Notes: generated by a model from the sequence alone, not told the origin. Shown: positions 1 through 64,000, counted from the stretch's first letter. The stretch is DNA of 64,000 bases from Paenibacillus sp. FJAT-29882 (GCF_001510645.1 NZ_LMVB01000001.1:1602436-1666435), one strand, 5' to 3'. Numbers and translations are program-made.

Positions 1-156
1 ATTCACTCAAAATAATTTCCGAGCTATTTAATTTTTTGTTAGAAAAATCAAGAATTCTCAACTCATCTTATAAAGATACCGAATTCGTCTTTATACCATT
101 AATGTTATCCTTATTAATTAAAGTTACGAATACTATTTATATTCAGAAAAATAAAC

Positions 157-185
157 TTGACCTCCCAATTTTATCAAGTTAGAAT
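157..185 (+). promoter_or_regulatory. Probable sigma-A promoter of the leuA leader
   Basis: A TTGACC -35 box (157-162) and a TAGAAT -10 box (180-185) are separated by 17 bases. Transcription would begin near 192, just before the T-box stem I sequence. Bases 1-156 hold no gene that I can see. Confidence 0.6.
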
Positions 186-191
186 TGTATT

Positions 192-468
192 AAACTTAAT
201 AATTGATAAGCGATGATTGGAAATAGTAAAAGGTTAAATAATCTTAAAGAGAGCCGATGGATGGTGAAAATCGGTAGTTGTTTGCCTTTGAACTCGTCCA
301 TAAGCTACTCCGTGAACTAATAGTAGGGGATGTCGGTTTTCGACCGTTATAAGGGTAGGTGGTAACAGCCACCGAATTAAGTGGATTAATTATGCGAATT
401 AATCAATTAGAGTGGTACCGCGAGCAAAGCCTCGTCTCTATAGTTTCTATAGAGGCGGGGCTTTTTTT
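192..468 (+). ncRNA. Leucine-type T-box leader
   Basis: The stem I signature AGAGAGCCGATGG starts near 248. A specifier-loop motif GAACTC follows, in which CTC (293-295) is a leucine codon. The conserved T-box AGAGTGGTACCGCG is at 409-422. A GC-rich hairpin with a T-run (427-468) forms the terminator. In this known mechanism, uncharged tRNA pairs with the specifier and the T-box and prevents termination. Leucine starvation should therefore switch on leuA, whose RBS starts 15 bases after the terminator. The specifier is inferred from motif position, not from a full fold. Confidence 0.93.
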
Positions 469-500
469 ATATCCAATTATTGAAAAGGAGTGATTTTATA

Positions 501-2066
501 ATGTCAAGAAAAATTTGGGTGTTTGATACAACTTTACGGGATGGAGAGCAAGTTCCTGGTGCTAAACTTAATCTGTATGAAAAACTCGAAGTAGCACAGC
601 AATTAAAGAAACTGCAAGTTGATATTATTGAGGCTGGTTTCCCCGCATCTTCAGTTGGCGATTTTAATGCTGTTAAAGAAATTGCAACGAAAGTGGGAAA
701 TACAGATGATATCATAATCACAGCGTTAGCACGGGCAGTAAAAGCAGATATTGATTCTGTTTATAACAGTGTGAAATATGCTGAAAAACCATTAATTCAT
801 ATGGTTCTTGGAACTTCAGATATTCATGTCGAGAAGAAATTTGGCAAATCCAAAAATCAAATTTTAGACATTGGTGTGGAAGCAGTGAAATATGCGAAAA
901 CACTACTCCCCGATGTGCAATATTCAACAGAAGATGCGTCTCGATCAGATTTTGAGTACTTATGGACAACAATTGAAGCTGTTGTGAAAGCGGGAGCTAC
1001 GATTATTAATGTACCTGACACAGTTGGTTATGCCGTTCCTGAAGAGTTTGGTGAGTTAATTTTCAAATTAAATGACCGCTTGAAAAATCTAAATGATAAG
1101 GTACTTTTAAGTGTACATTGTCATAATGATCTTGGAATGGCAACATCAAACACGTTGGCAGCTATTAAAAATGGTGCTGATAAAGTCGAATGTACGATCA
1201 ATGGTATTGGTGAACGTGCAGGTAATGCTGCGCTAGAAGAAGTTGTCATGGCTCTTAATACGCGTCAAGCATTCTATAATGTTCACACAAACATTAATAC
1301 AAAAGAAATAATAAATACCTCAAAACTTGTCAGTAGTTTAATGGGGCTTGATGTACAAGTGAATAAAGCAATTACAGGGGATAATGCCTTTGCACACTCT
1401 TCTGGTATCCATCAAGATGGGTTGTTGAAATCAAGAGATGCTTATGAGATTATTAGCCCAACAGAAGTCGGTTTAAGTGATATGGAACTCGTTTTAACTG
1501 CTCGTTCTGGTCGTCATGCAGTGAAAAATGCTCTTGAAAAATTAGGGTTTAATCAGTTAACAGATCCACAATTTGAAGATATATTTGCTCATTTTCTTGA
1601 GTTAGCAGATGTGAAAAAAGAAGTATATAACCATGATTTATATGTCATCGTCGAAAACTATTACTCAAGACATGATATGAATAATGAGGATATCAAATAT
1701 TATAGCGACAATTTCTATGAACTAATCGACCTTCAAGTAATTAGTAATCCCATTTTCCCTTCTGCAAGTGTGAAAATTAAGAAGGGAAATCAAATATTTA
1801 AGAGTAGTACTGTAGGATCTGGACCAATTGATGCACTATATTCGTCCATTAAAGAAATCATTGATTTAGATATTAAATTATTAGAATATAAAATTAGCAG
1901 TGTATCAAGAGGGAAAGAGGCGTTAGGTAAAGTTAAGCTACAAGTGGAGTATAAAGGAGAAAAATACATCGCTAAAGCAACAGATACAGATGTAATCAAA
2001 GCAAGTGCTTTAGCTTATATTAATGTCGTAAACAGTATTATTGTTGAAAACTTACTTCCAGTTTAA
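501..2066 (+). CDS. leuA: 2-isopropylmalate synthase
   Basis: This cytosolic enzyme condenses acetyl-CoA with 2-oxoisovalerate, the first committed step of leucine synthesis. The 521-residue product carries the N-terminal TIM-barrel motif [12 protein letters not shown], the metal-site motif HCHNDLGMA, the GIGERAGN loop and the HSSGIHQDG motif. A C-terminal LeuA regulatory (dimer) domain fills roughly the last 130 residues. ATG 501 was chosen because AAAAGGAGTGAT lies just upstream; an in-frame opening from 480 would overlap that site. The gene stands alone behind a leucine T-box, and leuBCD are not in this window. The leader is the evident control. Confidence 0.96.
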
Positions 2067-2096
2067 TTAGTTGTTGGCTGCCTGATAAAGAAAGGG

Positions 2097-2148
2097 TGAC
2101 CCTCACACTCTAAACATGACAATGTAAATAGAATAGAGTGTGAGGTCA
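2097..2148 (+). terminator. Hairpin after leuA, member of a dispersed repeat family
   Basis: Near-perfect 15-bp arms (2097-2112 and 2134-2148, core CTCACACTCTA) enclose a loop containing GACAATGTAAAT. No clear T-run follows. The GAGTGTGAGGTCA arm and the ATGTAAAT loop recur in the element at 16769-16898, so this may be a repeat serving as a terminator. Confidence 0.5.
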
Positions 2149-2302
2149 TCTCAAATGAGAAGTTCATCTTGATTGTGTGTAAAAATTCCCGTGAAATCAT
2201 TATTTAGATGAATGTAATGCTGCGGAAAACAAAATGGATCCTAGCCTTTAGTTTAGTAATCTTTGCAACTAATTAGGGTTCATTATTAATAATAAAGCGT
2301 TG

Positions 2303-3343
2303 TCATACGAGAAAATATGATAAAACACTAAGACAAATTGAGGTTATCAACATTGCAATCAATGGTTTTAACGCTTTTGTGCGAAGATCACGAAGACTCA
2401 CATTTAGGCCTAGACCTACCATGGCCGCGGTTAAACACCAAGTAGTTAGATTAGAGATTCCACTCAGAACTCCTTCAGTAACTGGGATATAACTTCCAAG
2501 CGCATAGCTCCCGAAAAAACTCATAAGGATGAATCCGATTAAGAACCATGGGAATTCAATTCTGTCTTCTTGTGAATTCTGATCAGGATTTTTCCGCTTC
2601 ATAAAGTACATGAAAATAAAGCATAGCGGAACGAGCAGGAACACACGGCCTAATTTTGCTAGTAAGCCGATTGCAAGCGCATCTTCTCCACCAGGTGCGG
2701 TAGCTAAGGCAACGTGGGCGATTTCGTGTAAGCTAATACCCGACCAAATCCCGTAATCGATAGCTGATAATGGTAAAATAGGACGGAGAATGGTGTAAAC
2801 AATTGCAAAAATTGTCCCAACTAGTGCAATAATTCCTACTCCAATGGCCGTATCTTCATCCTTTGTTTTGACAATCGGAGCAATCGCAGCGATGGCGGCA
2901 GCACCGCAAACGCCGGTCCCAACTCCTAAAAGCAAAGAAATGTTTTTATCGGCCTTAAATACTTTGGCAAGCCAAATGGTTAAGAGAATTGCAAAAATAA
3001 TGACACAAGCGTCACGAATTAGCAGCCCAATCCCGTCTTGTATAACCGTATTGATATTTAATTTCAAACCATACAAAATAATGGCTAAGCGTAGTAGCCT
3101 CTTTGACGAGAACGCAATTCCAGGTCGGATCACCTCTGGATAACTAAACACTTGCTGGTATACTACCGCAATAACAATCGCAGATGCTAGTAGACCAACA
3201 TGATTAAACCCTGGCACTTTAGCTAACAAGAAGCCAAGAAAAGCGATAAAAAAGGTGAATGCAATTCCGCCAATCCAGAGTAAGGCTGTAGATTTCCGTG
3301 TTGGTTCCATAGGTTCATGTGCTTTTACTCTTTCTGTTTCCAA
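2303..3343 (-). CDS. YeiH/UPF0324-family membrane protein, putative sulfate exporter
   Basis: The 346-residue polytopic protein has about ten hydrophobic segments and family-typical stretches LRLAIILYGLKLN, GVGTGVCGAAAIAA and SLHEIAHVALA. Members of this family are annotated as putative sulfate exporters; the substrate here is not proven. The start is placed at TTG 3343 because GGGAGGTGATGA lies seven bases upstream; an earlier TTG (3358) would sit inside that site. It is divergent from a LysR regulator, the usual arrangement for a LysR-controlled transporter. No partner gene follows. Confidence 0.82.
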   Translation of the reverse strand: METERVKAHEPMEPTRKSTALLWIGGIAFTFFIAFLGFLLAKVPGFNHVGLLASAIVIAVVYQQVFSYPEVIRPGIAFSSKRLLRLAIILYGLKLNINTVIQDGIGLLIRDACVIIFAILLTIWLAKVFKADKNISLLLGVGTGVCGAAAIAAIAPIVKTKDEDTAIGVGIIALVGTIFAIVYTILRPILPLSAIDYGIWSGISLHEIAHVALATAPGGEDALAIGLLAKLGRVFLLVPLCFIFMYFMKRKNPDQNSQEDRIEFPWFLIGFILMSFFGSYALGSYIPVTEGVLSGISNLTTWCLTAAMVGLGLNVSLRDLRTKALKPLIAMLITSICLSVLSYFLV

Positions 3344-3456
3344 ATCATCACCTCCCAAAAATGTACCTCATTGATAAGATAAATCATAATTGATCATAAG
3401 AAAAATAATTATCTATGATATTAATAATAAGTAATTCTTATAGAAGGAGGGGGAGT

Positions 3457-4338
3457 ATGGATCAACATTTACACGTATTTGTAACAGTAGTGGAAAATGG
3501 AAACTTTTCACGTGCTGCAGAGAAGTTACATATGACGCAACCAGCGGTAAGTCAGTACATCCAATTATTAGAGCGTTCTTATGGTGTAAAGCTACTCGAT
3601 CGGAGTAATAAATATGTTCGGCTAAATAAAGCGGGAGAAATTGTTTATTACCACGCCAAGGAAATATTAGGACTATATTCGAAAATGCAAGATTTAATTG
3701 ATGATTTATCCAATCGAGCAAGCGGTCAGCTATCAATTGGTGCAAGCTATACTTTTGGGGAATATGTTCTTCCACATTTTGTTGCCAGATTACACGATCA
3801 ATATCCTCTCATAAAGCCTAGTATTACGATTGGAAATACAAAGGAGATAGCAGAATTGGTACTTAGAAACCAACTGGATGTTGGAATTATCGAAGGAGAT
3901 TTTAAGAATACACAACTTACCATTGATGCATTTACGGAAGATAGGATGTTTGTAGTTGCTTCTTCTCATCACCGTTTAGTTCAACAAGATAGTGAAGCGG
4001 AAATTTCTGAACTAGAAAAAGAAAGGTGGATCGTCCGCGAAATAGGATCAGGAACGAGGGAGGCAACAGAAAAAGTCTTTCACTCCATGTCAATTGACCC
4101 AAATGACATCATGGAATTCGGTAGCACCCAGTTGATAAAAGAATCAGTTGAATCAGGACTAGGTATTACCCTCCTGTCCCATTTAGCTATTCGAAAAGAA
4201 TTATCGATGGGCCTATTAAAAATCGTTCAAGTAAAAGGTACTCCTTTTAAAAGGGAATTCTCAATTGTATTACGAACATCATTTAAAACAAAAGCTTTAG
4301 AAGGATTTATCAATCTGTTAAAAGAAGAACGAACTTAA
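3457..4338 (+). CDS. LysR-family transcriptional regulator
   Basis: The 293-residue protein begins with a LysR winged HTH (about residues 1-60; FSRAAEKLHMTQPAVSQYIQLLE). A periplasmic-binding-like effector domain follows (about 90-290; GIIEGDF, ESGLGITLLSHLA). The start follows a strong AGAAGGAGGGGG site at 3442. It is divergently transcribed from the YeiH-type exporter across about 110 AT-rich bases that contain imperfect dyads such as ATAAG...CTTAT. It most likely controls that exporter and itself. It resembles the CysL/YeiE branch, which suggests a sulfur or anion signal, but the effector is unknown. Confidence 0.88.
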   Translation: MDQHLHVFVTVVENGNFSRAAEKLHMTQPAVSQYIQLLERSYGVKLLDRSNKYVRLNKAGEIVYYHAKEILGLYSKMQDLIDDLSNRASGQLSIGASYTFGEYVLPHFVARLHDQYPLIKPSITIGNTKEIAELVLRNQLDVGIIEGDFKNTQLTIDAFTEDRMFVVASSHHRLVQQDSEAEISELEKERWIVREIGSGTREATEKVFHSMSIDPNDIMEFGSTQLIKESVESGLGITLLSHLAIRKELSMGLLKIVQVKGTPFKREFSIVLRTSFKTKALEGFINLLKEERT

Positions 4339-4515
4339 TCGACGAGTATGTAAAGGTATTTGACATAAGGATGATTAGTAGAAATAATAAAATAATCAAA
4401 AATTCGGCATTAGCGGATGAAAGAGTGATGATTATTTTTAAGGTGTAAGCTCTTAAAACAAGGGGAAATAATAAGATATATTACCTGAAAAGATACATAA
4501 AAAAGTGAACACTTT

Positions 4516-4917
4516 CTATTTATTATCTGATTTTCCTTTAAGAATTTTTATGGCACTTTTAATGACATCAGGTATCGGTAAGTTTAATCTACCTGCATTC
4601 TCAATAATGGACAATAATTCATTCGATAAATAAAAGAAAAGAGCAGCATCTCTAATCATATTACCGCCAAAAAATTTATCAAGTGAATGAGCAATTGCAA
4701 TGATAAGAAAAATGAATATTTTTTTGAGTATGCCTTTAAAGCCGAATGAGCTTGAAAGATTCCCTTCATAAGCTGATGCAAGCACGCCAGATATATAGTC
4801 TAAAATCACAAAAAGAACGAGCATATGCAAAAGTGGAGTCATCGAGCCGAATAAATAACTTATCAATCCACCTAAAAAAGCGGTTCCCAACTTATAAACT
4901 AATGAGATTTGTTCCAT
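4516..4917 (-). CDS. Phage-holin-family small membrane protein
   Basis: The 133-residue protein has three or four hydrophobic segments and the typical LDYISGVLAS and FGFKGILKK stretches of the toxin-secretion/phage-lysis holin family. The start is taken as the second of two tandem ATGs (4917), which gives better spacing from the AGGAGG on the minus strand. No endolysin or other phage gene is adjacent, so this is an orphan holin. It could act in autolysis or export. A prophage relic is possible, but nothing nearby supports it. Confidence 0.78.
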   Translation of the reverse strand: MEQISLVYKLGTAFLGGLISYLFGSMTPLLHMLVLFVILDYISGVLASAYEGNLSSSFGFKGILKKIFIFLIIAIAHSLDKFFGGNMIRDAALFFYLSNELLSIIENAGRLNLPIPDVIKSAIKILKGKSDNK

Positions 4918-4934
4918 CATGTCCTCCTAGATAA

Positions 4935-5210
4935 TCGTGTGAGGTTTCGTTCTTAATATAATATGGTTTAGACATGAATGGGATTGAGCCAGGGTCTATT
5001 GGAGAATAATATTATTCATTTGAACGAATGAACATAAAGTAGCTATGAAAGTTAATTATTTATCCATAAAATGTTTTTAAAAAATCTATTTAAGAATTTG
5101 GAGATAAAGGTAACATTATTTACATTCTTTACTAAAATTTTTTTGATTAAGTCTTGATTTATCGATGTGAAGCAATTACTATAAAAGTAACAAAAAACGG
5201 AAGGGTGACG
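4935..5210. other. AT-rich intergenic stretch
   Basis: No gene, convincing hairpin or promoter was recognised here. It ends where the structured leader of the downstream transporter begins. Confidence 0.5.
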
Positions 5211-5407
5211 ATGAAACAATGATCAATTAATCCTATTTTTAAGAAAAATTCGTTAGAAATACGATCTTTTTTTCTGGATAGGATTAGTTTGTACATTTTT
5301 CATACAAGCCAATAAGATCATTGTGTTCCTTCTGTTAGGGATATTATGCCATTTTGACATTGTATTGTACTGCCTCCTGTCCAGATATTTAACAGGAGGT
5401 TTTTATT
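5211..5407 (+). promoter_or_regulatory. Structured leader with micro-ORF and SD-sequestering hairpin
   Basis: A three-codon ORF (M-K-Q, 5211-5222) follows GGAAGGGTGA. A long hairpin comes next, with 9-bp outer arms TAATCCTAT (5228-5236) and ATAGGATTA (5278-5286). A third element is CCTCCTGT (5373-5380) pairing with ACAGGAGG (5392-5399), followed by a T-rich run. That last stem buries the transporter's own Shine-Dalgarno sequence and could also act as a terminator. The layout resembles ribosome-mediated attenuation leaders of Firmicute drug-resistance genes. This function is inference. Confidence 0.55.
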
Positions 5408-6658
5408 TTGGAAAATAACATTTCATCGGGCGCGTCACCTAAATTATTTAGTAATCGGGTTTTTCAGGCTATTATCGTTTCGGGGTTGTTTTTACAAATA
5501 GGAATTTGGGTAAGGAATTTTGCGGTACTGTTATTTGTCATGGAACAGACAAATGGTGATCCATTTGCGGTATCCATGATTTCTGTAGCGGAATTCGCTC
5601 CTATTTTTATTTTTTCATTTATTGGCGGGACGTTTGCTGACCGCTGGAATCCGAAAAAAACAATGGTTTGGTGTGATATTTTAAGTGCTATTTCTATATT
5701 TGCCGTACTCTTAACGCTTTTATTCGGAACTTGGCAAGTGGTATTTTTTGTAACGTTAATCTCGGCGATTCTATCCCAATTTTCGCAGCCTTCCGGAATG
5801 AAATTATTTAAATTGCATTTGCCAGAAGAACAAGTTCAGGCTGGAATGTCGGTCTATCAAACGATTTTTGCTGTATTTATGGTATTAGGCCCTGTTATTG
5901 GGACGTTTACCTTTCAATCCTTTGGAATAGAGATATCAATTATGATTACAGGCATAGCCTTTTTACTTTCAGCTGGTGCACTCGCATTTCTACCAAAGGA
6001 TTACAAATTGGAAGAGGAAGAAAGAGGATCAACATTATGGCAAGAAATGAAAAGTGGCGTTAAATATGTTTTGAATAAGAAGGAATTAAGCTTGTTAGGA
6101 TTATGTTTTCTAGCTACAGGTCTTGGGTTAGGATTTATTCAGCCTCTTTCGATTTTCCTTGTAACTGAACAATTAGGCTTACCGAAGGAAAACCTTCAAT
6201 GGTTGTTTATGGTCAATGGGATTGGAATGATATTAGGCGGAGCAGTTGTCATGATTTTTGCCAAAACAGTCGCTCCTCAGAGACTAATCACCTTCGGAAT
6301 GCTTGTAAATGCGATTGGTCTAGCGGTCATGGGATTATCAACAAATTTATGGCTAACATTAACAGCCGAATTTGTAAATGGGTTAATGTTACCTTGTATT
6401 CAAATTGGTATTAATACGATGATTTTGAAAAGAACAGAAGGGGCTTATATTGGTAGGGTCAACGGAATCTTAATGCCGCTGTTTACTGGTTCGATGGTTT
6501 TAACGATGAGTATGGCTGGTATAGTAAAAGAACAATTTTCCTTGGTTGCTGCTTTTGAACTAGCGGCAGTTTTGTTTATCATCGGCATGTTTTTCATTTT
6601 GCCATTATACAATCAGAAAACGGAAGTAAAACCGGAGAAACTAATCTCCCAAGACTAG
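5408..6658 (+). CDS. MFS transporter, MefA/EntS-like efflux type
   Basis: The 416-residue protein has about twelve membrane segments, and the MFS loop-2 motif GGTFADRWNPKK lies after the second. Overall it resembles the MFS_3 group that contains macrolide and siderophore exporters. Translation starts at TTG 5408, eight bases after AGGAGG. The gene is monocistronic: a hairpin with T-rich tail follows at 6681-6733. Its leader suggests induction by a translation-perturbing compound. The substrate cannot be read from the sequence. Confidence 0.82.
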   Translation: MENNISSGASPKLFSNRVFQAIIVSGLFLQIGIWVRNFAVLLFVMEQTNGDPFAVSMISVAEFAPIFIFSFIGGTFADRWNPKKTMVWCDILSAISIFAVLLTLLFGTWQVVFFVTLISAILSQFSQPSGMKLFKLHLPEEQVQAGMSVYQTIFAVFMVLGPVIGTFTFQSFGIEISIMITGIAFLLSAGALAFLPKDYKLEEEERGSTLWQEMKSGVKYVLNKKELSLLGLCFLATGLGLGFIQPLSIFLVTEQLGLPKENLQWLFMVNGIGMILGGAVVMIFAKTVAPQRLITFGMLVNAIGLAVMGLSTNLWLTLTAEFVNGLMLPCIQIGINTMILKRTEGAYIGRVNGILMPLFTGSMVLTMSMAGIVKEQFSLVAAFELAAVLFIIGMFFILPLYNQKTEVKPEKLISQD

Positions 6659-6680
6659 TCTGCTTATTAATAGAAAAACA

Positions 6681-6733
6681 AGGGCTGTACCTGTAGTTGG
6701 GAAATAAACTGACTGAAGGGACAGCTCTTTTCC
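6681..6733 (+). terminator. Intrinsic terminator of the MFS gene
   Basis: AGGGCTGT (6681-6688) pairs with ACAGCTCT (6721-6728) and is followed by TTTTCCT. Confidence 0.7.
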
Positions 6734-6792
6734 TATTATTTAGCTATAAATATTACTGAATTAATTATTCAATTCTAGATTAAACAAACTGA

Positions 6793-6845
6793 TTGACTTA
6801 ACAGAAAAAAAGGAGTAAGTTTTAATAGTTCGGAAATGAACTATT
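6793..6845 (+). promoter_or_regulatory. Promoter and palindromic operator of the marR-ABC operon
   Basis: TTGACT (6793-6798) and TAAGTT (6816-6821) are separated by 17 bases. A perfect 8-bp inverted repeat follows at once, AATAGTTC (6824-6831) and GAACTATT (6838-6845), covering the likely transcription start. This is the expected place for MarR autorepression. The promoter calls are by eye. Confidence 0.7.
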
Positions 6846-6872
6846 CATAAATAGAAGATTGGTGACGTGAAA

Positions 6873-7355
6873 ATGGAAAGTGAAAATCAACAAAACATGC
6901 GTTCAGTACTACTCATGCGTTCATTTTGGAACGTGCAGAAAAACATGATGCGATTTGTTCAAAAGACAGCAGTAGAGAATGGGCTATCTGTTCCACAATA
7001 TGCGGTTTTGATGTGTATTGCACCTTATAAGGAAATGACGCAAAAGAAACTTGGAGAGCAAACATTTCTACCAAAAAGTACACTTAGTCAGGCAGTTGAT
7101 GGACTCGTTCAAGCAGGCTGGCTAGGTCGAAAGCAAGTAGAAGGCAATCGGAGGGAGATGCAACTAACGCTTAGTGATAAAGGAGAAACCTTTTTAAAAA
7201 CGATCCATCGGCAAGAAGGTGGTATTCACCAAGTTTTCCAAGCTGCTACTGAAACGCTAACTGAAAAGCAGGTTGAAGAATTACTTAAAACGCATCTTCA
7301 AATTACAACTTATTTAGAAGCGCAGGCAAAAGAACAAGGAGAGTGCACGAAATGA
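6873..7355 (+). CDS. MarR-family transcriptional regulator
   Basis: The 160-residue protein has a MarR winged HTH in its middle. The recognition region is KLGEQTFLPKSTLSQAVDGL and the wing carries the typical KQVEGNRRE. ATG 6873 is preferred over GTG 6867 because GGTGA is better spaced from it. The stop overlaps the next gene's ATG by four bases, so regulator and exporter are translationally coupled. It probably represses its own operon through the palindrome at 6824-6845 and releases it on binding a toxic ligand. The ligand is unknown. Confidence 0.9.
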   Translation: MESENQQNMRSVLLMRSFWNVQKNMMRFVQKTAVENGLSVPQYAVLMCIAPYKEMTQKKLGEQTFLPKSTLSQAVDGLVQAGWLGRKQVEGNRREMQLTLSDKGETFLKTIHRQEGGIHQVFQAATETLTEKQVEELLKTHLQITTYLEAQAKEQGECTK

Positions 7356-9076
7356 TTAAAATCCTGAAAAATCTAGCTTTTTATAAGTGGATTGTATTAG
7401 CGGTTATCGGTCTAATCTTTGTTCAATCCATGTCTGACCTTTTTTTGCCTACACTAATGGCTGATATTATTGACAAAGGGGTCGTAGTAGGAGAGACGCC
7501 ATACATATGGAAAATTGGTGGATTAATGATGCTAGTAGCAGCACTAGGTGCTATTGCCTCTGTTTTTGCAAGTTACTATTCGGCAAAAGCTGCGATGGGA
7601 CTTGGACGTGATCTTCGTCAGAAAGTCTTTAATAAAGTTGAAAAATTTTCGTTACAGGAATTTGATGAAGTAGGTACAGCGTCACTAATTACACGAACGA
7701 CCAATGACATTACACAAGTCCAACAAGTGGTCATTATGATGCTTCGTATGGTGATCAGTGCACCGATTATGTTAGTCGGTGGCATCATTATGGCTGTGTC
7801 CAAAGACGCAAAATTATCACTTGTTATTGTCGTTACAATGCCTGTTTTAGTCGGATCAATATTATTGATTCTTTATAAAGGGATGCCACTATTTCAAAAA
7901 GTACAAAAACGATTGGATCGATTGAACCTTGTCGTCCGAGAAAATTTAACAGGGATTCGTGTTATCCGTGCGTTTAATCGTGAAACTGAAGAGAAAGTAC
8001 GTTTGAATCTTGCAAATAAAGAGCTGACAGATGTCTCGATTAAAGTAAATAAAGTCATGGCGTTTATGATGCCTGTGATGATGCTCGTCATGAACATAAC
8101 AGTTGTTGCTGTTATTTGGTTTGGTGGGATTCGCATTGATAACGGCGGGATGCAGATTGGAGATTTAATGGCATTTATCCAATATATCATGCAAATTATG
8201 TTCGCTTTACTTATGGCATCTATGATGTTTATTATGGTCCCACGTGCTGCAGTATCAGCAAAACGAATTAACGAAGTACTTAACATGAAACCAGTCATCT
8301 TAGATGAAGGGACAAAAAGGGCGGATCTTGAACAAGGTACTCTTGAATTTGATCAAGTAACATTTAGTTACCCAGGAGCAGAAGAACCTGCGTTATCGAA
8401 CATCAGCTTTACCGCAGGCCCTGGTGAAATTACTGCAATTATCGGTGGAACAGGTTCAGGAAAAACAACGCTCGTTAATTTGATTCCGCGTTTTTATGAC
8501 ATAACGAGTGGAACAATTCGTGTCAATGGTGTTGATATACGCGAGCTATCACATGAAGAAGTTCGTTCGAAAATTGGTTACGTGCCACAAAAGGCAGTCC
8601 TTTTTACAGGTACGATTGCGGATAATATTCGCTTTGGAAAAGAAAATGCAAGACAGGATGAAATGGAACACGCAGCTCAGGTTGCACAAGCGGCAGATTT
8701 TATTGGGCAAATGAAAGACGGCTATCAATCAAATATCGAGCAAGGCGGATCGAACGTATCAGGTGGCCAAAAACAACGTCTGGCGATTGCGAGAGCCCTT
8801 GTTAGAAAACCTGATCTTTATATTTTTGACGATAGCTTTTCTGCACTAGATTATAAGACTGATGCTAATCTTCGTGCGGCGCTTAAAGATGAAACAAAAG
8901 ACGCAACAGTGTTACTCGTTGCTCAACGTGTTAGTACGGTCGTTGACGCAGATCAAATTATCGTTTTAGATAATGGGCACATTGCAGGTATAGGCACACA
9001 TAAAGAGTTGCTTCAAACAAATGATGTATATCGTGAAATCGTCGAGTCACAGCTTTCAGAGGAGGAGATTGCATGA
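7352..9076 (+). CDS. ABC exporter half-transporter, degenerate-site subunit (YfiB-like)
   Basis: The 574-residue protein has a type-I exporter membrane domain (residues about 1-310) and an NBD with Walker A GGTGSGKTT and signature VSGGQKQRLA. Two catalytic residues differ from consensus: Walker B reads YIFDD, with Asp instead of the catalytic Glu, and the H-loop reads LLVAQRVST, with Gln for His. This is the pattern of the non-hydrolysing subunit of heterodimeric exporters such as BmrCD. It overlaps marR and the partner gene by four bases each. Export of drugs or amphiphiles is likely; the substrate is unknown. Confidence 0.88.
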   Translation: MIKILKNLAFYKWIVLAVIGLIFVQSMSDLFLPTLMADIIDKGVVVGETPYIWKIGGLMMLVAALGAIASVFASYYSAKAAMGLGRDLRQKVFNKVEKFSLQEFDEVGTASLITRTTNDITQVQQVVIMMLRMVISAPIMLVGGIIMAVSKDAKLSLVIVVTMPVLVGSILLILYKGMPLFQKVQKRLDRLNLVVRENLTGIRVIRAFNRETEEKVRLNLANKELTDVSIKVNKVMAFMMPVMMLVMNITVVAVIWFGGIRIDNGGMQIGDLMAFIQYIMQIMFALLMASMMFIMVPRAAVSAKRINEVLNMKPVILDEGTKRADLEQGTLEFDQVTFSYPGAEEPALSNISFTAGPGEITAIIGGTGSGKTTLVNLIPRFYDITSGTIRVNGVDIRELSHEEVRSKIGYVPQKAVLFTGTIADNIRFGKENARQDEMEHAAQVAQAADFIGQMKDGYQSNIEQGGSNVSGGQKQRLAIARALVRKPDLYIFDDSFSALDYKTDANLRAALKDETKDATVLLVAQRVSTVVDADQIIVLDNGHIAGIGTHKELLQTNDVYREIVESQLSEEEIA

Positions 9077-10932
9077 GTAAACATAAAAAACCTCAAGGTG
9101 GCGGACCGATGGGACATGGTCCAGGCGGCGGCAATATGATGATGATGGGACAAAAAGCAAAAGATTTTAAAGGAACGCTCAGACGTCTCTTAATGTATTT
9201 AAAACCGCGTCGCAATCAATTAATCGCTGTATTCTTCTTTGCAATCTTAAGTACAATCTTTATGATCGTTGGCCCGAAAATCATGGGGACAGCAATTACA
9301 GAATTGTTTGAAGGGGCATATAGAAAGTTTCAAGGAGTACCAGGAGCATCCATTAACTTTGATAAAATTGGTCATATTCTTCTACTATTGGCGGGGCTGT
9401 ATGTCATAAGTAGCCTGTTCAACTATATACAGCAGTACATTATGTCTAGTGTTGCGCAAAAGACAGTGTATGATCTCAGAGAAGATGTCAATAAAAAGCT
9501 TGAGAAACTTCCGCTCAAATATTTTGACGGACGTTCGAATGGAGAAACGCTCAGCCGCGTGACAAATGACATTGATACAGTCGGAAGCACGCTTCAACAA
9601 AGTTTGACGCAGTTTATCACATCAATTGTTACGATTATTGGGATTATCATTATGATGCTGTCAATTAGTCCTGTTTTAACTTTAATAGCGATTGTTAGTT
9701 TACCGATTTCCATTTTTGCAATTCGACCTATATTAAAAAGATCTCAAAAATATTTTGCTACTCAACAGCGAACGCTTGGGCAATTAAATGGGCATATTGA
9801 AGAAATGTATACTGGTCATCAAGTCGTTAAAGCATTTGGACACGAGAAAAAGGCTGGTGCCCAATTTAATACAGTTAATGAAGAATTGTATGAAGCGGGA
9901 CGGAAAGCTCAGTTCATATCTGGTATTATCATGCCAATGATGATGTTCATCGGGAATCTGAGTTATGTCTTAATTAGTGTTGTCGGTGGGATTTTAGTGA
10001 CGCAACGTGCGATTTCAATAGGTGATATTCAAGCATTTATCACCTATTCTCGTCAGTTCACACAGCCCATCACACAAACAGCTAATATCGCAAACGTTAT
10101 TCAGTCAACGGTCGCAGCTGCTGAACGAGTATTTGAATTACTCGATGAAAAAGAAGAAATCGAAGAAAGAACGACAGCTCATTTAACGAGAGCGCAAGGT
10201 GCTGTCATTTTTGAACATGTGGACTTCGGATATGCCGAAGACCTATTAATTAAAGATATGAACATTAATGTTTTACCTGGACAAACGGTCGCGATCGTCG
10301 GACCGACTGGCGCTGGCAAAACGACCATGATTAATCTTTTGATGCGCTTTTATGAGCTAAACGGCGGAAAGATTACGATTGATGGTCTTGATATAACAAA
10401 TATGTCTCGGAACGATCTTCGAAAAACCTTTGGCATGGTGCTTCAAGACACTTGGCTTTTTAATGGAACGATTAAAGATAATATTGCTTACGGAAAAAGT
10501 GGTGCAACAGACGAAGAAATTTTCGCAGCCGCTCGTTCGTCCCATGCGGATCACTTTATCCGGACACTGCCCGATGGATACGAGACAATCTTAAATGAAG
10601 AAGCTTCGAACATCTCACAAGGACAAAAGCAGCTTTTGACAATTGCAAGAGCCATCCTTGCAGATCCACCAATTATGATTCTAGATGAAGCAACATCGAG
10701 CGTAGATACGCGAACCGAAGTCTTTATTCAACAAGCAATGAACCATTTGATGGAGGGACGGACTAGTTTTGTTATCGCCCATCGACTATCAACAATTAGG
10801 GAGGCTAATTTGATTCTAGTGATGGATCAAGGGAAAGTGATTGAGCAAGGGACTCATGTAGAACTATTAGAGGGCAATGGTTTTTACGCAGATCTTTACA
10901 ACAGTCAGTTCTCTGAAAAAGAAGTAGGATAA
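9073..10932 (+). CDS. ABC exporter half-transporter, catalytic subunit (YfiC-like)
   Basis: The 619-residue partner begins with a Gly/Met-rich hydrophilic tail (residues 5-30) that includes a run of four Met. A six-helix membrane domain and an NBD follow. The NBD has Walker A GPTGAGKTT, intact Walker B LDEATSSVD and H-loop AHRLST, but a non-canonical signature ISQGQKQLL. This complements the degenerate Walker B of the upstream subunit, so one composite ATP site is consensus and the other degenerate. It starts within the upstream stop codon (ATGA overlap). A GC hairpin at 10940-10972 may terminate the operon. Confidence 0.9.
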   Translation: MSKHKKPQGGGPMGHGPGGGNMMMMGQKAKDFKGTLRRLLMYLKPRRNQLIAVFFFAILSTIFMIVGPKIMGTAITELFEGAYRKFQGVPGASINFDKIGHILLLLAGLYVISSLFNYIQQYIMSSVAQKTVYDLREDVNKKLEKLPLKYFDGRSNGETLSRVTNDIDTVGSTLQQSLTQFITSIVTIIGIIIMMLSISPVLTLIAIVSLPISIFAIRPILKRSQKYFATQQRTLGQLNGHIEEMYTGHQVVKAFGHEKKAGAQFNTVNEELYEAGRKAQFISGIIMPMMMFIGNLSYVLISVVGGILVTQRAISIGDIQAFITYSRQFTQPITQTANIANVIQSTVAAAERVFELLDEKEEIEERTTAHLTRAQGAVIFEHVDFGYAEDLLIKDMNINVLPGQTVAIVGPTGAGKTTMINLLMRFYELNGGKITIDGLDITNMSRNDLRKTFGMVLQDTWLFNGTIKDNIAYGKSGATDEEIFAAARSSHADHFIRTLPDGYETILNEEASNISQGQKQLLTIARAILADPPIMILDEATSSVDTRTEVFIQQAMNHLMEGRTSFVIAHRLSTIREANLILVMDQGKVIEQGTHVELLEGNGFYADLYNSQFSEKEVG

Positions 10933-10939
10933 GTAAGAA

Positions 10940-10972
10940 AGGGCTCATTTCGAAAGCGGAAATGGGCCTCTG
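10940..10972 (+). terminator. Hairpin after the ABC exporter operon
   Basis: GGGCTCATTTC (from 10941) pairs with GAAATGGGCC, allowing G-U pairs. The T-run is weak, so termination efficiency is uncertain. Confidence 0.45.
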
Positions 10973-11072
10973 TTGATCAAAGAGGGATATAGACTCTATG
11001 CTGCAGAAGCAGATATTAAATTTTTTATGAATAAAATTGCAAAATGAACTAATAAAAATGAGAGGAAAATAA

Positions 11073-11288
11073 TTGACAATCAGTAATGAAGCAAATCATT
11101 TAGATGAAGAGGATGTAGGTCTATTATTCAACAGATTTTATACAGCAGATCAACCACGGTCAGGGAATGGGACCGGTTTAGGTCTTTCAATCGCTAAAAG
11201 CCTTATGAATAATATGAACGGAAAGCTTTCTGCAGAATTGAAAGGGAATCAATTATTTATGACGTGTGAATGGATGCTAAAAGCGTAA
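11073..11288 (+). pseudogene. C-terminal remnant of a sensor histidine kinase
   Basis: The 71 codons encode only the end of a HATPase_c domain: an F-box-like LLFNRFYTADQ, the G-box GNGTGLGLSIAKSL and a final strand. The N, HisKA and sensor regions are absent, and the upstream sequence has stops. The nominal TTG start has no good RBS. This is a decayed fragment of a two-component kinase, not a working gene. A short free-standing ATPase-like protein is unlikely. Confidence 0.8.
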
Positions 11289-11289
11289 A

Positions 11290-11320
11290 GAAGCCAGAAA
11301 AAGTCTGGCTTCTCTTTTTT
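11290..11320. terminator. Bidirectional terminator between the kinase remnant and phaC
   Basis: GAAGCCAGA (11290-11298) pairs perfectly with TCTGGCTTC (11304-11312), followed by a T-run. It lies between convergent coding regions. Confidence 0.85.
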
Positions 11321-12366
11321 TACTGACCAATCGGGCCTGATCGCTCCGGTAGCCATTCTTTATAATAAGTGGGAAGTGTATCATCGGAATGCATCTGGGC
11401 ATGGCCACTTTCTAATAGATGTAATGTTTTATCATGACTTGAAACGGCACCCATAATCGGTGATATCATTGTATTAGGCACAAGGCGGTCATTTTGACTT
11501 GCAATGACTAATAAATTCGCTTTTATTTTATTTAGTTTTGCTTTTTTTTCTCGAATTTTAAGTGTTCCTTTAATTAATTTGTTGCCAATTATGAGATCAT
11601 GCGTCATCTGCTTTACTGTTCCTGCCGTTAGTGGAATATGATCTTTTGTCCATGCATTAAAACGCCGCCATCTTTTCACATATTCTTGATCATCCGCCCG
11701 ATATAATAAGGAAAATAAAGGAGACACATAAACGGGGGAAGTCATCAGTCGCAAACCGGACTTAACAGCTTTAGCTGGTAAAATTTGAAGTACATCCAAT
11801 ATTTCATCAAATGAAACTCTTCCTTCACGCAGTGCTTCAGTCCATTGATCAAACTGGGGTACTGATTCGAAATCGATTGGAGCAACTGTTAAGATTAAAT
11901 TTTTTATTGGCTCCTCTGCAATTGCAGTATAGATGGCAGCTAATGTACCGCCTATACAAGATCCAAGCAAGGTAATTTCTGTTGCACCGGAATGTCTAAG
12001 AACTCGCTGTACCCCTTTTTGAATATAATCCAATATATACTCATCTAAAGAAATATTTCCATCTTCATATCCAGGAATTCCGAAGTCTAGTAAATAGATG
12101 TCATATCCTTCTTTACCAAAAGCTTCTATTAAACTATTACCAGGACCCAAATCAAAGATATAAGGACGATTTATTAATGAATAAATGATAAGAATTGGTA
12201 CATTATATCGTTTTTTCTTAGCTGGATAATGCCATAATGTAGCCTTATTTTTTTTCCAGACGGCTACTCTTGGAGTCATCCCTATTTGTGGCATTTCTTG
12301 ATTTTTGATGTCTAAGAAACTTTGCAATCTCGATGCTTTTTTCGGATTAGATTTTCGCTTTTCCAA
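11320..12366 (-). CDS. phaC: Class IV poly(3-hydroxyalkanoate) synthase subunit PhaC
   Basis: PhaC polymerises hydroxyacyl-CoA into polyester at the granule surface. The 348-residue alpha/beta-hydrolase has the lipase-like box GSCIGG, with Cys as nucleophile. Candidate triad partners are Asp in SQNDRLVP and His in SGHAQMH. The length fits class III/IV synthases. It begins at TTG 12366, inside the last codons of phaR (20-nt overlap), so the two are coupled. The gene order SDR-phaR-phaC supports the assignment. No phasin (phaP) or phaJ is in the cluster. Confidence 0.9.
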   Translation of the reverse strand: MEKRKSNPKKASRLQSFLDIKNQEMPQIGMTPRVAVWKKNKATLWHYPAKKKRYNVPILIIYSLINRPYIFDLGPGNSLIEAFGKEGYDIYLLDFGIPGYEDGNISLDEYILDYIQKGVQRVLRHSGATEITLLGSCIGGTLAAIYTAIAEEPIKNLILTVAPIDFESVPQFDQWTEALREGRVSFDEILDVLQILPAKAVKSGLRLMTSPVYVSPLFSLLYRADDQEYVKRWRRFNAWTKDHIPLTAGTVKQMTHDLIIGNKLIKGTLKIREKKAKLNKIKANLLVIASQNDRLVPNTMISPIMGAVSSHDKTLHLLESGHAQMHSDDTLPTYYKEWLPERSGPIGQ

Positions 12367-12784
12367 TTAAATTCCCCATCTCATTTGCATTATCTCCAGA
12401 AAAGAGGGAAGTTAGTAAAATCTTTTTTAGTCGTTTTCTTCTTTCCTCTGCAGATGTTGTGTTATTAGCCATGTTAATTTGAGGGTTATTTTGAAAAAGG
12501 GAAGCCAGTGTTTCATCTAATTTATCGAGTTTTTCTTCAAGTTGAACGGTCATTTTAGCAATATTGGCAATATCTCTTTTTGTTGGGAAATTAAGAGCGA
12601 CGGACAACATTTCTATATTGTCTTGGTTTTTTTTAATTTGAGGGGCAATTTGATTAGAGTATAAACTTGCGAGTTCAATAATTTCTTTTTTATTCAATGA
12701 ATCTTGAATTTTCTTATTAATCCTTCGTTCTGCATTGGTTCCATGTTTCTTCAATTCATAATAAGCATCCCTTTTTTTAGCCAT
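12347..12784 (-). CDS. phaR: PHA synthase subunit PhaR (class IV)
   Basis: The 145-residue, mostly helical, Lys/Glu-rich protein matches the PhaR partner required for PhaC activity in Bacillus class IV synthases. It contains the region LNFPTKRDIANIAKM and a following coiled-coil stretch (EEKLDKLDETL). ATG 12784 follows AAAGGAAG; the longer open frame upstream runs back into the SDR gene. It overlaps phaC at the 3' end. Confidence 0.87.
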   Translation of the reverse strand: MAKKRDAYYELKKHGTNAERRINKKIQDSLNKKEIIELASLYSNQIAPQIKKNQDNIEMLSVALNFPTKRDIANIAKMTVQLEEKLDKLDETLASLFQNNPQINMANNTTSAEERRKRLKKILLTSLFSGDNANEMGNLIGKAKI

Positions 12785-12806
12785 TATGATCTTCCTTTCC
12801 TTTAGT

Positions 12807-13574
12807 TTACACGAGTGCTGAAATTCCACCATCGACAACCAATATATGTCCAATCATATAATCAGATGCTTTTGATGCAAGGAATATGGCAGCACCTTTT
12901 AGATCCTCTTGATTACCGAAACGTCCTGCTGGCATATTTCCAAGAATATCAAAATTTGTTTGCTGGATAATTTTTTGTGTGATTTTTGTAGGGAAAAAAC
13001 CAGGGGCAATCGCATTTACTTGTATCCCATGTCTTGCAAGTTTGACGCCTAAGTCTTTAGTAAAGGTAATCACTGCTCCTTTACTTGTGTTATAAGCAAT
13101 AGTGTCTAATAATTCAGGGGCAGTACCTCCAAATCCATTCACAGAGGCTATATTGATAATTTTTCCAGATTGCTGTTTGATCATGACTGCTGCGACTGCT
13201 TGAGAAAATAAGAAAGTACCGGTTACGTTAACGTCCATTACTTTTTTCCATTGATGTTCTTTAAGATCAAGCACAGGAGATACCCAGGATGTACCGCTAT
13301 TGTTCACTAAAATATCGATTGAACCAAACTCTGCAACAGTTTCACTTACTACATGATCAATATCAGCTTTTTTTGTAATATCACATTGAAAAGCAAGCAC
13401 TTTAACACCGATTTTACTAAGTTCTTCTTTGGCTTCCTCACACGCTGTAATGTCGCGAGAGGCAATTACGATATTGGCACCAGCTTCAGCTAAAGCACTC
13501 GCAATCTGTAACCCAAGACCGCGTCCTCCCCCTGTAATAATAGCTGATTTTCCAGTTAAATCGAATCGATTCAT
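12807..13574 (-). CDS. Short-chain dehydrogenase/reductase, probable acetoacetyl-CoA reductase
   Basis: The 255-residue SDR has the classical cofactor motif TGGGRGLG, the NNSG motif, catalytic Ser in IASVNG and the YNTSK (YxxxK) site. A strong GGAGG precedes ATG 13574. Its position 22 bases before phaR suggests it makes 3-hydroxybutyryl-CoA with NADPH (a PhaB-like role). SDR substrate specificity cannot be read from motifs, and a gluconate/sugar dehydrogenase-like activity is possible. Confidence 0.82.
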   Translation of the reverse strand: MNRFDLTGKSAIITGGGRGLGLQIASALAEAGANIVIASRDITACEEAKEELSKIGVKVLAFQCDITKKADIDHVVSETVAEFGSIDILVNNSGTSWVSPVLDLKEHQWKKVMDVNVTGTFLFSQAVAAVMIKQQSGKIINIASVNGFGGTAPELLDTIAYNTSKGAVITFTKDLGVKLARHGIQVNAIAPGFFPTKITQKIIQQTNFDILGNMPAGRFGNQEDLKGAAIFLASKASDYMIGHILVVDGGISALV

Positions 13575-13887
13575 CTATAAACCTCCAATCCTTTGCATTT
13601 CTTAATAGTATAGACAAGCACACCCCTAAGTGTGTGTATAAATAACCATTTAACCCCCGCCAATTTTTTATCTGGAAATATGTGAAAAAAACTTGATGCA
13701 AAGGCAGTAGATGACATTACGCTCTTAAAGATAGATACACAACTATTGCAATATGTGTAGTGAAAGGCTAATGTTAAAGAACGTAGAAGCCAAATATACA
13801 TCAGTGTTGCACAGACAATTTCAGATGAAAAATATTAGAAACTTTTAGATCCAAAACCAAATCATGTCGACGATTGAAGGTGAGAAG
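13575..13887. other. Divergent intergenic region between the PHA operon and yuxK-like gene
   Basis: This AT-rich region must hold promoters for both directions, but I could not identify convincing boxes. Confidence 0.4.
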
Positions 13888-14280
13888 ATGAAGGGGATCG
13901 TTTTATTTGATGGGGAATGTAATTTTTGTGATAAAAGTGTGCAGTTCATCATCAAACGTGATCCAAAAGGGTATTATAATTTCGCATCACTCCAAAGTAC
14001 ATTAGGGCAAGATCTTTTAAAAAAGTACAATCTTGATTCAAATATGGACAGCTTTGTCCTTATAGAACATAATAAAGCCTATGAAAAGTCCACAGCTGCA
14101 CTTAGAATCACCAAAAATTTAAGTTGGTGCTGGAAATTTCTTTACCCTTTAATTCTTGTTCCTGTACCACTTCGAAATTGGTTATATGGGATGATCGCGA
14201 AAAATAGATATAAATGGTTCGGCCAAAAAGATCAATGTGTAATTCCTTCTCCAGAAATTAGGGATCGATTTTTAGATTAA
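13888..14280 (+). CDS. DCC-family thiol-disulfide oxidoreductase-like protein (YuxK/DUF393)
   Basis: The 130-residue protein opens with the DxxCxxC signature as FDGECNFCDKS, which names the DCC family and resembles a thioredoxin-like active site. The C-terminal part has conserved RNWLYGMIAKNRYKWFG. ATG 13888 is chosen for its GAAGGTGAG site. The biochemical role of the family is not well established. The gene is apparently monocistronic and divergent from the PHA cluster. Confidence 0.85.
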   Translation: MKGIVLFDGECNFCDKSVQFIIKRDPKGYYNFASLQSTLGQDLLKKYNLDSNMDSFVLIEHNKAYEKSTAALRITKNLSWCWKFLYPLILVPVPLRNWLYGMIAKNRYKWFGQKDQCVIPSPEIRDRFLD

Positions 14281-14304
14281 TGGGGATGAGAAAAAGCAGA
14301 CTAG

Positions 14305-14486
14305 TCGTGAACCGCACCTCCAATTGTTAGACACAATCTAACAATTGGAGGTGCGGTTTTTTTATGACAAAGTTTAAGTTAGAACTAAAATGGATGCTTG
14401 TAGTATGCTTTAGAAGTGGAAATGAAAGTGTGATAGAAATCCTCGTTAGTTTTTTTACAAAATCCCATTCTCGCTTACATCTTTAA
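14305..14486 (+). mobile_element. IS3-family (IS150-like) left-end remnant
   Basis: A near-perfect palindrome (arms about 14311-14330 and 14335-14354, core CCGCACCTCCAATTGTTAGA) is followed by a 40-codon ORF (14364-14486). Its start, MTKFKLELKWMLVVCF, and its SGNES and SHSRLHL segments resemble the N-terminal helix of IS3-group OrfA transposases. The rest of OrfA, OrfB and the right end are missing. The palindrome with its T-run may now terminate the yuxK-like gene. Family assignment is by recognition of OrfA-like residues and needs a database search. Confidence 0.65.
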
Positions 14487-14560
14487 ACTAAACAATTGTA
14501 CCTCAAGCTATTTGAATAAGCTCTTCTAAAAAACACCAACCCTTCATTTAAGCAAAAATC

Positions 14561-14608
14561 TTGAATGTCAAAGAAGGTCAAGGTATAATAAGGTCAAAGA
14601 TAGTCAAA
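14561..14608 (+). promoter_or_regulatory. clpE promoter with two CtsR operators
   Basis: TTGAAT (14561-14566) and TATAAT (14584-14589) have a 17-base spacer. The downstream heptad pair GGTCAAA-GAT-AGTCAAA (14592-14608) fits the CtsR consensus and covers the start site. A second, weaker pair TGTCAAA-GAA-GGTCAAG (14566-14582) fills the spacer. Heat or protein stress would relieve CtsR repression. Confidence 0.92.
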
Positions 14609-14641
14609 GTCAATAATTGATATCCTAAGGAGGAGTACAAA

Positions 14642-16762
14642 ATGTACTGTGAAATTTGTCAAGATAAACAAGCTAATATTCAAGTTCATATGGTTGTCAA
14701 CGGTCAGCAGCATGATGTGAAATTGTGCTCCACTTGTTATAAAAAAGAATCAAGTAAATTATCAGCGATGAATGGGGAAATGCCTCCATTCAATCCAGAT
14801 TTCTTTAAAGCATTCAATCAACACGCAAATCATATAAATAGTCATAATCAAGCTACGAAACAAACGGAATATAAGGGCGGAGGATTACTGGACGAATATG
14901 GCCGAAACTTAACGGATGCAGCAAAAGTTGGTCTTATTGATCCAGTCATCGGTAGGGAAGAAGAAGTGAAACGCGTTATTGAAATATTAAACCGCCGGAA
15001 TAAGAACAACCCCGTATTGATCGGGGAGCCAGGTGTTGGTAAAACGGCGATTGCTGAAGGATTAGCCTTGAAAATTGTAGTTGGGGATGTTCCGGTAAAA
15101 TTACGAACGAAAGAAGTGTATACACTTGATGTTGCTTCGCTTGTATCCAACACCGGAATACGTGGACAATTCGAAGAACGCATGAAACAGCTAATTTCTG
15201 AATTGCAGGATAGAAAAAATGTCATCTTATTTATTGATGAAATTCATCAAATTGTTGGTGCGGGTTCTGCAGAAGGCTCCATGGATGCTGGTAATATACT
15301 AAAACCTGCTTTAGCACGTGGCGAGCTTCAGCTTGTCGGTGCGACAACTCTATCAGAGTATCGAAAAATTGAGAAAGATGGGGCACTAGAACGTCGTTTC
15401 CAACCGATAACTGTTAACGAACCAAGTATTGCTGATGCGATAACGATTTTACAAGGACTAAAATCAAACTATGAAAACTATCATGAGGTTGAATACAGTG
15501 AGGCAGCGCTTAAAGCAGCGGTTACGCTATCACATCGTTATATTCAAGATCGTTTTCTTCCAGATAAGGCGATAGATTTAATGGATGAAGCAGGTTCAAA
15601 ATTGAACTTAAAGATAGAGGCAAGGGATCAAGAGAATATCCAATCCCGTTTGGCGCAAATTTTCCAAGAAAAAGAACAAGCACTTAAAGAGGAAAATTAT
15701 GAAGATGCTGCTAAATTACGAGACGAGGAAGAAAAACTAGGCAAGCTCCTACAAAAAGAAAATCCGGAAAGACCAATTGTCACAGTAGAGGACATTCAAG
15801 CCATTATTGAGCAAAAAACCGGCATTCCTGTCGGCAAATTACAGGAAGATGAACAGCAGAAAATGTTACATTTGCAAGAAGAACTAGCGAAGAAAGTCAT
15901 TGGTCAGGAAGAAGCTGTGAAAAAAGTAGCCAAAGCAATCCGAAGAAGCCGTGCTGGATTGAAATCAAAAACACGTCCGATTGGTTCCTTCCTTTTTGTA
16001 GGGCCTACTGGCGTTGGGAAAACCGAACTTTCAAAATCACTAGCAAGCGAGTTATTCGGTTCTAAAGATGCGATGATACGACTAGACATGAGCGAATTCA
16101 TGGAAAAACATAGTGTATCAAAACTAATTGGTTCTCCACCAGGTTATGTAGGGCATGAAGAGGCAGGACAATTGACCGAGAGTGTTCGTCGTAAACCGTA
16201 TAGCATCATTCTTCTTGATGAAATTGAAAAAGCTCATCCTGATGTGATGCATATGTTTTTACAAATCTTAGAAGATGGACGCCTAACGGATAGTCAAGGG
16301 CGAACCGTTAACTTTAAAGATACAGTCATAATCATGACAAGTAACGCCGGTGTTAGTGAAACGCGAAATGTCATGGGCTTTGGAACTGGTACTACTCTTG
16401 AGGAAGCAAGTATTCTGCAATCACTCGGCAGCTTCTTTAAACCTGAATTCTTAAACCGTTTCGACAACATCATTGAATTCGCTGCACTGAAAAAAGATGA
16501 CCTATTGCAAATTGTTGACATATTGTTACAAGAACTGTATGAAACAATTGAAGCACAAGGTCTTTCAATAGAAGTGACAGAAGAAGCAAAAGACAAAATT
16601 GTTGATCTCGGATATCATCCAGCTTATGGAGCACGCCCTCTTCGCAGAATGATTCAAGAACAACTGGAAGATGGCATTGCAGATTTTATATTTGAACAAC
16701 CTGAAGTAAAAAGCTTTAAGGCAATTGTAGAAAATAACAAAATGAAAATTGTGGAAAAATAA
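14642..16762 (+). CDS. clpE: ATP-dependent Clp protease ATPase subunit ClpE
   Basis: The 706-residue HSP100 protein starts with a Cys4 zinc finger (CEIC near residue 3, CSTC near 29), the feature that separates ClpE from ClpC. Two AAA+ modules follow. D1 has GEPGVGKT and LFIDEIHQ; D2 has GPTGVGKTE and [15 protein letters not shown]-like coiled segment ([14 protein letters not shown]) lies between them. ClpE unfolds aggregated proteins and feeds ClpP. AGGAGGAG lies close before ATG 14642. Two CtsR boxes in the promoter indicate class III heat-shock control. Confidence 0.97.
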
Positions 16763-16768
16763 ACAATG

Positions 16769-16898
16769 AACGAGGATGTCCCATAATGAGAGGGCAGACC
16801 CCACACCTCCTATATATCGATTATAAGACATGTAAATGCCAAAATAAGCGGAATATAGAGAGTGAGGTCAAGCCACTTTTGCGGTATCCTCGTTTTTT
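16769..16898 (+). repeat. Repeat-type terminator element after clpE
   Basis: Outer arms AACGAGGAT (16769-16777) and ATCCTCGTT (16886-16894) enclose about 110 bases and are followed by a T-run. The inside carries AGGATGTCCCATAATG and TAGAGAGTGAGGTCA. Similar boxes occur at 2134, 37129, 40585 and 51031-51149, so it belongs to a dispersed intergenic family. It lies between convergent genes and could terminate both. Confidence 0.65.
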
Positions 16899-16909
16899 GA
16901 TGCAAAAAA

Positions 16910-18028
16910 TTAGTCTTTTATCGCACTTCTAACATCATACAGCTCTAAATCAATATCCAATGGCAACTCGAGTGCAAGTTTTGCCAATTGATACCCAATA
17001 TAAGGTCCCATTGTCAGTCCTGAAGCTCCCAGGCCATTTGCGATGACCAAACCATCCCAGCCTGGAAAAGGGCCGATAATTGGAAGGAATCCAGGTGTAA
17101 ACGGACGGAAACCAACCCGTGCTTCCAAAAATGTACTATCCGATAAACCAGGAGCTATATCCAATGCTTTACCGATAACTTCCTGCACCCCTCCTGCTGT
17201 CAAGCGTGAATCATACATCTCCATGTTTTCATGTGTAGCACCTACCACAATTGTGTGATGATCAAAAGCAAGCATATATTGGTCATTTGGCGGCATAACG
17301 ACTGGCCATCTACTTGTATCTGCTTCTAGCAGTTCTAGATGAACAATTTGAGCTTTTTGGAAGCTTACTTGAAAGTGAATCCCTAGAGGCTCTAACAATT
17401 GATTGGCCCATGCACCAGCACAGACAATCACTTTATTTGCTACCATATTCTCACCATTTACTTGAACTCCAATAACTTGCTTTCCTTCAAATTGAAGAAC
17501 AGCATCTCCAGAAATAAGTTGCGCTCCATTTTTTTTTGCCGCCCGAAGTAATGAATCTCGAAGTGAACGTCCATCTACTCGAGCCGCTCCACTGACATGT
17601 AGAGAAGCATATTCCTCAGATAGCGGAGGAAAACGATGATTTGTTTCAGTTTCAGACAGTTTAATGACTTCGCCGATTTCTGGTGCATCCTCTTTTCTTG
17701 TTAATGCACGTTTTTCCATGGCATTAATTTTTTCTTCATCCTTATGTATACTAATAGCTCCAACGCGTGCATAACCGGTTTCTGTTTCACCGTCTTTTGT
17801 TAGGTCGTCAATTAATTCAGGATAGAAACGCGCTCCTGACTTCGCGAGCTGATACCATGCTTGATTGCGCCGTTGAGATAGCCAAGGACAAACAATTCCT
17901 GCAGCCGCATCTGTTGCTTGACCACGATCTTTGCGATCGACAATGATTACTTCCGCACCCATTTTTACCAGTTGATAAGCGGTCGATGCACCTAGAATTC
18001 CAGCTCCAACAATAATAAATCTTTGCAT
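16910..18028 (-). CDS. FAD-dependent amine/amino-acid oxidoreductase (DAO family)
   Basis: The 372-residue protein begins with the FAD-binding GAGILGASTAYQLVKMGA motif and has the C-terminal DAO signature region IIGPFPGWDGLVIANGLGASGLTMGP. It resembles glycine oxidase/D-amino-acid dehydrogenase-like proteins (YurR type). ATG 18028 is preferred over 18037 because AAAAGGATGG is correctly spaced from it. It is single and convergent with clpE. The amino-acid or amine substrate is not determined. Confidence 0.85.
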   Translation of the reverse strand: MQRFIIVGAGILGASTAYQLVKMGAEVIIVDRKDRGQATDAAAGIVCPWLSQRRNQAWYQLAKSGARFYPELIDDLTKDGETETGYARVGAISIHKDEEKINAMEKRALTRKEDAPEIGEVIKLSETETNHRFPPLSEEYASLHVSGAARVDGRSLRDSLLRAAKKNGAQLISGDAVLQFEGKQVIGVQVNGENMVANKVIVCAGAWANQLLEPLGIHFQVSFQKAQIVHLELLEADTSRWPVVMPPNDQYMLAFDHHTIVVGATHENMEMYDSRLTAGGVQEVIGKALDIAPGLSDSTFLEARVGFRPFTPGFLPIIGPFPGWDGLVIANGLGASGLTMGPYIGYQLAKLALELPLDIDLELYDVRSAIKD

Positions 18029-18175
18029 ATAAACCATCCTTTTCTTACAAATTCAATATTATTATATACCTATTAGATGGAATCCTACAGTTTGATTCGA
18101 AAATCATTCCGTTTCTCGTGTAAAGTATTGTATAATCAGTTGCAAGGTTACAGCGACACGAGGAGGATTACCATT

Positions 18176-18778
18176 TTGATAAAAAACAAATTAGAACAAT
18201 ATATAGCGGCAGAATTAAGCAAGGGTGATACAAAGAAGATTGAATTATACAAGGAAGAAAAAGAGTATGCTAAAACACATCAATTAATTGATCCAAATAT
18301 AATTCAAGTAGAAGAGAAGAATGCTGATTTGCGTTTTATTGACGTTTATATTGAAAGAAGCGATAAAGAAACAGAAGATCTCATTGCAGAAGAAAACCAT
18401 TCTTTTTTAACTCAAACTATTGATTATCTGAAAATAAATCGGAATGAATTTATGTATGTTGAGTCCGCTTCGTTCGATTTCATTGGGGTTGAATCCGTTT
18501 CACTTGAACTTGATGATGTTTTTGGTACATACGATGTGATGCTTGGTTTAAAGCAACAGAAAAAAATGGGTCCAGTAATTAAAGATTTATTGGGGAACCA
18601 TCTTGGTGATTCAACGTCTTTTGATTTACTATTCAACCAAGGTGAAGGTATGTGGGATCTGAATTTTTCATTAAATCATCTATCTGGTTTTAAAGAGTCA
18701 CTATCTATTGAGAAAGCACTTCAACTTATATACCATTTCTTATTTACATTAGTAGAAGAAGTCGAAATGGCAAAGTAA
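18176..18778 (+). CDS. Unrecognised 200-residue cytosolic protein
   Basis: TTG 18176 follows AGGAGG (18161-18166), so the earlier in-frame ATG at 18077 is unlikely. A TATAAT box is at 18131-18136. The product is acidic with no signal or membrane segment. It has a helical N-terminal third and alternating hydrophobic strands in the middle (ESASFDFIGVESVSLELDD). The C-terminus is amphipathic. I do not recognise the family. It is flanked by a divergent oxidase and a strong terminator, so it is probably transcribed alone. Confidence 0.75.
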   Translation: MIKNKLEQYIAAELSKGDTKKIELYKEEKEYAKTHQLIDPNIIQVEEKNADLRFIDVYIERSDKETEDLIAEENHSFLTQTIDYLKINRNEFMYVESASFDFIGVESVSLELDDVFGTYDVMLGLKQQKKMGPVIKDLLGNHLGDSTSFDLLFNQGEGMWDLNFSLNHLSGFKESLSIEKALQLIYHFLFTLVEEVEMAK

Positions 18779-18843
18779 AAGAAAAATTGGCTATATGAAA
18801 AGAGAGGGATTTGTTGATACAATTTTTGTTTTCTATCCCCATT

Positions 18844-18889
18844 AAATATGAAAAAAACAGCCTCATTTAAGGCTGTTTTTTTCATATTT
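18844..18889. terminator. Bidirectional terminator
   Basis: Perfect 19-bp arms (18844-18862 and 18871-18889, core AAAAAACAGCC) have an 8-base loop and A/T runs on both sides. It serves the convergent genes and overlaps the stop of the yczE-like gene. Confidence 0.9.
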
Positions 18890-19532
18890 AAAAAGGTAGG
18901 TCAACCTGTTCTTTCTGTTTTCTATCTAAGGAATCAATAAATGTGCGGATAGTTTTCATTGAATATTGAAATACAGGGCTTTGAATAAACGTATAAATAA
19001 ATGTCATCACAAACACTGGTCCACCTAGAATAAACCCAATAATCAAAACTAAAGTTTCTACAACAATCCTTGCACGACTTACCGATAAGCCAGTTTTCTC
19101 AGACACCGAAAGCATAAATCCATCCCGCGGACCTGCTCCAAACCTGCAAGCTACATACATCCCCCCACCAATTCCGGTGATTGTAACACCAGACACTAGA
19201 ATTAGCAGATTCAACCACAAATACTCAGTTGCATGGGGAAGTATATCAAGCCATAAGAAGAAATCCATGATTGGCCCAATAAGTAATGCATTAAAAAATG
19301 TACCGACACTAATATATCTTCTATCAACAAGAAAAACAACAAGTACCAGCATAAGACCACAAATTACATTCCACGTTCCAATCGTCAAGCCGAACCGTTG
19401 AAACATGGCAACATTAAGTACTTCCCACGGGTGCAAGCCGAGAAATTTGACATTGACTGCAATCGCATTCCCTAATCCAAATAAAGTTAAGCCTAGAAAA
19501 AAAATAAAATAGCGGAAAAGCCGCAAACTCAT
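18888..19532 (-). CDS. YczE/YitT-family integral membrane protein
   Basis: The 214-residue protein has about five or six membrane segments and the family's conserved GIGGGMYVACRFGAGPRDGFM stretch. The length matches B. subtilis YczE. AGAGGTGAG precedes ATG 19532. Proteins of this type have no firmly known substrate. It is a single gene divergent from the flavodoxin/importer operon. Confidence 0.83.
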   Translation of the reverse strand: MSLRLFRYFIFFLGLTLFGLGNAIAVNVKFLGLHPWEVLNVAMFQRFGLTIGTWNVICGLMLVLVVFLVDRRYISVGTFFNALLIGPIMDFFLWLDILPHATEYLWLNLLILVSGVTITGIGGGMYVACRFGAGPRDGFMLSVSEKTGLSVSRARIVVETLVLIIGFILGGPVFVMTFIYTFIQSPVFQYSMKTIRTFIDSLDRKQKEQVDLPF

Positions 19533-19827
19533 TATCTCACCTCTAACTTGTATATATATCCATTTACTTTAAAACATCAGAAGGAAAAGAACAAGAGATT
19601 TACAAACTAATATTTGAATTATATAAATAATTGAATTAATTTAAAAGTTAACCAAGCTAATTCCACTATTGATAAATCACACTTAGTGCTTAATACTCTT
19701 TCTTTAAGATGAAATCTTGTAGCATTATATACCTAGATAAAATATGAATTACCGAAAGTCTTACCTAAAGGTTTACCTTAGAATACGGTGGGGAAATAGG
19801 GAAGTAACACATACTTAAGGGGTTGGA
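19533..19827. other. Intergenic region before the flavodoxin/importer operon
   Basis: This AT-rich region contains a short imperfect dyad, CTAAAGG then ACCTTAG (about 19764-19781), that could be an operator. I see nothing else definite. Confidence 0.35.
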
Positions 19828-20460
19828 ATGTTCATGACACTTAAAGTACTTATACTCAATTGTACATTGAAAAAAAGCTCTAAAAAGTCAAATACACTCG
19901 CATTGGTTAAAGAAGTGACTACCTATTTCAATGGTAAAGATATTGAAACGGAGATCTTAAGACTTGCTGATTTTAAGATCGGCTATGGAATTACACATGA
20001 AGCGGTTGATGCCGATGACCAATGGCCAGAAATTTTCGAAAAAGTGAAGGAAACGGATATCTTAATTATTGCGTCTCCTATATGGCTGGGGGAGCAAAGT
20101 AGTATTGCAACTGTAGCAATTGAAAGATTATATGGGGGAAGCAGTTTAACTAACGAAAAGGGACAGTATCTTTATTATAATAAAGTAGGCGGAGTAATTG
20201 TAACTGGGAATGAAGACGGTGCTAAGCAAGTTTCCAGATCGATTATTTACGCGCTTTCCCATATAGGTTTTACAATTCCACCAAATGTAGACACTTACTG
20301 GGTTGGGGAAGCGGGCCCAGGACCATCATTTATCGAAGCTAAAGGAAATCAAAATGAATTTACCAAACAGCATGCGAAAATCATGGCTTATAATCTTTAT
20401 CATTTTGCTAATCTGCTAAAAGAACACCCGATACCTGTTGAAGGGAATGTAATAAAGTAA
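19828..20460 (+). CDS. Flavodoxin-like NADPH-dependent FMN reductase
   Basis: The 210-residue protein has a flavodoxin-like fold of the NADPH-FMN reductase family. The first strand and phosphate loop are LILNCTLKKSSKKSNT, and SPIWLGEQSS lies at the flavin ring site. A later strand reads VGGVIVTGNEDGAK. AAGGGG precedes two possible ATGs (19828 and 19834). It is followed about 100 bases later by an EgtUV/OpuC-type importer and may be co-transcribed. The natural electron acceptor is unknown. Confidence 0.82.
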   Translation: MFMTLKVLILNCTLKKSSKKSNTLALVKEVTTYFNGKDIETEILRLADFKIGYGITHEAVDADDQWPEIFEKVKETDILIIASPIWLGEQSSIATVAIERLYGGSSLTNEKGQYLYYNKVGGVIVTGNEDGAKQVSRSIIYALSHIGFTIPPNVDTYWVGEAGPGPSFIEAKGNQNEFTKQHAKIMAYNLYHFANLLKEHPIPVEGNVIK

Positions 20461-20480
20461 AACTTCAATCAGTGGGGATT

Positions 20481-20510
20481 TTACTGCCCGTTAATGCGGG
20501 GTAAAAGAAT
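20481..20510 (+). repeat. Solo copy of the ACTGCCCGTTAATGCG repeat
   Basis: ACTGCCCGTTAATGCG (20483-20498) recurs exactly at 24035-24050. Here it can fold with the flanks (TTTTAC...GTAAAA) into a small hairpin between two genes. Confidence 0.55.
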
Positions 20511-20563
20511 AAGAAAGTTTGAATTTTAAACAAAGCAGGACAAGCAACCTAAAAAGGAGCCAT

Positions 20564-21532
20564 ATGATGATTCAATTTGTAAATGTAACAAAGAAATTTC
20601 CAGACGGAACATGTGCGGTCGATAATCTTAATCTTAACATTAAGAAGGGGGAGTTTTTTGTATTAATTGGACCAAGCGGCTGCGGTAAAACTACGACATT
20701 GAAAATGATGAATCGACTAATTGATTGTACGAGGGGAACGATTACGATTGGAAACAAGAACATTACGAAGTATGATGTGAATGAACTTCGTTGGAATATT
20801 GGATATGTTCTACAACAGATTGCCCTATTTCCACATTTGACTAATGGAGAAAATATTGCCATTGTACCAGAATTAAAAAAGTGGAATAAAGTAAAAATTC
20901 AAAATCGTGTGAACGAATTATTAAACATGGTAGGATTAGATCCTAAAGTATATCGAGATCGTAAACCTATGGAATTATCAGGCGGGCAACAGCAGCGGAT
21001 CGGTGTGGCCCGGGCATTGGCCGCAGATCCAACTATCATACTTATGGATGAGCCATTTAGTGCACTAGATCCGATAAGTAGAGAAAAGCTTCAGGATGAT
21101 ATGATAAATCTTCAAAGAAAGATAAAGAAAACCATCATTTTTGTAACACATGATATGAATGAAGCACTTAAGCTCGGTGACCGGATATGTGTGATGAAAG
21201 AAGGGAAAGTGATTCAAATTGGAACACCAAAAGAACTTATCAACAACCCTATCAATAATTTTGTAAGGGAATTCGTTGGAACGAAAAATGAAGAAAAAAA
21301 CGACAGTATCAATCTTGAAAAAATCGCGGTCCCCCTATTTGATGATTTTTTTACAAACTTAGAAGATGCCATACCCGCAATTCATTCTTTACAAGATATA
21401 CTCGAACGCTTAACTGCCAATGAACAGCTACCTATAGAGAAGGATGGCGAGATAATTGGTATGATAAACAGGAAAATCATCATTGAATATTTGGCAGATA
21501 AATTGGGGGAAAGAGGTCAAGGAAATGAATAG
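20564..21532 (+). CDS. EgtV/OpuCA-type ABC importer ATPase
   Basis: The 322-residue ATPase has Walker A GPSGCGKTT, signature LSGGQQQRIG, Walker B IILMDEPFSALD and the H-loop FVTHDMNEA. The C-terminal extension (about 240-322) is only a partial CBS-like region (DGEIIGMINRKII). AAAGGAG precedes ATG 20564; ATG 20567 is equally possible. The stop overlaps the permease gene by eight bases. With its partner it forms an osmoprotectant-family importer of the type that includes the ergothioneine transporter EgtUV. Confidence 0.87.
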   Translation: MMIQFVNVTKKFPDGTCAVDNLNLNIKKGEFFVLIGPSGCGKTTTLKMMNRLIDCTRGTITIGNKNITKYDVNELRWNIGYVLQQIALFPHLTNGENIAIVPELKKWNKVKIQNRVNELLNMVGLDPKVYRDRKPMELSGGQQQRIGVARALAADPTIILMDEPFSALDPISREKLQDDMINLQRKIKKTIIFVTHDMNEALKLGDRICVMKEGKVIQIGTPKELINNPINNFVREFVGTKNEEKNDSINLEKIAVPLFDDFFTNLEDAIPAIHSLQDILERLTANEQLPIEKDGEIIGMINRKIIIEYLADKLGERGQGNE

Positions 21533-23048
21533 ATTTATTGATGTTTTTATTGAAAGGAAGGGACAGCTATTACACTCTTTGATTGAACATATGCAAATTT
21601 CGTTTATTGCACTCTTTTTCTCCTCCATCATTGCTATACCTCTTGGAATTTACTTGACAAAAAAACAAAAACAAGCTGAAGCGATTATAGGTATATCAGC
21701 CGTTCTTCAAACGATACCATCACTTGCTTTACTTGGCCTGTTAATTCCACTGTTCGGAATCGGCAAAGTACCAGCGATTATCGCACTTGTTGTTTATGCA
21801 TTGCTTCCAATTATCAGAAATACATATACGGGAATTAAAGAGGTTGACTTAACATTACTTGAAGCAGCAAGTGGAATGGGAATGAATAGAAGAAAACGGT
21901 TAATTAAAGTGGAGCTTCCACTGGCAATGCCTGTTATTATGGCAGGAATCCGAACAGCAATGGTATTAATAATTGGGACAGCTACACTTGCAGCACTCAT
22001 TGGAGCAGGTGGTCTTGGTGAAATTATCTTGCTTGGGATTGATCGAAATAATATGATTCTCATTATATTGGGCGCTGTCCCAGCAGCCCTACTGGCGATT
22101 TTTTTTGATGTTCTTCTACGTAAGGTTGAAAATCTAACTTTCAAAAAAACAGTTACAGTAGTTGGAGCGATTGTGGCTGCGTTTTTCTTATTAACTATTG
22201 TACCTTTAGCATTTCAAGAAAAAGAACATACGAAAACAATCGTGATTGCCGGGAAACTAGGTGCTGAGCCAGAGATTTTAATTAATATGTATAAGTTGCT
22301 AATCGAAAATGACACAGATTTACATGTAGAACTACAGCCTGGCCTAGGGAAAACAACTTTTGTCTTCAATGCCTTAAAATCAGGCAGCATTGACATTTAT
22401 CCGGAGTTTACTGGAACAGCCATTTCTGAGTTTTTAAAAGAAACGACCGTGAGTACGGATAAAACTGAAGTATACAATCAGGCGAAAAAAGGAATGAGTG
22501 AATCATTCGATATGGAATTGTTAAAACCGATGAGCTATAACAACACCTATACTCTGGCTGTGCCTAAGAAAACGGCAGATACATATAAGCTTGCCACCAT
22601 ATCTGACTTGAAAGATGTTCAGCAGAAAATCAATGCAGGTTTCACTCTAGAATTTGCAGATCGCGAAGATGGATATCTTGGTATCCAAAAATTGTATAAC
22701 ATCACATTTGAAAACGTAGTTACAATGGAGCCAAAACTTAGATACAGCGCGATTAAAAAAGGGAATATTAACCTTGTAGATGCCTATTCAACAGATAGCG
22801 AATTAAAAGAATATAGCCTTATGGTTTTAGAGGATGACCAACATTTATTTCCACCTTATCAAGGTGCGCCATTATTAAGAAAAGAAACAATGCAAGAGCA
22901 TCCAGAAGTTGTCAAATCGTTAAATAAGCTCGCAGGGAAAATCACGGATGGCGAAATGAGAGAAATGAATTATAAAGTAAATGTAAATGGCATCACCCCT
23001 CAACAAATAGCAAAGGAATATTTGAAAAAACATGGTTTGCTTAAGTGA
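21525..23048 (+). CDS. EgtU/OpuBC-like permease fused to substrate-binding domain
   Basis: The 507-residue protein has an N-terminal ABC permease (about 1-225; EAA loop EAASGMGMNRRKRLIKVELP). An extracytoplasmic substrate-binding domain follows (about 235-507), with DIYPEFTGTA, FADREDGYLGIQKLY, DAYSTDSELKEY and LFPPYQGAPL. Permease-SBD fusion and these motifs match the EgtU/BilEB group, shown in other Firmicutes to bind ergothioneine. Choline-type osmolyte uptake remains possible. The start at ATG 21525 overlaps the ATPase gene. A terminator follows at 23060-23097. Confidence 0.85.
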   Translation: MNRFIDVFIERKGQLLHSLIEHMQISFIALFFSSIIAIPLGIYLTKKQKQAEAIIGISAVLQTIPSLALLGLLIPLFGIGKVPAIIALVVYALLPIIRNTYTGIKEVDLTLLEAASGMGMNRRKRLIKVELPLAMPVIMAGIRTAMVLIIGTATLAALIGAGGLGEIILLGIDRNNMILIILGAVPAALLAIFFDVLLRKVENLTFKKTVTVVGAIVAAFFLLTIVPLAFQEKEHTKTIVIAGKLGAEPEILINMYKLLIENDTDLHVELQPGLGKTTFVFNALKSGSIDIYPEFTGTAISEFLKETTVSTDKTEVYNQAKKGMSESFDMELLKPMSYNNTYTLAVPKKTADTYKLATISDLKDVQQKINAGFTLEFADREDGYLGIQKLYNITFENVVTMEPKLRYSAIKKGNINLVDAYSTDSELKEYSLMVLEDDQHLFPPYQGAPLLRKETMQEHPEVVKSLNKLAGKITDGEMREMNYKVNVNGITPQQIAKEYLKKHGLLK

Positions 23049-23059
23049 AATTTTCCAGA

Positions 23060-23097
23060 AAGGACCTTCATTTTACCATGATGAAAGGTCTCTTTTT
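23060..23097 (+). terminator. Terminator of the EgtUV-like operon
   Basis: GACCTTCAT (23063-23071) pairs with ATGAAAGGTC (23081-23090), with one bulge, followed by TCTTTTT. Confidence 0.7.
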
Positions 23098-23249
23098 ATG
23101 AAAAAATAGTACGAAACTGAACAGCAATAATATACTTCCATTTTTAAATTTGAATTAGATTATTAACAATAAGATTTGAAAAAAATATTATCTATATTTT
23201 CAGAATTATGTTACAATATTGGTAAACATAAATAAAGGAGGAAGTTTAA

Positions 23250-23891
23250 ATGACTGAAAACTATGAAACGTCAATTCTTAATTATGAAAGCGTTCTCAGT
23301 GAGATCATTAACAAAATGGAAGAAGTTAGAATAAGATTTAAGAGAGCAGCTGTTCCTTACGTAAAGGAGTGGATGGGACATACAGCGAGAAATGAAATTA
23401 AAGAAAATGCAGAATTAGCAGAAAAAATTGGAGAAAAAAGACTAAAAGAATTAAAGTCTGAAGTTAACGCTTTAATTGAAAGTGCTGTTAGTATAGTTGA
23501 TGTACATCTTGACAATAATTCTATTTGGTGGCATTTAAATGATCAGCAGGATAGATCATATTATGAAAATAACAGAATCCCTGATGATATTGAAAAAGCA
23601 ATTAAATATATATTTGGGCAATTAGGAGTTGTTCTTTCCAAAGATGGATTTATAAATGTTTCATCTGCTATCGGACAGCATAAATATAAAGCGTGGATTG
23701 AAAGTGGAAATAAATATCTGGATGAGAAACCGATATTCCCGTATGCAATAGTTATCCCCCAAGACATGAAAACTATTTTTATTGAATACCAAACGCTGAT
23801 AAAGTCAGCACAAGAAAAAATAAAAACAATTGAAGCGCTGAAAAAAGAACAAAAACAAACAAAAGTTGCAGCTCTTTGGGATTCACTTTAA
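23250..23891 (+). CDS. Unrecognised 213-residue helical protein
   Basis: AAAGGAGGAAG precedes ATG 23250 at good spacing. The protein is rich in Lys, Glu and Ile. It has helical or coiled-coil stretches at residues about 15-85 (NEIKENAELAEKIGEKRLKE) and 175-205, with a Trp-containing middle (NSIWWHLND). No signal peptide or membrane segment is evident. It is AT-richer than its neighbours and is flanked by repeats, which may point to acquisition by transfer. I do not recognise a function. Confidence 0.72.
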   Translation: MTENYETSILNYESVLSEIINKMEEVRIRFKRAAVPYVKEWMGHTARNEIKENAELAEKIGEKRLKELKSEVNALIESAVSIVDVHLDNNSIWWHLNDQQDRSYYENNRIPDDIEKAIKYIFGQLGVVLSKDGFINVSSAIGQHKYKAWIESGNKYLDEKPIFPYAIVIPQDMKTIFIEYQTLIKSAQEKIKTIEALKKEQKQTKVAALWDSL

Positions 23892-23973
23892 AGATATTTA
23901 ATAAAAAACTACATAGGTAGTGTATAAATGTAGTGTATAAAAAAATATAAAGTGAAAATGCAATCGGGCTTTT

Positions 23974-24056
23974 ACGGGCAGTTATCTCCCACCTAAGCTT
24001 CCTTGATTCCTCTAAGCCTTGAGGTTAAGGAAATACTGCCCGTTAATGCGAGATAA
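23974..24056 (+). repeat. Complete copy of the ACTGCCCGTTAATGCG repeat, pseudoknot-capable
   Basis: ACGGGCAGT (23974-23982) is complementary to ACTGCCCGT (24035-24043). The adjacent TTATCTC (from 23982) is complementary to GAGATAA (24050-24056). The two pairings are interleaved, as in a pseudoknot. The 3' half recurs at 20483. Confidence 0.55.
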
Positions 24057-24090
24057 ATAACTATATATAATCTATTGAATATGAAAAATT

Positions 24091-24127
24091 TAGAAACAGC
24101 ACATTTAAAGTGTTGTTTTTTTTGCAG
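24091..24127 (+). terminator. Terminator-like hairpin
   Basis: ACAGCAC pairs with GTGTTGT (one wobble), followed by an eight-T run. It is probably the terminator of the gene at 23250. Confidence 0.6.
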
Positions 24128-24690
24128 AAGTCTTTTTGATTGGTTTTAGGTCTTGTTTTATACAAAAATATAAGTATTTTTTAATTTTCGACCCTCTTCG
24201 TTTGAATCTTTATTCACTTTTTGTTAAGGTAAACAAGTACTTCCGGGTTACACAATTAGTAAATTATGGACTAAGCCAAACCTAGGGAGTAAAAATAACC
24301 ATTATATATCAGTTGATGTATGCTGTATCTGCTAGTTTCCTCAATTGTGATTGTACCTCTTTTCCCTACTCGAAATGCTCATTTAATCACAAACTTACTT
24401 AAAGCAAAAATTGCTTACGGGAATCTTTTTTTTCAATTTTGGTGTCTAGCGCAAGCAGCTGACCTCTCGAGTCGCGTCAAGCAAAGTCTTGACGGCAAGC
24501 ACAGGATCACCTGAGTTCGTCATTCTCAAAGACGCGGTATTCCTTAGTCGAAATATTAATCGAAGCATGTGGGTCAGAACGAAGGAGACATAAGGAGGTG
24601 GCACTTAGCGCTTCTTCTATTATCTCGAGTGTGCTGACTTCGACGTCTGAATGGATGTAGCAATTCCTAGTCGAAGTTTCATATAGGCGC
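24128..24690. other. Long non-coding region of atypical composition
   Basis: No supportable gene is present. Bases about 24440-24690 are GC-richer than their surroundings, with several short direct and inverted words (TCTCGAGT twice, TAGTCGAA twice, AGCGCAAG against CTTAGCGCT). This looks like a decayed intergenic repeat or inserted fragment. Confidence 0.45.
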
Positions 24691-24722
24691 TTGCACGTTT
24701 TATGATTAATCATCATAAAACG
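24691..24722 (+). promoter_or_regulatory. Probable opuA promoter overlapped by a perfect palindrome
   Basis: TTGCAC (24691-24696) and CATAAA (24714-24719) are 17 bases apart. The inverted repeat CGTTTTATGAT (24696-24706) and ATCATAAAACG (24712-24722) spans the spacer and -10 box. This is a typical repressor site, possibly for an osmolarity- or choline-responsive regulator not in this window. Confidence 0.55.
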
Positions 24723-24779
24723 AGAAAAATTCGGCAAAACTGAATACGATATGGGCAACTATTAGAATGAGGTGACTTG

Positions 24780-25985
24780 ATGAATCCGTATGTAGAAGTC
24801 AGGAATGTCTCGAAAATATTTGGCAAATCTCCAAAAGCAGCCATTGATTTATTGAAGCAAGGCAAATCAAAAAAGGAAATTTTGAAAGAAACAGGTCAAA
24901 CTGTCGGGGTTAATAATATTAATTTCGAAATTTACCCCGGTGAAATTTTCGTTATTATGGGGTTATCAGGAAGTGGGAAATCCACTCTAATTCGCATGTT
25001 TAATCGATTGATTGATCCAACAATTGGAGAAATCTTGATTGAAAATGAAGATATTGTGAAGATGAATGCAAATCGATTAAGAGAAGTAAGGCAAAAGAAA
25101 ATAAGCATGGTCTTTCAAAATTTTGCACTATTTCCTCATAAAACGATTTTGGAAAACACCGAATATGGGCTTGAAATTCAAAAAGTAGATCCCAATGTTC
25201 GTAAAGAAAAGGCGATGAATGCGCTTGAAGTCGTTGGCTTAAAAGGGTATGAAAACCAGCTTCCATCACAGCTTAGTGGTGGAATGCAACAAAGAGTAGG
25301 TCTTGCACGGGCACTAGCTAGTGACACAGATGTCTTATTGATGGATGAAGCTTTTAGTGCACTCGATCCATTAATTCGTAAAGACATGCAAGATGAATTA
25401 CTCGAAATACAAGAACAATACAAAAAAACGATTATATTTATTACTCATGACCTTGATGAAGCGTTAAGAATAGGTGACAGAATTGCCTTGATGAAAGATG
25501 GCAGTGTCATTCAACTCGGTACACCTGAACAAATAATGATGAATCCTGCAAATGAATTTGTTGAAAAATTTGTTGAAGATGTGGACTTATCCAAAGTATT
25601 AACGGCATCACATGTTATGAAACGTCCAGAGAAAATCGGTGTAGACCGAGGACCAAGGGTTGCACTGGAAATTATGCGAAAACAAGGATATTCCAGCATA
25701 TTTGTTGTGGACCGTAAGCAGAAGCTATTAGGGGCGTTGACTGCCGAAGAAGCACGCCAGGCAATTGATCAGAATCAATCCATTTCTGAAGTGATGACAA
25801 CTGATATCCCAACCGTTACAGAAGATTCATTACTTGTAGATCTTATGGACGTGATGGCAACCTCAAGTCTACCGATATCGGTCATAGATGCAGAGAATAG
25901 AATTAAAGGGATTATTATTCGTGGAGCTGTAATAGGTGCTTTAGCGGGTAATAAAGATTCTTTGAACGAGATGGAGAGTGATTGA
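24780..25985 (+). CDS. opuAA: Glycine betaine ABC transporter ATPase OpuAA
   Basis: The 401-residue ProV-type ATPase has the family N-terminal extension (IFGKSPKAAIDLLKQGKSK), Walker A GLSGSGKST, signature LSGGMQQRVG, Walker B LLMDEAFSALDP and two C-terminal CBS domains (about 285-395). The CBS pair senses ionic strength in this family. ATG 24780 follows GAGGTGA. The permease-binding protein gene follows four bases after the stop. Together they import glycine betaine for osmoprotection. Confidence 0.93.
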   Translation: MNPYVEVRNVSKIFGKSPKAAIDLLKQGKSKKEILKETGQTVGVNNINFEIYPGEIFVIMGLSGSGKSTLIRMFNRLIDPTIGEILIENEDIVKMNANRLREVRQKKISMVFQNFALFPHKTILENTEYGLEIQKVDPNVRKEKAMNALEVVGLKGYENQLPSQLSGGMQQRVGLARALASDTDVLLMDEAFSALDPLIRKDMQDELLEIQEQYKKTIIFITHDLDEALRIGDRIALMKDGSVIQLGTPEQIMMNPANEFVEKFVEDVDLSKVLTASHVMKRPEKIGVDRGPRVALEIMRKQGYSSIFVVDRKQKLLGALTAEEARQAIDQNQSISEVMTTDIPTVTEDSLLVDLMDVMATSSLPISVIDAENRIKGIIIRGAVIGALAGNKDSLNEMESD

Positions 25986-25989
25986 TTAA

Positions 25990-27717
25990 ATGAATATGCC
26001 GAAAATTCCCCTAGGAGCTTGGGTAGATTCTCTAGTGGATTGGATAACGATTGCATTTGCTGGATTATTTTCTCTTATAACCAGTGCGATTGAGGGGCTA
26101 TTAAATTTCCTAGTGGATGTAATGAGTGTAGGACCTTCTATCGTATTAATTATTGTCTTTACCCTTTTGGTTGCATATACAAGTAGATGGCCTTTAGGAA
26201 TCTTTACGTTAATTAGCTTACTATTGATTGATAACCTTGGTTATTGGGAATCAAGTATTCAAACACTTGCAATCGTAATATTATCAGGATTTCTCACCAT
26301 ACTGATTGGGATACCAATCGGAATATGGTGTGCGCAAAGTAACACAGTGAGAAAAATTATTACACCCATTTTAGATTTTATGCAAACAATGCCTGCATTT
26401 GTTTATTTAATTCCATCCATCTTATTTTTTGGAATTGGCGTCGTGCCCGGGATTATCGCTTCGTTCATTTTCGCGATTGCACCGACAATCCGCATGACCA
26501 ATCTTGGAATTCAAGAAGTACCTAAAGATCTAATCGAAGCATCGGATGCATTTGGTTCGACTAGTAGTCAAAAATTATTTAAGGTCCAATTACCATTGGC
26601 AACCCCAACGATTTTAGCAGGAGTTAACCAAAGTATCATGCTTGCTCTATCAATGGTTGTTACTGCTTCATTAGTTGGAGCACCTGGACTTGGAGCAGAT
26701 GTTTACAGAGCTGTAAGTCAAATAAATGTAGGGCAAGGCTTTGAAGCTGGATTATCGATAGTCTTCATTGCAATTATTCTCGATCGTATTACGCAGAACT
26801 TGCGTAAACCAGCGTTTGAGCATATTATTAGCCGAAAAATTGTCATATCAATTTTAGCTGTACTTGTGGTAATCGCAGCATTATTTGGCACCTTTACAAA
26901 GGAAAATGCTGTGAAAGGAGATCCAAACAGTATTGGTGGGCAAACGAATTATAAAATTATCGGTATTGAACCTGGGGCTGGAATAATGAATCAGTCTAGG
27001 GATGCAATAGAAAAATACGGATTGGATGATTGGCAACTTGTTGAAGGGTCATCGGCGGCAATGGTTGCAGAATTGAAGAAAGCCTATAATAAGAAAGAAC
27101 CAATCATTGTTACTGGATGGTCACCACATTGGATGTTCTCAACATACGATTTGAAATATCTCGAAGACCCCAATAATTCTTATGGTGGAGCCGAAAACAT
27201 TAATACAATCGTTAGAAAAGGACTCCAACAAGATGCACCGGGCGCTTATACCATTCTCGATCAATTCGTTTGGAAAACAAGTGATATGGAAGAGGTGATG
27301 GTTGATGTTACTGGAGGTATGGACCCATCTAAAGCTGCTGAAAAATGGATCAATGCGAATCAAGATAAAGTAGCTGAATGGACAAAAGGTGCTCAAACAG
27401 GAAATAGTGAAAGTATCAAACTTGTCTATGTTGCCTGGGACACAGAAATAGCCAGTACAAATGTGATTGGCAAAGTTCTTGAGCAAAATGGCTACAAGGT
27501 TACACTAAGTCAAGTTGAAGTGGGACCAATGTTTGCTGGTATTGCCAATGGCAGTGCCGATGCAACGGTTAGTGCGTGGCTACCAAGTACCCATCTCGAA
27601 TATTATAATACTTATAAAAATAATTTCGTCGACCTAGGACCCAACCTTAAAGGAACGAAGACGGGCTTAGTTGTACCAAAATATGTCGATATTAATTCTA
27701 TAGAAGAATTAAAATAA
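25990..27717 (+). CDS. opuABC: Glycine betaine transporter permease/substrate-binding fusion OpuABC
   Basis: The 575-residue protein combines an OpuAB-type permease (about 1-300; EASDAFGSTSSQKLFKVQLP) with an OpuAC-type binding domain (about 320-575). The three Trp residues that form the betaine cage in B. subtilis OpuAC are recognisable in VTGWSPHW, VAWDTEIAST and SAWLPSTH. Fusion of permease and receptor is as in Lactococcus OpuABC, unlike the separate lipoprotein of B. subtilis. ATG 25990 is used, with GGAG about 12 bases upstream; ATG 25996 is an alternative. Confidence 0.93.
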   Translation: MNMPKIPLGAWVDSLVDWITIAFAGLFSLITSAIEGLLNFLVDVMSVGPSIVLIIVFTLLVAYTSRWPLGIFTLISLLLIDNLGYWESSIQTLAIVILSGFLTILIGIPIGIWCAQSNTVRKIITPILDFMQTMPAFVYLIPSILFFGIGVVPGIIASFIFAIAPTIRMTNLGIQEVPKDLIEASDAFGSTSSQKLFKVQLPLATPTILAGVNQSIMLALSMVVTASLVGAPGLGADVYRAVSQINVGQGFEAGLSIVFIAIILDRITQNLRKPAFEHIISRKIVISILAVLVVIAALFGTFTKENAVKGDPNSIGGQTNYKIIGIEPGAGIMNQSRDAIEKYGLDDWQLVEGSSAAMVAELKKAYNKKEPIIVTGWSPHWMFSTYDLKYLEDPNNSYGGAENINTIVRKGLQQDAPGAYTILDQFVWKTSDMEEVMVDVTGGMDPSKAAEKWINANQDKVAEWTKGAQTGNSESIKLVYVAWDTEIASTNVIGKVLEQNGYKVTLSQVEVGPMFAGIANGSADATVSAWLPSTHLEYYNTYKNNFVDLGPNLKGTKTGLVVPKYVDINSIEELK

Positions 27718-27741
27718 AAAGATCAAAATATCTAATAAGGT

Positions 27742-27835
27742 AAGAGTCAGACCCGCAATCAAAATATACAGCTCAAATTGGAAGTTAGTACCACAAGCGC
27801 TGTGTATGGAGAACGTGGTCTGACTCTTTTTTTTG
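27742..27835 (+). terminator. Long-armed terminator after opuABC
   Basis: AAGAGTCAGACC (27742-27753) pairs perfectly with GGTCTGACTCTT (27817-27828) and a run of T follows. An inner pair ATACAGC/GCTGTGTAT lengthens the stem. The size resembles the dispersed repeat-terminators, but the boxes differ. Confidence 0.75.
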
Positions 27836-28209
27836 TAAATCATATTAAGAAGGAACAAAGCTGAGAAACCCTTCATTAATAAGGATTTTAACTTATTCTA
27901 AGAAATTATATATTTCAATAACCACCTCGATAGAATATATCATATATCCTTAATCCCTAAATAGAAAAAAATAAATAATTTTATATTTAAGAACATTATT
28001 CCAATTCGCTAATATTTAACGCTACGTACATAAATATAAATTTCATTTCTTCACCTTTTCGTAATGAAATTTCCTATGTTAATTACTATATAAATAAGAC
28101 ATGACATTTGACAGTTTTCAGCAAATAAAAAATAAAGAAAGTGCTAAAGTTGAGCCAATATCTTGTATAAACATTAACTAGAAGCAATTTTATAAGGGGG
28201 AATGAAGAA
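27836..28209. other. Intergenic region before rocD
   Basis: A TTGACA box at 28108-28113 has only weak -10 candidates. I did not find a -24/-12 (SigL) promoter of the kind used by rocDEF in B. subtilis. Confidence 0.35.
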
Positions 28210-29406
28210 ATGAATTCGAAATCAGAAGAAATAATTCAAAAAACTTCTGAATATGGTGCCAATAATTATTATCCGCTGCCAATTGTGATTTCATATGCAC
28301 AAGGAGTATGGGTAAATGATCCAGAAGGTAAGCGTTACATGGATATGTTGAGTGCTTATTCGGCGGTGAATCAGGGGCACAGACATCCTAAGATTATTCA
28401 AGCGCTAAAAAAACAAGCAGATAAATTAACTTTAACATCACGAGCCTTTCATAATGATCAGCTTGCACCGTTTTATGAAAAAGTCGCAAAATTAACTGGA
28501 AAAGATATGATTCTACCAATGAACACGGGTGCTGAGGCAGTGGAAACAGCAATTAAAGCAGCAAGACGCTGGGCTTATGATGTGAAGGGAGTTGCAGAAA
28601 ACCAAGCAGAAATTATTGCTTGTATCGGAAATTTCCATGGAAGGACAATCACAGCTGTTTCGCTTTCTTCAGAGTCAGAATACAAAAGAGGATTCGGCCC
28701 TTTACTACAGGGAATTAAACTGATTCCATACGGAGATATCGAGGCACTAAAGGCAGCAATCACCCCGCAAACAGCAGCCTTTATCGTTGAACCAATCCAA
28801 GGTGAAGCGGGTATTATCATCCCACCAGATGGTTATTTACAGGAAGTTGACAAAGTTTGTAATAGAAATGAGGTATTATTTGTCGCAGATGAAATCCAAT
28901 CTGGTCTTGGCCGGACTGGGAAGATGTTTGCGTGTGATTGGGAAAATGTTACCCCTGATATGTATATTTTAGGAAAAGCACTAGGTGGAGGAGTATTCCC
29001 GATTTCATGTGTAGCGGCAAATAAAAATATTCTCGGCGTATTCAATCCGGGATCACACGGTTCAACATTTGGAGGAAATCCACTTGCATGCGCTGTTTCA
29101 ATAGCTTCACTTGAAGTCTTAGAGGAAGAAAAACTATCTGAGCGTTCATTGGAGTTAGGAATATATTTTAAAGAAAAACTCCAAGAAATTGAAAATCCAA
29201 TCATTAACGAAGTGCGCGGTAAAGGTTTATTCATTGGACTTGAGTTAACGGAATCTGCACGTCCTTTTTGTGAAAAGTTGATGGAATCGGGACTATTATG
29301 CAAAGAAACACATGATACAGTTATACGTTTTGCTCCTCCTTTAGTGATTTCACAAGAAGAGCTTGATTGGGCTATTGCCAAAATCCAAAGTGTTCTTTCA
29401 GAATAA
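28210..29406 (+). CDS. rocD: Ornithine aminotransferase
   Basis: RocD transfers the delta-amino group of ornithine to 2-oxoglutarate in arginine catabolism. The 398-residue class III aminotransferase has [15 protein letters not shown], the GNFHGRT segment, [12 protein letters not shown] and the PLP-lysine region [12 protein letters not shown] strong AAGGGGGAATG-type site precedes ATG 28210. The arginase gene follows about 190 bases later behind a terminator, so the two steps are neighbours but perhaps separately transcribed. Confidence 0.95.
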
Positions 29407-29489
29407 TTGGTTTTCAAGAAGGATTAAACTAGAGTAAAATCGAATAATTTACTAATCAATGAAGTACCATTCCCATTCAATATAGCCCT

Positions 29490-29537
29490 AAAGAAATGGG
29501 GGAGAATGCTTATATTAATTTCTCCCCCCATTTCTTT
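29490..29537 (+). terminator. Terminator between rocD and rocF
   Basis: The arm at 29490-29505 (AAAGAAATGGGGGAGA) pairs with 29521-29537, followed by a short T-containing tail. It separates the two arginine genes. Confidence 0.75.
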
Positions 29538-29596
29538 CTATTACGAACGATTATGATGGTCTTTATGACTAAGCTTGTTTGATAAGGAGAATTAAG

Positions 29597-30496
29597 ATGA
29601 ATAAAAAAATTACGATTATTGGGATGCCGATGGATTTGGGACAAATGAGACGGGGAGTAGATATGGGGCCAAGTGCCATTCGTTATGCTGGCGTGGTAGA
29701 GAGGCTTAGTGGTTTGAATTACGAAGTCCATGATACTGGAGATATTCATATCGGCCGACCTGAAATGAGCATTGATCAAGATTCAAAGCTACGAAACCTA
29801 GAATTAATAGCCGAAAAGAATGAACTTTTAGCCAAAGAGGTACATAAAGCAATTGAAAATGGATCTTTTCCATTAGTATTTGGCGGCGATCATAGTATTG
29901 CAATTGGAACGCTTGCTGGTGTCTCTAAACATTATGAAAATCTTGGGGTCATCTGGTATGACGCACATGGCGACTTGAATACGGCCGAAACATCACCTTC
30001 AGGTAATATTCACGGAATGCCGCTAGCTGCGAGTCTAGGATTTGGACACCCTGCACTAACACATCTTGGAGGGTACGCGCCTAAAATCAAGCCTGAAAAT
30101 GTTGTGATTATCGGTGCTCGCGCATTGGATGAAGGGGAAAAAGAGTTAATAACAGAAAAGGGGATCAAGGTGTATACGATGCATGAGATAGATCGAATCG
30201 GCATGACAAAAGTGATTGAAGAAACAATTGAACACTTTAGAGGTCGAACAAATCATGTTCATCTTTCACTAGATTTAGATGGTCTTGACCCAACCGATGC
30301 CCCTGGAGTCGGAACACCAGTTATGGGAGGCATTTCTTATAGGGAAAGCCATTTAGCTATGGAAATGTTGGCGGAAGCAAACATCATAACGTCAGCAGAA
30401 TTCGTCGAAGTCAATCCAATTTTAGATGAGAAGAATAAAACTGCGGTTACTGCTGTAGCATTGATGGGTTCGTTATTTGGTGAGAAGCTTCTATAA
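29597..30496 (+). CDS. rocF: Arginase
   Basis: This Mn-dependent enzyme hydrolyses arginine to ornithine and urea, supplying RocD. The 299-residue protein has the three ureohydrolase signatures GGDHSIAIGT, WYDAHGDLNT and SLDLDGLDP, which hold the metal ligands. ATG 29597 follows AAGGAGA; the longer frame from 29579 would include that site. No rocE/rocR is in the window. Confidence 0.95.
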   Translation: MNKKITIIGMPMDLGQMRRGVDMGPSAIRYAGVVERLSGLNYEVHDTGDIHIGRPEMSIDQDSKLRNLELIAEKNELLAKEVHKAIENGSFPLVFGGDHSIAIGTLAGVSKHYENLGVIWYDAHGDLNTAETSPSGNIHGMPLAASLGFGHPALTHLGGYAPKIKPENVVIIGARALDEGEKELITEKGIKVYTMHEIDRIGMTKVIEETIEHFRGRTNHVHLSLDLDGLDPTDAPGVGTPVMGGISYRESHLAMEMLAEANIITSAEFVEVNPILDEKNKTAVTAVALMGSLFGEKLL

Positions 30497-30565
30497 AATA
30501 AAAATAAGCGAACGACGTTTTTTCATCATACATTCTTAAAAAATAATTATAGAACCTAATTTTCT

Positions 30566-30730
30566 ATGCTGCATAGATTGGAGATAGGCATCAACAGGGA
30601 TGGCCAATTTTTAAAAGCAAAAGAAACATTGATCGGAAGGCTTTTTACATTGGGAGGTACTGTATTATACCTTATAGGTACTATAATTATGGTAATCGTC
30701 GCATATCGAGCTTATGATAAAATCGTATAA
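30566..30730 (+). CDS. Possible 54-residue membrane peptide
   Basis: The open frame encodes a charged N-terminus (LEIGINRDGQFLKAKETLIG) and one clear hydrophobic segment (VLYLIGTIIMVIVAYRAY), ending in a short charged tail. No good RBS precedes the ATG, and the real start could be elsewhere. The frame looks protein-like, but I cannot confirm expression. Confidence 0.35.
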   Translation: MLHRLEIGINRDGQFLKAKETLIGRLFTLGGTVLYLIGTIIMVIVAYRAYDKIV

Positions 30731-30844
30731 CAAACATTTTTAATAGTAAATCACCGACCTGTTCCTTAATCGTTATTCTTATGTAAGATACTGTTCTAAT
30801 CAATTGACAAATCTGCGCATTTACTAATTTCATTGCAAGCATAA

Positions 30845-30875
30845 GAGGCTGATTCGTGAGTCAGCCTCTTTATTA
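30845..30875 (+). terminator. Terminator
   Basis: GAGGCTGA (30845-30852) pairs with TCAGCCTC (30861-30868), then TTTATTATTT. It may end rocF or the small frame at 30566. Bases 30731-30844 show nothing else. Confidence 0.75.
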
Positions 30876-30944
30876 TTTAAATATAGTCAAACAATCAGTA
30901 TTTTCTAATGATCATTGGATACATACCTTACAGCTCTCATTTGA

Positions 30945-31277
30945 TTAATAATATGGGTAGTTCGGATCGCCATAGTATTGATACCCACCATCATACGGAT
31001 AGCCGTACCCACCATCATACGGATAGCCATACCCACCATAGCCGTACCCACCGTAATAAGGGCCGCTTAATAAGGAACCAGCAACCAATCCTCCGAGAAA
31101 AGGAGCTCCGAATCCAAAGCCGAAAGGTCTACCGAATCCAAACCCAAACGGCCTTCTAAATCTTCCAAATCCACCAAATCCATGTCCAAAACCTCCAAAC
31201 CCGTGTCCAAAACCTCCAAACCCAAACGGCCTTCTCAAGTCATTTACATCCATATGATTTATTAATTCAGTATTCAT
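30945..31277 (-). CDS. Gly/Tyr/Phe-rich repeat protein
   Basis: The 110-residue protein is low-complexity. It has a short charged start (MNTELINHMDVNDLRR), then Gly-Phe repeats (three FGGFGHGF-like units and three PFGFG units), a hydrophobic patch (FLGGLVAGSLLSG) and three GYGYPYDGG-type units. AAGGAGG precedes ATG 31277 on the minus strand. Such Gly/Tyr-rich proteins are often surface or spore-coat associated, but nothing here proves that. The repeats are also tandem at DNA level, so length variation is likely. Confidence 0.7.
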   Translation of the reverse strand: MNTELINHMDVNDLRRPFGFGGFGHGFGGFGHGFGGFGRFRRPFGFGFGRPFGFGFGAPFLGGLVAGSLLSGPYYGGYGYGGYGYPYDGGYGYPYDGGYQYYGDPNYPYY

Positions 31278-31460
31278 AAAGGGCCTCCTTTTTTCTAATT
31301 CTCTATAAAATATGTTTTTACCAATAAAGAGTGATAATAATCCTATTCGAGCAAAACTTATTGATTTTATGCAAACTTTATATTATTATGTTTGTTGAAA
31401 GGTAAACATATTTTAAATATGTTTACAAATAACCAAAATTCGATTGGGTGTGTTTAAATC

Positions 31461-32216
31461 ATGGATATTTCAGATTATTTTTGGAACGCGTCATTAGAAG
31501 AACTTAAACGGGGGTATATTCAAGAGTCTGATTCTTACATATGCCTGTTATGCGGTGAGAATATTGAAAAAGGGATTATTTACCCTCACGAGGGTATTCT
31601 TTATGAAGCAAAAAGGTATATGCGTATTCATATCGAAAGTACCCACCAATCAGTATTTAAATACTTAATCGGACTCGATAAGAAGCTGACAGGTCTTACA
31701 GACCATCAGAATCATCTCCTTCATCTATTTTATCAGGGAAAAAGTGATAAAGAGGTTCAAGGTGAGATGGGTATTGGAAGTGCCTCTACGATTAGGCATC
31801 ACCGTTTTGCGTTGAAAGAGAAGGAACGTCAAGCAAAGACCTTTTTAGCAATCATGGAATTACTAAAAGAAAAAGATCAATGTGCTCCTGCCTTTATCCC
31901 ACCACATAAAACAGCCAAAATGGTCGATGATCGATACGCTGTTACGGAAAAGGAACAACAAGAAACCATTAAGAAGTTTTTACCTGAAGGGTTAAGTGGA
32001 CGTTTAAAGAAATTTCCGCCGAAAGAAAAACAACGACTGATTGTTCTTCGGGAAATCACAAAACGATTCGAAAGTAATGTGATCTATACTGAAAAAGAAA
32101 TGAATCAGCTTTTAAATGAAATTTCTGATGATTATGTCATCATCAGAAGATATTTAATCGAATACGGCTTTTTAGATCGAAAGTCAGATGGAAGTCAATA
32201 TTGGCTAAAAAAATAA
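31461..32216 (+). CDS. DUF2087-domain regulator with N-terminal zinc-binding motif
   Basis: The 251-residue protein has CLLCGE followed by a spaced HIESTH (about residues 27-62), a likely Cys2His2 zinc site. A LuxR-like HTH region comes next (about 78-115; LTDHQNHLLHLFYQGKSDKEVQ). The C-terminal DUF2087 domain carries FPPKEKQRLIVLREI and YLIEYGFLDRKSDGSQYW. Proteins of this type are annotated as transcriptional regulators. A GIY-YIG gene follows 23 bases later. The target is unknown. Confidence 0.83.
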   Translation: MDISDYFWNASLEELKRGYIQESDSYICLLCGENIEKGIIYPHEGILYEAKRYMRIHIESTHQSVFKYLIGLDKKLTGLTDHQNHLLHLFYQGKSDKEVQGEMGIGSASTIRHHRFALKEKERQAKTFLAIMELLKEKDQCAPAFIPPHKTAKMVDDRYAVTEKEQQETIKKFLPEGLSGRLKKFPPKEKQRLIVLREITKRFESNVIYTEKEMNQLLNEISDDYVIIRRYLIEYGFLDRKSDGSQYWLKK

Positions 32217-32239
32217 CGAAAGAATGCGAGTGAATACAA

Positions 32240-32596
32240 ATGGATCGTAAAAAGGAACTAAAGCAGCTATATAAAGAAACACCAATCGAAGCTGGCATTT
32301 ATCAAATTAAAAATAGTAAAAATGAAAAGATTTTTATCGGAAGTACTAGAAATTTTAAAACGTTAAACGGGGTAAAATTCACTCTGGAAACAGGTACACA
32401 TAATAACAAAGTGCTTCAAGAAGAATGGACGCAATTTGGAAACTCCGCTTTCAGTATTGACATCTTAGAAACACTCAAAAAGAAAGACGACCCATATTTT
32501 AACGAAAAAGAAGCATTGTTAGAATTAGAGAATAAATGGTTAGAACATCTTCAACCGTATGGAGAACGAGGATATAACTCCAAGAAATCTTGTTAA
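32240..32596 (+). CDS. GIY-YIG-domain protein
   Basis: The 118-residue protein has the GIY motif (EAGIYQIKNSKN) but the second box reads FIGSTR instead of YIG. Arg follows in STRNFK, and Asn and Lys/Glu-rich helices come after. Small stand-alone members are mostly of unknown function. The Tyr-to-Phe change and its pairing with a DUF2087 regulator argue against a homing endonuclease. The RBS is weak. A strong terminator ends the unit. Confidence 0.78.
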   Translation: MDRKKELKQLYKETPIEAGIYQIKNSKNEKIFIGSTRNFKTLNGVKFTLETGTHNNKVLQEEWTQFGNSAFSIDILETLKKKDDPYFNEKEALLELENKWLEHLQPYGERGYNSKKSC

Positions 32597-32611
32597 TAAA
32601 GTACAACTTTC

Positions 32612-32653
32612 AAATGAAGCTGTTTGTTTCGTTTGTAACAAACAGCTTCATTT
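32612..32653. terminator. Bidirectional terminator
   Basis: Perfect 17-bp arms (32612-32628 and 32637-32653; core GAAGCTGTTTGTT) lie between convergent genes. Confidence 0.85.
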
Positions 32654-32751
32654 ACTCAATTAATTATCAAACCTTTACTTTACTACACTTTTTTGGGTAT
32701 CCCCTTATAAAGCACAAGCAAAATACAAGATTTCAAGTAATTTAATTGCGA

Positions 32752-33360
32752 TTATACAACTTTTTCATTATTTTTGTACTTCTTCCGATATGCATATGTA
32801 ATAATTAAACTAAGAACGACAACAAGTATAATAACGTAAATGCTATATTTTGCTAGAAAGAATTCAACCTTTTTCCATTCCTTTCCGAGCTTTGTCCCTA
32901 AAGTAATAAAGGTAAAACACCATACAATGGCTCCAGTATAGGCATACACAGCAAATTTTTTATAGGAAAGACCGTTTATACCAGCCAGATAAGCGGTAAC
33001 GTGACGGACTCCGGGAATAAAATAGCCGATAAATAGGAGAAAAGGTCCGTATTTCAAAAATAATAACTTCGTTTTATTAATCTTTTTTTCTGTAAAATGA
33101 AATTTAGGTCCGTATCTTCTTAAAAACGGCAAACCCAATTTAATCCCTAATAGATAACTAATCGAAATACCACCGATTGCACCTGTAACTGCACTTACCA
33201 AAGTAGCAATGTAAGACAATTGATCTTTAAAAACTAAATAACCTATATATGTTAAAAGAACCTCATCTGGTATTGGAAGTCCTATTATCCCTCCCATTAA
33301 AGCTATTATGATACCAAAGTACCCAAAATGACCTAGAAGATACATCAAATGCTGCATCAT
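32752..33360 (-). CDS. DedA-family membrane protein
   Basis: The 202-residue protein has five or six membrane segments and the DedA signatures GLPIPDEVLLTYIGYL and the GxFIPGxRH-type FIGYFIPGVRHVTAYLAG. Family members act in membrane homeostasis and lipid scrambling, including undecaprenyl-phosphate recycling. ATG 33360 follows AGGTGGGTGA; the GTG at 33372 lies inside that site. It is single, with a Lys-rich cytosolic tail. Confidence 0.88.
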   Translation of the reverse strand: MMQHLMYLLGHFGYFGIIIALMGGIIGLPIPDEVLLTYIGYLVFKDQLSYIATLVSAVTGAIGGISISYLLGIKLGLPFLRRYGPKFHFTEKKINKTKLLFLKYGPFLLFIGYFIPGVRHVTAYLAGINGLSYKKFAVYAYTGAIVWCFTFITLGTKLGKEWKKVEFFLAKYSIYVIILVVVLSLIITYAYRKKYKNNEKVV

Positions 33361-33609
33361 GGATTCACCCACCTAGTATTGATAATAAGGAATTGTTACA
33401 AATCAGCTATCGAATACATTCTAAAAATGATAAATTTCATCATCAAACAATAGACAGTCCTGCTTTAGTATTACATTCCGTTTTTGACTTGTAAACAATT
33501 AGTTAAATGGTCATACTAAATCCGATTGGGGTAATAATGGCTGTTATAAAAAAATTCTTCTTTTTGAGGAATGTTTTCCGGATCTTTTGAACAACATCTA
33601 CAAGTAGAA
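33361..33609. other. Intergenic region upstream of dedA
   Basis: No gene or clear regulatory motif was recognised. Confidence 0.4.
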
Positions 33610-33649
33610 AAACGAGGCTGTCCAAAATATATTTTTGGCAGCCTCGTTT
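33610..33649. terminator. Strong isolated hairpin
   Basis: AAACGAGGCTGTCCAAAA (33610-33627) pairs with 33633-33649 with one bulge. No gene ends here on the plus strand. It may be a repeat-type terminator or end an unseen small RNA. Confidence 0.5.
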
Positions 33650-33764
33650 ATTATTCTCTGTAAAAAATAAATAGATATGCTAAAAAGAACGTTCTATTTG
33701 ACGTAGCAAGTAGAAGATATTACGATAAGAAAATAATACAAAGTCTATTTTACTTCCATATAAA

Positions 33765-33891
33765 TAAGGGGCGTAGCGGTTGCAATAAAGGATTTTAATC
33801 CCGAATTTATTGATAGCTTACATGAGTTGCTGAGAGACCTTACCGAATTTTTCGGACGTTGTAACTAGGTAATCGGTTATAGCGTCTTTTT
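33765..33891 (+). ncRNA. Riboswitch-like leader with terminator upstream of a RIO-like kinase
   Basis: TAAGG (33765-33769) pairs with CCTTA (33838-33842), enclosing a GGGGCGTAGC box, a hairpin CAATAAA/TTTATTG and a GCTGAGAGACC box. A hairpin CCGAA/TTCGG (33843-33855) follows. An 11-bp terminator stem with two wobbles comes next, GACGTTGTAAC (33855-33865) and GTTATAGCGTC (33876-33886), then five T. TTACC in the closing stem can also pair with GGTAA in the terminator loop. The boxes recall the yybP-ykoY Mn aptamer, but the match is imperfect. Confidence 0.5.
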
Positions 33892-33959
33892 GAATATTCT
33901 TAGAAACTAGCGATGGAAAGGAGCTGTCTTTTATTCAATATAATGAACTTGCCGCCAGT

Positions 33960-34532
33960 GTGCAAATAAAATCTGCTAAAAAGATGCAAGTACTCCTCGA
34001 TTATGATCAAACATTAACGTTAATTGGAAAGGGGAGAAGTGCATACGTATTCAGAATACAACAATCAAATAAAGCAATAAAGATATTTTATCCTAATTAC
34101 GTACACATCGCTATGGAAGAGGCCAATATATACAGAAAAATTCAGCATATTCCTTACTTTCCATCTTTAACTGAAGCTGGTTCCAATTACTTAGTCATTG
34201 ATTATATAGAAGGGGAAACGTTTTTTGAATGTTTAACAAAGGGTATATCCATTTCCGAAGATCATGTAAAAGAAGTTGACCGTGCTTTGCGATTAGCTAG
34301 ACAAGAAGGGTTGAATCCATCTGATATACATTTGCGAAACATCTTTCTCACATCGGATAAAGAAATCAAAATAATCGACGTAGCTCGATTTAGACAAAAT
34401 AAAACATGCAGGCAGTGGGGAGACTTAAAAAGAGCGTTCCACCGCTTTTACAAAAAACGTTATTTTCCAAAGAAAATCCCAGAATTCATTTTGAACACTA
34501 TTGCTGGTCTTTATAAAAAACTATTATTATAA
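33960..34532 (+). CDS. RIO-like small protein kinase (YrzF type)
   Basis: The 190-residue protein shows a compact kinase core: glycine-loop LIGKGRSAYVF, the ATP lysine in KAIKIF, the catalytic loop as SDIHLRNIFL (DxHxxN) and a metal motif IIDVARF. The GTG at 33960 has no RBS. GGAAAGGAG at 33915-33923 instead fits an in-frame ATT at 33933, which would add nine residues (QYNELAASV). The true start is therefore unclear. The gene is monocistronic and apparently controlled by the leader RNA at 33765-33891. The substrate is unknown. Confidence 0.78.
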   Translation: MQIKSAKKMQVLLDYDQTLTLIGKGRSAYVFRIQQSNKAIKIFYPNYVHIAMEEANIYRKIQHIPYFPSLTEAGSNYLVIDYIEGETFFECLTKGISISEDHVKEVDRALRLARQEGLNPSDIHLRNIFLTSDKEIKIIDVARFRQNKTCRQWGDLKRAFHRFYKKRYFPKKIPEFILNTIAGLYKKLLL

Positions 34533-34690
34533 CAATGAATTTTTTCAACAGTACTGCTTTTTAGCAAGTGCATGATATCCGCTTATAGGAGGGAAGCATC
34601 AAGCAGCTTTACTTAACTTTCATAACTTGAAGAGACGGGCTGTCAATAGATAACACCCTAAATGATCTCTAAAAATGACATATAAACTAA

Positions 34691-34729
34691 AAAAATGAGC
34701 CTTTAGAATCGTTTCTAAGGTTCATTTTT
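34691..34729. terminator. Bidirectional terminator
   Basis: The arm at 34691-34708 (core GAGCCTTTAGAA) pairs with 34712-34729, with A/T runs on both sides, between convergent genes. Confidence 0.8.
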
Positions 34730-34775
34730 CCTTCTACACATCTTTAGTTTTTCTAAAAAGTCACTTATTCAGCAG

Positions 34776-35798
34776 TCACCCCTCTAAGTAGGATTTCTTT
34801 TTTCCATCATAAGAAGAAGTTGAAGCATTCTCTAATTTCCTCAAAACCTTTTTATATTTTTTCAAAGAATAAACCCACCCCGTATAGGAATCCTTACATT
34901 TTAATTCAGTGGAAATAAACACAACAGCTAGATAAGGAAAAAATTTATTGTTACGAAAACGGAGATCTTTCCAATAAACAAAGGTTCCATTTTTCTTTTT
35001 CTGGATAAAAGGATAGGCAAAATTCGTGCTCGAAAGAAAATCTGATACGAGACTGTCATTCATGCTTTCCAAAATCAATTCAGAGTCTATCTGTTTTTTC
35101 TGTAGTGTATGTTCAATAACAAGACTTTTTCTGGAATATTCACCGAATAAAAAATCATCCTCTGTTTCTATTAACAAGTCCCAATAAAGGATCCTTGCTC
35201 TTGGCATGAGTTTAATGCGAATTGCATTTTGAAAGTGGTCTTGCAAATATCTTTTGGTGCAGCTGGCATAGACCGTGCGAAGAAATAGATATAAAAACAT
35301 CAGCATGTATATGATGATAAAAACTCTTCCTGCTTCATAAAAAGGAAGAAGAAAAAATCCAGTAATATGAAGGTATAAAATATACGGATCTACTAACGGT
35401 ATCGAATCAAAGGAAATCCATTTTATAGAAAATGGACGGATAACTTGAGTTCCATACACATTAAATAAATCTAAAAAGACATGTAAAATCACAGAGAGAA
35501 ACGTCCATAAAAACAAATGTGAAAAGGATACTTCTGAAAAAAAGAAATATATAGATCCAGAAACGGCGAGTCCCCAAAGTGGTAGTGCTAGTAGTGAATG
35601 CGACCACCCTCTATGATGGCGATAATAGCTGCTATTTCCTTTTAATTTATAAACATAATCAAAATCAGGCGCGTTTGAACCGATCACTGTACCAATAAGA
35701 ATTGCGTATGATAACGTTGGATTGTCAGCCACCATTGGATCAATATGTGAGAGAGCTCCTAAACCTAAGCCAATGATAATATGTGAAGTTGTATCCAT
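34776..35798 (-). CDS. YfhP-like membrane-bound metal-dependent hydrolase family protein
   Basis: The 340-residue protein belongs to the YdjM/YfhP family. It has an N-terminal GLGLGALSHIDP, then APDFDY and HHRGWSHSLL with metal-ligand-like His/Asp. About four membrane segments precede a soluble C-terminal half. ATG 35798 is used because the AGGAGG is one base from ATG 35804 but seven from 35798. It follows ugtP by 12 bases, so the two form an operon. Enzymatic activity has not been shown for this family to my knowledge. Confidence 0.82.
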   Translation of the reverse strand: MDTTSHIIIGLGLGALSHIDPMVADNPTLSYAILIGTVIGSNAPDFDYVYKLKGNSSYYRHHRGWSHSLLALPLWGLAVSGSIYFFFSEVSFSHLFLWTFLSVILHVFLDLFNVYGTQVIRPFSIKWISFDSIPLVDPYILYLHITGFFLLPFYEAGRVFIIIYMLMFLYLFLRTVYASCTKRYLQDHFQNAIRIKLMPRARILYWDLLIETEDDFLFGEYSRKSLVIEHTLQKKQIDSELILESMNDSLVSDFLSSTNFAYPFIQKKKNGTFVYWKDLRFRNNKFFPYLAVVFISTELKCKDSYTGWVYSLKKYKKVLRKLENASTSSYDGKKKSYLEG

Positions 35799-35810
35799 TT
35801 TCATACCTCC

Positions 35811-36938
35811 TCAGCGAAGTATTAAATCTTGCTGTTCGATCTGATTGATAGCAAAATCGGTGATAAGTGTGGAAGATTGTGACTTATGAATTATATGTAG
35901 TGCCTTTTTCATCCTTCTCGCCAATTCTTCATTACTTGATAACTCATGTACTTGCTTAACCGTTTCCAATATAGTATGGGAAACAAGAGCCGCACCATTT
36001 TCCTCAAAATGCCGAGCGTTTTCCCCTTCTTGTCCGGGCACAGGATTATAAAGAATTAAAGGAATTTGCAATGCTGTGGCTTCAGTAAGGGTTATACCTC
36101 CTGGTTTTGTAATAAGGCAATCAGATATTGCCATAAGCTCATGGACCTTTTCTTCATATCCGAATAAACGAAAAGACTCGGGAAACCGAAGAGCAAGCGG
36201 CAAAAGCTTTTCGTACAAACTCTTGTTCTTTCCGCAAATTGCCACAATATGATAGGAAGGATTACACACTAGCAGCTGGCAAAGTTCTTTTACGTTTTTT
36301 AAAACGCCTAGGGCTCCTGCAAGCACCGTAATTACTTTTTTATTCTGGTTGAGATGGTATTTTTGGTAGAAAACTCTCTTATCAAAAAACATTTCAAATT
36401 CTGGACGAATGGGTATCCCGCTTACTGTAATACATTTTTCCTGAATGTTTTGATTTAATAAAGTGCTTTTAACCGATTCGGAAGCTACAAAGTAATGATC
36501 AATTAATGGATTCATCCAATAAGGATGAATGCAATAGTCCGTTATGATCGTGTAAGTTGGAATGAGAAATCCAGCTCTTTTGCTAAGAAAAGGTGCCGCA
36601 TGAAGAGGGAAAGTAGTAATAATAAAATAGGGACGATGTTCGTTAATAAGTTCTTGCAACCTTTTTCGACCTAAATATCGAGAAAATTGAGAGAGTCCTT
36701 TAGAATTTACTTTTTTCGTCCCATAATAAAACCATTTGTAAAAAGAGGGTCTATAAGAAACACTTTTGACAAGTAATGATTGAGTAAATGTAGAGAATGC
36801 AGGATAAGACTCACCGAATAAATCAGATACAATAGGATCGAATCCTTTTTGTTTAAGCTCTCTTGCAATGACATTAGCAGCCTGAAGATGGCCATTCCCA
36901 TAATGGGCTGTAAGGATCAAAGCGGAAGGATGTCGCAA
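35811..36938 (-). CDS. ugtP: UgtP-like diacylglycerol glucosyltransferase
   Basis: UgtP-type enzymes transfer glucose from UDP-glucose to diacylglycerol on the cytosolic membrane face, making glycolipids and the lipoteichoic-acid anchor. The 375-residue protein has an MGDG-synthase N-terminal domain (TAHYGNGHLQAANVIA) and a GT-B C-terminal domain (ISDCLITKPGGITLTEA, NPVPGQEGENA). TTG 36938 lies seven bases after GAGGGGG. It is followed by the yfhP-like gene. Another processive glycosyltransferase specificity cannot be excluded. Confidence 0.85.
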   Translation of the reverse strand: MRHPSALILTAHYGNGHLQAANVIARELKQKGFDPIVSDLFGESYPAFSTFTQSLLVKSVSYRPSFYKWFYYGTKKVNSKGLSQFSRYLGRKRLQELINEHRPYFIITTFPLHAAPFLSKRAGFLIPTYTIITDYCIHPYWMNPLIDHYFVASESVKSTLLNQNIQEKCITVSGIPIRPEFEMFFDKRVFYQKYHLNQNKKVITVLAGALGVLKNVKELCQLLVCNPSYHIVAICGKNKSLYEKLLPLALRFPESFRLFGYEEKVHELMAISDCLITKPGGITLTEATALQIPLILYNPVPGQEGENARHFEENGAALVSHTILETVKQVHELSSNEELARRMKKALHIIHKSQSSTLITDFAINQIEQQDLILR

Positions 36939-37294
36939 AACTAAAACCCCCTCTTGTTTTTTTTAGAATAACATGGCTTTTTTAAGGAAATATGAAGGGA
37001 CAAGTAGGTTTTGTAAAGGAAATGAAAATATTTGATTAGATTAATGTGGAAGTTACGGATCAATAGAACTTTGTTGCTAAATCCGTAAAATATGGATGTA
37101 GTTCTTCATTCGAATTGATTTTTGATTGTAAAGGATGTCCCATAATGGGTAGAACAAGAAATACAGAGTCATGTAAATATGAGTTTGTATTTCTTGCATA
37201 GGGGCTATATATTTAAATGTTTTTTTATGTGAACTCCACTTTCGAATCAACAGTGGACTATCCTAGACAACACTTTCGTGGAAGTAAACTTTAC
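36939..37294. other. Intergenic region with partial repeat
   Basis: AGGATGTCCCATAATGGG (from 37129) matches the box in the element at 16769. Just after it, CAAGAAATACA (37155-37165) pairs with TGTATTTCTTG (37185-37195) around a GTCATGTAAAT loop. The closing arm of the family is not obvious, so this is a partial copy. Confidence 0.5.
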
Positions 37295-37702
37295 TTAAGA
37301 TTGGGTATAATTAAGATCCCAAATCATACCGAATGAGTCTTTTACTTTTGCAAATTTTGCTCCCCAGAAAGTGTCTTGTAGCTCCATAATGACAGTACCT
37401 TTTTGTATTAGTCGTTCATAAATTTTTTGAATTTCTGCTTCATTCTCTAACTCAATTGTCAATGAAATGTGATTTCCGATTTCAACTGAATTACCGGGAA
37501 ATGTATCCGAAACCATGAAAAATAAATCATCTTTTTTAAATTGAGCATGAATAATGCGATCATCAGCTTCTGGTGGCGTTGGGAAGTCTGCTTCAGCATA
37601 GGTTTGAATACCTAAGATTTCACCCTCAAAAATCTCTTTATAATAATCTAATGCTTCTCTAGCATTTCCGCTAAAGTTAAGATATGGCGTTATCTGTTTC
37701 AT
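37295..37702 (-). CDS. VOC-superfamily protein (PhnB/YjdN-like)
   Basis: The 135-residue protein is a glyoxalase-fold member of the PhnB type. It starts with TPYLNFSGNAREALDYYKEIF and ends with KVKDSFGMIWDLNY, with two beta-alpha-beta repeats between. The RBS AAGGAGCGGT precedes ATG 37702. Family members are often labelled demethylubiquinone methyltransferase-like, but the activity is generally unknown. It is monocistronic. Confidence 0.85.
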   Translation of the reverse strand: MKQITPYLNFSGNAREALDYYKEIFEGEILGIQTYAEADFPTPPEADDRIIHAQFKKDDLFFMVSDTFPGNSVEIGNHISLTIELENEAEIQKIYERLIQKGTVIMELQDTFWGAKFAKVKDSFGMIWDLNYTQS

Positions 37703-38340
37703 AATGACCGCTCCTTATTTTTGAATTTTTACGCATTCGTTCAATAACGAATCTTTTACACCAGCGTCATCTTAAAAACACTAATGCTTTTTGCTTTTGA
37801 AAGTAAATTTAATTCCCAAAGTTAGACTTACTGGAAAAATAGCACCTTCACCTGTACATTTTTCCTGCATAATACCATTATAACAACTACAATAACAAAA
37901 GCACCAGAATGCACGTTCACGCAGTGCATCTTGCATTAACGTGTAGTAAAACACCAACCGATTGAAGCTTCACTTTATATTGCTCCTTCAGATAGTTAGT
38001 AAGCCATTATTAATTAATGCTTTAGAATTTACAAAGATCAATGACATTGAGAGGATAGGCATTGGTGTGCAAGAGTAAAATCTCCTTTTGAATATTCCTA
38101 GTAACAGAAGGTTTGCTTTTGTAATTGAATGAGAAATAAGTAATTTCGAACAATATATTATATTTGATATATTTTTTATATGTAGTATACTAAGTATACA
38201 AACATGGTGTTTTCAAAAATTAGTATTAATGGGAATTTTGATGGTTTAATAATACATCATTTAACCTTTGCTTAAATTGGAAAGCCCATTTTTGGAAATG
38301 AGTATTTTTAGTGACTTTCACATAAAAAGGAGATTGGAAA
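37703..38340. other. 640-base intergenic region
   Basis: AT-rich sequence with no convincing gene, hairpin or promoter beyond a strong AAAAGGAGATTGG RBS at its end. Confidence 0.45.
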
Positions 38341-38646
38341 ATGGCATACTTATTACAAGTTGATTTTAAACATGAAGGACCTTATGGGGATGAAATGGCA
38401 GATGTTTATTCTGATTTAGCTAAAAGTATCAATGAAGAACCAGGTTTTCTTTGGAAAATATGGACAGAGAATCAGCACTCGAATGAAGCAGGCGGAATTT
38501 ATATTTTTGAGACTAAAGAAGATGCTGAAAAATATGTAGATAAACATACAAAAAGATTGAGTGGTTTCGGAATCACAAATGCGAATATGAAAATTTTTGA
38601 AATTAATGACAAGCTTTCTCAGATTACTCAATCACCTTTAAAATAA
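38341..38646 (+). CDS. YdhR-family monooxygenase-like protein
   Basis: The 101-residue ferredoxin-like alpha/beta-barrel protein matches the YdhR putative mono-oxygenase family in length and in segments EEPGFLWKIWTEN and GGIYIFETKEDAEKYV. AAAAGGAG precedes ATG 38341. It stands alone and ends before a clear terminator (38844-38876). The substrate is unknown. Confidence 0.85.
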   Translation: MAYLLQVDFKHEGPYGDEMADVYSDLAKSINEEPGFLWKIWTENQHSNEAGGIYIFETKEDAEKYVDKHTKRLSGFGITNANMKIFEINDKLSQITQSPLK

Positions 38647-38843
38647 CCAACTAAGGCACCAATTAAGGAAGATAGTAACTGAACCCATTTGTGTGAATAC
38701 AAAGAACTCGAAATAAGATTAGAGGACACTCGCAAAATTATCTAGCTAAGAATTGATAAACAACCTTCATATACTTGATTGCAATGTGAGAGTTGGCCCA
38801 TTTGCTTTTGATTAGCCATATCACAAAGGTATATAATTATCTA

Positions 38844-38876
38844 AAAACCTTGGCCTGCACTTCGGACCAAGGTTTT
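38844..38876 (+). terminator. Terminator downstream of the YdhR-like gene
   Basis: AAAACCTTGG (38844-38853) pairs perfectly with CCAAGGTTTT (38867-38876). Confidence 0.75.
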
Positions 38877-39412
38877 CTGCATAAATGGCAGAATTTCGTT
38901 ATCTATTTCATATTTAATTAACTCAATAGATTCTTTTTATGTCTTTATCACTAATATAAGGTCGTATTTCATAAATAAAGCATAACTGTTACTTCAGGGA
39001 GATTTCAAAATGCTTTCTCTCTCTTGAATACCACAAGTTCATATCACTCACTTCTACATAATAATTCCCATAAAAATCACTCATAATTTAATAATTCAAA
39101 GGATTTAAGCTGTTATAAAATCTTTATAACGTAATTCGTTTTTGAGGTGAAACGAACAAAAATAATCCTCCCATGATCCTGCTCTAATTCAACGATACAT
39201 TCCCTTTCATAACCTCATCATTCCATTATGACACTTACTGTTTATTTTTTAAAAAACTATATGTCGTACAATCAAAGAATCTTGATTATACGATGAGATA
39301 TATCTTTGTGAATTTTAATAATGGACTTCCAAAATATTAAAAGGTGTACAGTATGTCTTGGGTATATATGTAAGATTTATATAATAATAATATTGAAGGG
39401 TCTAAAGATTAA
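38877..39412. other. 536-base AT-rich intergenic region
   Basis: No supportable gene or structured element was seen. Confidence 0.45.
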
Positions 39413-39544
39413 ATGGCGCGATACCGTGAAAAAAATTTAGAATTATTTATGTTAGCACATTATATTGATGTACAAGCGATATTTTCCGATACAAAGACAT
39501 ATTTACGGAACCAAATACTCAATCTTGGAGGTAATGTAAAATGA
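39413..39544 (+). CDS. Possible 43-residue peptide coupled to ferredoxin
   Basis: An open frame starting MARYREKNLELFMLAHY ends with a TGA that overlaps the ferredoxin ATG as ATGA. The ferredoxin RBS CTTGGAGGTAAT lies inside its last codons. The overlap suggests translational coupling, but the peptide's own RBS is weak (GAAGGG, about 15 bases away). It could be chance or a decayed gene end. Confidence 0.35.
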   Translation: MARYREKNLELFMLAHYIDVQAIFSDTKTYLRNQILNLGGNVK

Positions 39545-39783
39545 CATTTGTAATAACTTCACCATGCATAAAAGAGCTTGCAGCGGAATGTGTAGATGTA
39601 TGTCCAGTAGATTGTATTTCAAAAGGTGATAATCAATATTTTATTGATCCAGATATATGTATTGATTGTGGTGCTTGTGAATCAGTTTGCCCTGTAAAGG
39701 CTATATTTTATGAAGATGATGTACCTGAAGAAGAAAGTGAATATATTCAAAAAGCAAAATCATTCTTTGGAACTAAATCATGA
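39541..39783 (+). CDS. Ferredoxin, 3Fe-4S/4Fe-4S type
   Basis: The 80-residue acidic protein has a first cluster pattern CIKELAAECVDVCPVDC (C-x7-C-x3-C-P) and a second CIDCGACESVCP. This is the arrangement of seven-iron or eight-iron Bacillus-type ferredoxins. It would carry electrons at low potential. AGGAGG-like TGGAGG precedes ATG 39541. No obvious redox partner is adjacent. A terminator-like hairpin lies at 39866-39905. Confidence 0.93.
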   Translation: MTFVITSPCIKELAAECVDVCPVDCISKGDNQYFIDPDICIDCGACESVCPVKAIFYEDDVPEEESEYIQKAKSFFGTKS

Positions 39784-39865
39784 TAAGTGAATACTCGCGT
39801 AACACCAATTGTGAAAAATTTACAATAATTTGAAGATCGAATAGTAAATATTAATTAAGAAAGTA

Positions 39866-39905
39866 GCTGTTTCGAAAAGTAATATTTTTTCGGATCAGTT
39901 TTTTT
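39866..39905 (+). terminator. Terminator after the ferredoxin gene
   Basis: CTGTTTCGAAAA pairs imperfectly with TTTTTTCGGATCAG and is followed by seven T. Bases 39906-40088 show only the RBS of the next gene. Confidence 0.6.
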
Positions 39906-40088
39906 ATATTTTTGGTCTATATCAATAATACCTTATCCTTTTTAAGTTTCAATTAAGTTGTTATCCCTTTTTAACAAAACTTATTTGTTATGTAACTTCC
40001 TAGAAATAAAACTGAAAAAAATCATTGGTAATATTTTAAGAAGTGGTTTTTTTATGGGATATATTGTGAATATTCGAGGGGGAGAAAG

Positions 40089-40427
40089 ATGGAGTCACAC
40101 ATAAAAAATGCTTTAAGCGAGTGGAAAAAAGAAATTAGTGAATTATTAAATGTGATTGAAAAAGAATATGAAGAAGTTAAACGTGAACTTCAAGTTTATT
40201 CTTATAAATTCAATATTACTAAACAAGTAGTACAATCTACTATTAATGATGAAATTATTCGAGACATACGCGATCTCTATCATAAGCCCTTTGAACAAAA
40301 AGTAAGCCAATTGAAAGAATCCATAAAAGAACTGGAAGAAAAGAAAAAAGTATTTCAGATGTTTGTTGATAAAATTGAAAAGGTATGTGAAAAAGAAGAA
40401 GGAAAGTCTTATGTTTCAGTCATATAA
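40089..40427 (+). CDS. Unrecognised 112-residue coiled-coil protein
   Basis: The product is almost entirely helical and Lys/Glu-rich. Two heptad-like stretches (residues about 10-45, EISELLNVIEKEYEEVKREL, and 70-100, QKVSQLKESIKELEEKKKVF) flank a short central segment. GAGGGGGAGAAAG precedes the ATG. There is no signal or membrane segment. I do not recognise the family. It is isolated. Confidence 0.72.
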   Translation: MESHIKNALSEWKKEISELLNVIEKEYEEVKRELQVYSYKFNITKQVVQSTINDEIIRDIRDLYHKPFEQKVSQLKESIKELEEKKKVFQMFVDKIEKVCEKEEGKSYVSVI

Positions 40428-40580
40428 GTAAAGTAGTAGGAATTATTTGTATTACTGAAAAATATTTTTAAATGGGATGTCTAATCGTTGAATCTTATCT
40501 CCTAAAAAACACGAATTCTTCTTTTGCTCGTATTTGCGAAAACATGTGATAGACAGTTGATTCAACAGTTCTTTTAGTTG

Positions 40581-40626
40581 AGTGAGGATGTCCCAAAAGG
40601 GTCAGTCTCTTTGGGTCATCCTCACT
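40581..40626. repeat. Short hairpin member of the AGGATGTCCCA repeat family
   Basis: AGTGAGGATGTCCCAAA (40581-40597) pairs with 40610-40626 with one mismatch. It carries the AGGATGTCCCA box seen at 16773 and 37129. It lies between convergent genes and can act as a terminator. Confidence 0.7.
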
Positions 40627-40691
40627 TGGTCTTTTCAAATATTTAGAGGAACATTGATACGGTACAAAAGGGAAGGATTAATCTATTCCTC

Positions 40692-41843
40692 TTAGTTTGT
40701 ATTTTGTTTAAATACATAAATATCTTCAGCTCCCAGTGCTTTTGAAATAGCACTCGTCAAACTGTGTGATCCCTCTGCATCATGTCCGGCCTCCCATAGC
40801 ATCATCCCACCGAAACCATGATCAAGTGCTAACTTTATTTTCTTTTGCACGGTCTTGGCACCATTATAATGGTATGTCGTTCCATTCATATTCACGGTAT
40901 CGTGTTCAGCATTATCTGGATTATTTTTGATGATTGCCGCATAGGAGATCTGCTTAACGGAAGGATCTTCTGGCTGAGCATAAAAGGGAACGCCCAATAC
41001 AAGTTTTTCTTTTGAAAGATTATGAGTATCGAACAGGCTAGTCCAATAGTTTACGATATTCTCATTAAACGGGTAAGGAGACAAGTTGGCAGCGTCATAC
41101 CCACCATCCCACTGACCGTCATAAGCCATAATATTTACATGGTCGACATATTCGAACATTGATGGTTCATACAGGACACTATTGATTTCAGCACCAGTAA
41201 CACTGTTCACTTTAGCTTGAACTGCAGTGGACAGTTCTTTATTTTTATGATGAAGTTTATCACTTAGTTCTTTGATGAAACTAGCTAGATGTTGAGCATC
41301 TTCCAAAGAACGTGGGTGTTCAAAATCGATATCTATGCCATCTAACTTTTCCCGGACCGTTATACTCACAAGCTCATTGACAAGTTTATATCGCGATGTC
41401 GGGTTAGCAATCGCCGTCTTAAAATACTCATAGGATTCTCCACCCTGGATGTGAAACCATCCGCCTACGGCTAGCATAATTTTTGTATCATGCTCATGCG
41501 CTTTTGTCGCCATTATCCGTAAGTTATTCAAAGCCACTTCTCCATTAAGCAAAAGACCACCGTCCTTTGTCGGATGGGCGAAGGAGAATATAATATGTGT
41601 CAAATTGTCGTAATCAACCGCATTTGGATCTCGAAAATCCTGAACATAGCCAATTAACACTTTTGCTTGTTCCATGTCTAACCTGGGCATTTGCTTAGGT
41701 CCCGGCTTTCTTGCTGATTCGGTTGCTTGTTTCATTTTCAAGTTTTCTTGCTGATTGTTAGTAGAAAATAATATACCTGCAAAAAATCCTCCTGTGAAGG
41801 CTATGACCAATACTAGAGCAAGAAGGAATTTAAGATTATTCAT
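40692..41843 (-). CDS. Membrane-anchored GH18 glycoside hydrolase
   Basis: The 383-residue protein has an N-terminal signal anchor (residues about 5-25, LLALVLVIAFTGGFFAGILF) and an extracellular GH18 domain. The catalytic DxxDxDxE motif is DGIDIDFE, with Glu as acid. Typical strands are LAVGGW, VNIMAYD and GMMLWEAGHD. It probably cleaves chitin or N-acetylglucosamine polymers, including peptidoglycan-type substrates. ATG 41843 is chosen because GGGGAGG sits between it and the upstream ATG. No carbohydrate-binding or LysM module is present. Confidence 0.88.
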   Translation of the reverse strand: MNNLKFLLALVLVIAFTGGFFAGILFSTNNQQENLKMKQATESARKPGPKQMPRLDMEQAKVLIGYVQDFRDPNAVDYDNLTHIIFSFAHPTKDGGLLLNGEVALNNLRIMATKAHEHDTKIMLAVGGWFHIQGGESYEYFKTAIANPTSRYKLVNELVSITVREKLDGIDIDFEHPRSLEDAQHLASFIKELSDKLHHKNKELSTAVQAKVNSVTGAEINSVLYEPSMFEYVDHVNIMAYDGQWDGGYDAANLSPYPFNENIVNYWTSLFDTHNLSKEKLVLGVPFYAQPEDPSVKQISYAAIIKNNPDNAEHDTVNMNGTTYHYNGAKTVQKKIKLALDHGFGGMMLWEAGHDAEGSHSLTSAISKALGAEDIYVFKQNTN

Positions 41844-41974
41844 AGATGTATACCTCCCCATACTTATTCAACATAAGAATTGTATCAAGAAAGTCGATAA
41901 GTAGGGGATGGTAAAATCAAACATAACATATTTTTAGAGTAATAGAAGGAGTGTAAGCGAATAGGAAAAAATGA

Positions 41975-42109
41975 AATGAATTATACAATATAATAAAATT
42001 CGTTTTTAATCTTGCACGTTATTTAAGCAAAGCATCCGCCCACGGAGTATATGCTGCAGATTCAGATACTCATTATCCTAAATATTTAGGTGTTTCTAGT
42101 GTTGAACAA
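41975..42109 (+). pseudogene. Possible 3' coding remnant
   Basis: Codons 41975-42109 read without a stop or start codon as a protein-like tail (ARYLSKASAHGVYAADSD, then HYPKYLGVSSVEQ). A stop lies just before the stretch and two follow it. No match is recognised. It may be the end of a lost gene. Confidence 0.4.
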
Positions 42110-42301
42110 TGATAAATAGAAATGGACAATAACATTGTATCTACGATTGTCTATTCCTTCTTAGAACTCATTAATGGGTTGCGCTCAATTTGGTGTATCT
42201 GCTATAGAAAAGAGTGTTTACTTTATTTAATTTCTCTATGTGTTTCCAATAACTAAACAACACGGTACTAATAATAAGGGGATTTCGCCTAGATTTTAAA
42301 A

Positions 42302-42412
42302 TTAGGCTATGTTAAACAATATTGTTGATAAAACTATTTTGGTCTCATTCTTCTGAAACCGCAGTTTCAGAAGAATGAGACCAAAATCAAAAACATTATA
42401 AACATAGCCTAA
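42302..42412. mobile_element. MITE-like composite palindrome
   Basis: Outer 12-bp inverted repeats TTAGGCTATGTT (42302-42313) and AACATAGCCTAA (42401-42412) enclose an inner perfect 23-bp palindrome (42337-42359 and 42364-42386; core GGTCTCATTCTTCTG) with a CGCA loop. It has no coding capacity. Terminal repeats plus strong internal hairpin fit a miniature inverted-repeat element. It may also terminate the MerR-type gene nearby. Confidence 0.65.
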
Positions 42413-42458
42413 AAATAAATAAGCTCGATCAAACTAAACAGGAGTCCTAGCCTTTTTC

Positions 42459-43382
42459 TTAAGATTTTAGCTGCCACCATTTTTTCTTCTTTTCTTTAGT
42501 TGCTGCGGCATCACGATAGGTTGATATCATCACTTTAAAGACCTCTTCAATTTTTTGTATTTCACCTGTCGATTGTTTTAGTTCGTTAAGAGATTCAATT
42601 AAATCATCCTGTCTAGTATCGAATGATTGCGTGATATGTCTTATATCATCCTTTGCTTCATTAACTGTTTGAGAAACTTTCTCTAGTACATTCTGATTCT
42701 CTATTTCAGCAACTTTTACAGTCAGATCCATTCGCTTTGAAAGCTTTTCGAAAGTAGCTTTCGAATCCTTCACAATGTCACCAGAAAGGGTTGCGAATGT
42801 TTCAGAAGTACGTTCCGAAGCTTTCATAACCATTTCCGAAATTGCATGAACTTCCACTTTTCTCTTATCATCAGATCTCTGAATTGATTTAGAAATATCT
42901 TCAACAGTTTGAAAGGAGGCGTTTATAAACTCATTTTTGATCTCTTCAATGAGTACATTACGGCTTACCACCATCTCATTTTTGATTTCTGATAATAGAT
43001 TCTCCTTAAATGTTTCCAAAGCAGTATTAAACTCCAGCATATTGTCTGTCTGACGACTCTGTGATGTCTGAATGGATGTCTCTTCTGCTGGCTGAATCGT
43101 CATTTCGAACGATTCGGAAGTAGGTTCCGAATCGTTTTTTATATGTTTTTTTAATAATGAACGAATCATCCCTTTACTTACATCTTGTTCACGCATCTCT
43201 TTTATTTTATTAAGCAGTGTGATCTCTTTCTCTGTATAATATCTAGCACCTTGCTTCGTACGAGGAATAATAAGAAGACCTTGTAAATCTCTTTCCCACT
43301 GTCTAATTGTCCCTGTTGGAATATTTATTTGCTTAGAAACCTCATTAATCGAATAGGCTCTTAAAATCTGACTATTGTTCAT
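42459..43382 (-). CDS. MerR-type HTH protein with long coiled coil
   Basis: The 307-residue protein has an N-terminal MerR HTH (about 8-75; YSINEVSKQINIPTGTIRQWERD). A long helical stretch with heptads follows (about 115-285). The C-terminus is basic and Trp-containing (KEKKKKWWQLKS). The layout resembles DUF3967-type plasmid/chromosome proteins and, more loosely, the RacA chromosome anchor. There is no effector-binding domain, so a DNA-anchoring or structural role is as likely as classical regulation. It follows a palindrome-rich intergenic region. Confidence 0.75.
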   Translation of the reverse strand: MNNSQILRAYSINEVSKQINIPTGTIRQWERDLQGLLIIPRTKQGARYYTEKEITLLNKIKEMREQDVSKGMIRSLLKKHIKNDSEPTSESFEMTIQPAEETSIQTSQSRQTDNMLEFNTALETFKENLLSEIKNEMVVSRNVLIEEIKNEFINASFQTVEDISKSIQRSDDKRKVEVHAISEMVMKASERTSETFATLSGDIVKDSKATFEKLSKRMDLTVKVAEIENQNVLEKVSQTVNEAKDDIRHITQSFDTRQDDLIESLNELKQSTGEIQKIEEVFKVMISTYRDAAATKEKKKKWWQLKS

Positions 43383-43784
43383 ATCTCCATTCCTTTCTAT
43401 TTTGCAACTTAATTTGGGCTAATTTAAGTTATATTCTTTATTGTGGTTCTCTTTTTCCTGCTACATGACAAAAGCTTTCAAAAGAAGGGCAGATTCAACA
43501 AAAAGCGTTGATTTAATGCGAAATTCGCCGCTTATTTTCATAAATTTTCACTAAAAGGGCCCAGATTAGAAAACATTTATAACCAATCAATTCATCAGAC
43601 ATAATAAATTTGACATAATTGACCACCACTTAAACGACCACCTGATTTAAGCAGATGATCGTTTAAGAAGGGGAATATTAAGAAACATTTTTCATAATAA
43701 TGCAGGAGAATGAGGAATGGAATAAACATTCGTCACACCAAAAATAAAAAAGTGGCCCTCTGTTTTTCGATTAGCAAATGGGGG
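43383..43784. other. Intergenic region with two hairpins
   Basis: CTTAAACGACCACCTG (43629-43644) pairs with CAGATGATCGTTTAAG (43652-43667), with two mismatches. A second hairpin, GTGGC/GCCAC (43752-43792), has an A-run upstream and would terminate the minus-strand membrane-protein gene whose stop it overlaps. No gene is seen. Confidence 0.55.
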
Positions 43785-44240
43785 TCAGCCACGTTTTGAC
43801 CAACTATAAAAAGAATAGATTAGAGTTAAATAGAGGGTATATCCGATCAATGAATAAATATGCTTCCATGAAACGCTATGAACAAAAAGACCATAGACTT
43901 CCGCTTGTTTTTCACCAACAGACATTAACATACTAAAAATGATAATGAGCCCTGCTTTTTTCCATGCGTTCACTTTATTACAGGCATAAAGAAAGACACT
44001 AATTAACAAGGGGAGGCCAATCAAAGTAAACACTATATTGATTGAAAAGACCGTTGACATGGGCCTAATAGGAAAGGAATAGAAGCCTTTTCCTATAAAA
44101 TATAGATCGAGGTACGTTCCTAATAATGAGCCAAGCAGGACTGATGGTAGGAAATTTGAACTATTATTAATCCAAAAGGGAAATCGCCTTTTTTGTGATT
44201 GCCGCGAACTCAAGTCTTTCGAGTGTTTTACAATATTCAT
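43785..44240 (-). CDS. Small polytopic membrane protein overlapping the yppC-like gene
   Basis: The 151-residue protein has a basic N-terminus (KHSKDLSSRQSQKRRFPFW) and about four membrane segments. GGAGAG lies seven bases before ATG 44240, inside the upstream gene, so the coding regions overlap by 74 bases in different frames. It resembles CBO0543-type membrane proteins, but that is a weak impression. Function unknown. It is coupled to the upstream DUF2515 gene. Confidence 0.72.
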   Translation of the reverse strand: MNIVKHSKDLSSRQSQKRRFPFWINNSSNFLPSVLLGSLLGTYLDLYFIGKGFYSFPIRPMSTVFSINIVFTLIGLPLLISVFLYACNKVNAWKKAGLIIIFSMLMSVGEKQAEVYGLFVHSVSWKHIYSLIGYTLYLTLIYSFYSWSKRG

Positions 44241-45318
44241 GTTTAATCTCTCCAACTATATTTTCTTTAGAATTGATTAAGTAATAGATTATCCGCCAAT
44301 CTTTGTACCAGTCAGCAATTCCTGCACGTATATGCATTCGATTCTTCCATACAAATATTAGTTTAGGGCTATAGAATCTCGTTGAACCTGGTAACAGTTG
44401 GCATGATTTTATCCTTGTTTTCAATAGTCTACTTGGAGTTTCTTCATCTACGTGATTAAATATATGGGGCCAATAATCCATTCTAGAACCAGTATGAGGA
44501 GTTGAATTCGCCCATTTTTCTGTCATTTTTAAGCGCTGGTCATCACTAAACAAAATGGCATACAATTGTTTCCCTAGTATGATCCGCTTATGTAAATTCT
44601 CAAAATGATGTAGCGTTTGGCCAGCTACCTTCACCGTCCCATCCACTACATAAGGAAATAGAATATGATTCATGGAAAGGAAATCCTGTAATTTAAATTC
44701 TAATTTGCTGAAAACTTCTTTTTTAAAAGTAGGATTTTCAAGCACTCTTGATTCTAGATAGCTTTGTTCATTAATGATAAGACTAACAGTTAATATATAT
44801 GGATCATGTTCACGCCAAAAATGATGCCAAATCGTTTCCATAAAAGTTGACACGTGTAAATGCTTTAACAGATAAAATAAGTTCTGTCCGTTTTTTTTAC
44901 TTTCTTCATATACCAAAAATTGCGGGAACGCATCCTGAAAAATCAGCCAATTTCCTCGTTCTAAAAATGTGAAAAATGAATCCGCCTCATTCTTTGTCAA
45001 TAGTCTTGGTAGTAATCCACCTTTTAAATCCGTCATATTCCATCCGCCATTTCGAGAAACCATATGTCCTAAAAAAGCCCAATGGATTTCCGGATGCACA
45101 TTATAAAAGTCAAGATAGGCTTTCGTTCTTGTGACATTATTTTTATTCAGAATACATGTTTGAGCTTTGATTTTCTGGACAAGAGCTGTTTCTTTCGGTG
45201 AAAGATTTTCATCTTTGAAGGATTTTTTGCTTTTATTCTTCAATTCTTTCTTTAGTTCCATAAGAGGTTCAGGGAGTATTACTTTTTTCTGATTCATGAT
45301 CTTATTCCAAATGATCAT
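44167..45318 (-). CDS. DUF2515 (YppC-like) protein
   Basis: The 383-residue protein matches the Bacillus YppC/DUF2515 family: NNVTRTKAYLDFYNVHPEIHWAFLGHMVSRNGGWNMTDLKG near the N-terminus is characteristic in content (quoted positions about 60-105). No membrane segment is evident. The start is uncertain: AAGGAGGT is only two bases from ATG 45318 and eight from an ATT codon. Function is unknown. The 3' end overlaps the membrane-protein gene, suggesting coordinated synthesis. Confidence 0.8.
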   Translation of the reverse strand: MIIWNKIMNQKKVILPEPLMELKKELKNKSKKSFKDENLSPKETALVQKIKAQTCILNKNNVTRTKAYLDFYNVHPEIHWAFLGHMVSRNGGWNMTDLKGGLLPRLLTKNEADSFFTFLERGNWLIFQDAFPQFLVYEESKKNGQNLFYLLKHLHVSTFMETIWHHFWREHDPYILTVSLIINEQSYLESRVLENPTFKKEVFSKLEFKLQDFLSMNHILFPYVVDGTVKVAGQTLHHFENLHKRIILGKQLYAILFSDDQRLKMTEKWANSTPHTGSRMDYWPHIFNHVDEETPSRLLKTRIKSCQLLPGSTRFYSPKLIFVWKNRMHIRAGIADWYKDWRIIYYLINSKENIVGEIKHEYCKTLERLEFAAITKKAISLLD

Positions 45319-45841
45319 TACCTCCTTGGGCAAATTCACTCGAACATCTATGAATATATAGCTAATGTGGAATGTTTAAAGGTAAAGAATGGATATAGTA
45401 GTAACCTGAAGGCTGGCATTCTCCCGTTAGATCGTGGAATTAGCCCTTGAAAACCGGAATATCCACTAATTGTTATATGATCATTCTATTAAGGACATTA
45501 GAAATTCATGATGAAAATTTAATGAAATAGCTTACAGAGCGGGATTTAAAGCAAACAAGAACAAATGCTTTTTTATGATGAACTCGCGGGGAACTAACAT
45601 TAGCTATAGAAATATATTACGCTAGTGATAGCTAAGCATATAGTGATGTTGAACTATTGGTTATCATTGAGTTATAGGGATTCAGACGAATAGCTCCGTC
45701 TGATTATACGGAAATCCCGGATTTATCTACAGTAAATGAATAAATTTTCTTGGATAATAGGATAAAAACCGAACGAAGTCCCTTTTTTTTATAAAAAAAT
45801 TCGTTTATAATGATTTAAACTAGACAGAGGGGGAAATTCAT
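45319..45841. other. Intergenic region before purT
   Basis: A two-part hairpin (GGGATT...AATCCC around CAGACG/CGTCTG, 45677-45717) and a TATAAT box (45806-45811) are visible. The hairpin does not match the purine riboswitch core. The rest is featureless. Confidence 0.45.
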
Positions 45842-46999
45842 TTGTATCAATCAAAAAAAATCCTTTTATTAGGATCAGGTGAATTAGGAAAAGAAGTCAT
45901 CATTGAAGCGCAAAGGCTTGGCGTTGAGACGATTGCTGTTGACCGATATGAACATGCACCTGCTATGCAAGTGGCTGATCGAAGTTATGTAATTGATATG
46001 TTAGACCCACAGCAAGTTCGAAAGATTGTCGAAACTGAAAAACCAGATTTGATTGTACCGGAAATAGAAGCCATTGCTACATCCGAACTTATTAAATTGG
46101 AAGATGAAGGCTTTCGTGTAATTCCTACAGCACGAGCGACCATGCTAACGATGGATCGCGAAGGTATTCGTCGCTTAGCTGCTGAAACTCTTAATCTTCC
46201 TACTGCTAAATATGAATTTGCCGACACGTATGAAGAATTTGTACAAGGGGCACAAGAAATCGGTTTTCCCTGCGTGATAAAGCCTCTTATGAGTTCTTCA
46301 GGTAAAGGGCAAAGTGTTTGCCGCTCTGAAATAGAATTAGAAGGATGCTGGAAGGTCGCGCAGAATGGAGGCAGGGTACAAAACGGAAGGGTGATTATTG
46401 AAGAGTTCATTCATTTTGATTCGGAGATTACACTTCTGACTATACGTGCTGCAAATGGGACAATGTTTTGTGCACCGATTGGCCATATTCAGAAAGATGG
46501 TGACTATATAGAGTCCTGGCAGCCACATGATATGACGGAACAACAAATCCAAGAAGCTAAAAAGATTGCCAAAACCATTACGGATGAGCTTGGGGGATAT
46601 GGAATATTTGGGGTAGAACTTTTCCTTTCGGGGGATCATGTTTATTTCAGTGAGGTATCTCCGCGTCCGCATGATACCGGTTTAGTCACTCTTGTTACCC
46701 AAAATCTATCGGAATTTTCCCTGCACGTTCGAGCGATTTTAGGATACCCAATCCCTACAATTAATCAGGTTACACCTGGTGCCAGCCGTCCGTTAAAAGC
46801 AGCAGAAGAATTAAATACTTACAAAATTGGTGGGTTAGATGAGGCGTTAGCTGTACCTAATACAGAAGTTCGAGTATTTGGAAAACCAGTAACAAAGGTT
46901 GGTCGCAGGGTTGCAGTTGCTCTAGCTACTGCAGATAGCACAAAAAAAGCGCGGGAGAACGCGAAACAAGTATTGGATAAGTTGAATGTCCTAAAGTAG
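45842..46999 (+). CDS. purT: Formate-dependent phosphoribosylglycinamide formyltransferase
   Basis: PurT makes formyl-GAR from GAR, formate and ATP in purine synthesis, bypassing the folate-dependent PurN. The 385-residue ATP-grasp protein has the N-terminal [11 protein letters not shown], the ATP-binding [15 protein letters not shown], the [10 protein letters not shown] metal site and [11 protein letters not shown] 45842 follows AGAGGGGGAAA. It is single, as expected for purT. A 14-bp palindrome downstream (47063-47098) may terminate it. Confidence 0.95.
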
Positions 47000-47062
47000 T
47001 TTGACATTAGAGAAGACACAAAAAAACGCGCTAAATAAAAAAGCAAGGTTGTGGCAAGATCC

Positions 47063-47098
47063 AACTCCTTCAATGAATAACCAATCATTGAAGGAGTT
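47063..47098 (+). terminator. Palindrome downstream of purT
   Basis: AACTCCTTCAATGA (47063-47076) pairs perfectly with TCATTGAAGGAGTT (47085-47098). No T-run follows, so termination is not assured. Confidence 0.55.
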
Positions 47099-47173
47099 AA
47101 AATCATATAATATTAATAGAATCCAATAACAAACAAATACTATAGTTTGCTAATACATTAGATATCCCCAAAC

Positions 47174-47630
47174 ATGACAGTCAAAGATAATCTGAAGGTC
47201 GCCCCCAGAGTGTTGAAAAAAGAGCCATCCAGTGTAATCTAACAACGAAGTGCTGAGCTTCTGGAGAAAGTTGGGCTCTTTAATCGGGCAACGGCTTACC
47301 CAGCAAATCTTTCGGGCAGCCAAAAACAAAGGGTAGCCATTGTCCAAGCTCTTATCTTATGATGAACCCCGATATTCTGCTGTTTGCTGAGCCACTTCTG
47401 CCCTGGATCCGGAATCTACCGGAGAAGTACTGCAAGTAATGAAGCACTTGGCTGCAGAACCCATGACTATGATTGTCGATATCCATGAGATGGAGTTCGC
47501 TAAGGGAGTAGCAAACCGGACCATTTTTATAGATAACAGGGAAATTATCGAATCAGGACATCCGGCCGATTTGTTGACGAATCCAAAGTTTGACCGAACA
47601 AAAGCTTTCTTAAACCGTAGTTTGAAATAA
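47174..47630 (+). pseudogene. Decayed polar-amino-acid ABC ATPase (GlnQ/YxeO-like)
   Basis: In broken frames the sequence reads as the C-terminal two thirds of an amino-acid importer ATPase: MTVKDNL, then [30 protein letters not shown], degraded Walker B, and HEMEFAKGVANRTIFIDN with PKFDRTKAFL. Stops and frameshifts interrupt it at least three times. The Walker A half is missing, and the permease and binding-protein genes are absent. Clearly a pseudogene. Confidence 0.88.
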
Positions 47631-48054
47631 GAAGATAATGCTCATCTTGAACTAATTTTTGCTGCTGTATTGGGGATTTAATTATGCCAACTATCCAGCT
47701 GTTTTGCAATTTGATTAGATTAATAAAAAATAATGGACTCTTTAGAAAAGCAGAATCTCTTTATTACAGAAATTCTGCGTTTTTCACCTAATAAAGCCTC
47801 TAAAATTATTTTTAGTGTAAAAAATAATTGGTGTCTTGTGTTAAAATATATAAATAAAGGAAAAGGGTAGAGATCCTATTTTTTAACTGATATTTGTGTA
47901 CTACATGTAAAGGTGTTTAGATTAATCATATAAAATGTCAGATATTCTTTTAAAAAGATTGAAAGCGCTTTTATTTTTTGATAATCTTTATTAAACATAC
48001 ATAGAGTGAAAATTCAGATAATATTTAAAATTTAATAGCTGGAGGTCATCATAC
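47631..48054. other. Intergenic region before the two-component system
   Basis: A hairpin GCAGAAT/ATTCTGC (47750-47778) followed by GTTTTT may terminate upstream transcription. No clear promoter for the regulator gene was identified in the AT-rich remainder. Confidence 0.5.
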
Positions 48055-48750
48055 TTGGATGAAATTTTAATTGTTGAAGACGATGCGGATATTCAGAAGA
48101 TTTTATCAATGAATTTATCACTTGAAGGGTTTGCCTATACGATTGCTTCAACTGGAATGGATGCTATTAAAAAAGTTCGGGAAAAAACACCAGATCTTAT
48201 TCTTTTAGATATACAATTACCCGATATGAATGGAATTGATTTATGTCAGCAACTGAGAGAAATGACAGCCGTACCCATCCTGTATGTAACCTGTAATAAT
48301 GAAGATAAGGAAAAAATTCTTGCTTTTGCAATGGGGGGCGATGATTATATTGAAAAACCCTTCAACTCAAGAGTTCTAATCGCCCGCATTAAAGCCCACT
48401 TAAGACGAAATTCAATTAATCACAATCAAAATACGTTGAAAAAGCAAATCACTTTTGATGATATCGTCATCGATCTATCAGCTCGGGAAGTAAAGCGAAA
48501 TGGCCAAGTGATTGAATTAACAGCAAAGGAATTTGAATTGCTTACTTTTTTTGCCCAGCATCCAAATCAAGTATTTTCAGCGGAACAGCTTTTAAATCAA
48601 ATTTGGGGATATGATTCGTTTAGTGAGAAAAGTACGATTATCGTTCATATTTCAAACTTGAGGAAAAAGATTGAGGATTATCCAGTAAACCCATCCTACA
48701 TTATTACAATGAGGGGGGTCGGCTACAAGTTTGTTCAAACGTCCATTTAA
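48055..48750 (+). CDS. OmpR-family response regulator
   Basis: The 231-residue protein has an N-terminal receiver with acidic pocket VEDDAD, phospho-acceptor Asp in LILLDIQLPDMNG and the Lys in YIEKPF. A C-terminal OmpR/PhoB winged helix follows (about 130-230; ELTAKEFELLTFF, HISNLRKKIE). TTG 48055 follows TGGAGG. Its end overlaps the histidine kinase start by 20 bases, so the pair is co-translated. Targets are unknown; the next downstream genes are the flavin/cupin cluster. Confidence 0.93.
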   Translation: MDEILIVEDDADIQKILSMNLSLEGFAYTIASTGMDAIKKVREKTPDLILLDIQLPDMNGIDLCQQLREMTAVPILYVTCNNEDKEKILAFAMGGDDYIEKPFNSRVLIARIKAHLRRNSINHNQNTLKKQITFDDIVIDLSAREVKRNGQVIELTAKEFELLTFFAQHPNQVFSAEQLLNQIWGYDSFSEKSTIIVHISNLRKKIEDYPVNPSYIITMRGVGYKFVQTSI

Positions 48751-50881
48751 GTTAAAAAAATCCCACTATTTTAAAATATTAGCATTTACAACAATGATCT
48801 CTTTTATTCCCTTTGTTATGATCGCTGCATACAGTATGTATCAAGGAAGCAATCTATCAAATCAAATTATGAAAGATCAAATAGCCAATACCAAAAAAGA
48901 AGTGTTATCACAAAAACTCTTGTATTTACAAAAAGAAACTCAAAATTTGAATACAGATTTGCACAATCTCGAAAACACATTAAGATTAATTCAAAAACAA
49001 GCTGAAACTATTTATAGTCGGCCTAATCTAGCTCTTTCAAATGAATTACATGTAACAAAGGGAAAAGAAGGTTACTTGTGGGAAACATTTGACGATAAAT
49101 ATGAAAAAACAAATGTTTTTATTAGTTCTAGATCAAGCGATTTGGTTGATACAGTAACAAATGAACTGAAAATAGCAAAGCAACTTGAACCATTGTTCGT
49201 TCAAACGATGGAAAATGAAACGATGATCAATGCCGTTTACTTAGCGTTACCTAGTTCTTCTTGGCTATATTATCCGTTTTTAGACGTTGAGGCTGCCATT
49301 TCTTCAAAAAAATTTGCACCTAATCTGCGTTTTCAAGATTATGAATTTTATACAGTTGCTTTAAATCCACAACGGAAAGTGAAATGGACGAAACCTTATA
49401 TATGGTCGGCTAAACCTATGGGGGATGTAACGAAAGAGGATTGGCTAATATCAGTCGGGGCACCCGTTTATTTGAATTCGGTCGAATTTAAAGGAATGGT
49501 AGGTCTAGATGTACCCATTGAAAACATTACAAACAAATTAATGGACGTCAAATTCAGTGAACCAAACGCCTTTGCCTTTTTAATTGATGATAAAGGTAAT
49601 TTTATTTCGGGACAAACGAAAGCAGAGGGGATCGAGGAGAACGTACCCCTTATGAATAGCGCTATAAAAAATAAAGAAGGCATCTTGCCAATAACCTATT
49701 CCAATTCAGAGGCGTATCTTTTATCCTCATCATTAAATAACGGATGGCGTCTCAATTTTATCATTTCAGAATCTGATATTGTCGAACCAATTGTCAAAAG
49801 TACAGAGGCACAAACGAATAAGCATATGCTGCTTTTTTTATCTCATCTTTTAGTATTTTTACTTTTCGGAATCATTATTCTGTTATATATGACCTACCGT
49901 TTTTCACGAACAATCACCCAACCAATTGATCAGTTAACTACTGCGCTAAGAGAAAGTGCAGACGGCAATTTTGTGAAAGAACTTCATATTGAGCAAGAAG
50001 ATGAAATTGGTAACTTGGCGGTAGCGTTTAATTTTATGAACCGAAAAATCCAAGAATTAATTGGGGAATTAAACTTAAAAGCTCATCAACTGGAAGACAA
50101 AGTGTTAGAGCGAACGAAAGAGTTGGAAAATGCTAATGAACGGTTAATTAACACAAACCAACAACTTCAAGAATCTGAGAAACGGCGAAAAGAATTTATG
50201 TCACAGATTTCTCACGATTTAAAAACGCCATTAACGTCCGTAAGAGAATACACAGAAATCTTAGTTAATCATCAGCTACTTCCTGAAATCCAGAAAAAAG
50301 AAATTATGAATTCCATACTACTACGCAGTAATCATATTATCCAATTAATTAATGACTTATTTGATATGAACACGGATGATGATGGAGATTACGTAAAAGA
50401 AGTCATTCCATTTGATTTCTTGATGGAGCAATCGTTAAACATGATTGCGATCCGATCAGAAGGGTCCGATATTGAAATTACTAAAAACTATGAAGTAGGT
50501 TCATTGTTCATTTTTGTTGATCCTAAGAAAATGAATCGCGCCTTTATTAACATTTTAGAAAATGCCATTAAGTATTCAAAATCAAAAAATGGTAAGAAAA
50601 TTAAAATAGACATTTTTGCCTACCAACAAAATGAAAACTTGATTATTAAGTTCAAAGATTACGGAATTGGTATATCGGAAAATAATAAAGAAAAAATATT
50701 TCTTCCATTTTTTAGAGAGAAAAGAACAAGTACCGAAAAAATTCAAGGAAATGGATTAGGTTTGCCTATCGTTCAAAAAATTATTACCCTACACGATGGA
50801 CATATTTTAGTAGAAAGTAAAGTAAGCGTAGGAACGACGATTACGATTGTGCTGCCATTAGTAGAGCTATCAGATTTTTAA
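48731..50881 (+). CDS. Cache-type sensor histidine kinase
   Basis: The 716-residue kinase has TM1 (about 15-33), a large extracytoplasmic domain of about 330 residues with Cache-like PVYLNSVEFKGMVGLDVPIE, and TM2 (about 365-388). A HAMP domain, a coiled coil (about 445-480), HisKA (FMSQISHDLKTPLTSV) and HATPase_c with NGLGLPIVQKI follow. Large Cache domains usually bind small molecules such as amino acids or organic acids. TTG 48731 is inside the regulator gene with GAGGGGGGT upstream. It pairs with the preceding response regulator. The ligand is unknown. Confidence 0.92.
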   Translation: MFKRPFKLKKSHYFKILAFTTMISFIPFVMIAAYSMYQGSNLSNQIMKDQIANTKKEVLSQKLLYLQKETQNLNTDLHNLENTLRLIQKQAETIYSRPNLALSNELHVTKGKEGYLWETFDDKYEKTNVFISSRSSDLVDTVTNELKIAKQLEPLFVQTMENETMINAVYLALPSSSWLYYPFLDVEAAISSKKFAPNLRFQDYEFYTVALNPQRKVKWTKPYIWSAKPMGDVTKEDWLISVGAPVYLNSVEFKGMVGLDVPIENITNKLMDVKFSEPNAFAFLIDDKGNFISGQTKAEGIEENVPLMNSAIKNKEGILPITYSNSEAYLLSSSLNNGWRLNFIISESDIVEPIVKSTEAQTNKHMLLFLSHLLVFLLFGIIILLYMTYRFSRTITQPIDQLTTALRESADGNFVKELHIEQEDEIGNLAVAFNFMNRKIQELIGELNLKAHQLEDKVLERTKELENANERLINTNQQLQESEKRRKEFMSQISHDLKTPLTSVREYTEILVNHQLLPEIQKKEIMNSILLRSNHIIQLINDLFDMNTDDDGDYVKEVIPFDFLMEQSLNMIAIRSEGSDIEITKNYEVGSLFIFVDPKKMNRAFINILENAIKYSKSKNGKKIKIDIFAYQQNENLIIKFKDYGIGISENNKEKIFLPFFREKRTSTEKIQGNGLGLPIVQKIITLHDGHILVESKVSVGTTITIVLPLVELSDF

Positions 50882-51030
50882 GCAATATAAGTAACTATTT
50901 AGCAAATGGAGGGAAATGCCCATTACATTAATAAAAAATGTGACTTTAGAACAACATTAAGTTTTTATTCCGACAACAAACGTTGAAACATTTAACAATC
51001 TAGATTTCTTGTTTACAATTGACGAATTAA

Positions 51031-51149
51031 GGGTGCCCAAATAAAAAGGTTAGATTCACATTTCCTATATATCGTTTATTTAACGCGTGATAACATACTA
51101 AACGGTTATAGAGTGTGAGGACAGGCTTTTTGGGACACCCTATTTTTTT
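51031..51149 (+). repeat. Dispersed repeat/terminator element
   Basis: GGGTGCCCAA (51031-51040) faces TTGGGACACCC (51130-51140) and a T-run follows. Inside are CCTATATATCG and AGAGTGTGAGGACA, words shared with the elements at 16769 and 2097. It follows the kinase gene. Confidence 0.65.
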
Positions 51150-51641
51150 GTTTAAGTGTTCGATATCATTTCATCCGTCGACATGAAGCCTGTAAAATAG
51201 CGAAAATTCATGAGGAATTTTATATTTTTTGGAATTTATTGAAAATTTATCGTTAGTTTAGATTGACTTTAGGATAACTTTATAAATAAATATTATGATA
51301 CATGTATAGAAAAAAGTTACAGCCAAGAAGAGATGCACAGTTTGAATGAAACGAACGCTACTATCGTAATTCAGATCGTTTGACCGTTCGATATGTAAAC
51401 GCTATCACGTATAATCATCATTCATTCTAGAACAATTAGAAATATATTTTGTATGCAGGGAAGAAATGATTGTCGCTAACAAACAAGAGATAAACATAAT
51501 GCCGGAGCAGTTGATCAATTCGTGTTAAAGACCAACTATAAAGTTATATTTGACGGTGAAAGCACTGGAGTTGCTTATTGTTAGCAAATCGACTGACTTA
51601 AACCTTCAATTCTATATAATGAACTGTTAGGAGGCGGATAT
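51150..51641 (+). other. Intergenic region with a cupin-gene relic
   Basis: GTTATATTTGACGGTGAAAG (51542-51561) also occurs near the end of the cupin gene at 52561, and the flanking CCAACTATAA resembles the cupin's CCAACTACAA. No open frame remains. The rest of the stretch shows no gene; RBS AGGAGG for the next gene lies at 51629-51634. Confidence 0.55.
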
Positions 51642-52529
51642 GTGGAAGTCATTTATGTAAATGAAAGCAACAGGCATTTGTGTCTAGCAGAATCTGAACC
51701 AAGTGCAATTGCTTTAGGATTTTTTGATGGGGTTCATCTAGGTCATCAACAAGTTATCAACGAAGCTATAAAAATCGCTGATGAAAAGCAACTGCAACTT
51801 GCATGTATGAGCTTTTTCCCCCACCCCAAAGAAGTGCTTAAACGAGATAAGAAAAAAATTCAATATTTAATGCCGATGATTGCCAAACAACGGATTTTGA
51901 AAAAGTTAGGTGTGCAAAAGTTTTACATCGTGGAATTCGATCAAGATTTCGCTTCATTAACACCAGAGAAATTTGTACAAAAATATCTCCTTGACTTTGG
52001 AGTAAAGTATGCAGTTGCTGGATTTGACTTTACTTATGGTCAATTTGGAGAAGGGAATATGGATCGAATAAAAGCGGACTCTAACCACATCATTGAAGGA
52101 ATAAAAGTAAAGAAAGTGGAAATTAATGGTGAAAAGATAAGTTCTACTTTAATAAGAAAGTTAATTTCTACTGGAAAAATGGACATCGTTCACCGTTACT
52201 TAGGGGAGCATTATCAAATCAAAGGGCAGGTTTTTTCAAATAAAAAAAGTGTTGAAATAGTACCGAGTCCTTATTACCTACTTCCTCCCCCTGGAGTATA
52301 TGAAGTAATTGTTTCAAAAGGGGATGAAACAGACAAACAAGTCGTCTTAGTCACCCAAGATGCTACTAAAATAATTTCTCCTGCTCATAGTAAACGAATA
52401 TTAGAGAACCAGGAAGAAATTCATATAAGCTGGCTAAAACGTTTGTCTCCTGGATCGTTCACGTTTTTGGAGCAACAGCCTAAACATAATTTGATGAATA
52501 AACCGGTTATTACTTCCGGGCTATTATAA
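51642..52529 (+). CDS. FAD synthetase-like adenylyltransferase with eroded riboflavin-kinase domain
   Basis: The 295-residue protein has a RibF-type FMN adenylyltransferase domain (about 1-185) with GFFDGVHLGHQ, FFPHPKEVL, GFDFTYGQFGEG and ISSTLIRKLI. The C-terminal part (about 190-290) begins like a flavokinase barrel (HRYLGEHYQIKGQVF), but the GFPTAN-type ATP motif is absent. It may therefore make FAD from FMN only, or serve a non-catalytic role. GTG 51642 follows AGGAGG at seven bases. The first cupin gene follows 31 bases later, suggesting dedicated FAD supply to the cluster. Confidence 0.8.
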   Translation: MEVIYVNESNRHLCLAESEPSAIALGFFDGVHLGHQQVINEAIKIADEKQLQLACMSFFPHPKEVLKRDKKKIQYLMPMIAKQRILKKLGVQKFYIVEFDQDFASLTPEKFVQKYLLDFGVKYAVAGFDFTYGQFGEGNMDRIKADSNHIIEGIKVKKVEINGEKISSTLIRKLISTGKMDIVHRYLGEHYQIKGQVFSNKKSVEIVPSPYYLLPPPGVYEVIVSKGDETDKQVVLVTQDATKIISPAHSKRILENQEEIHISWLKRLSPGSFTFLEQQPKHNLMNKPVITSGLL

Positions 52530-52560
52530 AATAAAAATTAAAAATAATGGAGGTACAAAA

Positions 52561-52974
52561 ATGAGCACAGAAACTACATGGTTAGATGAATTGACGTATT
52601 TAAACGATAAGCCAGGTGTGAAGGTCATTAAAGCAGGGACATATAAAAAGAAGGAGTTAAATAAAATTCTTGGTGTTCCAAATCTTGAAAGCCAAATTAT
52701 TGATGTTCCGGTTTGCACAGATAAGCATGGTTTACAAATGGGTTACTTCTCTATGCAAAATTCAGAAGATTTCGAATTCACGTACACATTTTTAGAAATA
52801 AAAATCGTGTATAGAGGGAAAATAATTGTTCGTGACGAGCAAGGGAAAAAGTATATCGCTGAAGAAGGAGATGTATTCGTTTTCAGCCCAACTACAACCG
52901 TTATATTTGACGGTGAAAGCGACGGAGACGCTTTTTATACCGCACATCGTCTGCCTGAACCCTCGTTTATCTAA
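52561..52974 (+). CDS. EutQ-like cupin protein, copy 1
   Basis: The 137-residue protein has a single cupin barrel (about 50-125; EIKIVYRGKIIVRDEQGKKYI, EEGDVFVFSP) resembling EutQ-type cupins. The usual metal-binding His pair of cupin motif 1 is missing, so a metal-free structural or binding role is likely. A near-identical layout recurs in the next gene. AATGGAGG precedes ATG. It lies between the FAD-synthase-like gene and its paralog in the same operon. Confidence 0.8.
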   Translation: MSTETTWLDELTYLNDKPGVKVIKAGTYKKKELNKILGVPNLESQIIDVPVCTDKHGLQMGYFSMQNSEDFEFTYTFLEIKIVYRGKIIVRDEQGKKYIAEEGDVFVFSPTTTVIFDGESDGDAFYTAHRLPEPSFI

Positions 52975-53042
52975 GTAATAAAAATAGTGAGTAATAGAAT
53001 TTGAATATATGATAATAAAAAAACTGATAGGAGTGGATATAT

Positions 53043-53456
53043 ATGTCCCAACAAACAACAGAAGCAAAAAACTATGATTATTTGAGCAAAGCACCTGGTT
53101 TCCAAATTATTAAAGCAGGCACTTACCAAAAGAAAGAATTAAATGGACTGCTAGGAATCCCAGCACTAAAAAGCCAAATTATTGATGTTCCAGTTACATC
53201 AAAAGAAAATGCCATTACAATGGGATACTTCGATATGCAACCAGGTGAAGAATTTGAATTTGTATATGAATTTTTAGAGGTGAAATTTGTCATCAAAGGG
53301 CAATTTATCTTACGTGATGAACAAGGGAAAAAATATGTAGCAAAAGCAGGAGATGTCGTCATCTTCACGCCTAATGTACCGGTGATTTTTGATGCTGAGA
53401 GCGATGGTGAAGCTTTCTATACAGCCCATCGTATACCTGAACCATCATTTTTGTAA
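53043..53456 (+). CDS. EutQ-like cupin protein, copy 2
   Basis: This 137-residue paralog of the preceding gene shares KAGTYxKKELN, SQIIDVPV, MGYFxMQ, RDEQGKKYxA and AFYTAHRxPEPSF. It too lacks metal-ligand His in motif 1. TAGGAGTGG precedes ATG 53043. Retention of two diverged copies in one operon suggests a hetero-oligomer or two related ligands. Confidence 0.8.
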   Translation: MSQQTTEAKNYDYLSKAPGFQIIKAGTYQKKELNGLLGIPALKSQIIDVPVTSKENAITMGYFDMQPGEEFEFVYEFLEVKFVIKGQFILRDEQGKKYVAKAGDVVIFTPNVPVIFDAESDGEAFYTAHRIPEPSFL

Positions 53457-53552
53457 AACATGCTGGAACATAAACAAAAAACAGTATGACCCCAACTGAA
53501 TAACGTTTAAATATTCTAATTTACCTTAAATGAACAAAGGGAGGATCCAGCG

Positions 53553-54320
53553 ATGCATACAGTCAATGCCATGAGCTATCAGGACTTTGACTTTGAATTA
53601 GAAGGTCAGAAAGTACTGTTAGAAGATATTTTCCCGAACTTCAATGAATATGACCGCGTTGGAGTGGTCGTAAGAGAAACAGGTGGCGGAACTGGTGCGA
53701 GTAGTTTACTAATGTCGGCACTTACAAGATTTTATGATTTTTTTCGACCTAATCTTGGTGTTGAGCCTGGGCAACAGTTTATTTATCCCGAGTTTTTTAT
53801 CTTCCATGTAGGGAAGCTACATATGACCCATTATTGGATGGATATTTGGCCGCCGCATAAAGAGATTGTCGTTGAGGATGATCCTGAACAAATTTTAGAA
53901 GCGATTAATGACCGCGGCATTACACGGTTGCTCGTGGAAGACATTGCGCCTATCCAACCTATTTTTTTAAAAGAAACATTAAATAGTGCGAAACATCGAA
54001 TTGTTAGCGCATTGGCTTATTCTCCGACAGGTCGTGTTGAAAATAGCGATATCCAGATCACCAGTTGTGAAGCTGCAGAAAAAAATGTACTTGACACTAT
54101 CAAAATTTCAGAAGACCTTTCGAATGAAGAAATGGCTCTATTACTAGAACGACGGAACTCTCTTAAAACGAATGGGCGTGTAACTGAAACATATCGCCGC
54201 ATCGAAGTATCCAATGCTTTGAACATGCTTACTCAAAATACTGAACCGGGTCCTACTACACGAAGCTATTTTAAAATGCTTGAAATGGAAGATGAGATTT
54301 CGAAAGACAAAGTCATTTAA
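53553..54320 (+). CDS. Unrecognised 255-residue protein of the flavin/cupin cluster
   Basis: The soluble acidic protein has a Gly-rich loop (VVVRETGGGTGASSLLMSA, about 38-56) and an aromatic/His segment (FFIFHVGKLHMTHYWMDIWPPHKEI, about 85-110, quoted in parts). The C-terminal third is helical. The Gly-rich loop could bind a nucleotide or flavin phosphate, but it is not a standard Walker or Rossmann motif. GGGAGGATCC precedes the ATG. It sits between the cupins and the acyl-CoA-dehydrogenase-like gene. I do not recognise the family. Confidence 0.72.
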   Translation: MHTVNAMSYQDFDFELEGQKVLLEDIFPNFNEYDRVGVVVRETGGGTGASSLLMSALTRFYDFFRPNLGVEPGQQFIYPEFFIFHVGKLHMTHYWMDIWPPHKEIVVEDDPEQILEAINDRGITRLLVEDIAPIQPIFLKETLNSAKHRIVSALAYSPTGRVENSDIQITSCEAAEKNVLDTIKISEDLSNEEMALLLERRNSLKTNGRVTETYRRIEVSNALNMLTQNTEPGPTTRSYFKMLEMEDEISKDKVI

Positions 54321-54410
54321 TTGAATCTATACCTGTATTAATCTACATCAATATTAAATCATACGGATATCCTATTAATTTAAATAAAAATTGCTGAGGA
54401 GTGAAGAATC

Positions 54411-55631
54411 ATGTCAGTTTCTAACACAGTATTAAATGAAGGTATTATGCAAATTCCAAGCTGGTGGACTTGCCCTCCAGGTTATGAAGAATTACAAGCG
54501 AAGGCACACGCACTTGGAAAAAGTGAATTGCTAGAAAGAGCTGCAATTTCTGATCAGGAAAGCCGCTATCCTCGTGAAAGTATAAGTAAAATTGCTGAAG
54601 CAGGATTTGGCGCTGTTACCCTTCCGAAAGAGTATGGTGGACTTGGAGCTGGACTTACTGGTTTTGCCGTATTATCTGAAAGTTTCGCACAATATTGTGC
54701 ATCTTCAACGATGTGTTGGGTTATGCATACAGCTGCTGTTCAAACACTATTTTCAGCTGGTAACGAAGAGCAGCGTCAGCGTTTTATTCCTGATGTTCTT
54801 CGAGGAAAAATCGGCGGGTTAGCTTTTAGTGAACCAGCAACTGGAAGTCACTTTTGGAATGTAGTTAGTGAAGCCCCGCGTCTTGGAAATGGCTACTCAT
54901 TGAATGCCGATAAATCATTTGTTACAAGTGCTGGAGAAGCTGATTGGTATGTCGTGGCGACAACGTATCCAGAAAGTACAAATTCTGATAAATTAATGTT
55001 CTTACTTGTAGAAAATGGGCAAGAGGGAATTACGCAATTTCCATTCTCTGCAATGGGACTTCGCGGAAATTCTAGTGGACCAATGAAATTTAGAGATGTA
55101 TATGTCCCGGCTGAAAACCGTCTCGGCAGTGAAGGCGGGATGAATTATCACAATGATAATACAATCGATCCACTGTTTTTATTAGGAACAGCTGCTTGTT
55201 GGACTGGTATTGCACAAGGTGCTCTTAATGCAGCGATTAATGGTGCGAAGAAAAAGGTTCATGCTGATACCGGAAAATCAGTAGCTAGTTATCAAGTCAT
55301 CCGTCATGAATTGGCGAAAGCTCAAATAATGGTGGACAGTGCAAGAAGTATGCTTTATCGAACAGCCGAAGGTCTGGACAAAGCTATTGCAAATGGGACG
55401 CCACTAGGAGAATGCCTATTCCCAATTTGGCAATTAAAAACTCATGCAGCTGATATCGTTATTCAAGTAACGAACCAAGCGCTACAAGTTTCAGGAGGAA
55501 GAGGCTATTTGACAGGTCAAGTAGAGAAATATTTACGAGATGGTCGCGCTGGTGCAATAATGGGACCTACAAATGAAATTTTACGTGAGTGGATTGGCAA
55601 TACATTAATCGATGTTCCATGGTTTGAGTAA
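54411..55631 (+). CDS. Acyl-CoA-dehydrogenase-fold flavoprotein, probable monooxygenase type
   Basis: The 406-residue protein has the three ACAD domains: helical start with PKEYGGLGAGLTG, middle beta domain with AFSEPATGSH and TSAGEADWY, and C-terminal helical bundle with QVSGGRGYL. At the position of the catalytic Glu in YEGTNEI of true dehydrogenases it has IMGPTNEI. This loss suggests the flavin-dependent monooxygenase/hydroxylase branch (DszC-like), which needs FMNH2 from a reductase. An FMN reductase gene follows. GAGGAGTG precedes ATG. Substrate unknown. Confidence 0.8.
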   Translation: MSVSNTVLNEGIMQIPSWWTCPPGYEELQAKAHALGKSELLERAAISDQESRYPRESISKIAEAGFGAVTLPKEYGGLGAGLTGFAVLSESFAQYCASSTMCWVMHTAAVQTLFSAGNEEQRQRFIPDVLRGKIGGLAFSEPATGSHFWNVVSEAPRLGNGYSLNADKSFVTSAGEADWYVVATTYPESTNSDKLMFLLVENGQEGITQFPFSAMGLRGNSSGPMKFRDVYVPAENRLGSEGGMNYHNDNTIDPLFLLGTAACWTGIAQGALNAAINGAKKKVHADTGKSVASYQVIRHELAKAQIMVDSARSMLYRTAEGLDKAIANGTPLGECLFPIWQLKTHAADIVIQVTNQALQVSGGRGYLTGQVEKYLRDGRAGAIMGPTNEILREWIGNTLIDVPWFE

Positions 55632-55659
55632 ATTATAGACGAAATTAAATTTCTATTTA

Positions 55660-55710
55660 TATACCAGGACCGAAACGAAGTGGTTTGGTTCTGGTATATA
55701 TCTCTTTTGA
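55660..55710 (+). terminator. Strong hairpin after the ACAD-like gene
   Basis: The arm at 55660-55677 (core TATACCAGGACCGAAAC) pairs with 55683-55699 (G-U allowed), followed by ATCTCTTTT. It probably ends the transcript from the FAD-synthase-like gene. Bases 55711-56086 hold no convincing gene; a promoter for the next unit must lie there. Confidence 0.75.
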
Positions 55711-56086
55711 AAGGGTATGGCCCATTTCATCCTAAAACAATTAACATCTTCTCGGTAAAAATGGCACTGGGATTCCGTAGGTTTTTCGTTTTTGGAGTGG
55801 TACTTCATTTATTTGTTAAAGGGGCACACATCATAAATCCTCTTTGGACTCACTTCAATAATAGGAGAAAGGACGCCACCCTTCATCGAAGATTAGTATG
55901 ATGTTATTATGAGTCAAATACTTCCGGAAAAATTTTCTGAATATTTTGTAATTTTAGCTTTTGAATAACCAAAAAATATCAAGACCATTTAGTTATGAAA
56001 GTCGAAAGATGGTACAAGTAAATCCTTGTTTCCGCTAACTCGACATATGCCAACAGGATTATATTAGTATAAGGAGGATATTTAGC

Positions 56087-56647
56087 ATGAAGTTACTAGG
56101 GATATCAGGAACAATTACTGGATCGAAACCACGAGTTGTCGTTCAACAAGTATTAGACGAAGTAAAGCGAAACAACCCGGAAATTGAAGTAGAATTGCTT
56201 GATTTGAAGGATTATAATATTCAGTTCTGTGATGGCCGTAATCCGTCATCGTATACGGGAGATACGAAGAAAGTGATCGATATTGTTTCCACAGCAGATT
56301 TTTATATTATTGGTACTCCAATTTTCCAAGGTTCTATTACTGGCGCTCTTAAAAACTTATTCGACTTAATCCATCCGAAAGATTTTCGCAATAAAGTAAT
56401 GGGCTTTATTGCTACAGGGGGAACATATCAACATTATTTAGTCATTGAAAATCAATTGAAGCCAATTGCCGGATATTTCCGTGCATTTGTTGCACCAGGA
56501 TTTGTTTATGCTCATAATGACCATTTTAGTCCTCAAAATGAACTAGTTGATAAAGAAGTATTAGAACGTGTGACCGCTTTAAGCGAAGAAGTCGTCCTTA
56601 TGCAGAAAGCACTAAAAGCTTCAAAGAGCGCTATTCAATATAATTGA
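56087..56647 (+). CDS. NAD(P)H-dependent FMN reductase (SsuE-like)
   Basis: The 186-residue flavodoxin-fold protein has the phosphate loop GISGTITGSKPR, a flavin-contact GTPIFQGSITGALKNLFD and GFIATGGTYQHYL. These match the SsuE/MsuE-type reductases that supply FMNH2 to partner monooxygenases. ATAAGGAGG precedes the ATG. Its position downstream of the ACAD-fold protein suggests it is the reductase of a two-component oxygenase. It has its own upstream region after a terminator, so control may differ. Confidence 0.86.
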   Translation: MKLLGISGTITGSKPRVVVQQVLDEVKRNNPEIEVELLDLKDYNIQFCDGRNPSSYTGDTKKVIDIVSTADFYIIGTPIFQGSITGALKNLFDLIHPKDFRNKVMGFIATGGTYQHYLVIENQLKPIAGYFRAFVAPGFVYAHNDHFSPQNELVDKEVLERVTALSEEVVLMQKALKASKSAIQYN

Positions 56648-56969
56648 ATGGCAAGTTGAGGTGATCAAACATTAAACGAATCATTAATGAAAAAAAGAAT
56701 GAACAACGTGTAGAATAACCTCTTTTTTCTAAGAATTCAACTAGGGAAAAGAGAGTTTTTCTTTTTAGAAACATTAACTAATTAGGATTAGCCGAAACAA
56801 TGATTTTCTTGATTATTAAAGAGTTAAATGTGCAATTCTTCTCGACTGAACTTAGCCTATGGAAGTTGTTGAATATACGTATAGTTTCTTAGATGATAAC
56901 GGTAATGAATTTCAGCGAACATTAGGATATGTAAATGAAGCTGGAATCATTTCATTAGGAGGGGCATTT
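56648..56969 (+). other. Intergenic region with in-frame leader before the DMT gene
   Basis: From ATG 56859 an open frame of 37 codons (MEVVEYTYSFLDDNGNEF...) runs in frame into the DMT transporter. The better start is ATG 56970, right after AGGAGGGG. The stretch looks protein-like and may be an old N-terminal gene piece or chance. No strong terminator is seen after the reductase gene. Confidence 0.4.
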
Positions 56970-58037
56970 ATGAGTTTAGTGGATATTGCTAGAACTAAAC
57001 ACAAAGAGAAGACAGTACGTTTGGGCTTTATGTGGGCTTTATGGGCAGCCATATTGTGGGGAGCATGGTATGTACCTGGATCAGCGATTTGGTATGAGTT
57101 TCCTTTCGTTTCCATGCCTTTTCAAACAAATTCTGAATATGTGACAGCGGCAGCCGTAATAGCCGGTTTAAATGCAATCGCTGTTTTATTGTTTATGTTT
57201 GTGTGGACAGGCGTTTTAGGTAAATGGAAAGATTACGGACGGACGATTGTTCAGTTTAAAAAAGTGACGAAATGGTATTTTGTAGCCGCAATTTTCGGCG
57301 GACCGATGGCTATTTTCGGAAGTTTTTTAGCGATCGGCTTTATTGGCGGTGTTTTTGCGGCAGTAGCAGCATTAATGTATCCCATTGTAGGTTCTATACT
57401 AGCGTACAAATGGTACGGGGAAAAAATAACTCGAAGGGCTGCTATCGGGATCGCCATGATTATTATCGGCGGGATCGTCGTATTTGCGCCTGGTATTTTA
57501 GGTGAGCTGAAAGATAGCTCAGGCGCTTGGTTAGGATACTTGGGCGGATTAATGGCTGCCGTTGGCTGGGGAATTGAAGGCGCCATTGCTGGACGAGCAC
57601 TGGATGTTACAGATCCTGATATTGGCTTAACACTTAGATTTACGGGTGAAGTTTTCTGGTGGGTAGCAGTAATCTTTCCGCTGTTTATCCTATTTGGTGA
57701 TGTGCCCATTGTGCCAATGATCGCAAAAACGATGACATTGTTACCGATAACTTGGCTGCTTTTAGCCGGCATTACATTTGGTTTTTGCTACGTATCATGG
57801 TACAAGTCCTTCCCATTAATTGGCGTTGGAAGAGGCCAAGCAATCGGAGACTTATATGGAATCTTTGCCATCATTTTTATCAGTATCTTCACACTTACCC
57901 CGCCAGAATGGAATTTCGTTTTAGGGGCGCTAGTTGTTATTATAGGTGGGTTTGTCATGTTTACTGAAAAACGGGATGTACTAGAAGTCATCCGTACCGT
58001 ACCTTCAGACAAGAAAGAAAAAGAGGAGGCGATATAA
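56970..58037 (+). CDS. EamA/DMT-superfamily transporter
   Basis: The 355-residue protein has ten hydrophobic segments in two five-helix repeats, with FGGPMAIFGSFLAIGFIGGV and WGIEGAIAGRA typical of DMT carriers. TAGGAGGGGC precedes ATG 56970. The next gene's ATG immediately follows its stop. It may import the substrate or export a product of the flavin cluster; direction and substrate are unknown. Confidence 0.82.
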   Translation: MSLVDIARTKHKEKTVRLGFMWALWAAILWGAWYVPGSAIWYEFPFVSMPFQTNSEYVTAAAVIAGLNAIAVLLFMFVWTGVLGKWKDYGRTIVQFKKVTKWYFVAAIFGGPMAIFGSFLAIGFIGGVFAAVAALMYPIVGSILAYKWYGEKITRRAAIGIAMIIIGGIVVFAPGILGELKDSSGAWLGYLGGLMAAVGWGIEGAIAGRALDVTDPDIGLTLRFTGEVFWWVAVIFPLFILFGDVPIVPMIAKTMTLLPITWLLLAGITFGFCYVSWYKSFPLIGVGRGQAIGDLYGIFAIIFISIFTLTPPEWNFVLGALVVIIGGFVMFTEKRDVLEVIRTVPSDKKEKEEAI

Positions 58038-58343
58038 ATGCCGAAAATTCATATTAAAGGAAGGATTCTACAAATCATACGTGAGCATACGATGGAAAGA
58101 CCAGACAAAGGAATATGGGATTATGATATTGCCAAGCAAATTCTGAAAGAATACGGGTTGGCTGGAGCTTATGCCTTAGGGAACGTCCGAGTAACATTAA
58201 CTGATTTGTTTTCAGGAGCGCTTATAGAAACCATTGATGAAAAGTTAGACAAGGGTGAGCACTTTAGTAAGGGTAAGTTATTATTTAAATATTCTCTTAC
58301 AAGCTTCGGTGAAGCCAGGATGCGTGATACAGGAATCATTTAA
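58038..58343 (+). CDS. Small winged-helix-like protein
   Basis: The 101-residue protein has a helix-turn-helix-like layout (GRILQIIREHTMERP, DYDIAKQILKEYGLAG, ALGNVRVTLTDLFSGALIET) and ends with a strand and helix (YSLTSFGEARMRD). It looks like a PadR-type or related winged helix. GAGGAGG precedes ATG 58038, directly after the transporter stop. It may regulate the cluster, but DNA binding is inferred only from the layout. Confidence 0.7.
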   Translation: MPKIHIKGRILQIIREHTMERPDKGIWDYDIAKQILKEYGLAGAYALGNVRVTLTDLFSGALIETIDEKLDKGEHFSKGKLLFKYSLTSFGEARMRDTGII

Positions 58344-58363
58344 CTAACTAAGGAGTGGATTAT

Positions 58364-58483
58364 ATGCCTGAAATGAGCGAGTTTTGGGGCTTTGAATTAG
58401 CTCCATATATTTCGATATTTGGAATAACTGCCTTGGCGCTATTTTGTCTATTTACAGCAAGGACGTATGTGAAGAAATTATGA
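58364..58483 (+). CDS. 39-residue single-span membrane peptide
   Basis: TAAGGAGTGG stands eight bases before ATG 58364, a strong signal for a real small gene. The peptide has an acidic, Trp-containing start (MPEMSEFWGFEL), one hydrophobic helix (ISIFGITALALFCLF) and a basic end (RTYVKKL). Its place 20 bases after the winged-helix gene, in an operon with a transporter, suggests a small transporter-accessory subunit. No family is recognised. Confidence 0.7.
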   Translation: MPEMSEFWGFELAPYISIFGITALALFCLFTARTYVKKL

Positions 58484-58546
58484 ATTGGTTTGATTGTGTC
58501 AGAATTTAAGGTCTAAAATATTTTATTAATGATGATCGATGGTACG

Positions 58547-58584
58547 ATGGCTTCGAGTACGAAAACTCGTAGCCATTTTCTTTT
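58547..58584 (+). terminator. Terminator of the DMT/winged-helix unit
   Basis: ATGGCTTCGAGT (58547-58558) pairs with ACTCGTAGCCAT (58565-58576), with one mismatch, then TTTCTTTT. Bases 58585-59011 show no gene. Confidence 0.75.
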
Positions 58585-59011
58585 ACCAACAAGAAGATCT
58601 ATTATATTATCTTGATTCAGTATAAATTGAATAGATATTTTCAAACAGTTTTCTTTATTAATTTAGAAGTATTTGTTTTGCTAAAAACGAAAGGTAAATA
58701 GATCATAACGAATTAATTCCTCTTCTCTACGGTAATCCCAAATGAATGACCAAAATAAATGGTAGTTATGTGCTTTTATTTTAACCTCAATTTAATGTGA
58801 CAGTAGGACAAATGACTTTTTAAACTTTATGTATATTTTCACTCGACAGATAATTCATTTACATAGATCTTTCTGGTGAAAAAAATGAAAGTTTTCTCTA
58901 AGATTTTAAATTACCCAAAACGAAAGTTGAAAATTCAGAAAATTGTTGACATCCATTTTCAGGTGATTTATACTTCAAAATAGATGAACACCCTAATTAA
59001 ATAATAAATAT

Positions 59012-59170
59012 ACTCTTATCGAGAGCGGCGGAGGGAATAGGCCCTGTGAAGCCCGGCAACCATTAAGTGAATGCTTAAAAAGGTGCTAAATCCTGCAGAT
59101 CATGTGATCTGAAAGATGAGGGAGGTTTTTTTTATTAAAACCCTCTTCTTACTAGAAAGAGGGTTTTTTA
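59012..59170 (+). ncRNA. SAM-I (S-box) riboswitch with terminator
   Basis: The sequence CTTATCGAGAGCGGCGGAGG (from 59015) followed by GCCCTGTGAAGCCCGGCAACC and AAGGTGCTAAATCC has the S-box core. GAAAGATGAGGG closes P1. A terminator AAAACCCTCTT/AAGAGGGTTTT lies at 59137-59167. GAGGGAGGTTTT can pair with AAAACCCTC as the antiterminator. High SAM should terminate transcription, so the importer is on when sulfur or methionine is scarce. Confidence 0.96.
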
Positions 59171-59252
59171 ATGATTATTAAACCAAGTAAACAAATGGGG
59201 ACTGTTTAATTTATGGGTAGAAGAAAAAATAGGGAAAAGTGGAGGTATTAAA

Positions 59253-60236
59253 ATGAAGAATAGGCTTAGAAGTACACTGGTACTAATTGGATTAATATTG
59301 CTTTCTGGTTGCTCGAATGATGTAAGTGGTACTGGGACAGATGCTAAACCAAAGAAAATTATCCTCGATTATGCGTATTATTCACCGGTCAGTTTGGTAT
59401 TAAAGGATCAGGGCATTGCTGAAAAAAAATTCAAAGATGAAGGCATTGAAGTTGAATTTGTACTTAGTCAAGGATCAAATAAAGCGTTAGAATTCCTTAG
59501 CTCAGAGAGTGTTGATTTCGGTTCCGCTGCCGGTGCGGCTGCACTATTAGCCAAAGAAAAAGGTACACCAATCCAAACCGTTTATATTTCTTCCAAACCA
59601 GAGTGGACAGCACTTATGGCGAAAAAAGGTACAATCAATTCTGTATCTGATTTAAAAGGCAAACGTATTGCAGCTACACTTGGTACTGACCCCTATATTT
59701 TTCTGTTGAGAGCCCTGAAGGAAGCTGGTCTTTCCTCAAAAGATGTCGAAATTGTCAACTTACAGCATAGTGACGGTGCCCTAGCCGTACAATCAGGTGA
59801 TGTTGATGCCTGGGCTGGTCTTGACCCTCATATGGCAAAGGTCGAATTGGAGTCAGACATTCAAATCTTTTATCGTAACCCAGATTTCAATAGCTTTAGC
59901 ACACTTGATGTTCGCGAGGAATTCGCTGAGAAATACCCCGTTTATGTTGAGAAAGTCCTTGAGGCATATGAAGAAGCACGTCAGTGGACAATTGCCCATC
60001 CAGATGAAACGACAGAAATACTTGCTAAAGAAGCTAGCATTTCATTAGAAGTAGCAAAAAAGGAATTGGAGCGAAATGACTTTTCAGAACCGATTCCAAG
60101 TAATGAACAAAAGGCTATCATTATAGGGTCAGGTGAAGTTCTAAAAGAAAATGGTTTATTAAAAAGTTCGACAGATGTTGAGAAGCTGACTGATAAACTT
60201 CTTAATTCTAAATTTGCCGTAAAAGTACTCAAATGA
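59253..60236 (+). CDS. SsuA-like sulfonate-binding lipoprotein
   Basis: The 327-residue protein has a lipoprotein signal with lipobox LLSGC (Cys at about 20). A type-II periplasmic-binding fold of the SsuA/TauA/NMT1 group follows (LSQGSNKALEFLSSESVDFGSA, LKGKRIAATLGTDPYIFL). TGGAGG precedes ATG 59253. A SAM-I riboswitch upstream indicates sulfur control, supporting organosulfur compounds (sulfonate or similar) as ligand. The monooxygenase SsuD/TauD expected beside such genes is missing. Confidence 0.88.
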   Translation: MKNRLRSTLVLIGLILLSGCSNDVSGTGTDAKPKKIILDYAYYSPVSLVLKDQGIAEKKFKDEGIEVEFVLSQGSNKALEFLSSESVDFGSAAGAAALLAKEKGTPIQTVYISSKPEWTALMAKKGTINSVSDLKGKRIAATLGTDPYIFLLRALKEAGLSSKDVEIVNLQHSDGALAVQSGDVDAWAGLDPHMAKVELESDIQIFYRNPDFNSFSTLDVREEFAEKYPVYVEKVLEAYEEARQWTIAHPDETTEILAKEASISLEVAKKELERNDFSEPIPSNEQKAIIIGSGEVLKENGLLKSSTDVEKLTDKLLNSKFAVKVLK

Positions 60237-60261
60237 TGGATCAGAAGGGATTGAGAAAAGA

Positions 60262-61101
60262 ATGTTGGAGCATAGTGAGCATGCAGTATTAACTAAGGCG
60301 AATAAAACAAAACAATCACGATATACAAAACCGAAGACAAATCGTAAAGTATTGCTTGGCAGCATCCTGCCGTTGACACTGTTGATTATCTGGGAAGCTT
60401 CCGGCAGGATGGGGATAATCGAATCACACCTTCTTCCTATACCTTCAGTAATAGTAGAAGGGCTGTATCAGATGGCATTGGAAGGAACACTTTGGGGACA
60501 TATTGGAACAACTTTAATTAGGGTATTTGCCGGTTTTCTTATCGGAACATTCACAGCAGTTATAATCGGATCACTGGTCGGTTATATGAAGATTTTCGAA
60601 GAATTAATAGATCCAATTATTCAAGCCTTTCGCTCCATCCCATCTCTTGCTTGGGTTCCATTATTCATCTTATGGATGGGCATCGGGGAATCCTCTAAGG
60701 TAATATTGATCGCAGTCGGAGTGTTTTTCCCAGTTTATCTGAATATGGTTGCTGGGATACGGGGTGTAGACAGAAAACTGATTGAAGTCGGTAAAATCTA
60801 TGGATATACGTCCTTTGAAATTGTCAGCAAAATTATTCTTCCCGCATCGCTTCCTTCATTATTAACTGGAATCCGCAGTGGCCTCGGACTTGGTTGGATG
60901 TTTGTTGTCGCTGCTGAAATCATGGGAGCCTCAAAAGGACTCGGATACTTGCTAATAGTGGGACAGAATACGTATTCTCCTGATGTTATTATCGGAAGTA
61001 TTATCTTATTCGCCATTCTTGGGAAATTCACTGATTGGCTTTTAAAATTTATTGAAGAACGCTCACTAAGATGGCAAGATAGTTATGCAAATCAACGTTA
61101 G
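60262..61101 (+). CDS. SsuC-like ABC permease
   Basis: The 279-residue permease has about six membrane segments and an EAA-type loop (EVGKIYGYTSFEIVSKIILP). The TauC/SsuC-type segment IPSLAWVPLFILWMGIGE is also present. GAAGGGATTGAG precedes ATG 60262. It is the second gene of the SAM-riboswitch operon and would move the SsuA-bound compound inward. Confidence 0.89.
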   Translation: MLEHSEHAVLTKANKTKQSRYTKPKTNRKVLLGSILPLTLLIIWEASGRMGIIESHLLPIPSVIVEGLYQMALEGTLWGHIGTTLIRVFAGFLIGTFTAVIIGSLVGYMKIFEELIDPIIQAFRSIPSLAWVPLFILWMGIGESSKVILIAVGVFFPVYLNMVAGIRGVDRKLIEVGKIYGYTSFEIVSKIILPASLPSLLTGIRSGLGLGWMFVVAAEIMGASKGLGYLLIVGQNTYSPDVIIGSIILFAILGKFTDWLLKFIEERSLRWQDSYANQR

Positions 61102-61113
61102 GAGGGACTTAGA

Positions 61114-61815
61114 ATGTTGTCCGTAGAGCAAGTTTCGCGAACATTTAATAATAAACAGGTTGGTTTTACAGATGTTTCGTTCACCGTCAAGGAAGGGGAA
61201 GTCATCGGTATCCTAGGCACGAGCGGCTGCGGGAAAAGTACATTGCTTCGAGTTCTAGCAGGGCTTGACAAGGACTATACGGGCAAGTTCACATGGGAAA
61301 AGGAGCAGGTCGGGATGATGTTTCAGGAGCCCCGTTTAATGCCGTGGCTAACAGTGGAACAAAATGTCGGTTTTGGAATGAAGGGTGATAGCAATTCTAC
61401 TATTCAAGAGCTGCTCAAGCTAGTAGGATTAGCGGGATTTGAAAAGCTTTATCCTAAGGATCTTTCAGGGGGGATGGCCCAACGGACAGCACTAGCACGG
61501 GCACTTGTAACTGAGCCCAAGGTTATATTACTCGATGAACCATTCAGTGCTGTTGATGCTTTTACAAAAATGCAGCTACAGAAGCTTTTGCTTTCCATCT
61601 GGAAACAACAGAATACAACCATGTTGCTTGTTACTCATGATATTGATGAAGCATTATTTCTATGTGACAAGATATTCATCCTTAGAGGCCAACCTGGTGA
61701 ATTGTATGAGACGATAATAATTTCGGAACCTAAACCGCGAGATCGCGGCGATTTTAAATTAACTACTAGGAAGGCTGAAATCCTTTCTTTACTTGATTTA
61801 AAACAAACTGTTTAA
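61114..61815 (+). CDS. SsuB-like ABC ATPase
   Basis: The 233-residue ATPase has Walker A GTSGCGKST, Q-loop MMFQEPRLMPWLTV, signature LSGGMAQRTA, Walker B VILLDEPFSAVD and H-loop LLVTHDIDEA. The QEPRLMPW loop is typical of sulfonate, nitrate and taurine importers. AGGAGG precedes ATG 61114. It completes the SsuACB-type importer. No terminator is obvious after it. Confidence 0.9.
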   Translation: MLSVEQVSRTFNNKQVGFTDVSFTVKEGEVIGILGTSGCGKSTLLRVLAGLDKDYTGKFTWEKEQVGMMFQEPRLMPWLTVEQNVGFGMKGDSNSTIQELLKLVGLAGFEKLYPKDLSGGMAQRTALARALVTEPKVILLDEPFSAVDAFTKMQLQKLLLSIWKQQNTTMLLVTHDIDEALFLCDKIFILRGQPGELYETIIISEPKPRDRGDFKLTTRKAEILSLLDLKQTV

Positions 61816-62200
61816 AATGAATACCTGCATATTAATTTGAGAATAATTAAAAACTTGTGTATTTTGATTTGACGAATGAAGATATCTTTACATGAGAGAA
61901 TCGGGAGTAAAGTTACATTACCTAAAGTGTCTGAGAACGCTTTAATATCAAGAGATATAGTTTTCTACAGTATGTGTGATTCATATTTTAGTTGCTAACA
62001 ACCAAGTTGTATTGGAAGGGCATTAGAATTGGATTGAAGTGAATTCTGTTACATGGTTGTTTATCATAAATTGAGTTAAACCATATCAAGTGTAAGAGAA
62101 AATTGTACCAAACAATTCATTCAAAAGAACTAAAGTGGATTAATCTTAAAATGATAGTTGAAGATTGCTGAATAATTTGATAAAATATAATAAATGAAAA
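61816..62200. other. Intergenic region before the ZTP riboswitch
   Basis: AT-rich with no gene seen. A TATAAT at 62186-62191 is a likely -10 box for the serA leader, but the -35 box is unclear (TTGCTG at 62165 gives a short 15-base spacer). Confidence 0.45.
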
Positions 62201-62302
62201 GACTATATGTAACTGGCGAAACGCGGATAACCGTGAGGGAGCATATAGTGTCGTAGCCGTTCGCCTGGGCAGAGGTAAGGGGAATTCCCCTTGCCTCTTT
62301 CT
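62201..62302 (+). ncRNA. ZTP (pfl) riboswitch with terminator
   Basis: The core words ACTGGCG (from 62211), CCGTGAGGGAGC (62231-62242) and the 3' element GCCGTTCGCCTGGGCA (62256-62271) match the pfl/ZTP aptamer. A perfect terminator hairpin GAGGTAAGGGG/CCCCTTGCCTC and TTTCT follow at 62272-62301. ZTP or ZMP binding, which signals shortage of 10-formyl-tetrahydrofolate, should permit expression of serA. Confidence 0.92.
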
Positions 62303-62447
62303 GTATATTAGGAGAAAATATTGAAGTAGATACTTCTTTTAAATGCTATTATTATAGACAATGCAGCTTTTCATAAAATTTGAATAGTGACAAGTTTCTT
62401 TATGGGAAATTTGAAAACTAGCATACATAAAAAGGGGAGTAAATAAT

Positions 62448-63647
62448 ATGAGCACATTAATTTTAGACAAAGTGAAAACAATCAAAACTTTAAATAATAT
62501 TACAGAAAGTGGGCTAAATGTATTTAATAACGATACCTATACTATCGACAATGATACTGAAAACCCTGATGCAATTGTTGTTCGTAGTTTTAATATGCAT
62601 GCAATCGAATTCGGCAATCAATTAAAAGCAATCGCACGTGCAGGAGCTGGTGTTAATAATATTCCGGTTGACAAATGTACAGAGCAAGGTATTGTTGTTT
62701 TTAATACGCCAGGTGCTAATGCTAATGCTGTAAAAGAAATGGTACTAACAACATTAATGGCTTCATCTCGTAACCTTTTTGCCGGTGTGGCTTGGACAAA
62801 GACATTAGAAGGTGAAGGCGAAAAAGTTCCAAAGCTTGTAGAAGCAGGAAAGAAACAATTTGTTGGAAAAGAAATTAAAGGGAAAACTCTAGGTGTAATT
62901 GGTTTAGGCGCGATTGGTGCACTTGTCGCGAATGATGCGCTTGATTTAGACATGGATGTGATTGGCTTTGATCCATTCATCTCTGTCGATACAGCTTGGA
63001 ACTTGTCTCGCAATGTACAACGCGCTATGACGATTGAACAATTGTTCGCTAACTCTGATTATATTACTGTACACGTTCCGTTAACAGATGACACTGCAGG
63101 AATGTTTAACGAAGAAATATTTAGCATCATGAAGCCAGGAGTTCATATTTTGAATTTCTCACGCGGTGAGCTTGTGAATGAAACAGATATGGAAGCTGCA
63201 CTTGAAAGCGGGAAAGTCGGAAGATATATTACAGACTTCCCAAATGAAAATGTATTGAAAATGAAAAATACAATTCCAATCCCACATCTTGGTGCTTCTA
63301 CCCAAGAATCAGAAGAAAACTGTGCCATTATGGCCGCTCGCCAAGTGAAGGAGTTTCTAGAAACAGGAAATATCAAAAACTCAGTGAATTTTCCAAATAC
63401 TACCCTTCCTTATACAGGAAAACAACGTGTAGCAGCTTTCCACCAAAACGTTCCAAACATGGTTGGGCAGATTACACAAGCAATATCAAGCCATGATTTA
63501 AACATTGCTGACATGGTAAACAGAAGCCGTGGGGGATACGCGTATACGATGATTGATATTGACAATAAAATAAGCGGTGATATCATTCCTGACTTGGAAG
63601 AAAAAATCAAGCAAATCGAAGGTATCGTTACAATCCGTGTTATTTAA
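62448..63647 (+). CDS. serA: D-3-phosphoglycerate dehydrogenase
   Basis: SerA oxidises 3-phosphoglycerate, the first step to serine and hence glycine and one-carbon units. The 399-residue protein has the NAD motif GVIGLGAIGALVA, catalytic Arg in NFSRGELV and His in IPHLGAST. A C-terminal ACT-like domain (about 325-399) is usual for feedback by serine. AAAGGGGAG precedes ATG 62448. The ZTP riboswitch upstream links serine production to folate demand. No serC is adjacent. Confidence 0.95.
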   Translation: MSTLILDKVKTIKTLNNITESGLNVFNNDTYTIDNDTENPDAIVVRSFNMHAIEFGNQLKAIARAGAGVNNIPVDKCTEQGIVVFNTPGANANAVKEMVLTTLMASSRNLFAGVAWTKTLEGEGEKVPKLVEAGKKQFVGKEIKGKTLGVIGLGAIGALVANDALDLDMDVIGFDPFISVDTAWNLSRNVQRAMTIEQLFANSDYITVHVPLTDDTAGMFNEEIFSIMKPGVHILNFSRGELVNETDMEAALESGKVGRYITDFPNENVLKMKNTIPIPHLGASTQESEENCAIMAARQVKEFLETGNIKNSVNFPNTTLPYTGKQRVAAFHQNVPNMVGQITQAISSHDLNIADMVNRSRGGYAYTMIDIDNKISGDIIPDLEEKIKQIEGIVTIRVI

Positions 63648-63718
63648 GCATACTTTAATTGAACAGGGAGTAAGCATGGAAGACCTCTTTGTTGATCAAT
63701 TGAATTAATTTTAGTGAA

Positions 63719-63755
63719 GCCTCAATTCCTTTTAGGAATTGAGGCCATTTTATTT
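63719..63755 (+). terminator. Terminator of serA
   Basis: GCCTCAATTCCT (63719-63730) pairs perfectly with AGGAATTGAGGC (63734-63745), then CATTTTATTT. Confidence 0.88.
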
Positions 63756-63842
63756 GAGAAGGAAATGTAACAGTGTGAACAAATCGTAAAACAAGAACAA
63801 CTTGATTAGTGTTAACAAGTTAGAAGGAGGAGATAGATAAAT

Positions 63843-63905
63843 ATGAAAAAGTTTATTTTTACAGTAGGAATAGTGATGTTTTTGCTAGCCGGAGGCATGT
63901 ATTAA
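63843..63905 (+). CDS. 20-residue hydrophobic peptide, possibly a truncated gene
   Basis: GAAGGAGGAG precedes ATG 63843 with good spacing. The peptide MKKFIFTVGIVMFLLAGGMY looks like a signal peptide. A TAA is followed directly, in the same frame, by ATG and 28 more codons (63906-63992, including NCGGPEEFEMMVSYTVDK). Either a nonsense mutation split a small secreted protein, or two tiny ORFs are coupled. The window ends just after. Confidence 0.5.
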   Translation: MKKFIFTVGIVMFLLAGGMY

Positions 63906-64000
63906 ATGATTGATTCTCTTAACTGTGGCGGTCCTGAAGAATTTGAAATGATGGTTTCTTATACAGTAGATAAGGTGATTATATTATTTTGATATAATGC

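Follow-up and report, generated by a model that had tools for sequence, protein, structure and literature searches.

Gene Content of the Block

The window analysed here is a stretch of 64,000 nucleotides of the Paenibacillus sp. FJAT-29882 genome. Positions 48055-58483 hold eleven genes, all on the plus strand, in the order response regulator, histidine kinase, RibF-like protein, two cupins, a 255-residue protein (U255), a flavoenzyme of the acyl-CoA dehydrogenase (ACAD) fold, FMN reductase, DMT transporter, a 101-aa gene, and a membrane peptide. The nine genes named by the original prediction between 51642 and 58483 (counted there as eight) all exist in a single orientation, but the conserved unit is bigger, as two upstream genes syntenic with the rest (48055-50881) had been overlooked. 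The first (48055..48750) encodes an OmpR-type response regulator of 231 aa (PF00072 and PF00486) and the second (48731..50881) a sensor histidine kinase of 716 aa, with dCache, HAMP, HisKA, and HATPase domains (PF02743, PF00672, PF00512, and PF02518) and two hydrophobic segments. Upstream of ribF, at 51436..51616 on the same strand, lies the remnant of a decayed cupin gene, recognised by nucleotide similarity to cupA (70.9% over 175 nt, at 51436-51605) and to a cupin of Domibacillus (74% over 101 nt, at 51518-51616), which is intact and sits between the kinase gene and ribF in that genome.

The gene at 51642..52529 starts with GTG and encodes a RibF-like adenylyltransferase, as originally predicted. 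Its FAD synthetase domain (PF06574, 7.5e-47) scores 159.5 bits against a cut-off of 27, and no riboflavin kinase domain is matched in it with Pfam; its best score against a bifunctional RibF equivalog is 240.5 bits, below the 461 needed. A second PF06574 gene of the source genome is a 326-aa frame (G000:C1:2216492), and the protein of the block is predicted to be an FAD synthase dedicated to the cluster. Two EutQ-like cupins follow (cupin A, 52561..52974; cupin B, 53043..53456), both matching EutQ/Cupin_3 (PF06249 and PF05899). They had been described as lacking metal ligands, and no HxH metal motif is found in an alignment of 15 sequences; His129 is nearly invariant there. A EutQ acetate kinase identity was rejected, as the two proteins reach only 25.3 and 17 bits of the equivalog cut-off of 193, and visual inspection of the window and of the neighbourhoods read revealed no eut genes. 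The source genome holds seven copies of the cupin, five of them outside the window on two contigs, amid methylated-amine or RuMP genes.

U255 (53553..54320) begins with Met-His-Thr and was rightly regarded as an unrecognised protein, since its family has no Pfam, NCBIfam, or PDB relative. Searched alone, it has no Pfam match better than E 0.15 and none at all in NCBIfam; when 17 aligned homologues are searched, the lowest values are E 0.062 in Pfam and 0.012 in NCBIfam (ZapA, two members), which were taken as chance. His2 is present in the 19 sequences listed, and the family extends to haloarchaea.

The ACAD-fold enzyme (54411..55631) matches PF02771, PF02770, and PF00441 above cut-off. The predicted loss of its catalytic Glu, in the motif MGPTNE, is confirmed by alignment: the position is Gly in all eight sequences, that of the window included. 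The protein falls below the cut-offs of the monooxygenase families SfnB (113.5 of 430.9 bits), DszC (59.9 of 850), HsaA (56.7 of 450), and p-hydroxyphenylacetate hydroxylase (46.9 of 650), and it scores 236 bits with a FadE16-like model, above its scores with DszC (60) and SfnB (114). Among the best 60 of 79 PDB matches, the top scorers are named acyl-CoA dehydrogenases, the best of them at 161 bits.

The gene at 56087..56647 encodes an MsuE-type NAD(P)H:FMN reductase (PF03358, 1.4e-31). It had been called SsuE-like; the FMN reductase assignment stands, but MsuE is closer than SsuE (114 versus 70 bits, both under cut-off). With the best NCBIfam model, TIGR03566 MsuE, it scores 114.3 bits and does not reach the cut-off of 212.5, so that it may work like MsuE and is not classed as MsuE. 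The DMT/EamA transporter (PF00892, 355 aa) occupies 56970..58037, its start being moved from 56859 on the basis of a Shine-Dalgarno sequence and of where homologue alignments start. Its 101-aa partner (58038..58343) has no Pfam or PDB match and an AlphaFold model with a pLDDT of 45, and the earlier description as winged-helix-like finds no confirmation in these. The block closes with the predicted single-pass membrane peptide of 39 aa (58364..58483), which has one hydrophobic segment and is conserved.

Conservation and Genomic Company

The full ordered block recurs in four of eight named loci, from Peribacillus loiseleuriae (L006), P. huizhouensis (L007), Bacillus sp. OV166 (L008), and Domibacillus aminovorans (L012), that is, in three genera; the Domibacillus copy has additional cupins. 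The other four loci carry U255 in other surroundings. In a further genome (G371) the block is intact from the end of U255 through the peptide, and a contig break removes the remainder. The gene neighbourhood thus exceeds chance, because the order of the 11 genes is kept in all three genera. Two observations had been set beforehand as counting against the cluster, namely lack of a conserved neighbourhood in related genomes and clear assignment of its members to unrelated known pathways, and neither was made. The downstream flanks vary among relatives, and the block is most likely a compact, horizontally spread gene set. Neighbouring ssuABC genes, preceded in the window by a SAM riboswitch (S-box) at 59013-59122, were considered as members and rejected: among the relatives they occur only in L006, about 4 kb past the peptide, and they were not found in the approximately 6 kb downstream of the block in L007, L008, and L012.

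In a sample of 397 genomes of the order (thresholds of E<=1e-120 for the ACAD and E<=1e-20 for the cupin), the ACAD is present in five, spread over five families. The cupin occurs in six, including all five with the ACAD, and U255 in five, four of which are shared with the ACAD set. The dimethylamine monooxygenase HODM is much commoner (80 genomes, 75 of them without the ACAD) and is also found in all five ACAD genomes. Hypergeometric values for co-occurrence with the ACAD, uncorrected for kinship, are 7e-11 for the cupin, 2e-8 for U255, and 3e-4 for HODM, and the cupin and the ACAD are shown to travel together. U255 is missing from G233 and stands without ACAD or cupin in G412.

ACAD, cupin, and HODM share one locus in three of the five ACAD genomes. 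G088 (L042) has consecutive genes for cupin, HODM, DmmA-like protein, reductase, and U255, and G145 (L043) has cupin, HODM, reductase, U255, and DmmA-like protein, with the ACAD close by in both. In G233 (L059) a single orientation is kept from ACAD through cupin, RibF, Amt, IclR, HODM, DmmA-like protein, reductase, and glutamate-synthase-like subunits to a glutamine-synthetase-like gene (for L043 and L059, the names DmmA-like, reductase, and IclR were assigned by eye). RibF belongs to the HODM loci of G088 and G233 and is not adjacent to the ACAD in G145. HODM is known from dmmABC and the N-methylglutamate pathway, where it would act one step after the reaction proposed here for the ACAD (PMC5520151); the main text of that paper makes no mention of a cupin, an acyl-CoA dehydrogenase, or a hypothetical protein. 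The DMT transporter has no match in the 19.9-kb stretches of these three loci, and ammonium transporters are found there (by eye in L042 and L043).

The transporter has its own company. Of five plasmid records with a DMT match (E<=1e-20), four, all proteobacterial, carry trimethylamine dehydrogenase (TMADH) at a distance of 7-12 kb, and the 101-aa gene directly follows the transporter in all four (L096, L097, L098, and L100). Three of the TMADHs, from three species, match PDB 1djn/2tmd at full length with 1315, 1433, and 1453 bits; about 530 bits is reached by the family that comes next. Conversely, the transporter unit is found with four of seven plasmid TMADH records (>=73% identity), the three Paraburkholderia records having no DMT match; within 9 kb of a Methanohalobium homologue, no amine genes are annotated. 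In the TMADH/ETF clusters of Cupriavidus oxalaticus, Azoarcus sp. KH32C, and Paracoccus aminovorans, the transporter is 52-61% and the 101-aa protein 43-48% identical to those of the window. The membrane peptide occurs in at least two of the three: L096 and L098 each have a homologue behind the 101-aa gene, and L097 shows the same C-terminal motif. A two-component regulator is nearby, as in the window, in Azoarcus, where it is annotated, and in Cupriavidus, where it was recognised by eye; in Cupriavidus HODM also immediately adjoins TMADH. These clusters contain TMADH, an Fe-S protein, and ETF, whereas the window instead contains ACAD, FMN reductase, RibF, cupins, and U255.

Proposed Function and Competing Explanations

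The substrate had been called unknown, and its class can now be assigned. Because ACAD, cupin, and HODM co-occur and the transporter unit accompanies TMADH, a role of the block in methylated-amine use is strongly supported. Judged from gene content, the region 48055-58483 is rather likely a horizontally spread module for the use of methylated amines, with trimethylamine (TMA) as its most likely substrate. The breakdown of TMA, a fishy-smelling methylated amine, is relevant to odour, marine nitrogen, and methylotrophy.

The established enzymes of the TMA step were not found in the eight genomes examined. TMADH was rejected, since there is no close TMADH among their PF00724 proteins: six genomes, the source genome among them, have no frame above 418 aa, and the near-TMADH-length proteins of G233 (646 aa) and G088 (680 aa) are just 28-30% identical to TMADH. 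Tmm/Tdm oxidation is not supported either. Full-length matches to FMO-type Tmm occur in none of the eight genomes and partial FMO-like ones in all, in a search run without known Tmm as positive control; DUF1989, part of Tdm (PMC12560246), is present in one genome as short frames of 242 and 255 aa. The rest of the route has candidates in the source genome, with HODM alpha on contig C6 (G000:C6:49238-50074), away from the window cluster, a primary-amine oxidase on contig C18, creatininase, a SoxA-type oxidase, and the RuMP enzymes hexulose-phosphate synthase (HPS) and isomerase (PHI).

In the proposed scheme, the sensor kinase would detect the amine and the transporter unit would import TMA. The FMN reductase would hand reduced flavin to the ACAD-fold enzyme, which would convert TMA to dimethylamine and formaldehyde, directly or via an N-oxide/carbinolamine, while the cupins and U255 might assist demethylation or deal with its products. 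Dimethylamine would pass to the HODM-type monooxygenase, methylamine to the primary-amine oxidase, and formaldehyde to hexulose-phosphate synthase and isomerase. The module may thus stand in for the TMADH/ETF or Tmm/Tdm of other bacteria via an unrelated flavoenzyme. Both TMA as the substrate and oxygenase chemistry are what we infer from these genes. The earlier two-component oxygenase proposal holds as regards a set built around flavin, which brings both a flavin supply and a reductase of its own; since in L042, L043, and L059, the loci of dimethylamine type, the reductase does not adjoin the ACAD, and its best relative in G145 is about 32% identical, the oxygenase itself goes no further than a putative one. 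In G233 a 65% identical relative carries an internal stop.

The lack of adjacency in these three loci and the distant relative in G145 favour an ACAD acting as oxidase or dehydrogenase, which would take hydride from the N-methyl group of a tertiary amine, with no catalytic base needed, and hand the electrons on to oxygen or to a carrier; the FMN reductase would then have only a loose tie to it. The named dehydrogenases among its best-scoring solved relatives point the same way. However, in the window and in five further window-type loci the reductase gene comes directly after that of the ACAD, and no ETF gene was found among the block proteins with Pfam; we regard this chemistry as somewhat unlikely. 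Its substrate overlaps with that of the preferred explanation and only the chemistry differs; loss of the Glu fits both chemistries alike. The module may instead serve dimethylamine, a tetra-alkylammonium, an N,N-dimethyl amino acid, or another N-methyl compound, with the ACAD as first demethylation enzyme. Since creatininase, SoxA-type oxidase, and amine oxidase loci of the source genome hold cupins, the cupins may mark several N-methyl substrates, and it is the transporter unit, not the ACAD, that is associated with TMADH. Yet HODM already covers dimethylamine in all ACAD genomes, and the proximity of the transporter unit to TMADH in four of five plasmid records speaks for TMA, so that another substrate is unlikely.

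An export role has also to be weighed, as DMT/EamA members can be exporters and import is itself a predicted direction. Amine detoxification, with the transporter exporting the amine and the flavoenzyme inactivating it, is nevertheless highly improbable given the candidate downstream route into RuMP assimilation in the source genome and the G233 locus, which joins the ACAD with methylamine-pathway-like genes. A low probability, though not as low, is given to an organosulfur two-component monooxygenase cluster, which would act on dimethyl sulfide, sulfone, or sulfonate and secure sulfur in concert with the ssuABC genes under S-box control. The reductase is of the fitting MsuE type, group D enzymes are able to oxidise dimethyl sulfide (PMC13352529), and sulfur substrates are possible because a Methylocystis ACAD relative, 38-39% identical, adjoins SfnG/dimethylsulfone monooxygenase, with DszC/SfnB-like ACAD, MsuE, SsuD, and RibA/RibB genes also near. 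However, within about 6 kb downstream ssuABC accompanies only one of the related blocks, the block has no luciferase-fold gene, and ACAD, cupins, and RibF share loci with dimethylamine genes.

Relation to Known Systems

For the TMA reading, the cluster offers concrete candidates for the enzyme, its reductase, the transporter, and the sensor, along with two accessory protein families, and the question of the TMA step becomes directly testable in cultured strains. A 2015 survey of Gram-positive methylotrophs (PMC5023230) reports no trimethylamine monooxygenase gene in two Bacillus genomes, and the present candidate would fill that step. That cupins lie beside methylamine genes is already known from the same survey: small EutQ-like cupins, as in the window, adjoin methylated-amine genes in multiple copies per genome, Bacillus included, and are left unexplained. 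Acyl-CoA is never mentioned in the text of the survey, whereas the window cluster pairs the cupins with an ACAD. A first functional context is also gained for the U255 family and for the unit of transporter, small protein, and peptide that is shared with TMADH clusters. More tentatively, the ACAD might be a new type of TMA demethylase, a group D N-demethylating oxygenase evolved independently of TMADH and Tmm/Tdm, and U255, with its conserved Met-His N-terminus, a new accessory or metalloprotein family for oxidative N-demethylation in bacteria and haloarchaea; this joint proposal is possible rather than probable.

Group D monooxygenases (DszC, MsuC, and Dms1-3) have in common with the window the ACAD fold, the lost catalytic Glu, and an MsuE-type reductase, and Dms1-3 with MsuE oxidise dimethyl sulfide (PMC13352529), a precedent for the chemistry proposed here. 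Their setting is one of sulfur, whereas that of the window ACAD is one of amines. At the lost Glu the window protein has GP and the DszC/SfnB-like protein of Methylocystis DP, the Pro being found in both.

The conserved block and its limits

In the 5.3-Mb assembly of Paenibacillus sp. FJAT-29882, where the window is C1:1602436-1666435, the genes for a response regulator, a histidine kinase, an FAD synthase (RibF), two EutQ-like cupins, a 255-residue protein of an unnamed family (U255), a flavoenzyme of acyl-CoA dehydrogenase fold (ACAD), an FMN reductase, a DMT/EamA transporter, a 101-residue protein (wh101) and a 39-residue membrane peptide starting at 58364 form a single block. In tblastn searches of the window proteins against fetched relatives, the block is complete and in the same order, with 52-99% identity, in Peribacillus loiseleuriae, P. 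huizhouensis, Bacillus sp. OV166 and Domibacillus aminovorans, the last of which has extra cupins. The two Peribacillus species are the closest named relatives that the U255 search found (96% identity). The original prediction of a flavin-centred cluster at 51642-58483, with a neighbourhood to be sought in related genomes, is borne out: all of its genes are there in a single orientation, and the block found in the four relatives is larger than that stretch. These are four of the eight loci from the U255 search; the remaining four carry the U255 gene in other settings. In a further genome (G371), the part from the end of U255 to the peptide is retained and the contig is broken. Downstream of the peptide the gene content varies among relatives, and the unit is therefore taken as 48055-58483. 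Within it, intergenic gaps of 455 nt (55632-56086) and 322 nt (56648-56969) flank the FMN reductase gene. The window retains the decayed fragment of a cupin gene at 51436-51616, before ribF, at a place occupied in Domibacillus by an intact cupin.

Pfam supports the assignments of the FAD synthetase, the two EutQ/cupin genes, the ACAD (by three acyl-CoA dehydrogenase domains), the FMN reductase and the EamA transporter. The FMN reductase keeps its predicted family and loses the label "SsuE-like", since MsuE is the nearest model, with a score under the MsuE cut-off. The FAD synthase is a second copy in the genome and is kinase-less. The transporter start was set at 56970 because a strong Shine-Dalgarno sequence precedes it and the additional N-terminal residues can be aligned in some relatives only. 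No recognized relative of wh101 was found in Pfam, NCBIfam or PDB, and a PDB profile search gave nothing convincing; the helix-helix-helix-hairpin order of its AlphaFold model (pLDDT 45) does no more than hint at a winged helix. A scan for promoter-like sites (39 against 41.6 expected) and terminator-like sites (3 against 7.1 expected) was uninformative.

The ssuABC genes, considered as cluster members, were ruled out by synteny: among the four syntenic relatives they were seen only in P. loiseleuriae, about 4 kb from the block. In the window, a SAM riboswitch (59013-59122, 89.1 bits) precedes an SsuABC-type ABC transporter (59253-61815) directly downstream of the cluster. A ZMP/ZTP riboswitch (62199-62277, 58.4 bits) lies upstream of a gene at 62448, named by eye as D-3-phosphoglycerate-dehydrogenase-like, and two betaine/choline-type ABC transporter operons were recognized by eye from the ORF list at 20519-27717.

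Association with methylated-amine genes

The cluster is very probably a methylated-amine module, and two lines of evidence lead to this assignment. The first comes from dimethylamine-type loci. The enzyme encoded by dmmABC is an established dimethylamine monooxygenase (PMC5520151, available portion). In genome G088, a cupin, a dimethylamine monooxygenase alpha gene of this type (HODM, PF11927), a DmmA-like protein (PF22289), a ferredoxin reductase and U255 lie in this order on one strand, and an FAD synthase domain protein is also encoded. The order in genome G145 is cupin, HODM, reductase, U255 and DmmA-like protein (reductase and DmmA-like protein named by eye), together with a SoxA-like oxidase, a type III glutamine-synthetase-like gene and a glutamate-synthase-like gene. 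Near both loci there are ammonium-transporter-like genes and an ACAD, 80% (G088) and 77% (G145) identical to that of the window. A third run, in G233, comprises ACAD, cupin, FAD synthase, ammonium transporter, IclR regulator, HODM, DmmA-like protein, reductase, GATase, GXGXG protein, glutamate-synthase-like protein and GmaS-like glutamine synthetase; family matches identify the FAD synthase, transporter, HODM, GATase, GXGXG and glutamate-synthase-like proteins, the others being named by similarity to the previous two loci or by eye. GmaS and Mgs constitute a published methylamine route, and their roles at these loci rest on family matches. In the G233 locus (L059), HbpS-like and cyclase/arylformamidase-like genes (6341-7718) immediately precede the ACAD.

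U255 is present in 3 of 43 genomes of the family and in 5 of 397 drawn from the order. In the same draw, ACAD (E ≤ 1e-120) occurs in five genomes, the cupin (E ≤ 1e-20) in six, including a match in G148 on a contig that may be contamination (plasmid genes Acinetobacter-like by eye), and HODM in 80, 75 of which are without ACAD. All five ACAD genomes have both cupin and HODM, and four have U255. The hypergeometric probabilities, with kinship ignored, are 7e-11 for ACAD-cupin, 2e-8 for ACAD-U255 and 3e-4 for ACAD-HODM. Since the ACAD genomes fall in five different families and the rest of the draw is without ACAD, the distribution points to horizontal spread. The G148 cupin (L078, 9248-9664) shares its possibly contaminant contig with plasmid genes and with genes that by eye are formaldehyde-detoxification-like (S-formylglutathione hydrolase-like); loci L078-L081 gave nothing new beyond more cupin or U255 copies.

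The Paenibacillus genome itself contains seven cupin copies. Outside the window, on contig C18, one adjoins hexulose-phosphate synthase and one a second 255-residue gene; on contig C6, one lies between hexulose-phosphate synthase and HODM genes, one adjoins an IclR gene and phosphohexuloisomerase, and one adjoins a creatinase-like/SoxA-type pair. Two further C18 genes score above their family cut-offs, one for a primary-amine oxidase with 937.6 bits (cut-off 651) and one for a creatininase with 312.3 bits (cut-off 235). Because HODM, primary-amine oxidase, hexulose-phosphate synthase and phosphohexuloisomerase genes occur in it, the genome holds candidates for the conversion of dimethylamine to methylamine, of methylamine to formaldehyde, and for formaldehyde assimilation. 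The stretch of C18 at 1-20000, with the second 255-residue gene, cupin, NCS1 permease, mannitol-type PTS, PRD regulator, betaine-type binding protein, hexulose-phosphate synthase, primary-amine oxidase and creatininase, is a candidate creatinine/N-methyl catabolic island. On C6 (41000-54474), a hexulose-phosphate synthase/HxlR-like pair beside the HODM genes is flanked by two cupins with identical translation, which suggests a recent duplication. The association of cupins with methylated-amine genes is prior art: EutQ cupins of unknown function have been described near such genes in Arthrobacter, Mycobacterium and Bacillus (PMC5023230, available portion). According to the same portion, trimethylamine monooxygenase was not found in its two Bacillus genomes, and the term "acyl-CoA" has no occurrence in the text of that paper.

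The second line comes from the transporter unit. Homologues of the window transporter occur in 5 of 72,556 plasmid records (E ≤ 1e-20). In Cupriavidus oxalaticus, Azoarcus sp. KH32C and two Paracoccus aminovorans records, the transporter is followed by a 101-residue homologue, and a trimethylamine dehydrogenase (TMADH) lies 7-12 kb away; Azoarcus and Cupriavidus also have a recognizable peptide, and in Paracoccus the C-terminal motif of the peptide can be made out. Three TMADHs tested against PDB 1djn/2tmd match over full length with 1315, 1433 and 1453 bits, histamine dehydrogenase giving about 530. In Azoarcus and Paracoccus, electron-transfer flavoprotein genes are annotated between the unit and TMADH, with family support for one gene each, and in Cupriavidus HODM adjoins TMADH. 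Two observations speak against the association: in the fifth record, from Methanohalobium, no amine gene is annotated within 9 kb, and three Paraburkholderia TMADH records (89-90% identity) have no transporter match. These comparisons cover four TMADH-type records from three species, among 57 on plasmids (20 listed), and the HODM neighbourhood of Cupriavidus, among 148 plasmid HODM records (15 listed). In two Paraburkholderia plasmids (NZ_AP023182.1, 229389-235334; NC_010625.1, 486108-492048), HODM lies within about 3 kb of TMADH and the transporter has no match.

The proposed trimethylamine step and the chemistry of the ACAD

Trimethylamine is a fairly probable substrate of the module, and the ACAD is, with slightly less assurance, its probable demethylating enzyme. 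The two claims are mutually dependent, and the whole statement of a methylated-amine module acting on trimethylamine through an ACAD demethylase deserves at best that lesser degree of assurance. The ACAD is a candidate for the trimethylamine step because known enzymes were eliminated and because of its gene position. Across eight genomes that carry parts of the system, the FMO family gave partial weak matches only, the best at 1.9e-17 and covering 213 of 532 positions, in a search with no known Tmm as positive control. DUF1989, which belongs to Tdm (PMC12560246, available portion), is absent from seven of the eight. No close TMADH relative was found in them: six lack a PF00724 frame above 418 residues, and the longer proteins of the other two share 28-30% identity with TMADH. 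A non-orthologous replacement of the key step is proposed, in a pathway with one unnamed protein family. In the literature searched, as far as its texts were available, no link between an acyl-CoA-dehydrogenase-type enzyme and trimethylamine was found.

All eight aligned ACADs have Gly, within the motif MGPTNE, where acyl-CoA dehydrogenases have their catalytic Glu. Isobutylamine N-hydroxylase is a group D enzyme of this fold that oxidizes an amine. Group D enzymes together with MsuE also convert dimethyl sulfide to its sulfoxide and sulfone (PMC13352529, available portion), a close chemical analogue of methylated-amine oxidation. Against an oxygenase, the ACAD sequence is nearest to FadE16-like and dehydrogenase models, and the reductase is not found together with the ACAD in HODM-type loci. 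A simple hydride transfer from the amine, for which no base is needed, would also fit the loss of the base. On balance, oxygenase is the somewhat likelier reading, with oxidase a serious competitor.

On Methylocystis iwaonis plasmids (L045, 7923-9104; L094, 8962-10146), a FadE16-like ACAD adjoins the dimethylsulfone monooxygenase SfnG, opposite msuE, ribA/ribB, a DszC/SfnB-like ACAD and ssuD. It is likely a sulfur counterpart of the window enzyme and has MGPSN in place of MGPTNE; the DszC/SfnB-like protein of the same cluster has HDP, and its scores of 339 and 261 bits reach neither cut-off.

The 255-residue protein family

No recognized relative of U255 was found in Pfam, NCBIfam or PDB, nor among viral contigs, and a PDB profile search gave nothing convincing; AlphaFold, run on nine sequences, reached a mean pLDDT of 38 and yielded no usable structure. 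Plasmids of Paracoccus, Rhodococcus, Arthrobacter, Mesorhizobium, Terrarubrum and haloarchaea carry homologues with 28-38% identity. Eight neighbourhoods were examined among the 14 plasmid matches, and in six of them (all except L020 and L021) the neighbours include genes for flavin oxidoreductases, for transporters or for other catabolic functions. The Terrarubrum homologue has glnT and genes resembling glutamate synthase at a distance of about 7-10 kb.

An alignment of 17 sequences has ten invariant columns. When the start codon is taken at the aligned position, a His directly follows it in 19 of 19 listed sequences, many of them closely related and seven being distant plasmid homologues. 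In L015 the annotated start precedes that position by three codons; in L018 it comes after it, and the aligned position there needs a CTG start; the longest frames of the G088 and G145 proteins begin further upstream. The list is without L021, which has no readable start, and L005-L007 and L009 were not relisted. As a guess, U255 might assist oxidative N-demethylation as an accessory protein and perhaps bind metal via its N-terminus. In G412 (L044, 9592-10278), where ACAD and cupin are absent, a U255 relative adjoins genes named by eye as proline-dehydrogenase-like, aldehyde-dehydrogenase-like and sodium-symporter-like, possibly an N-methylproline context.
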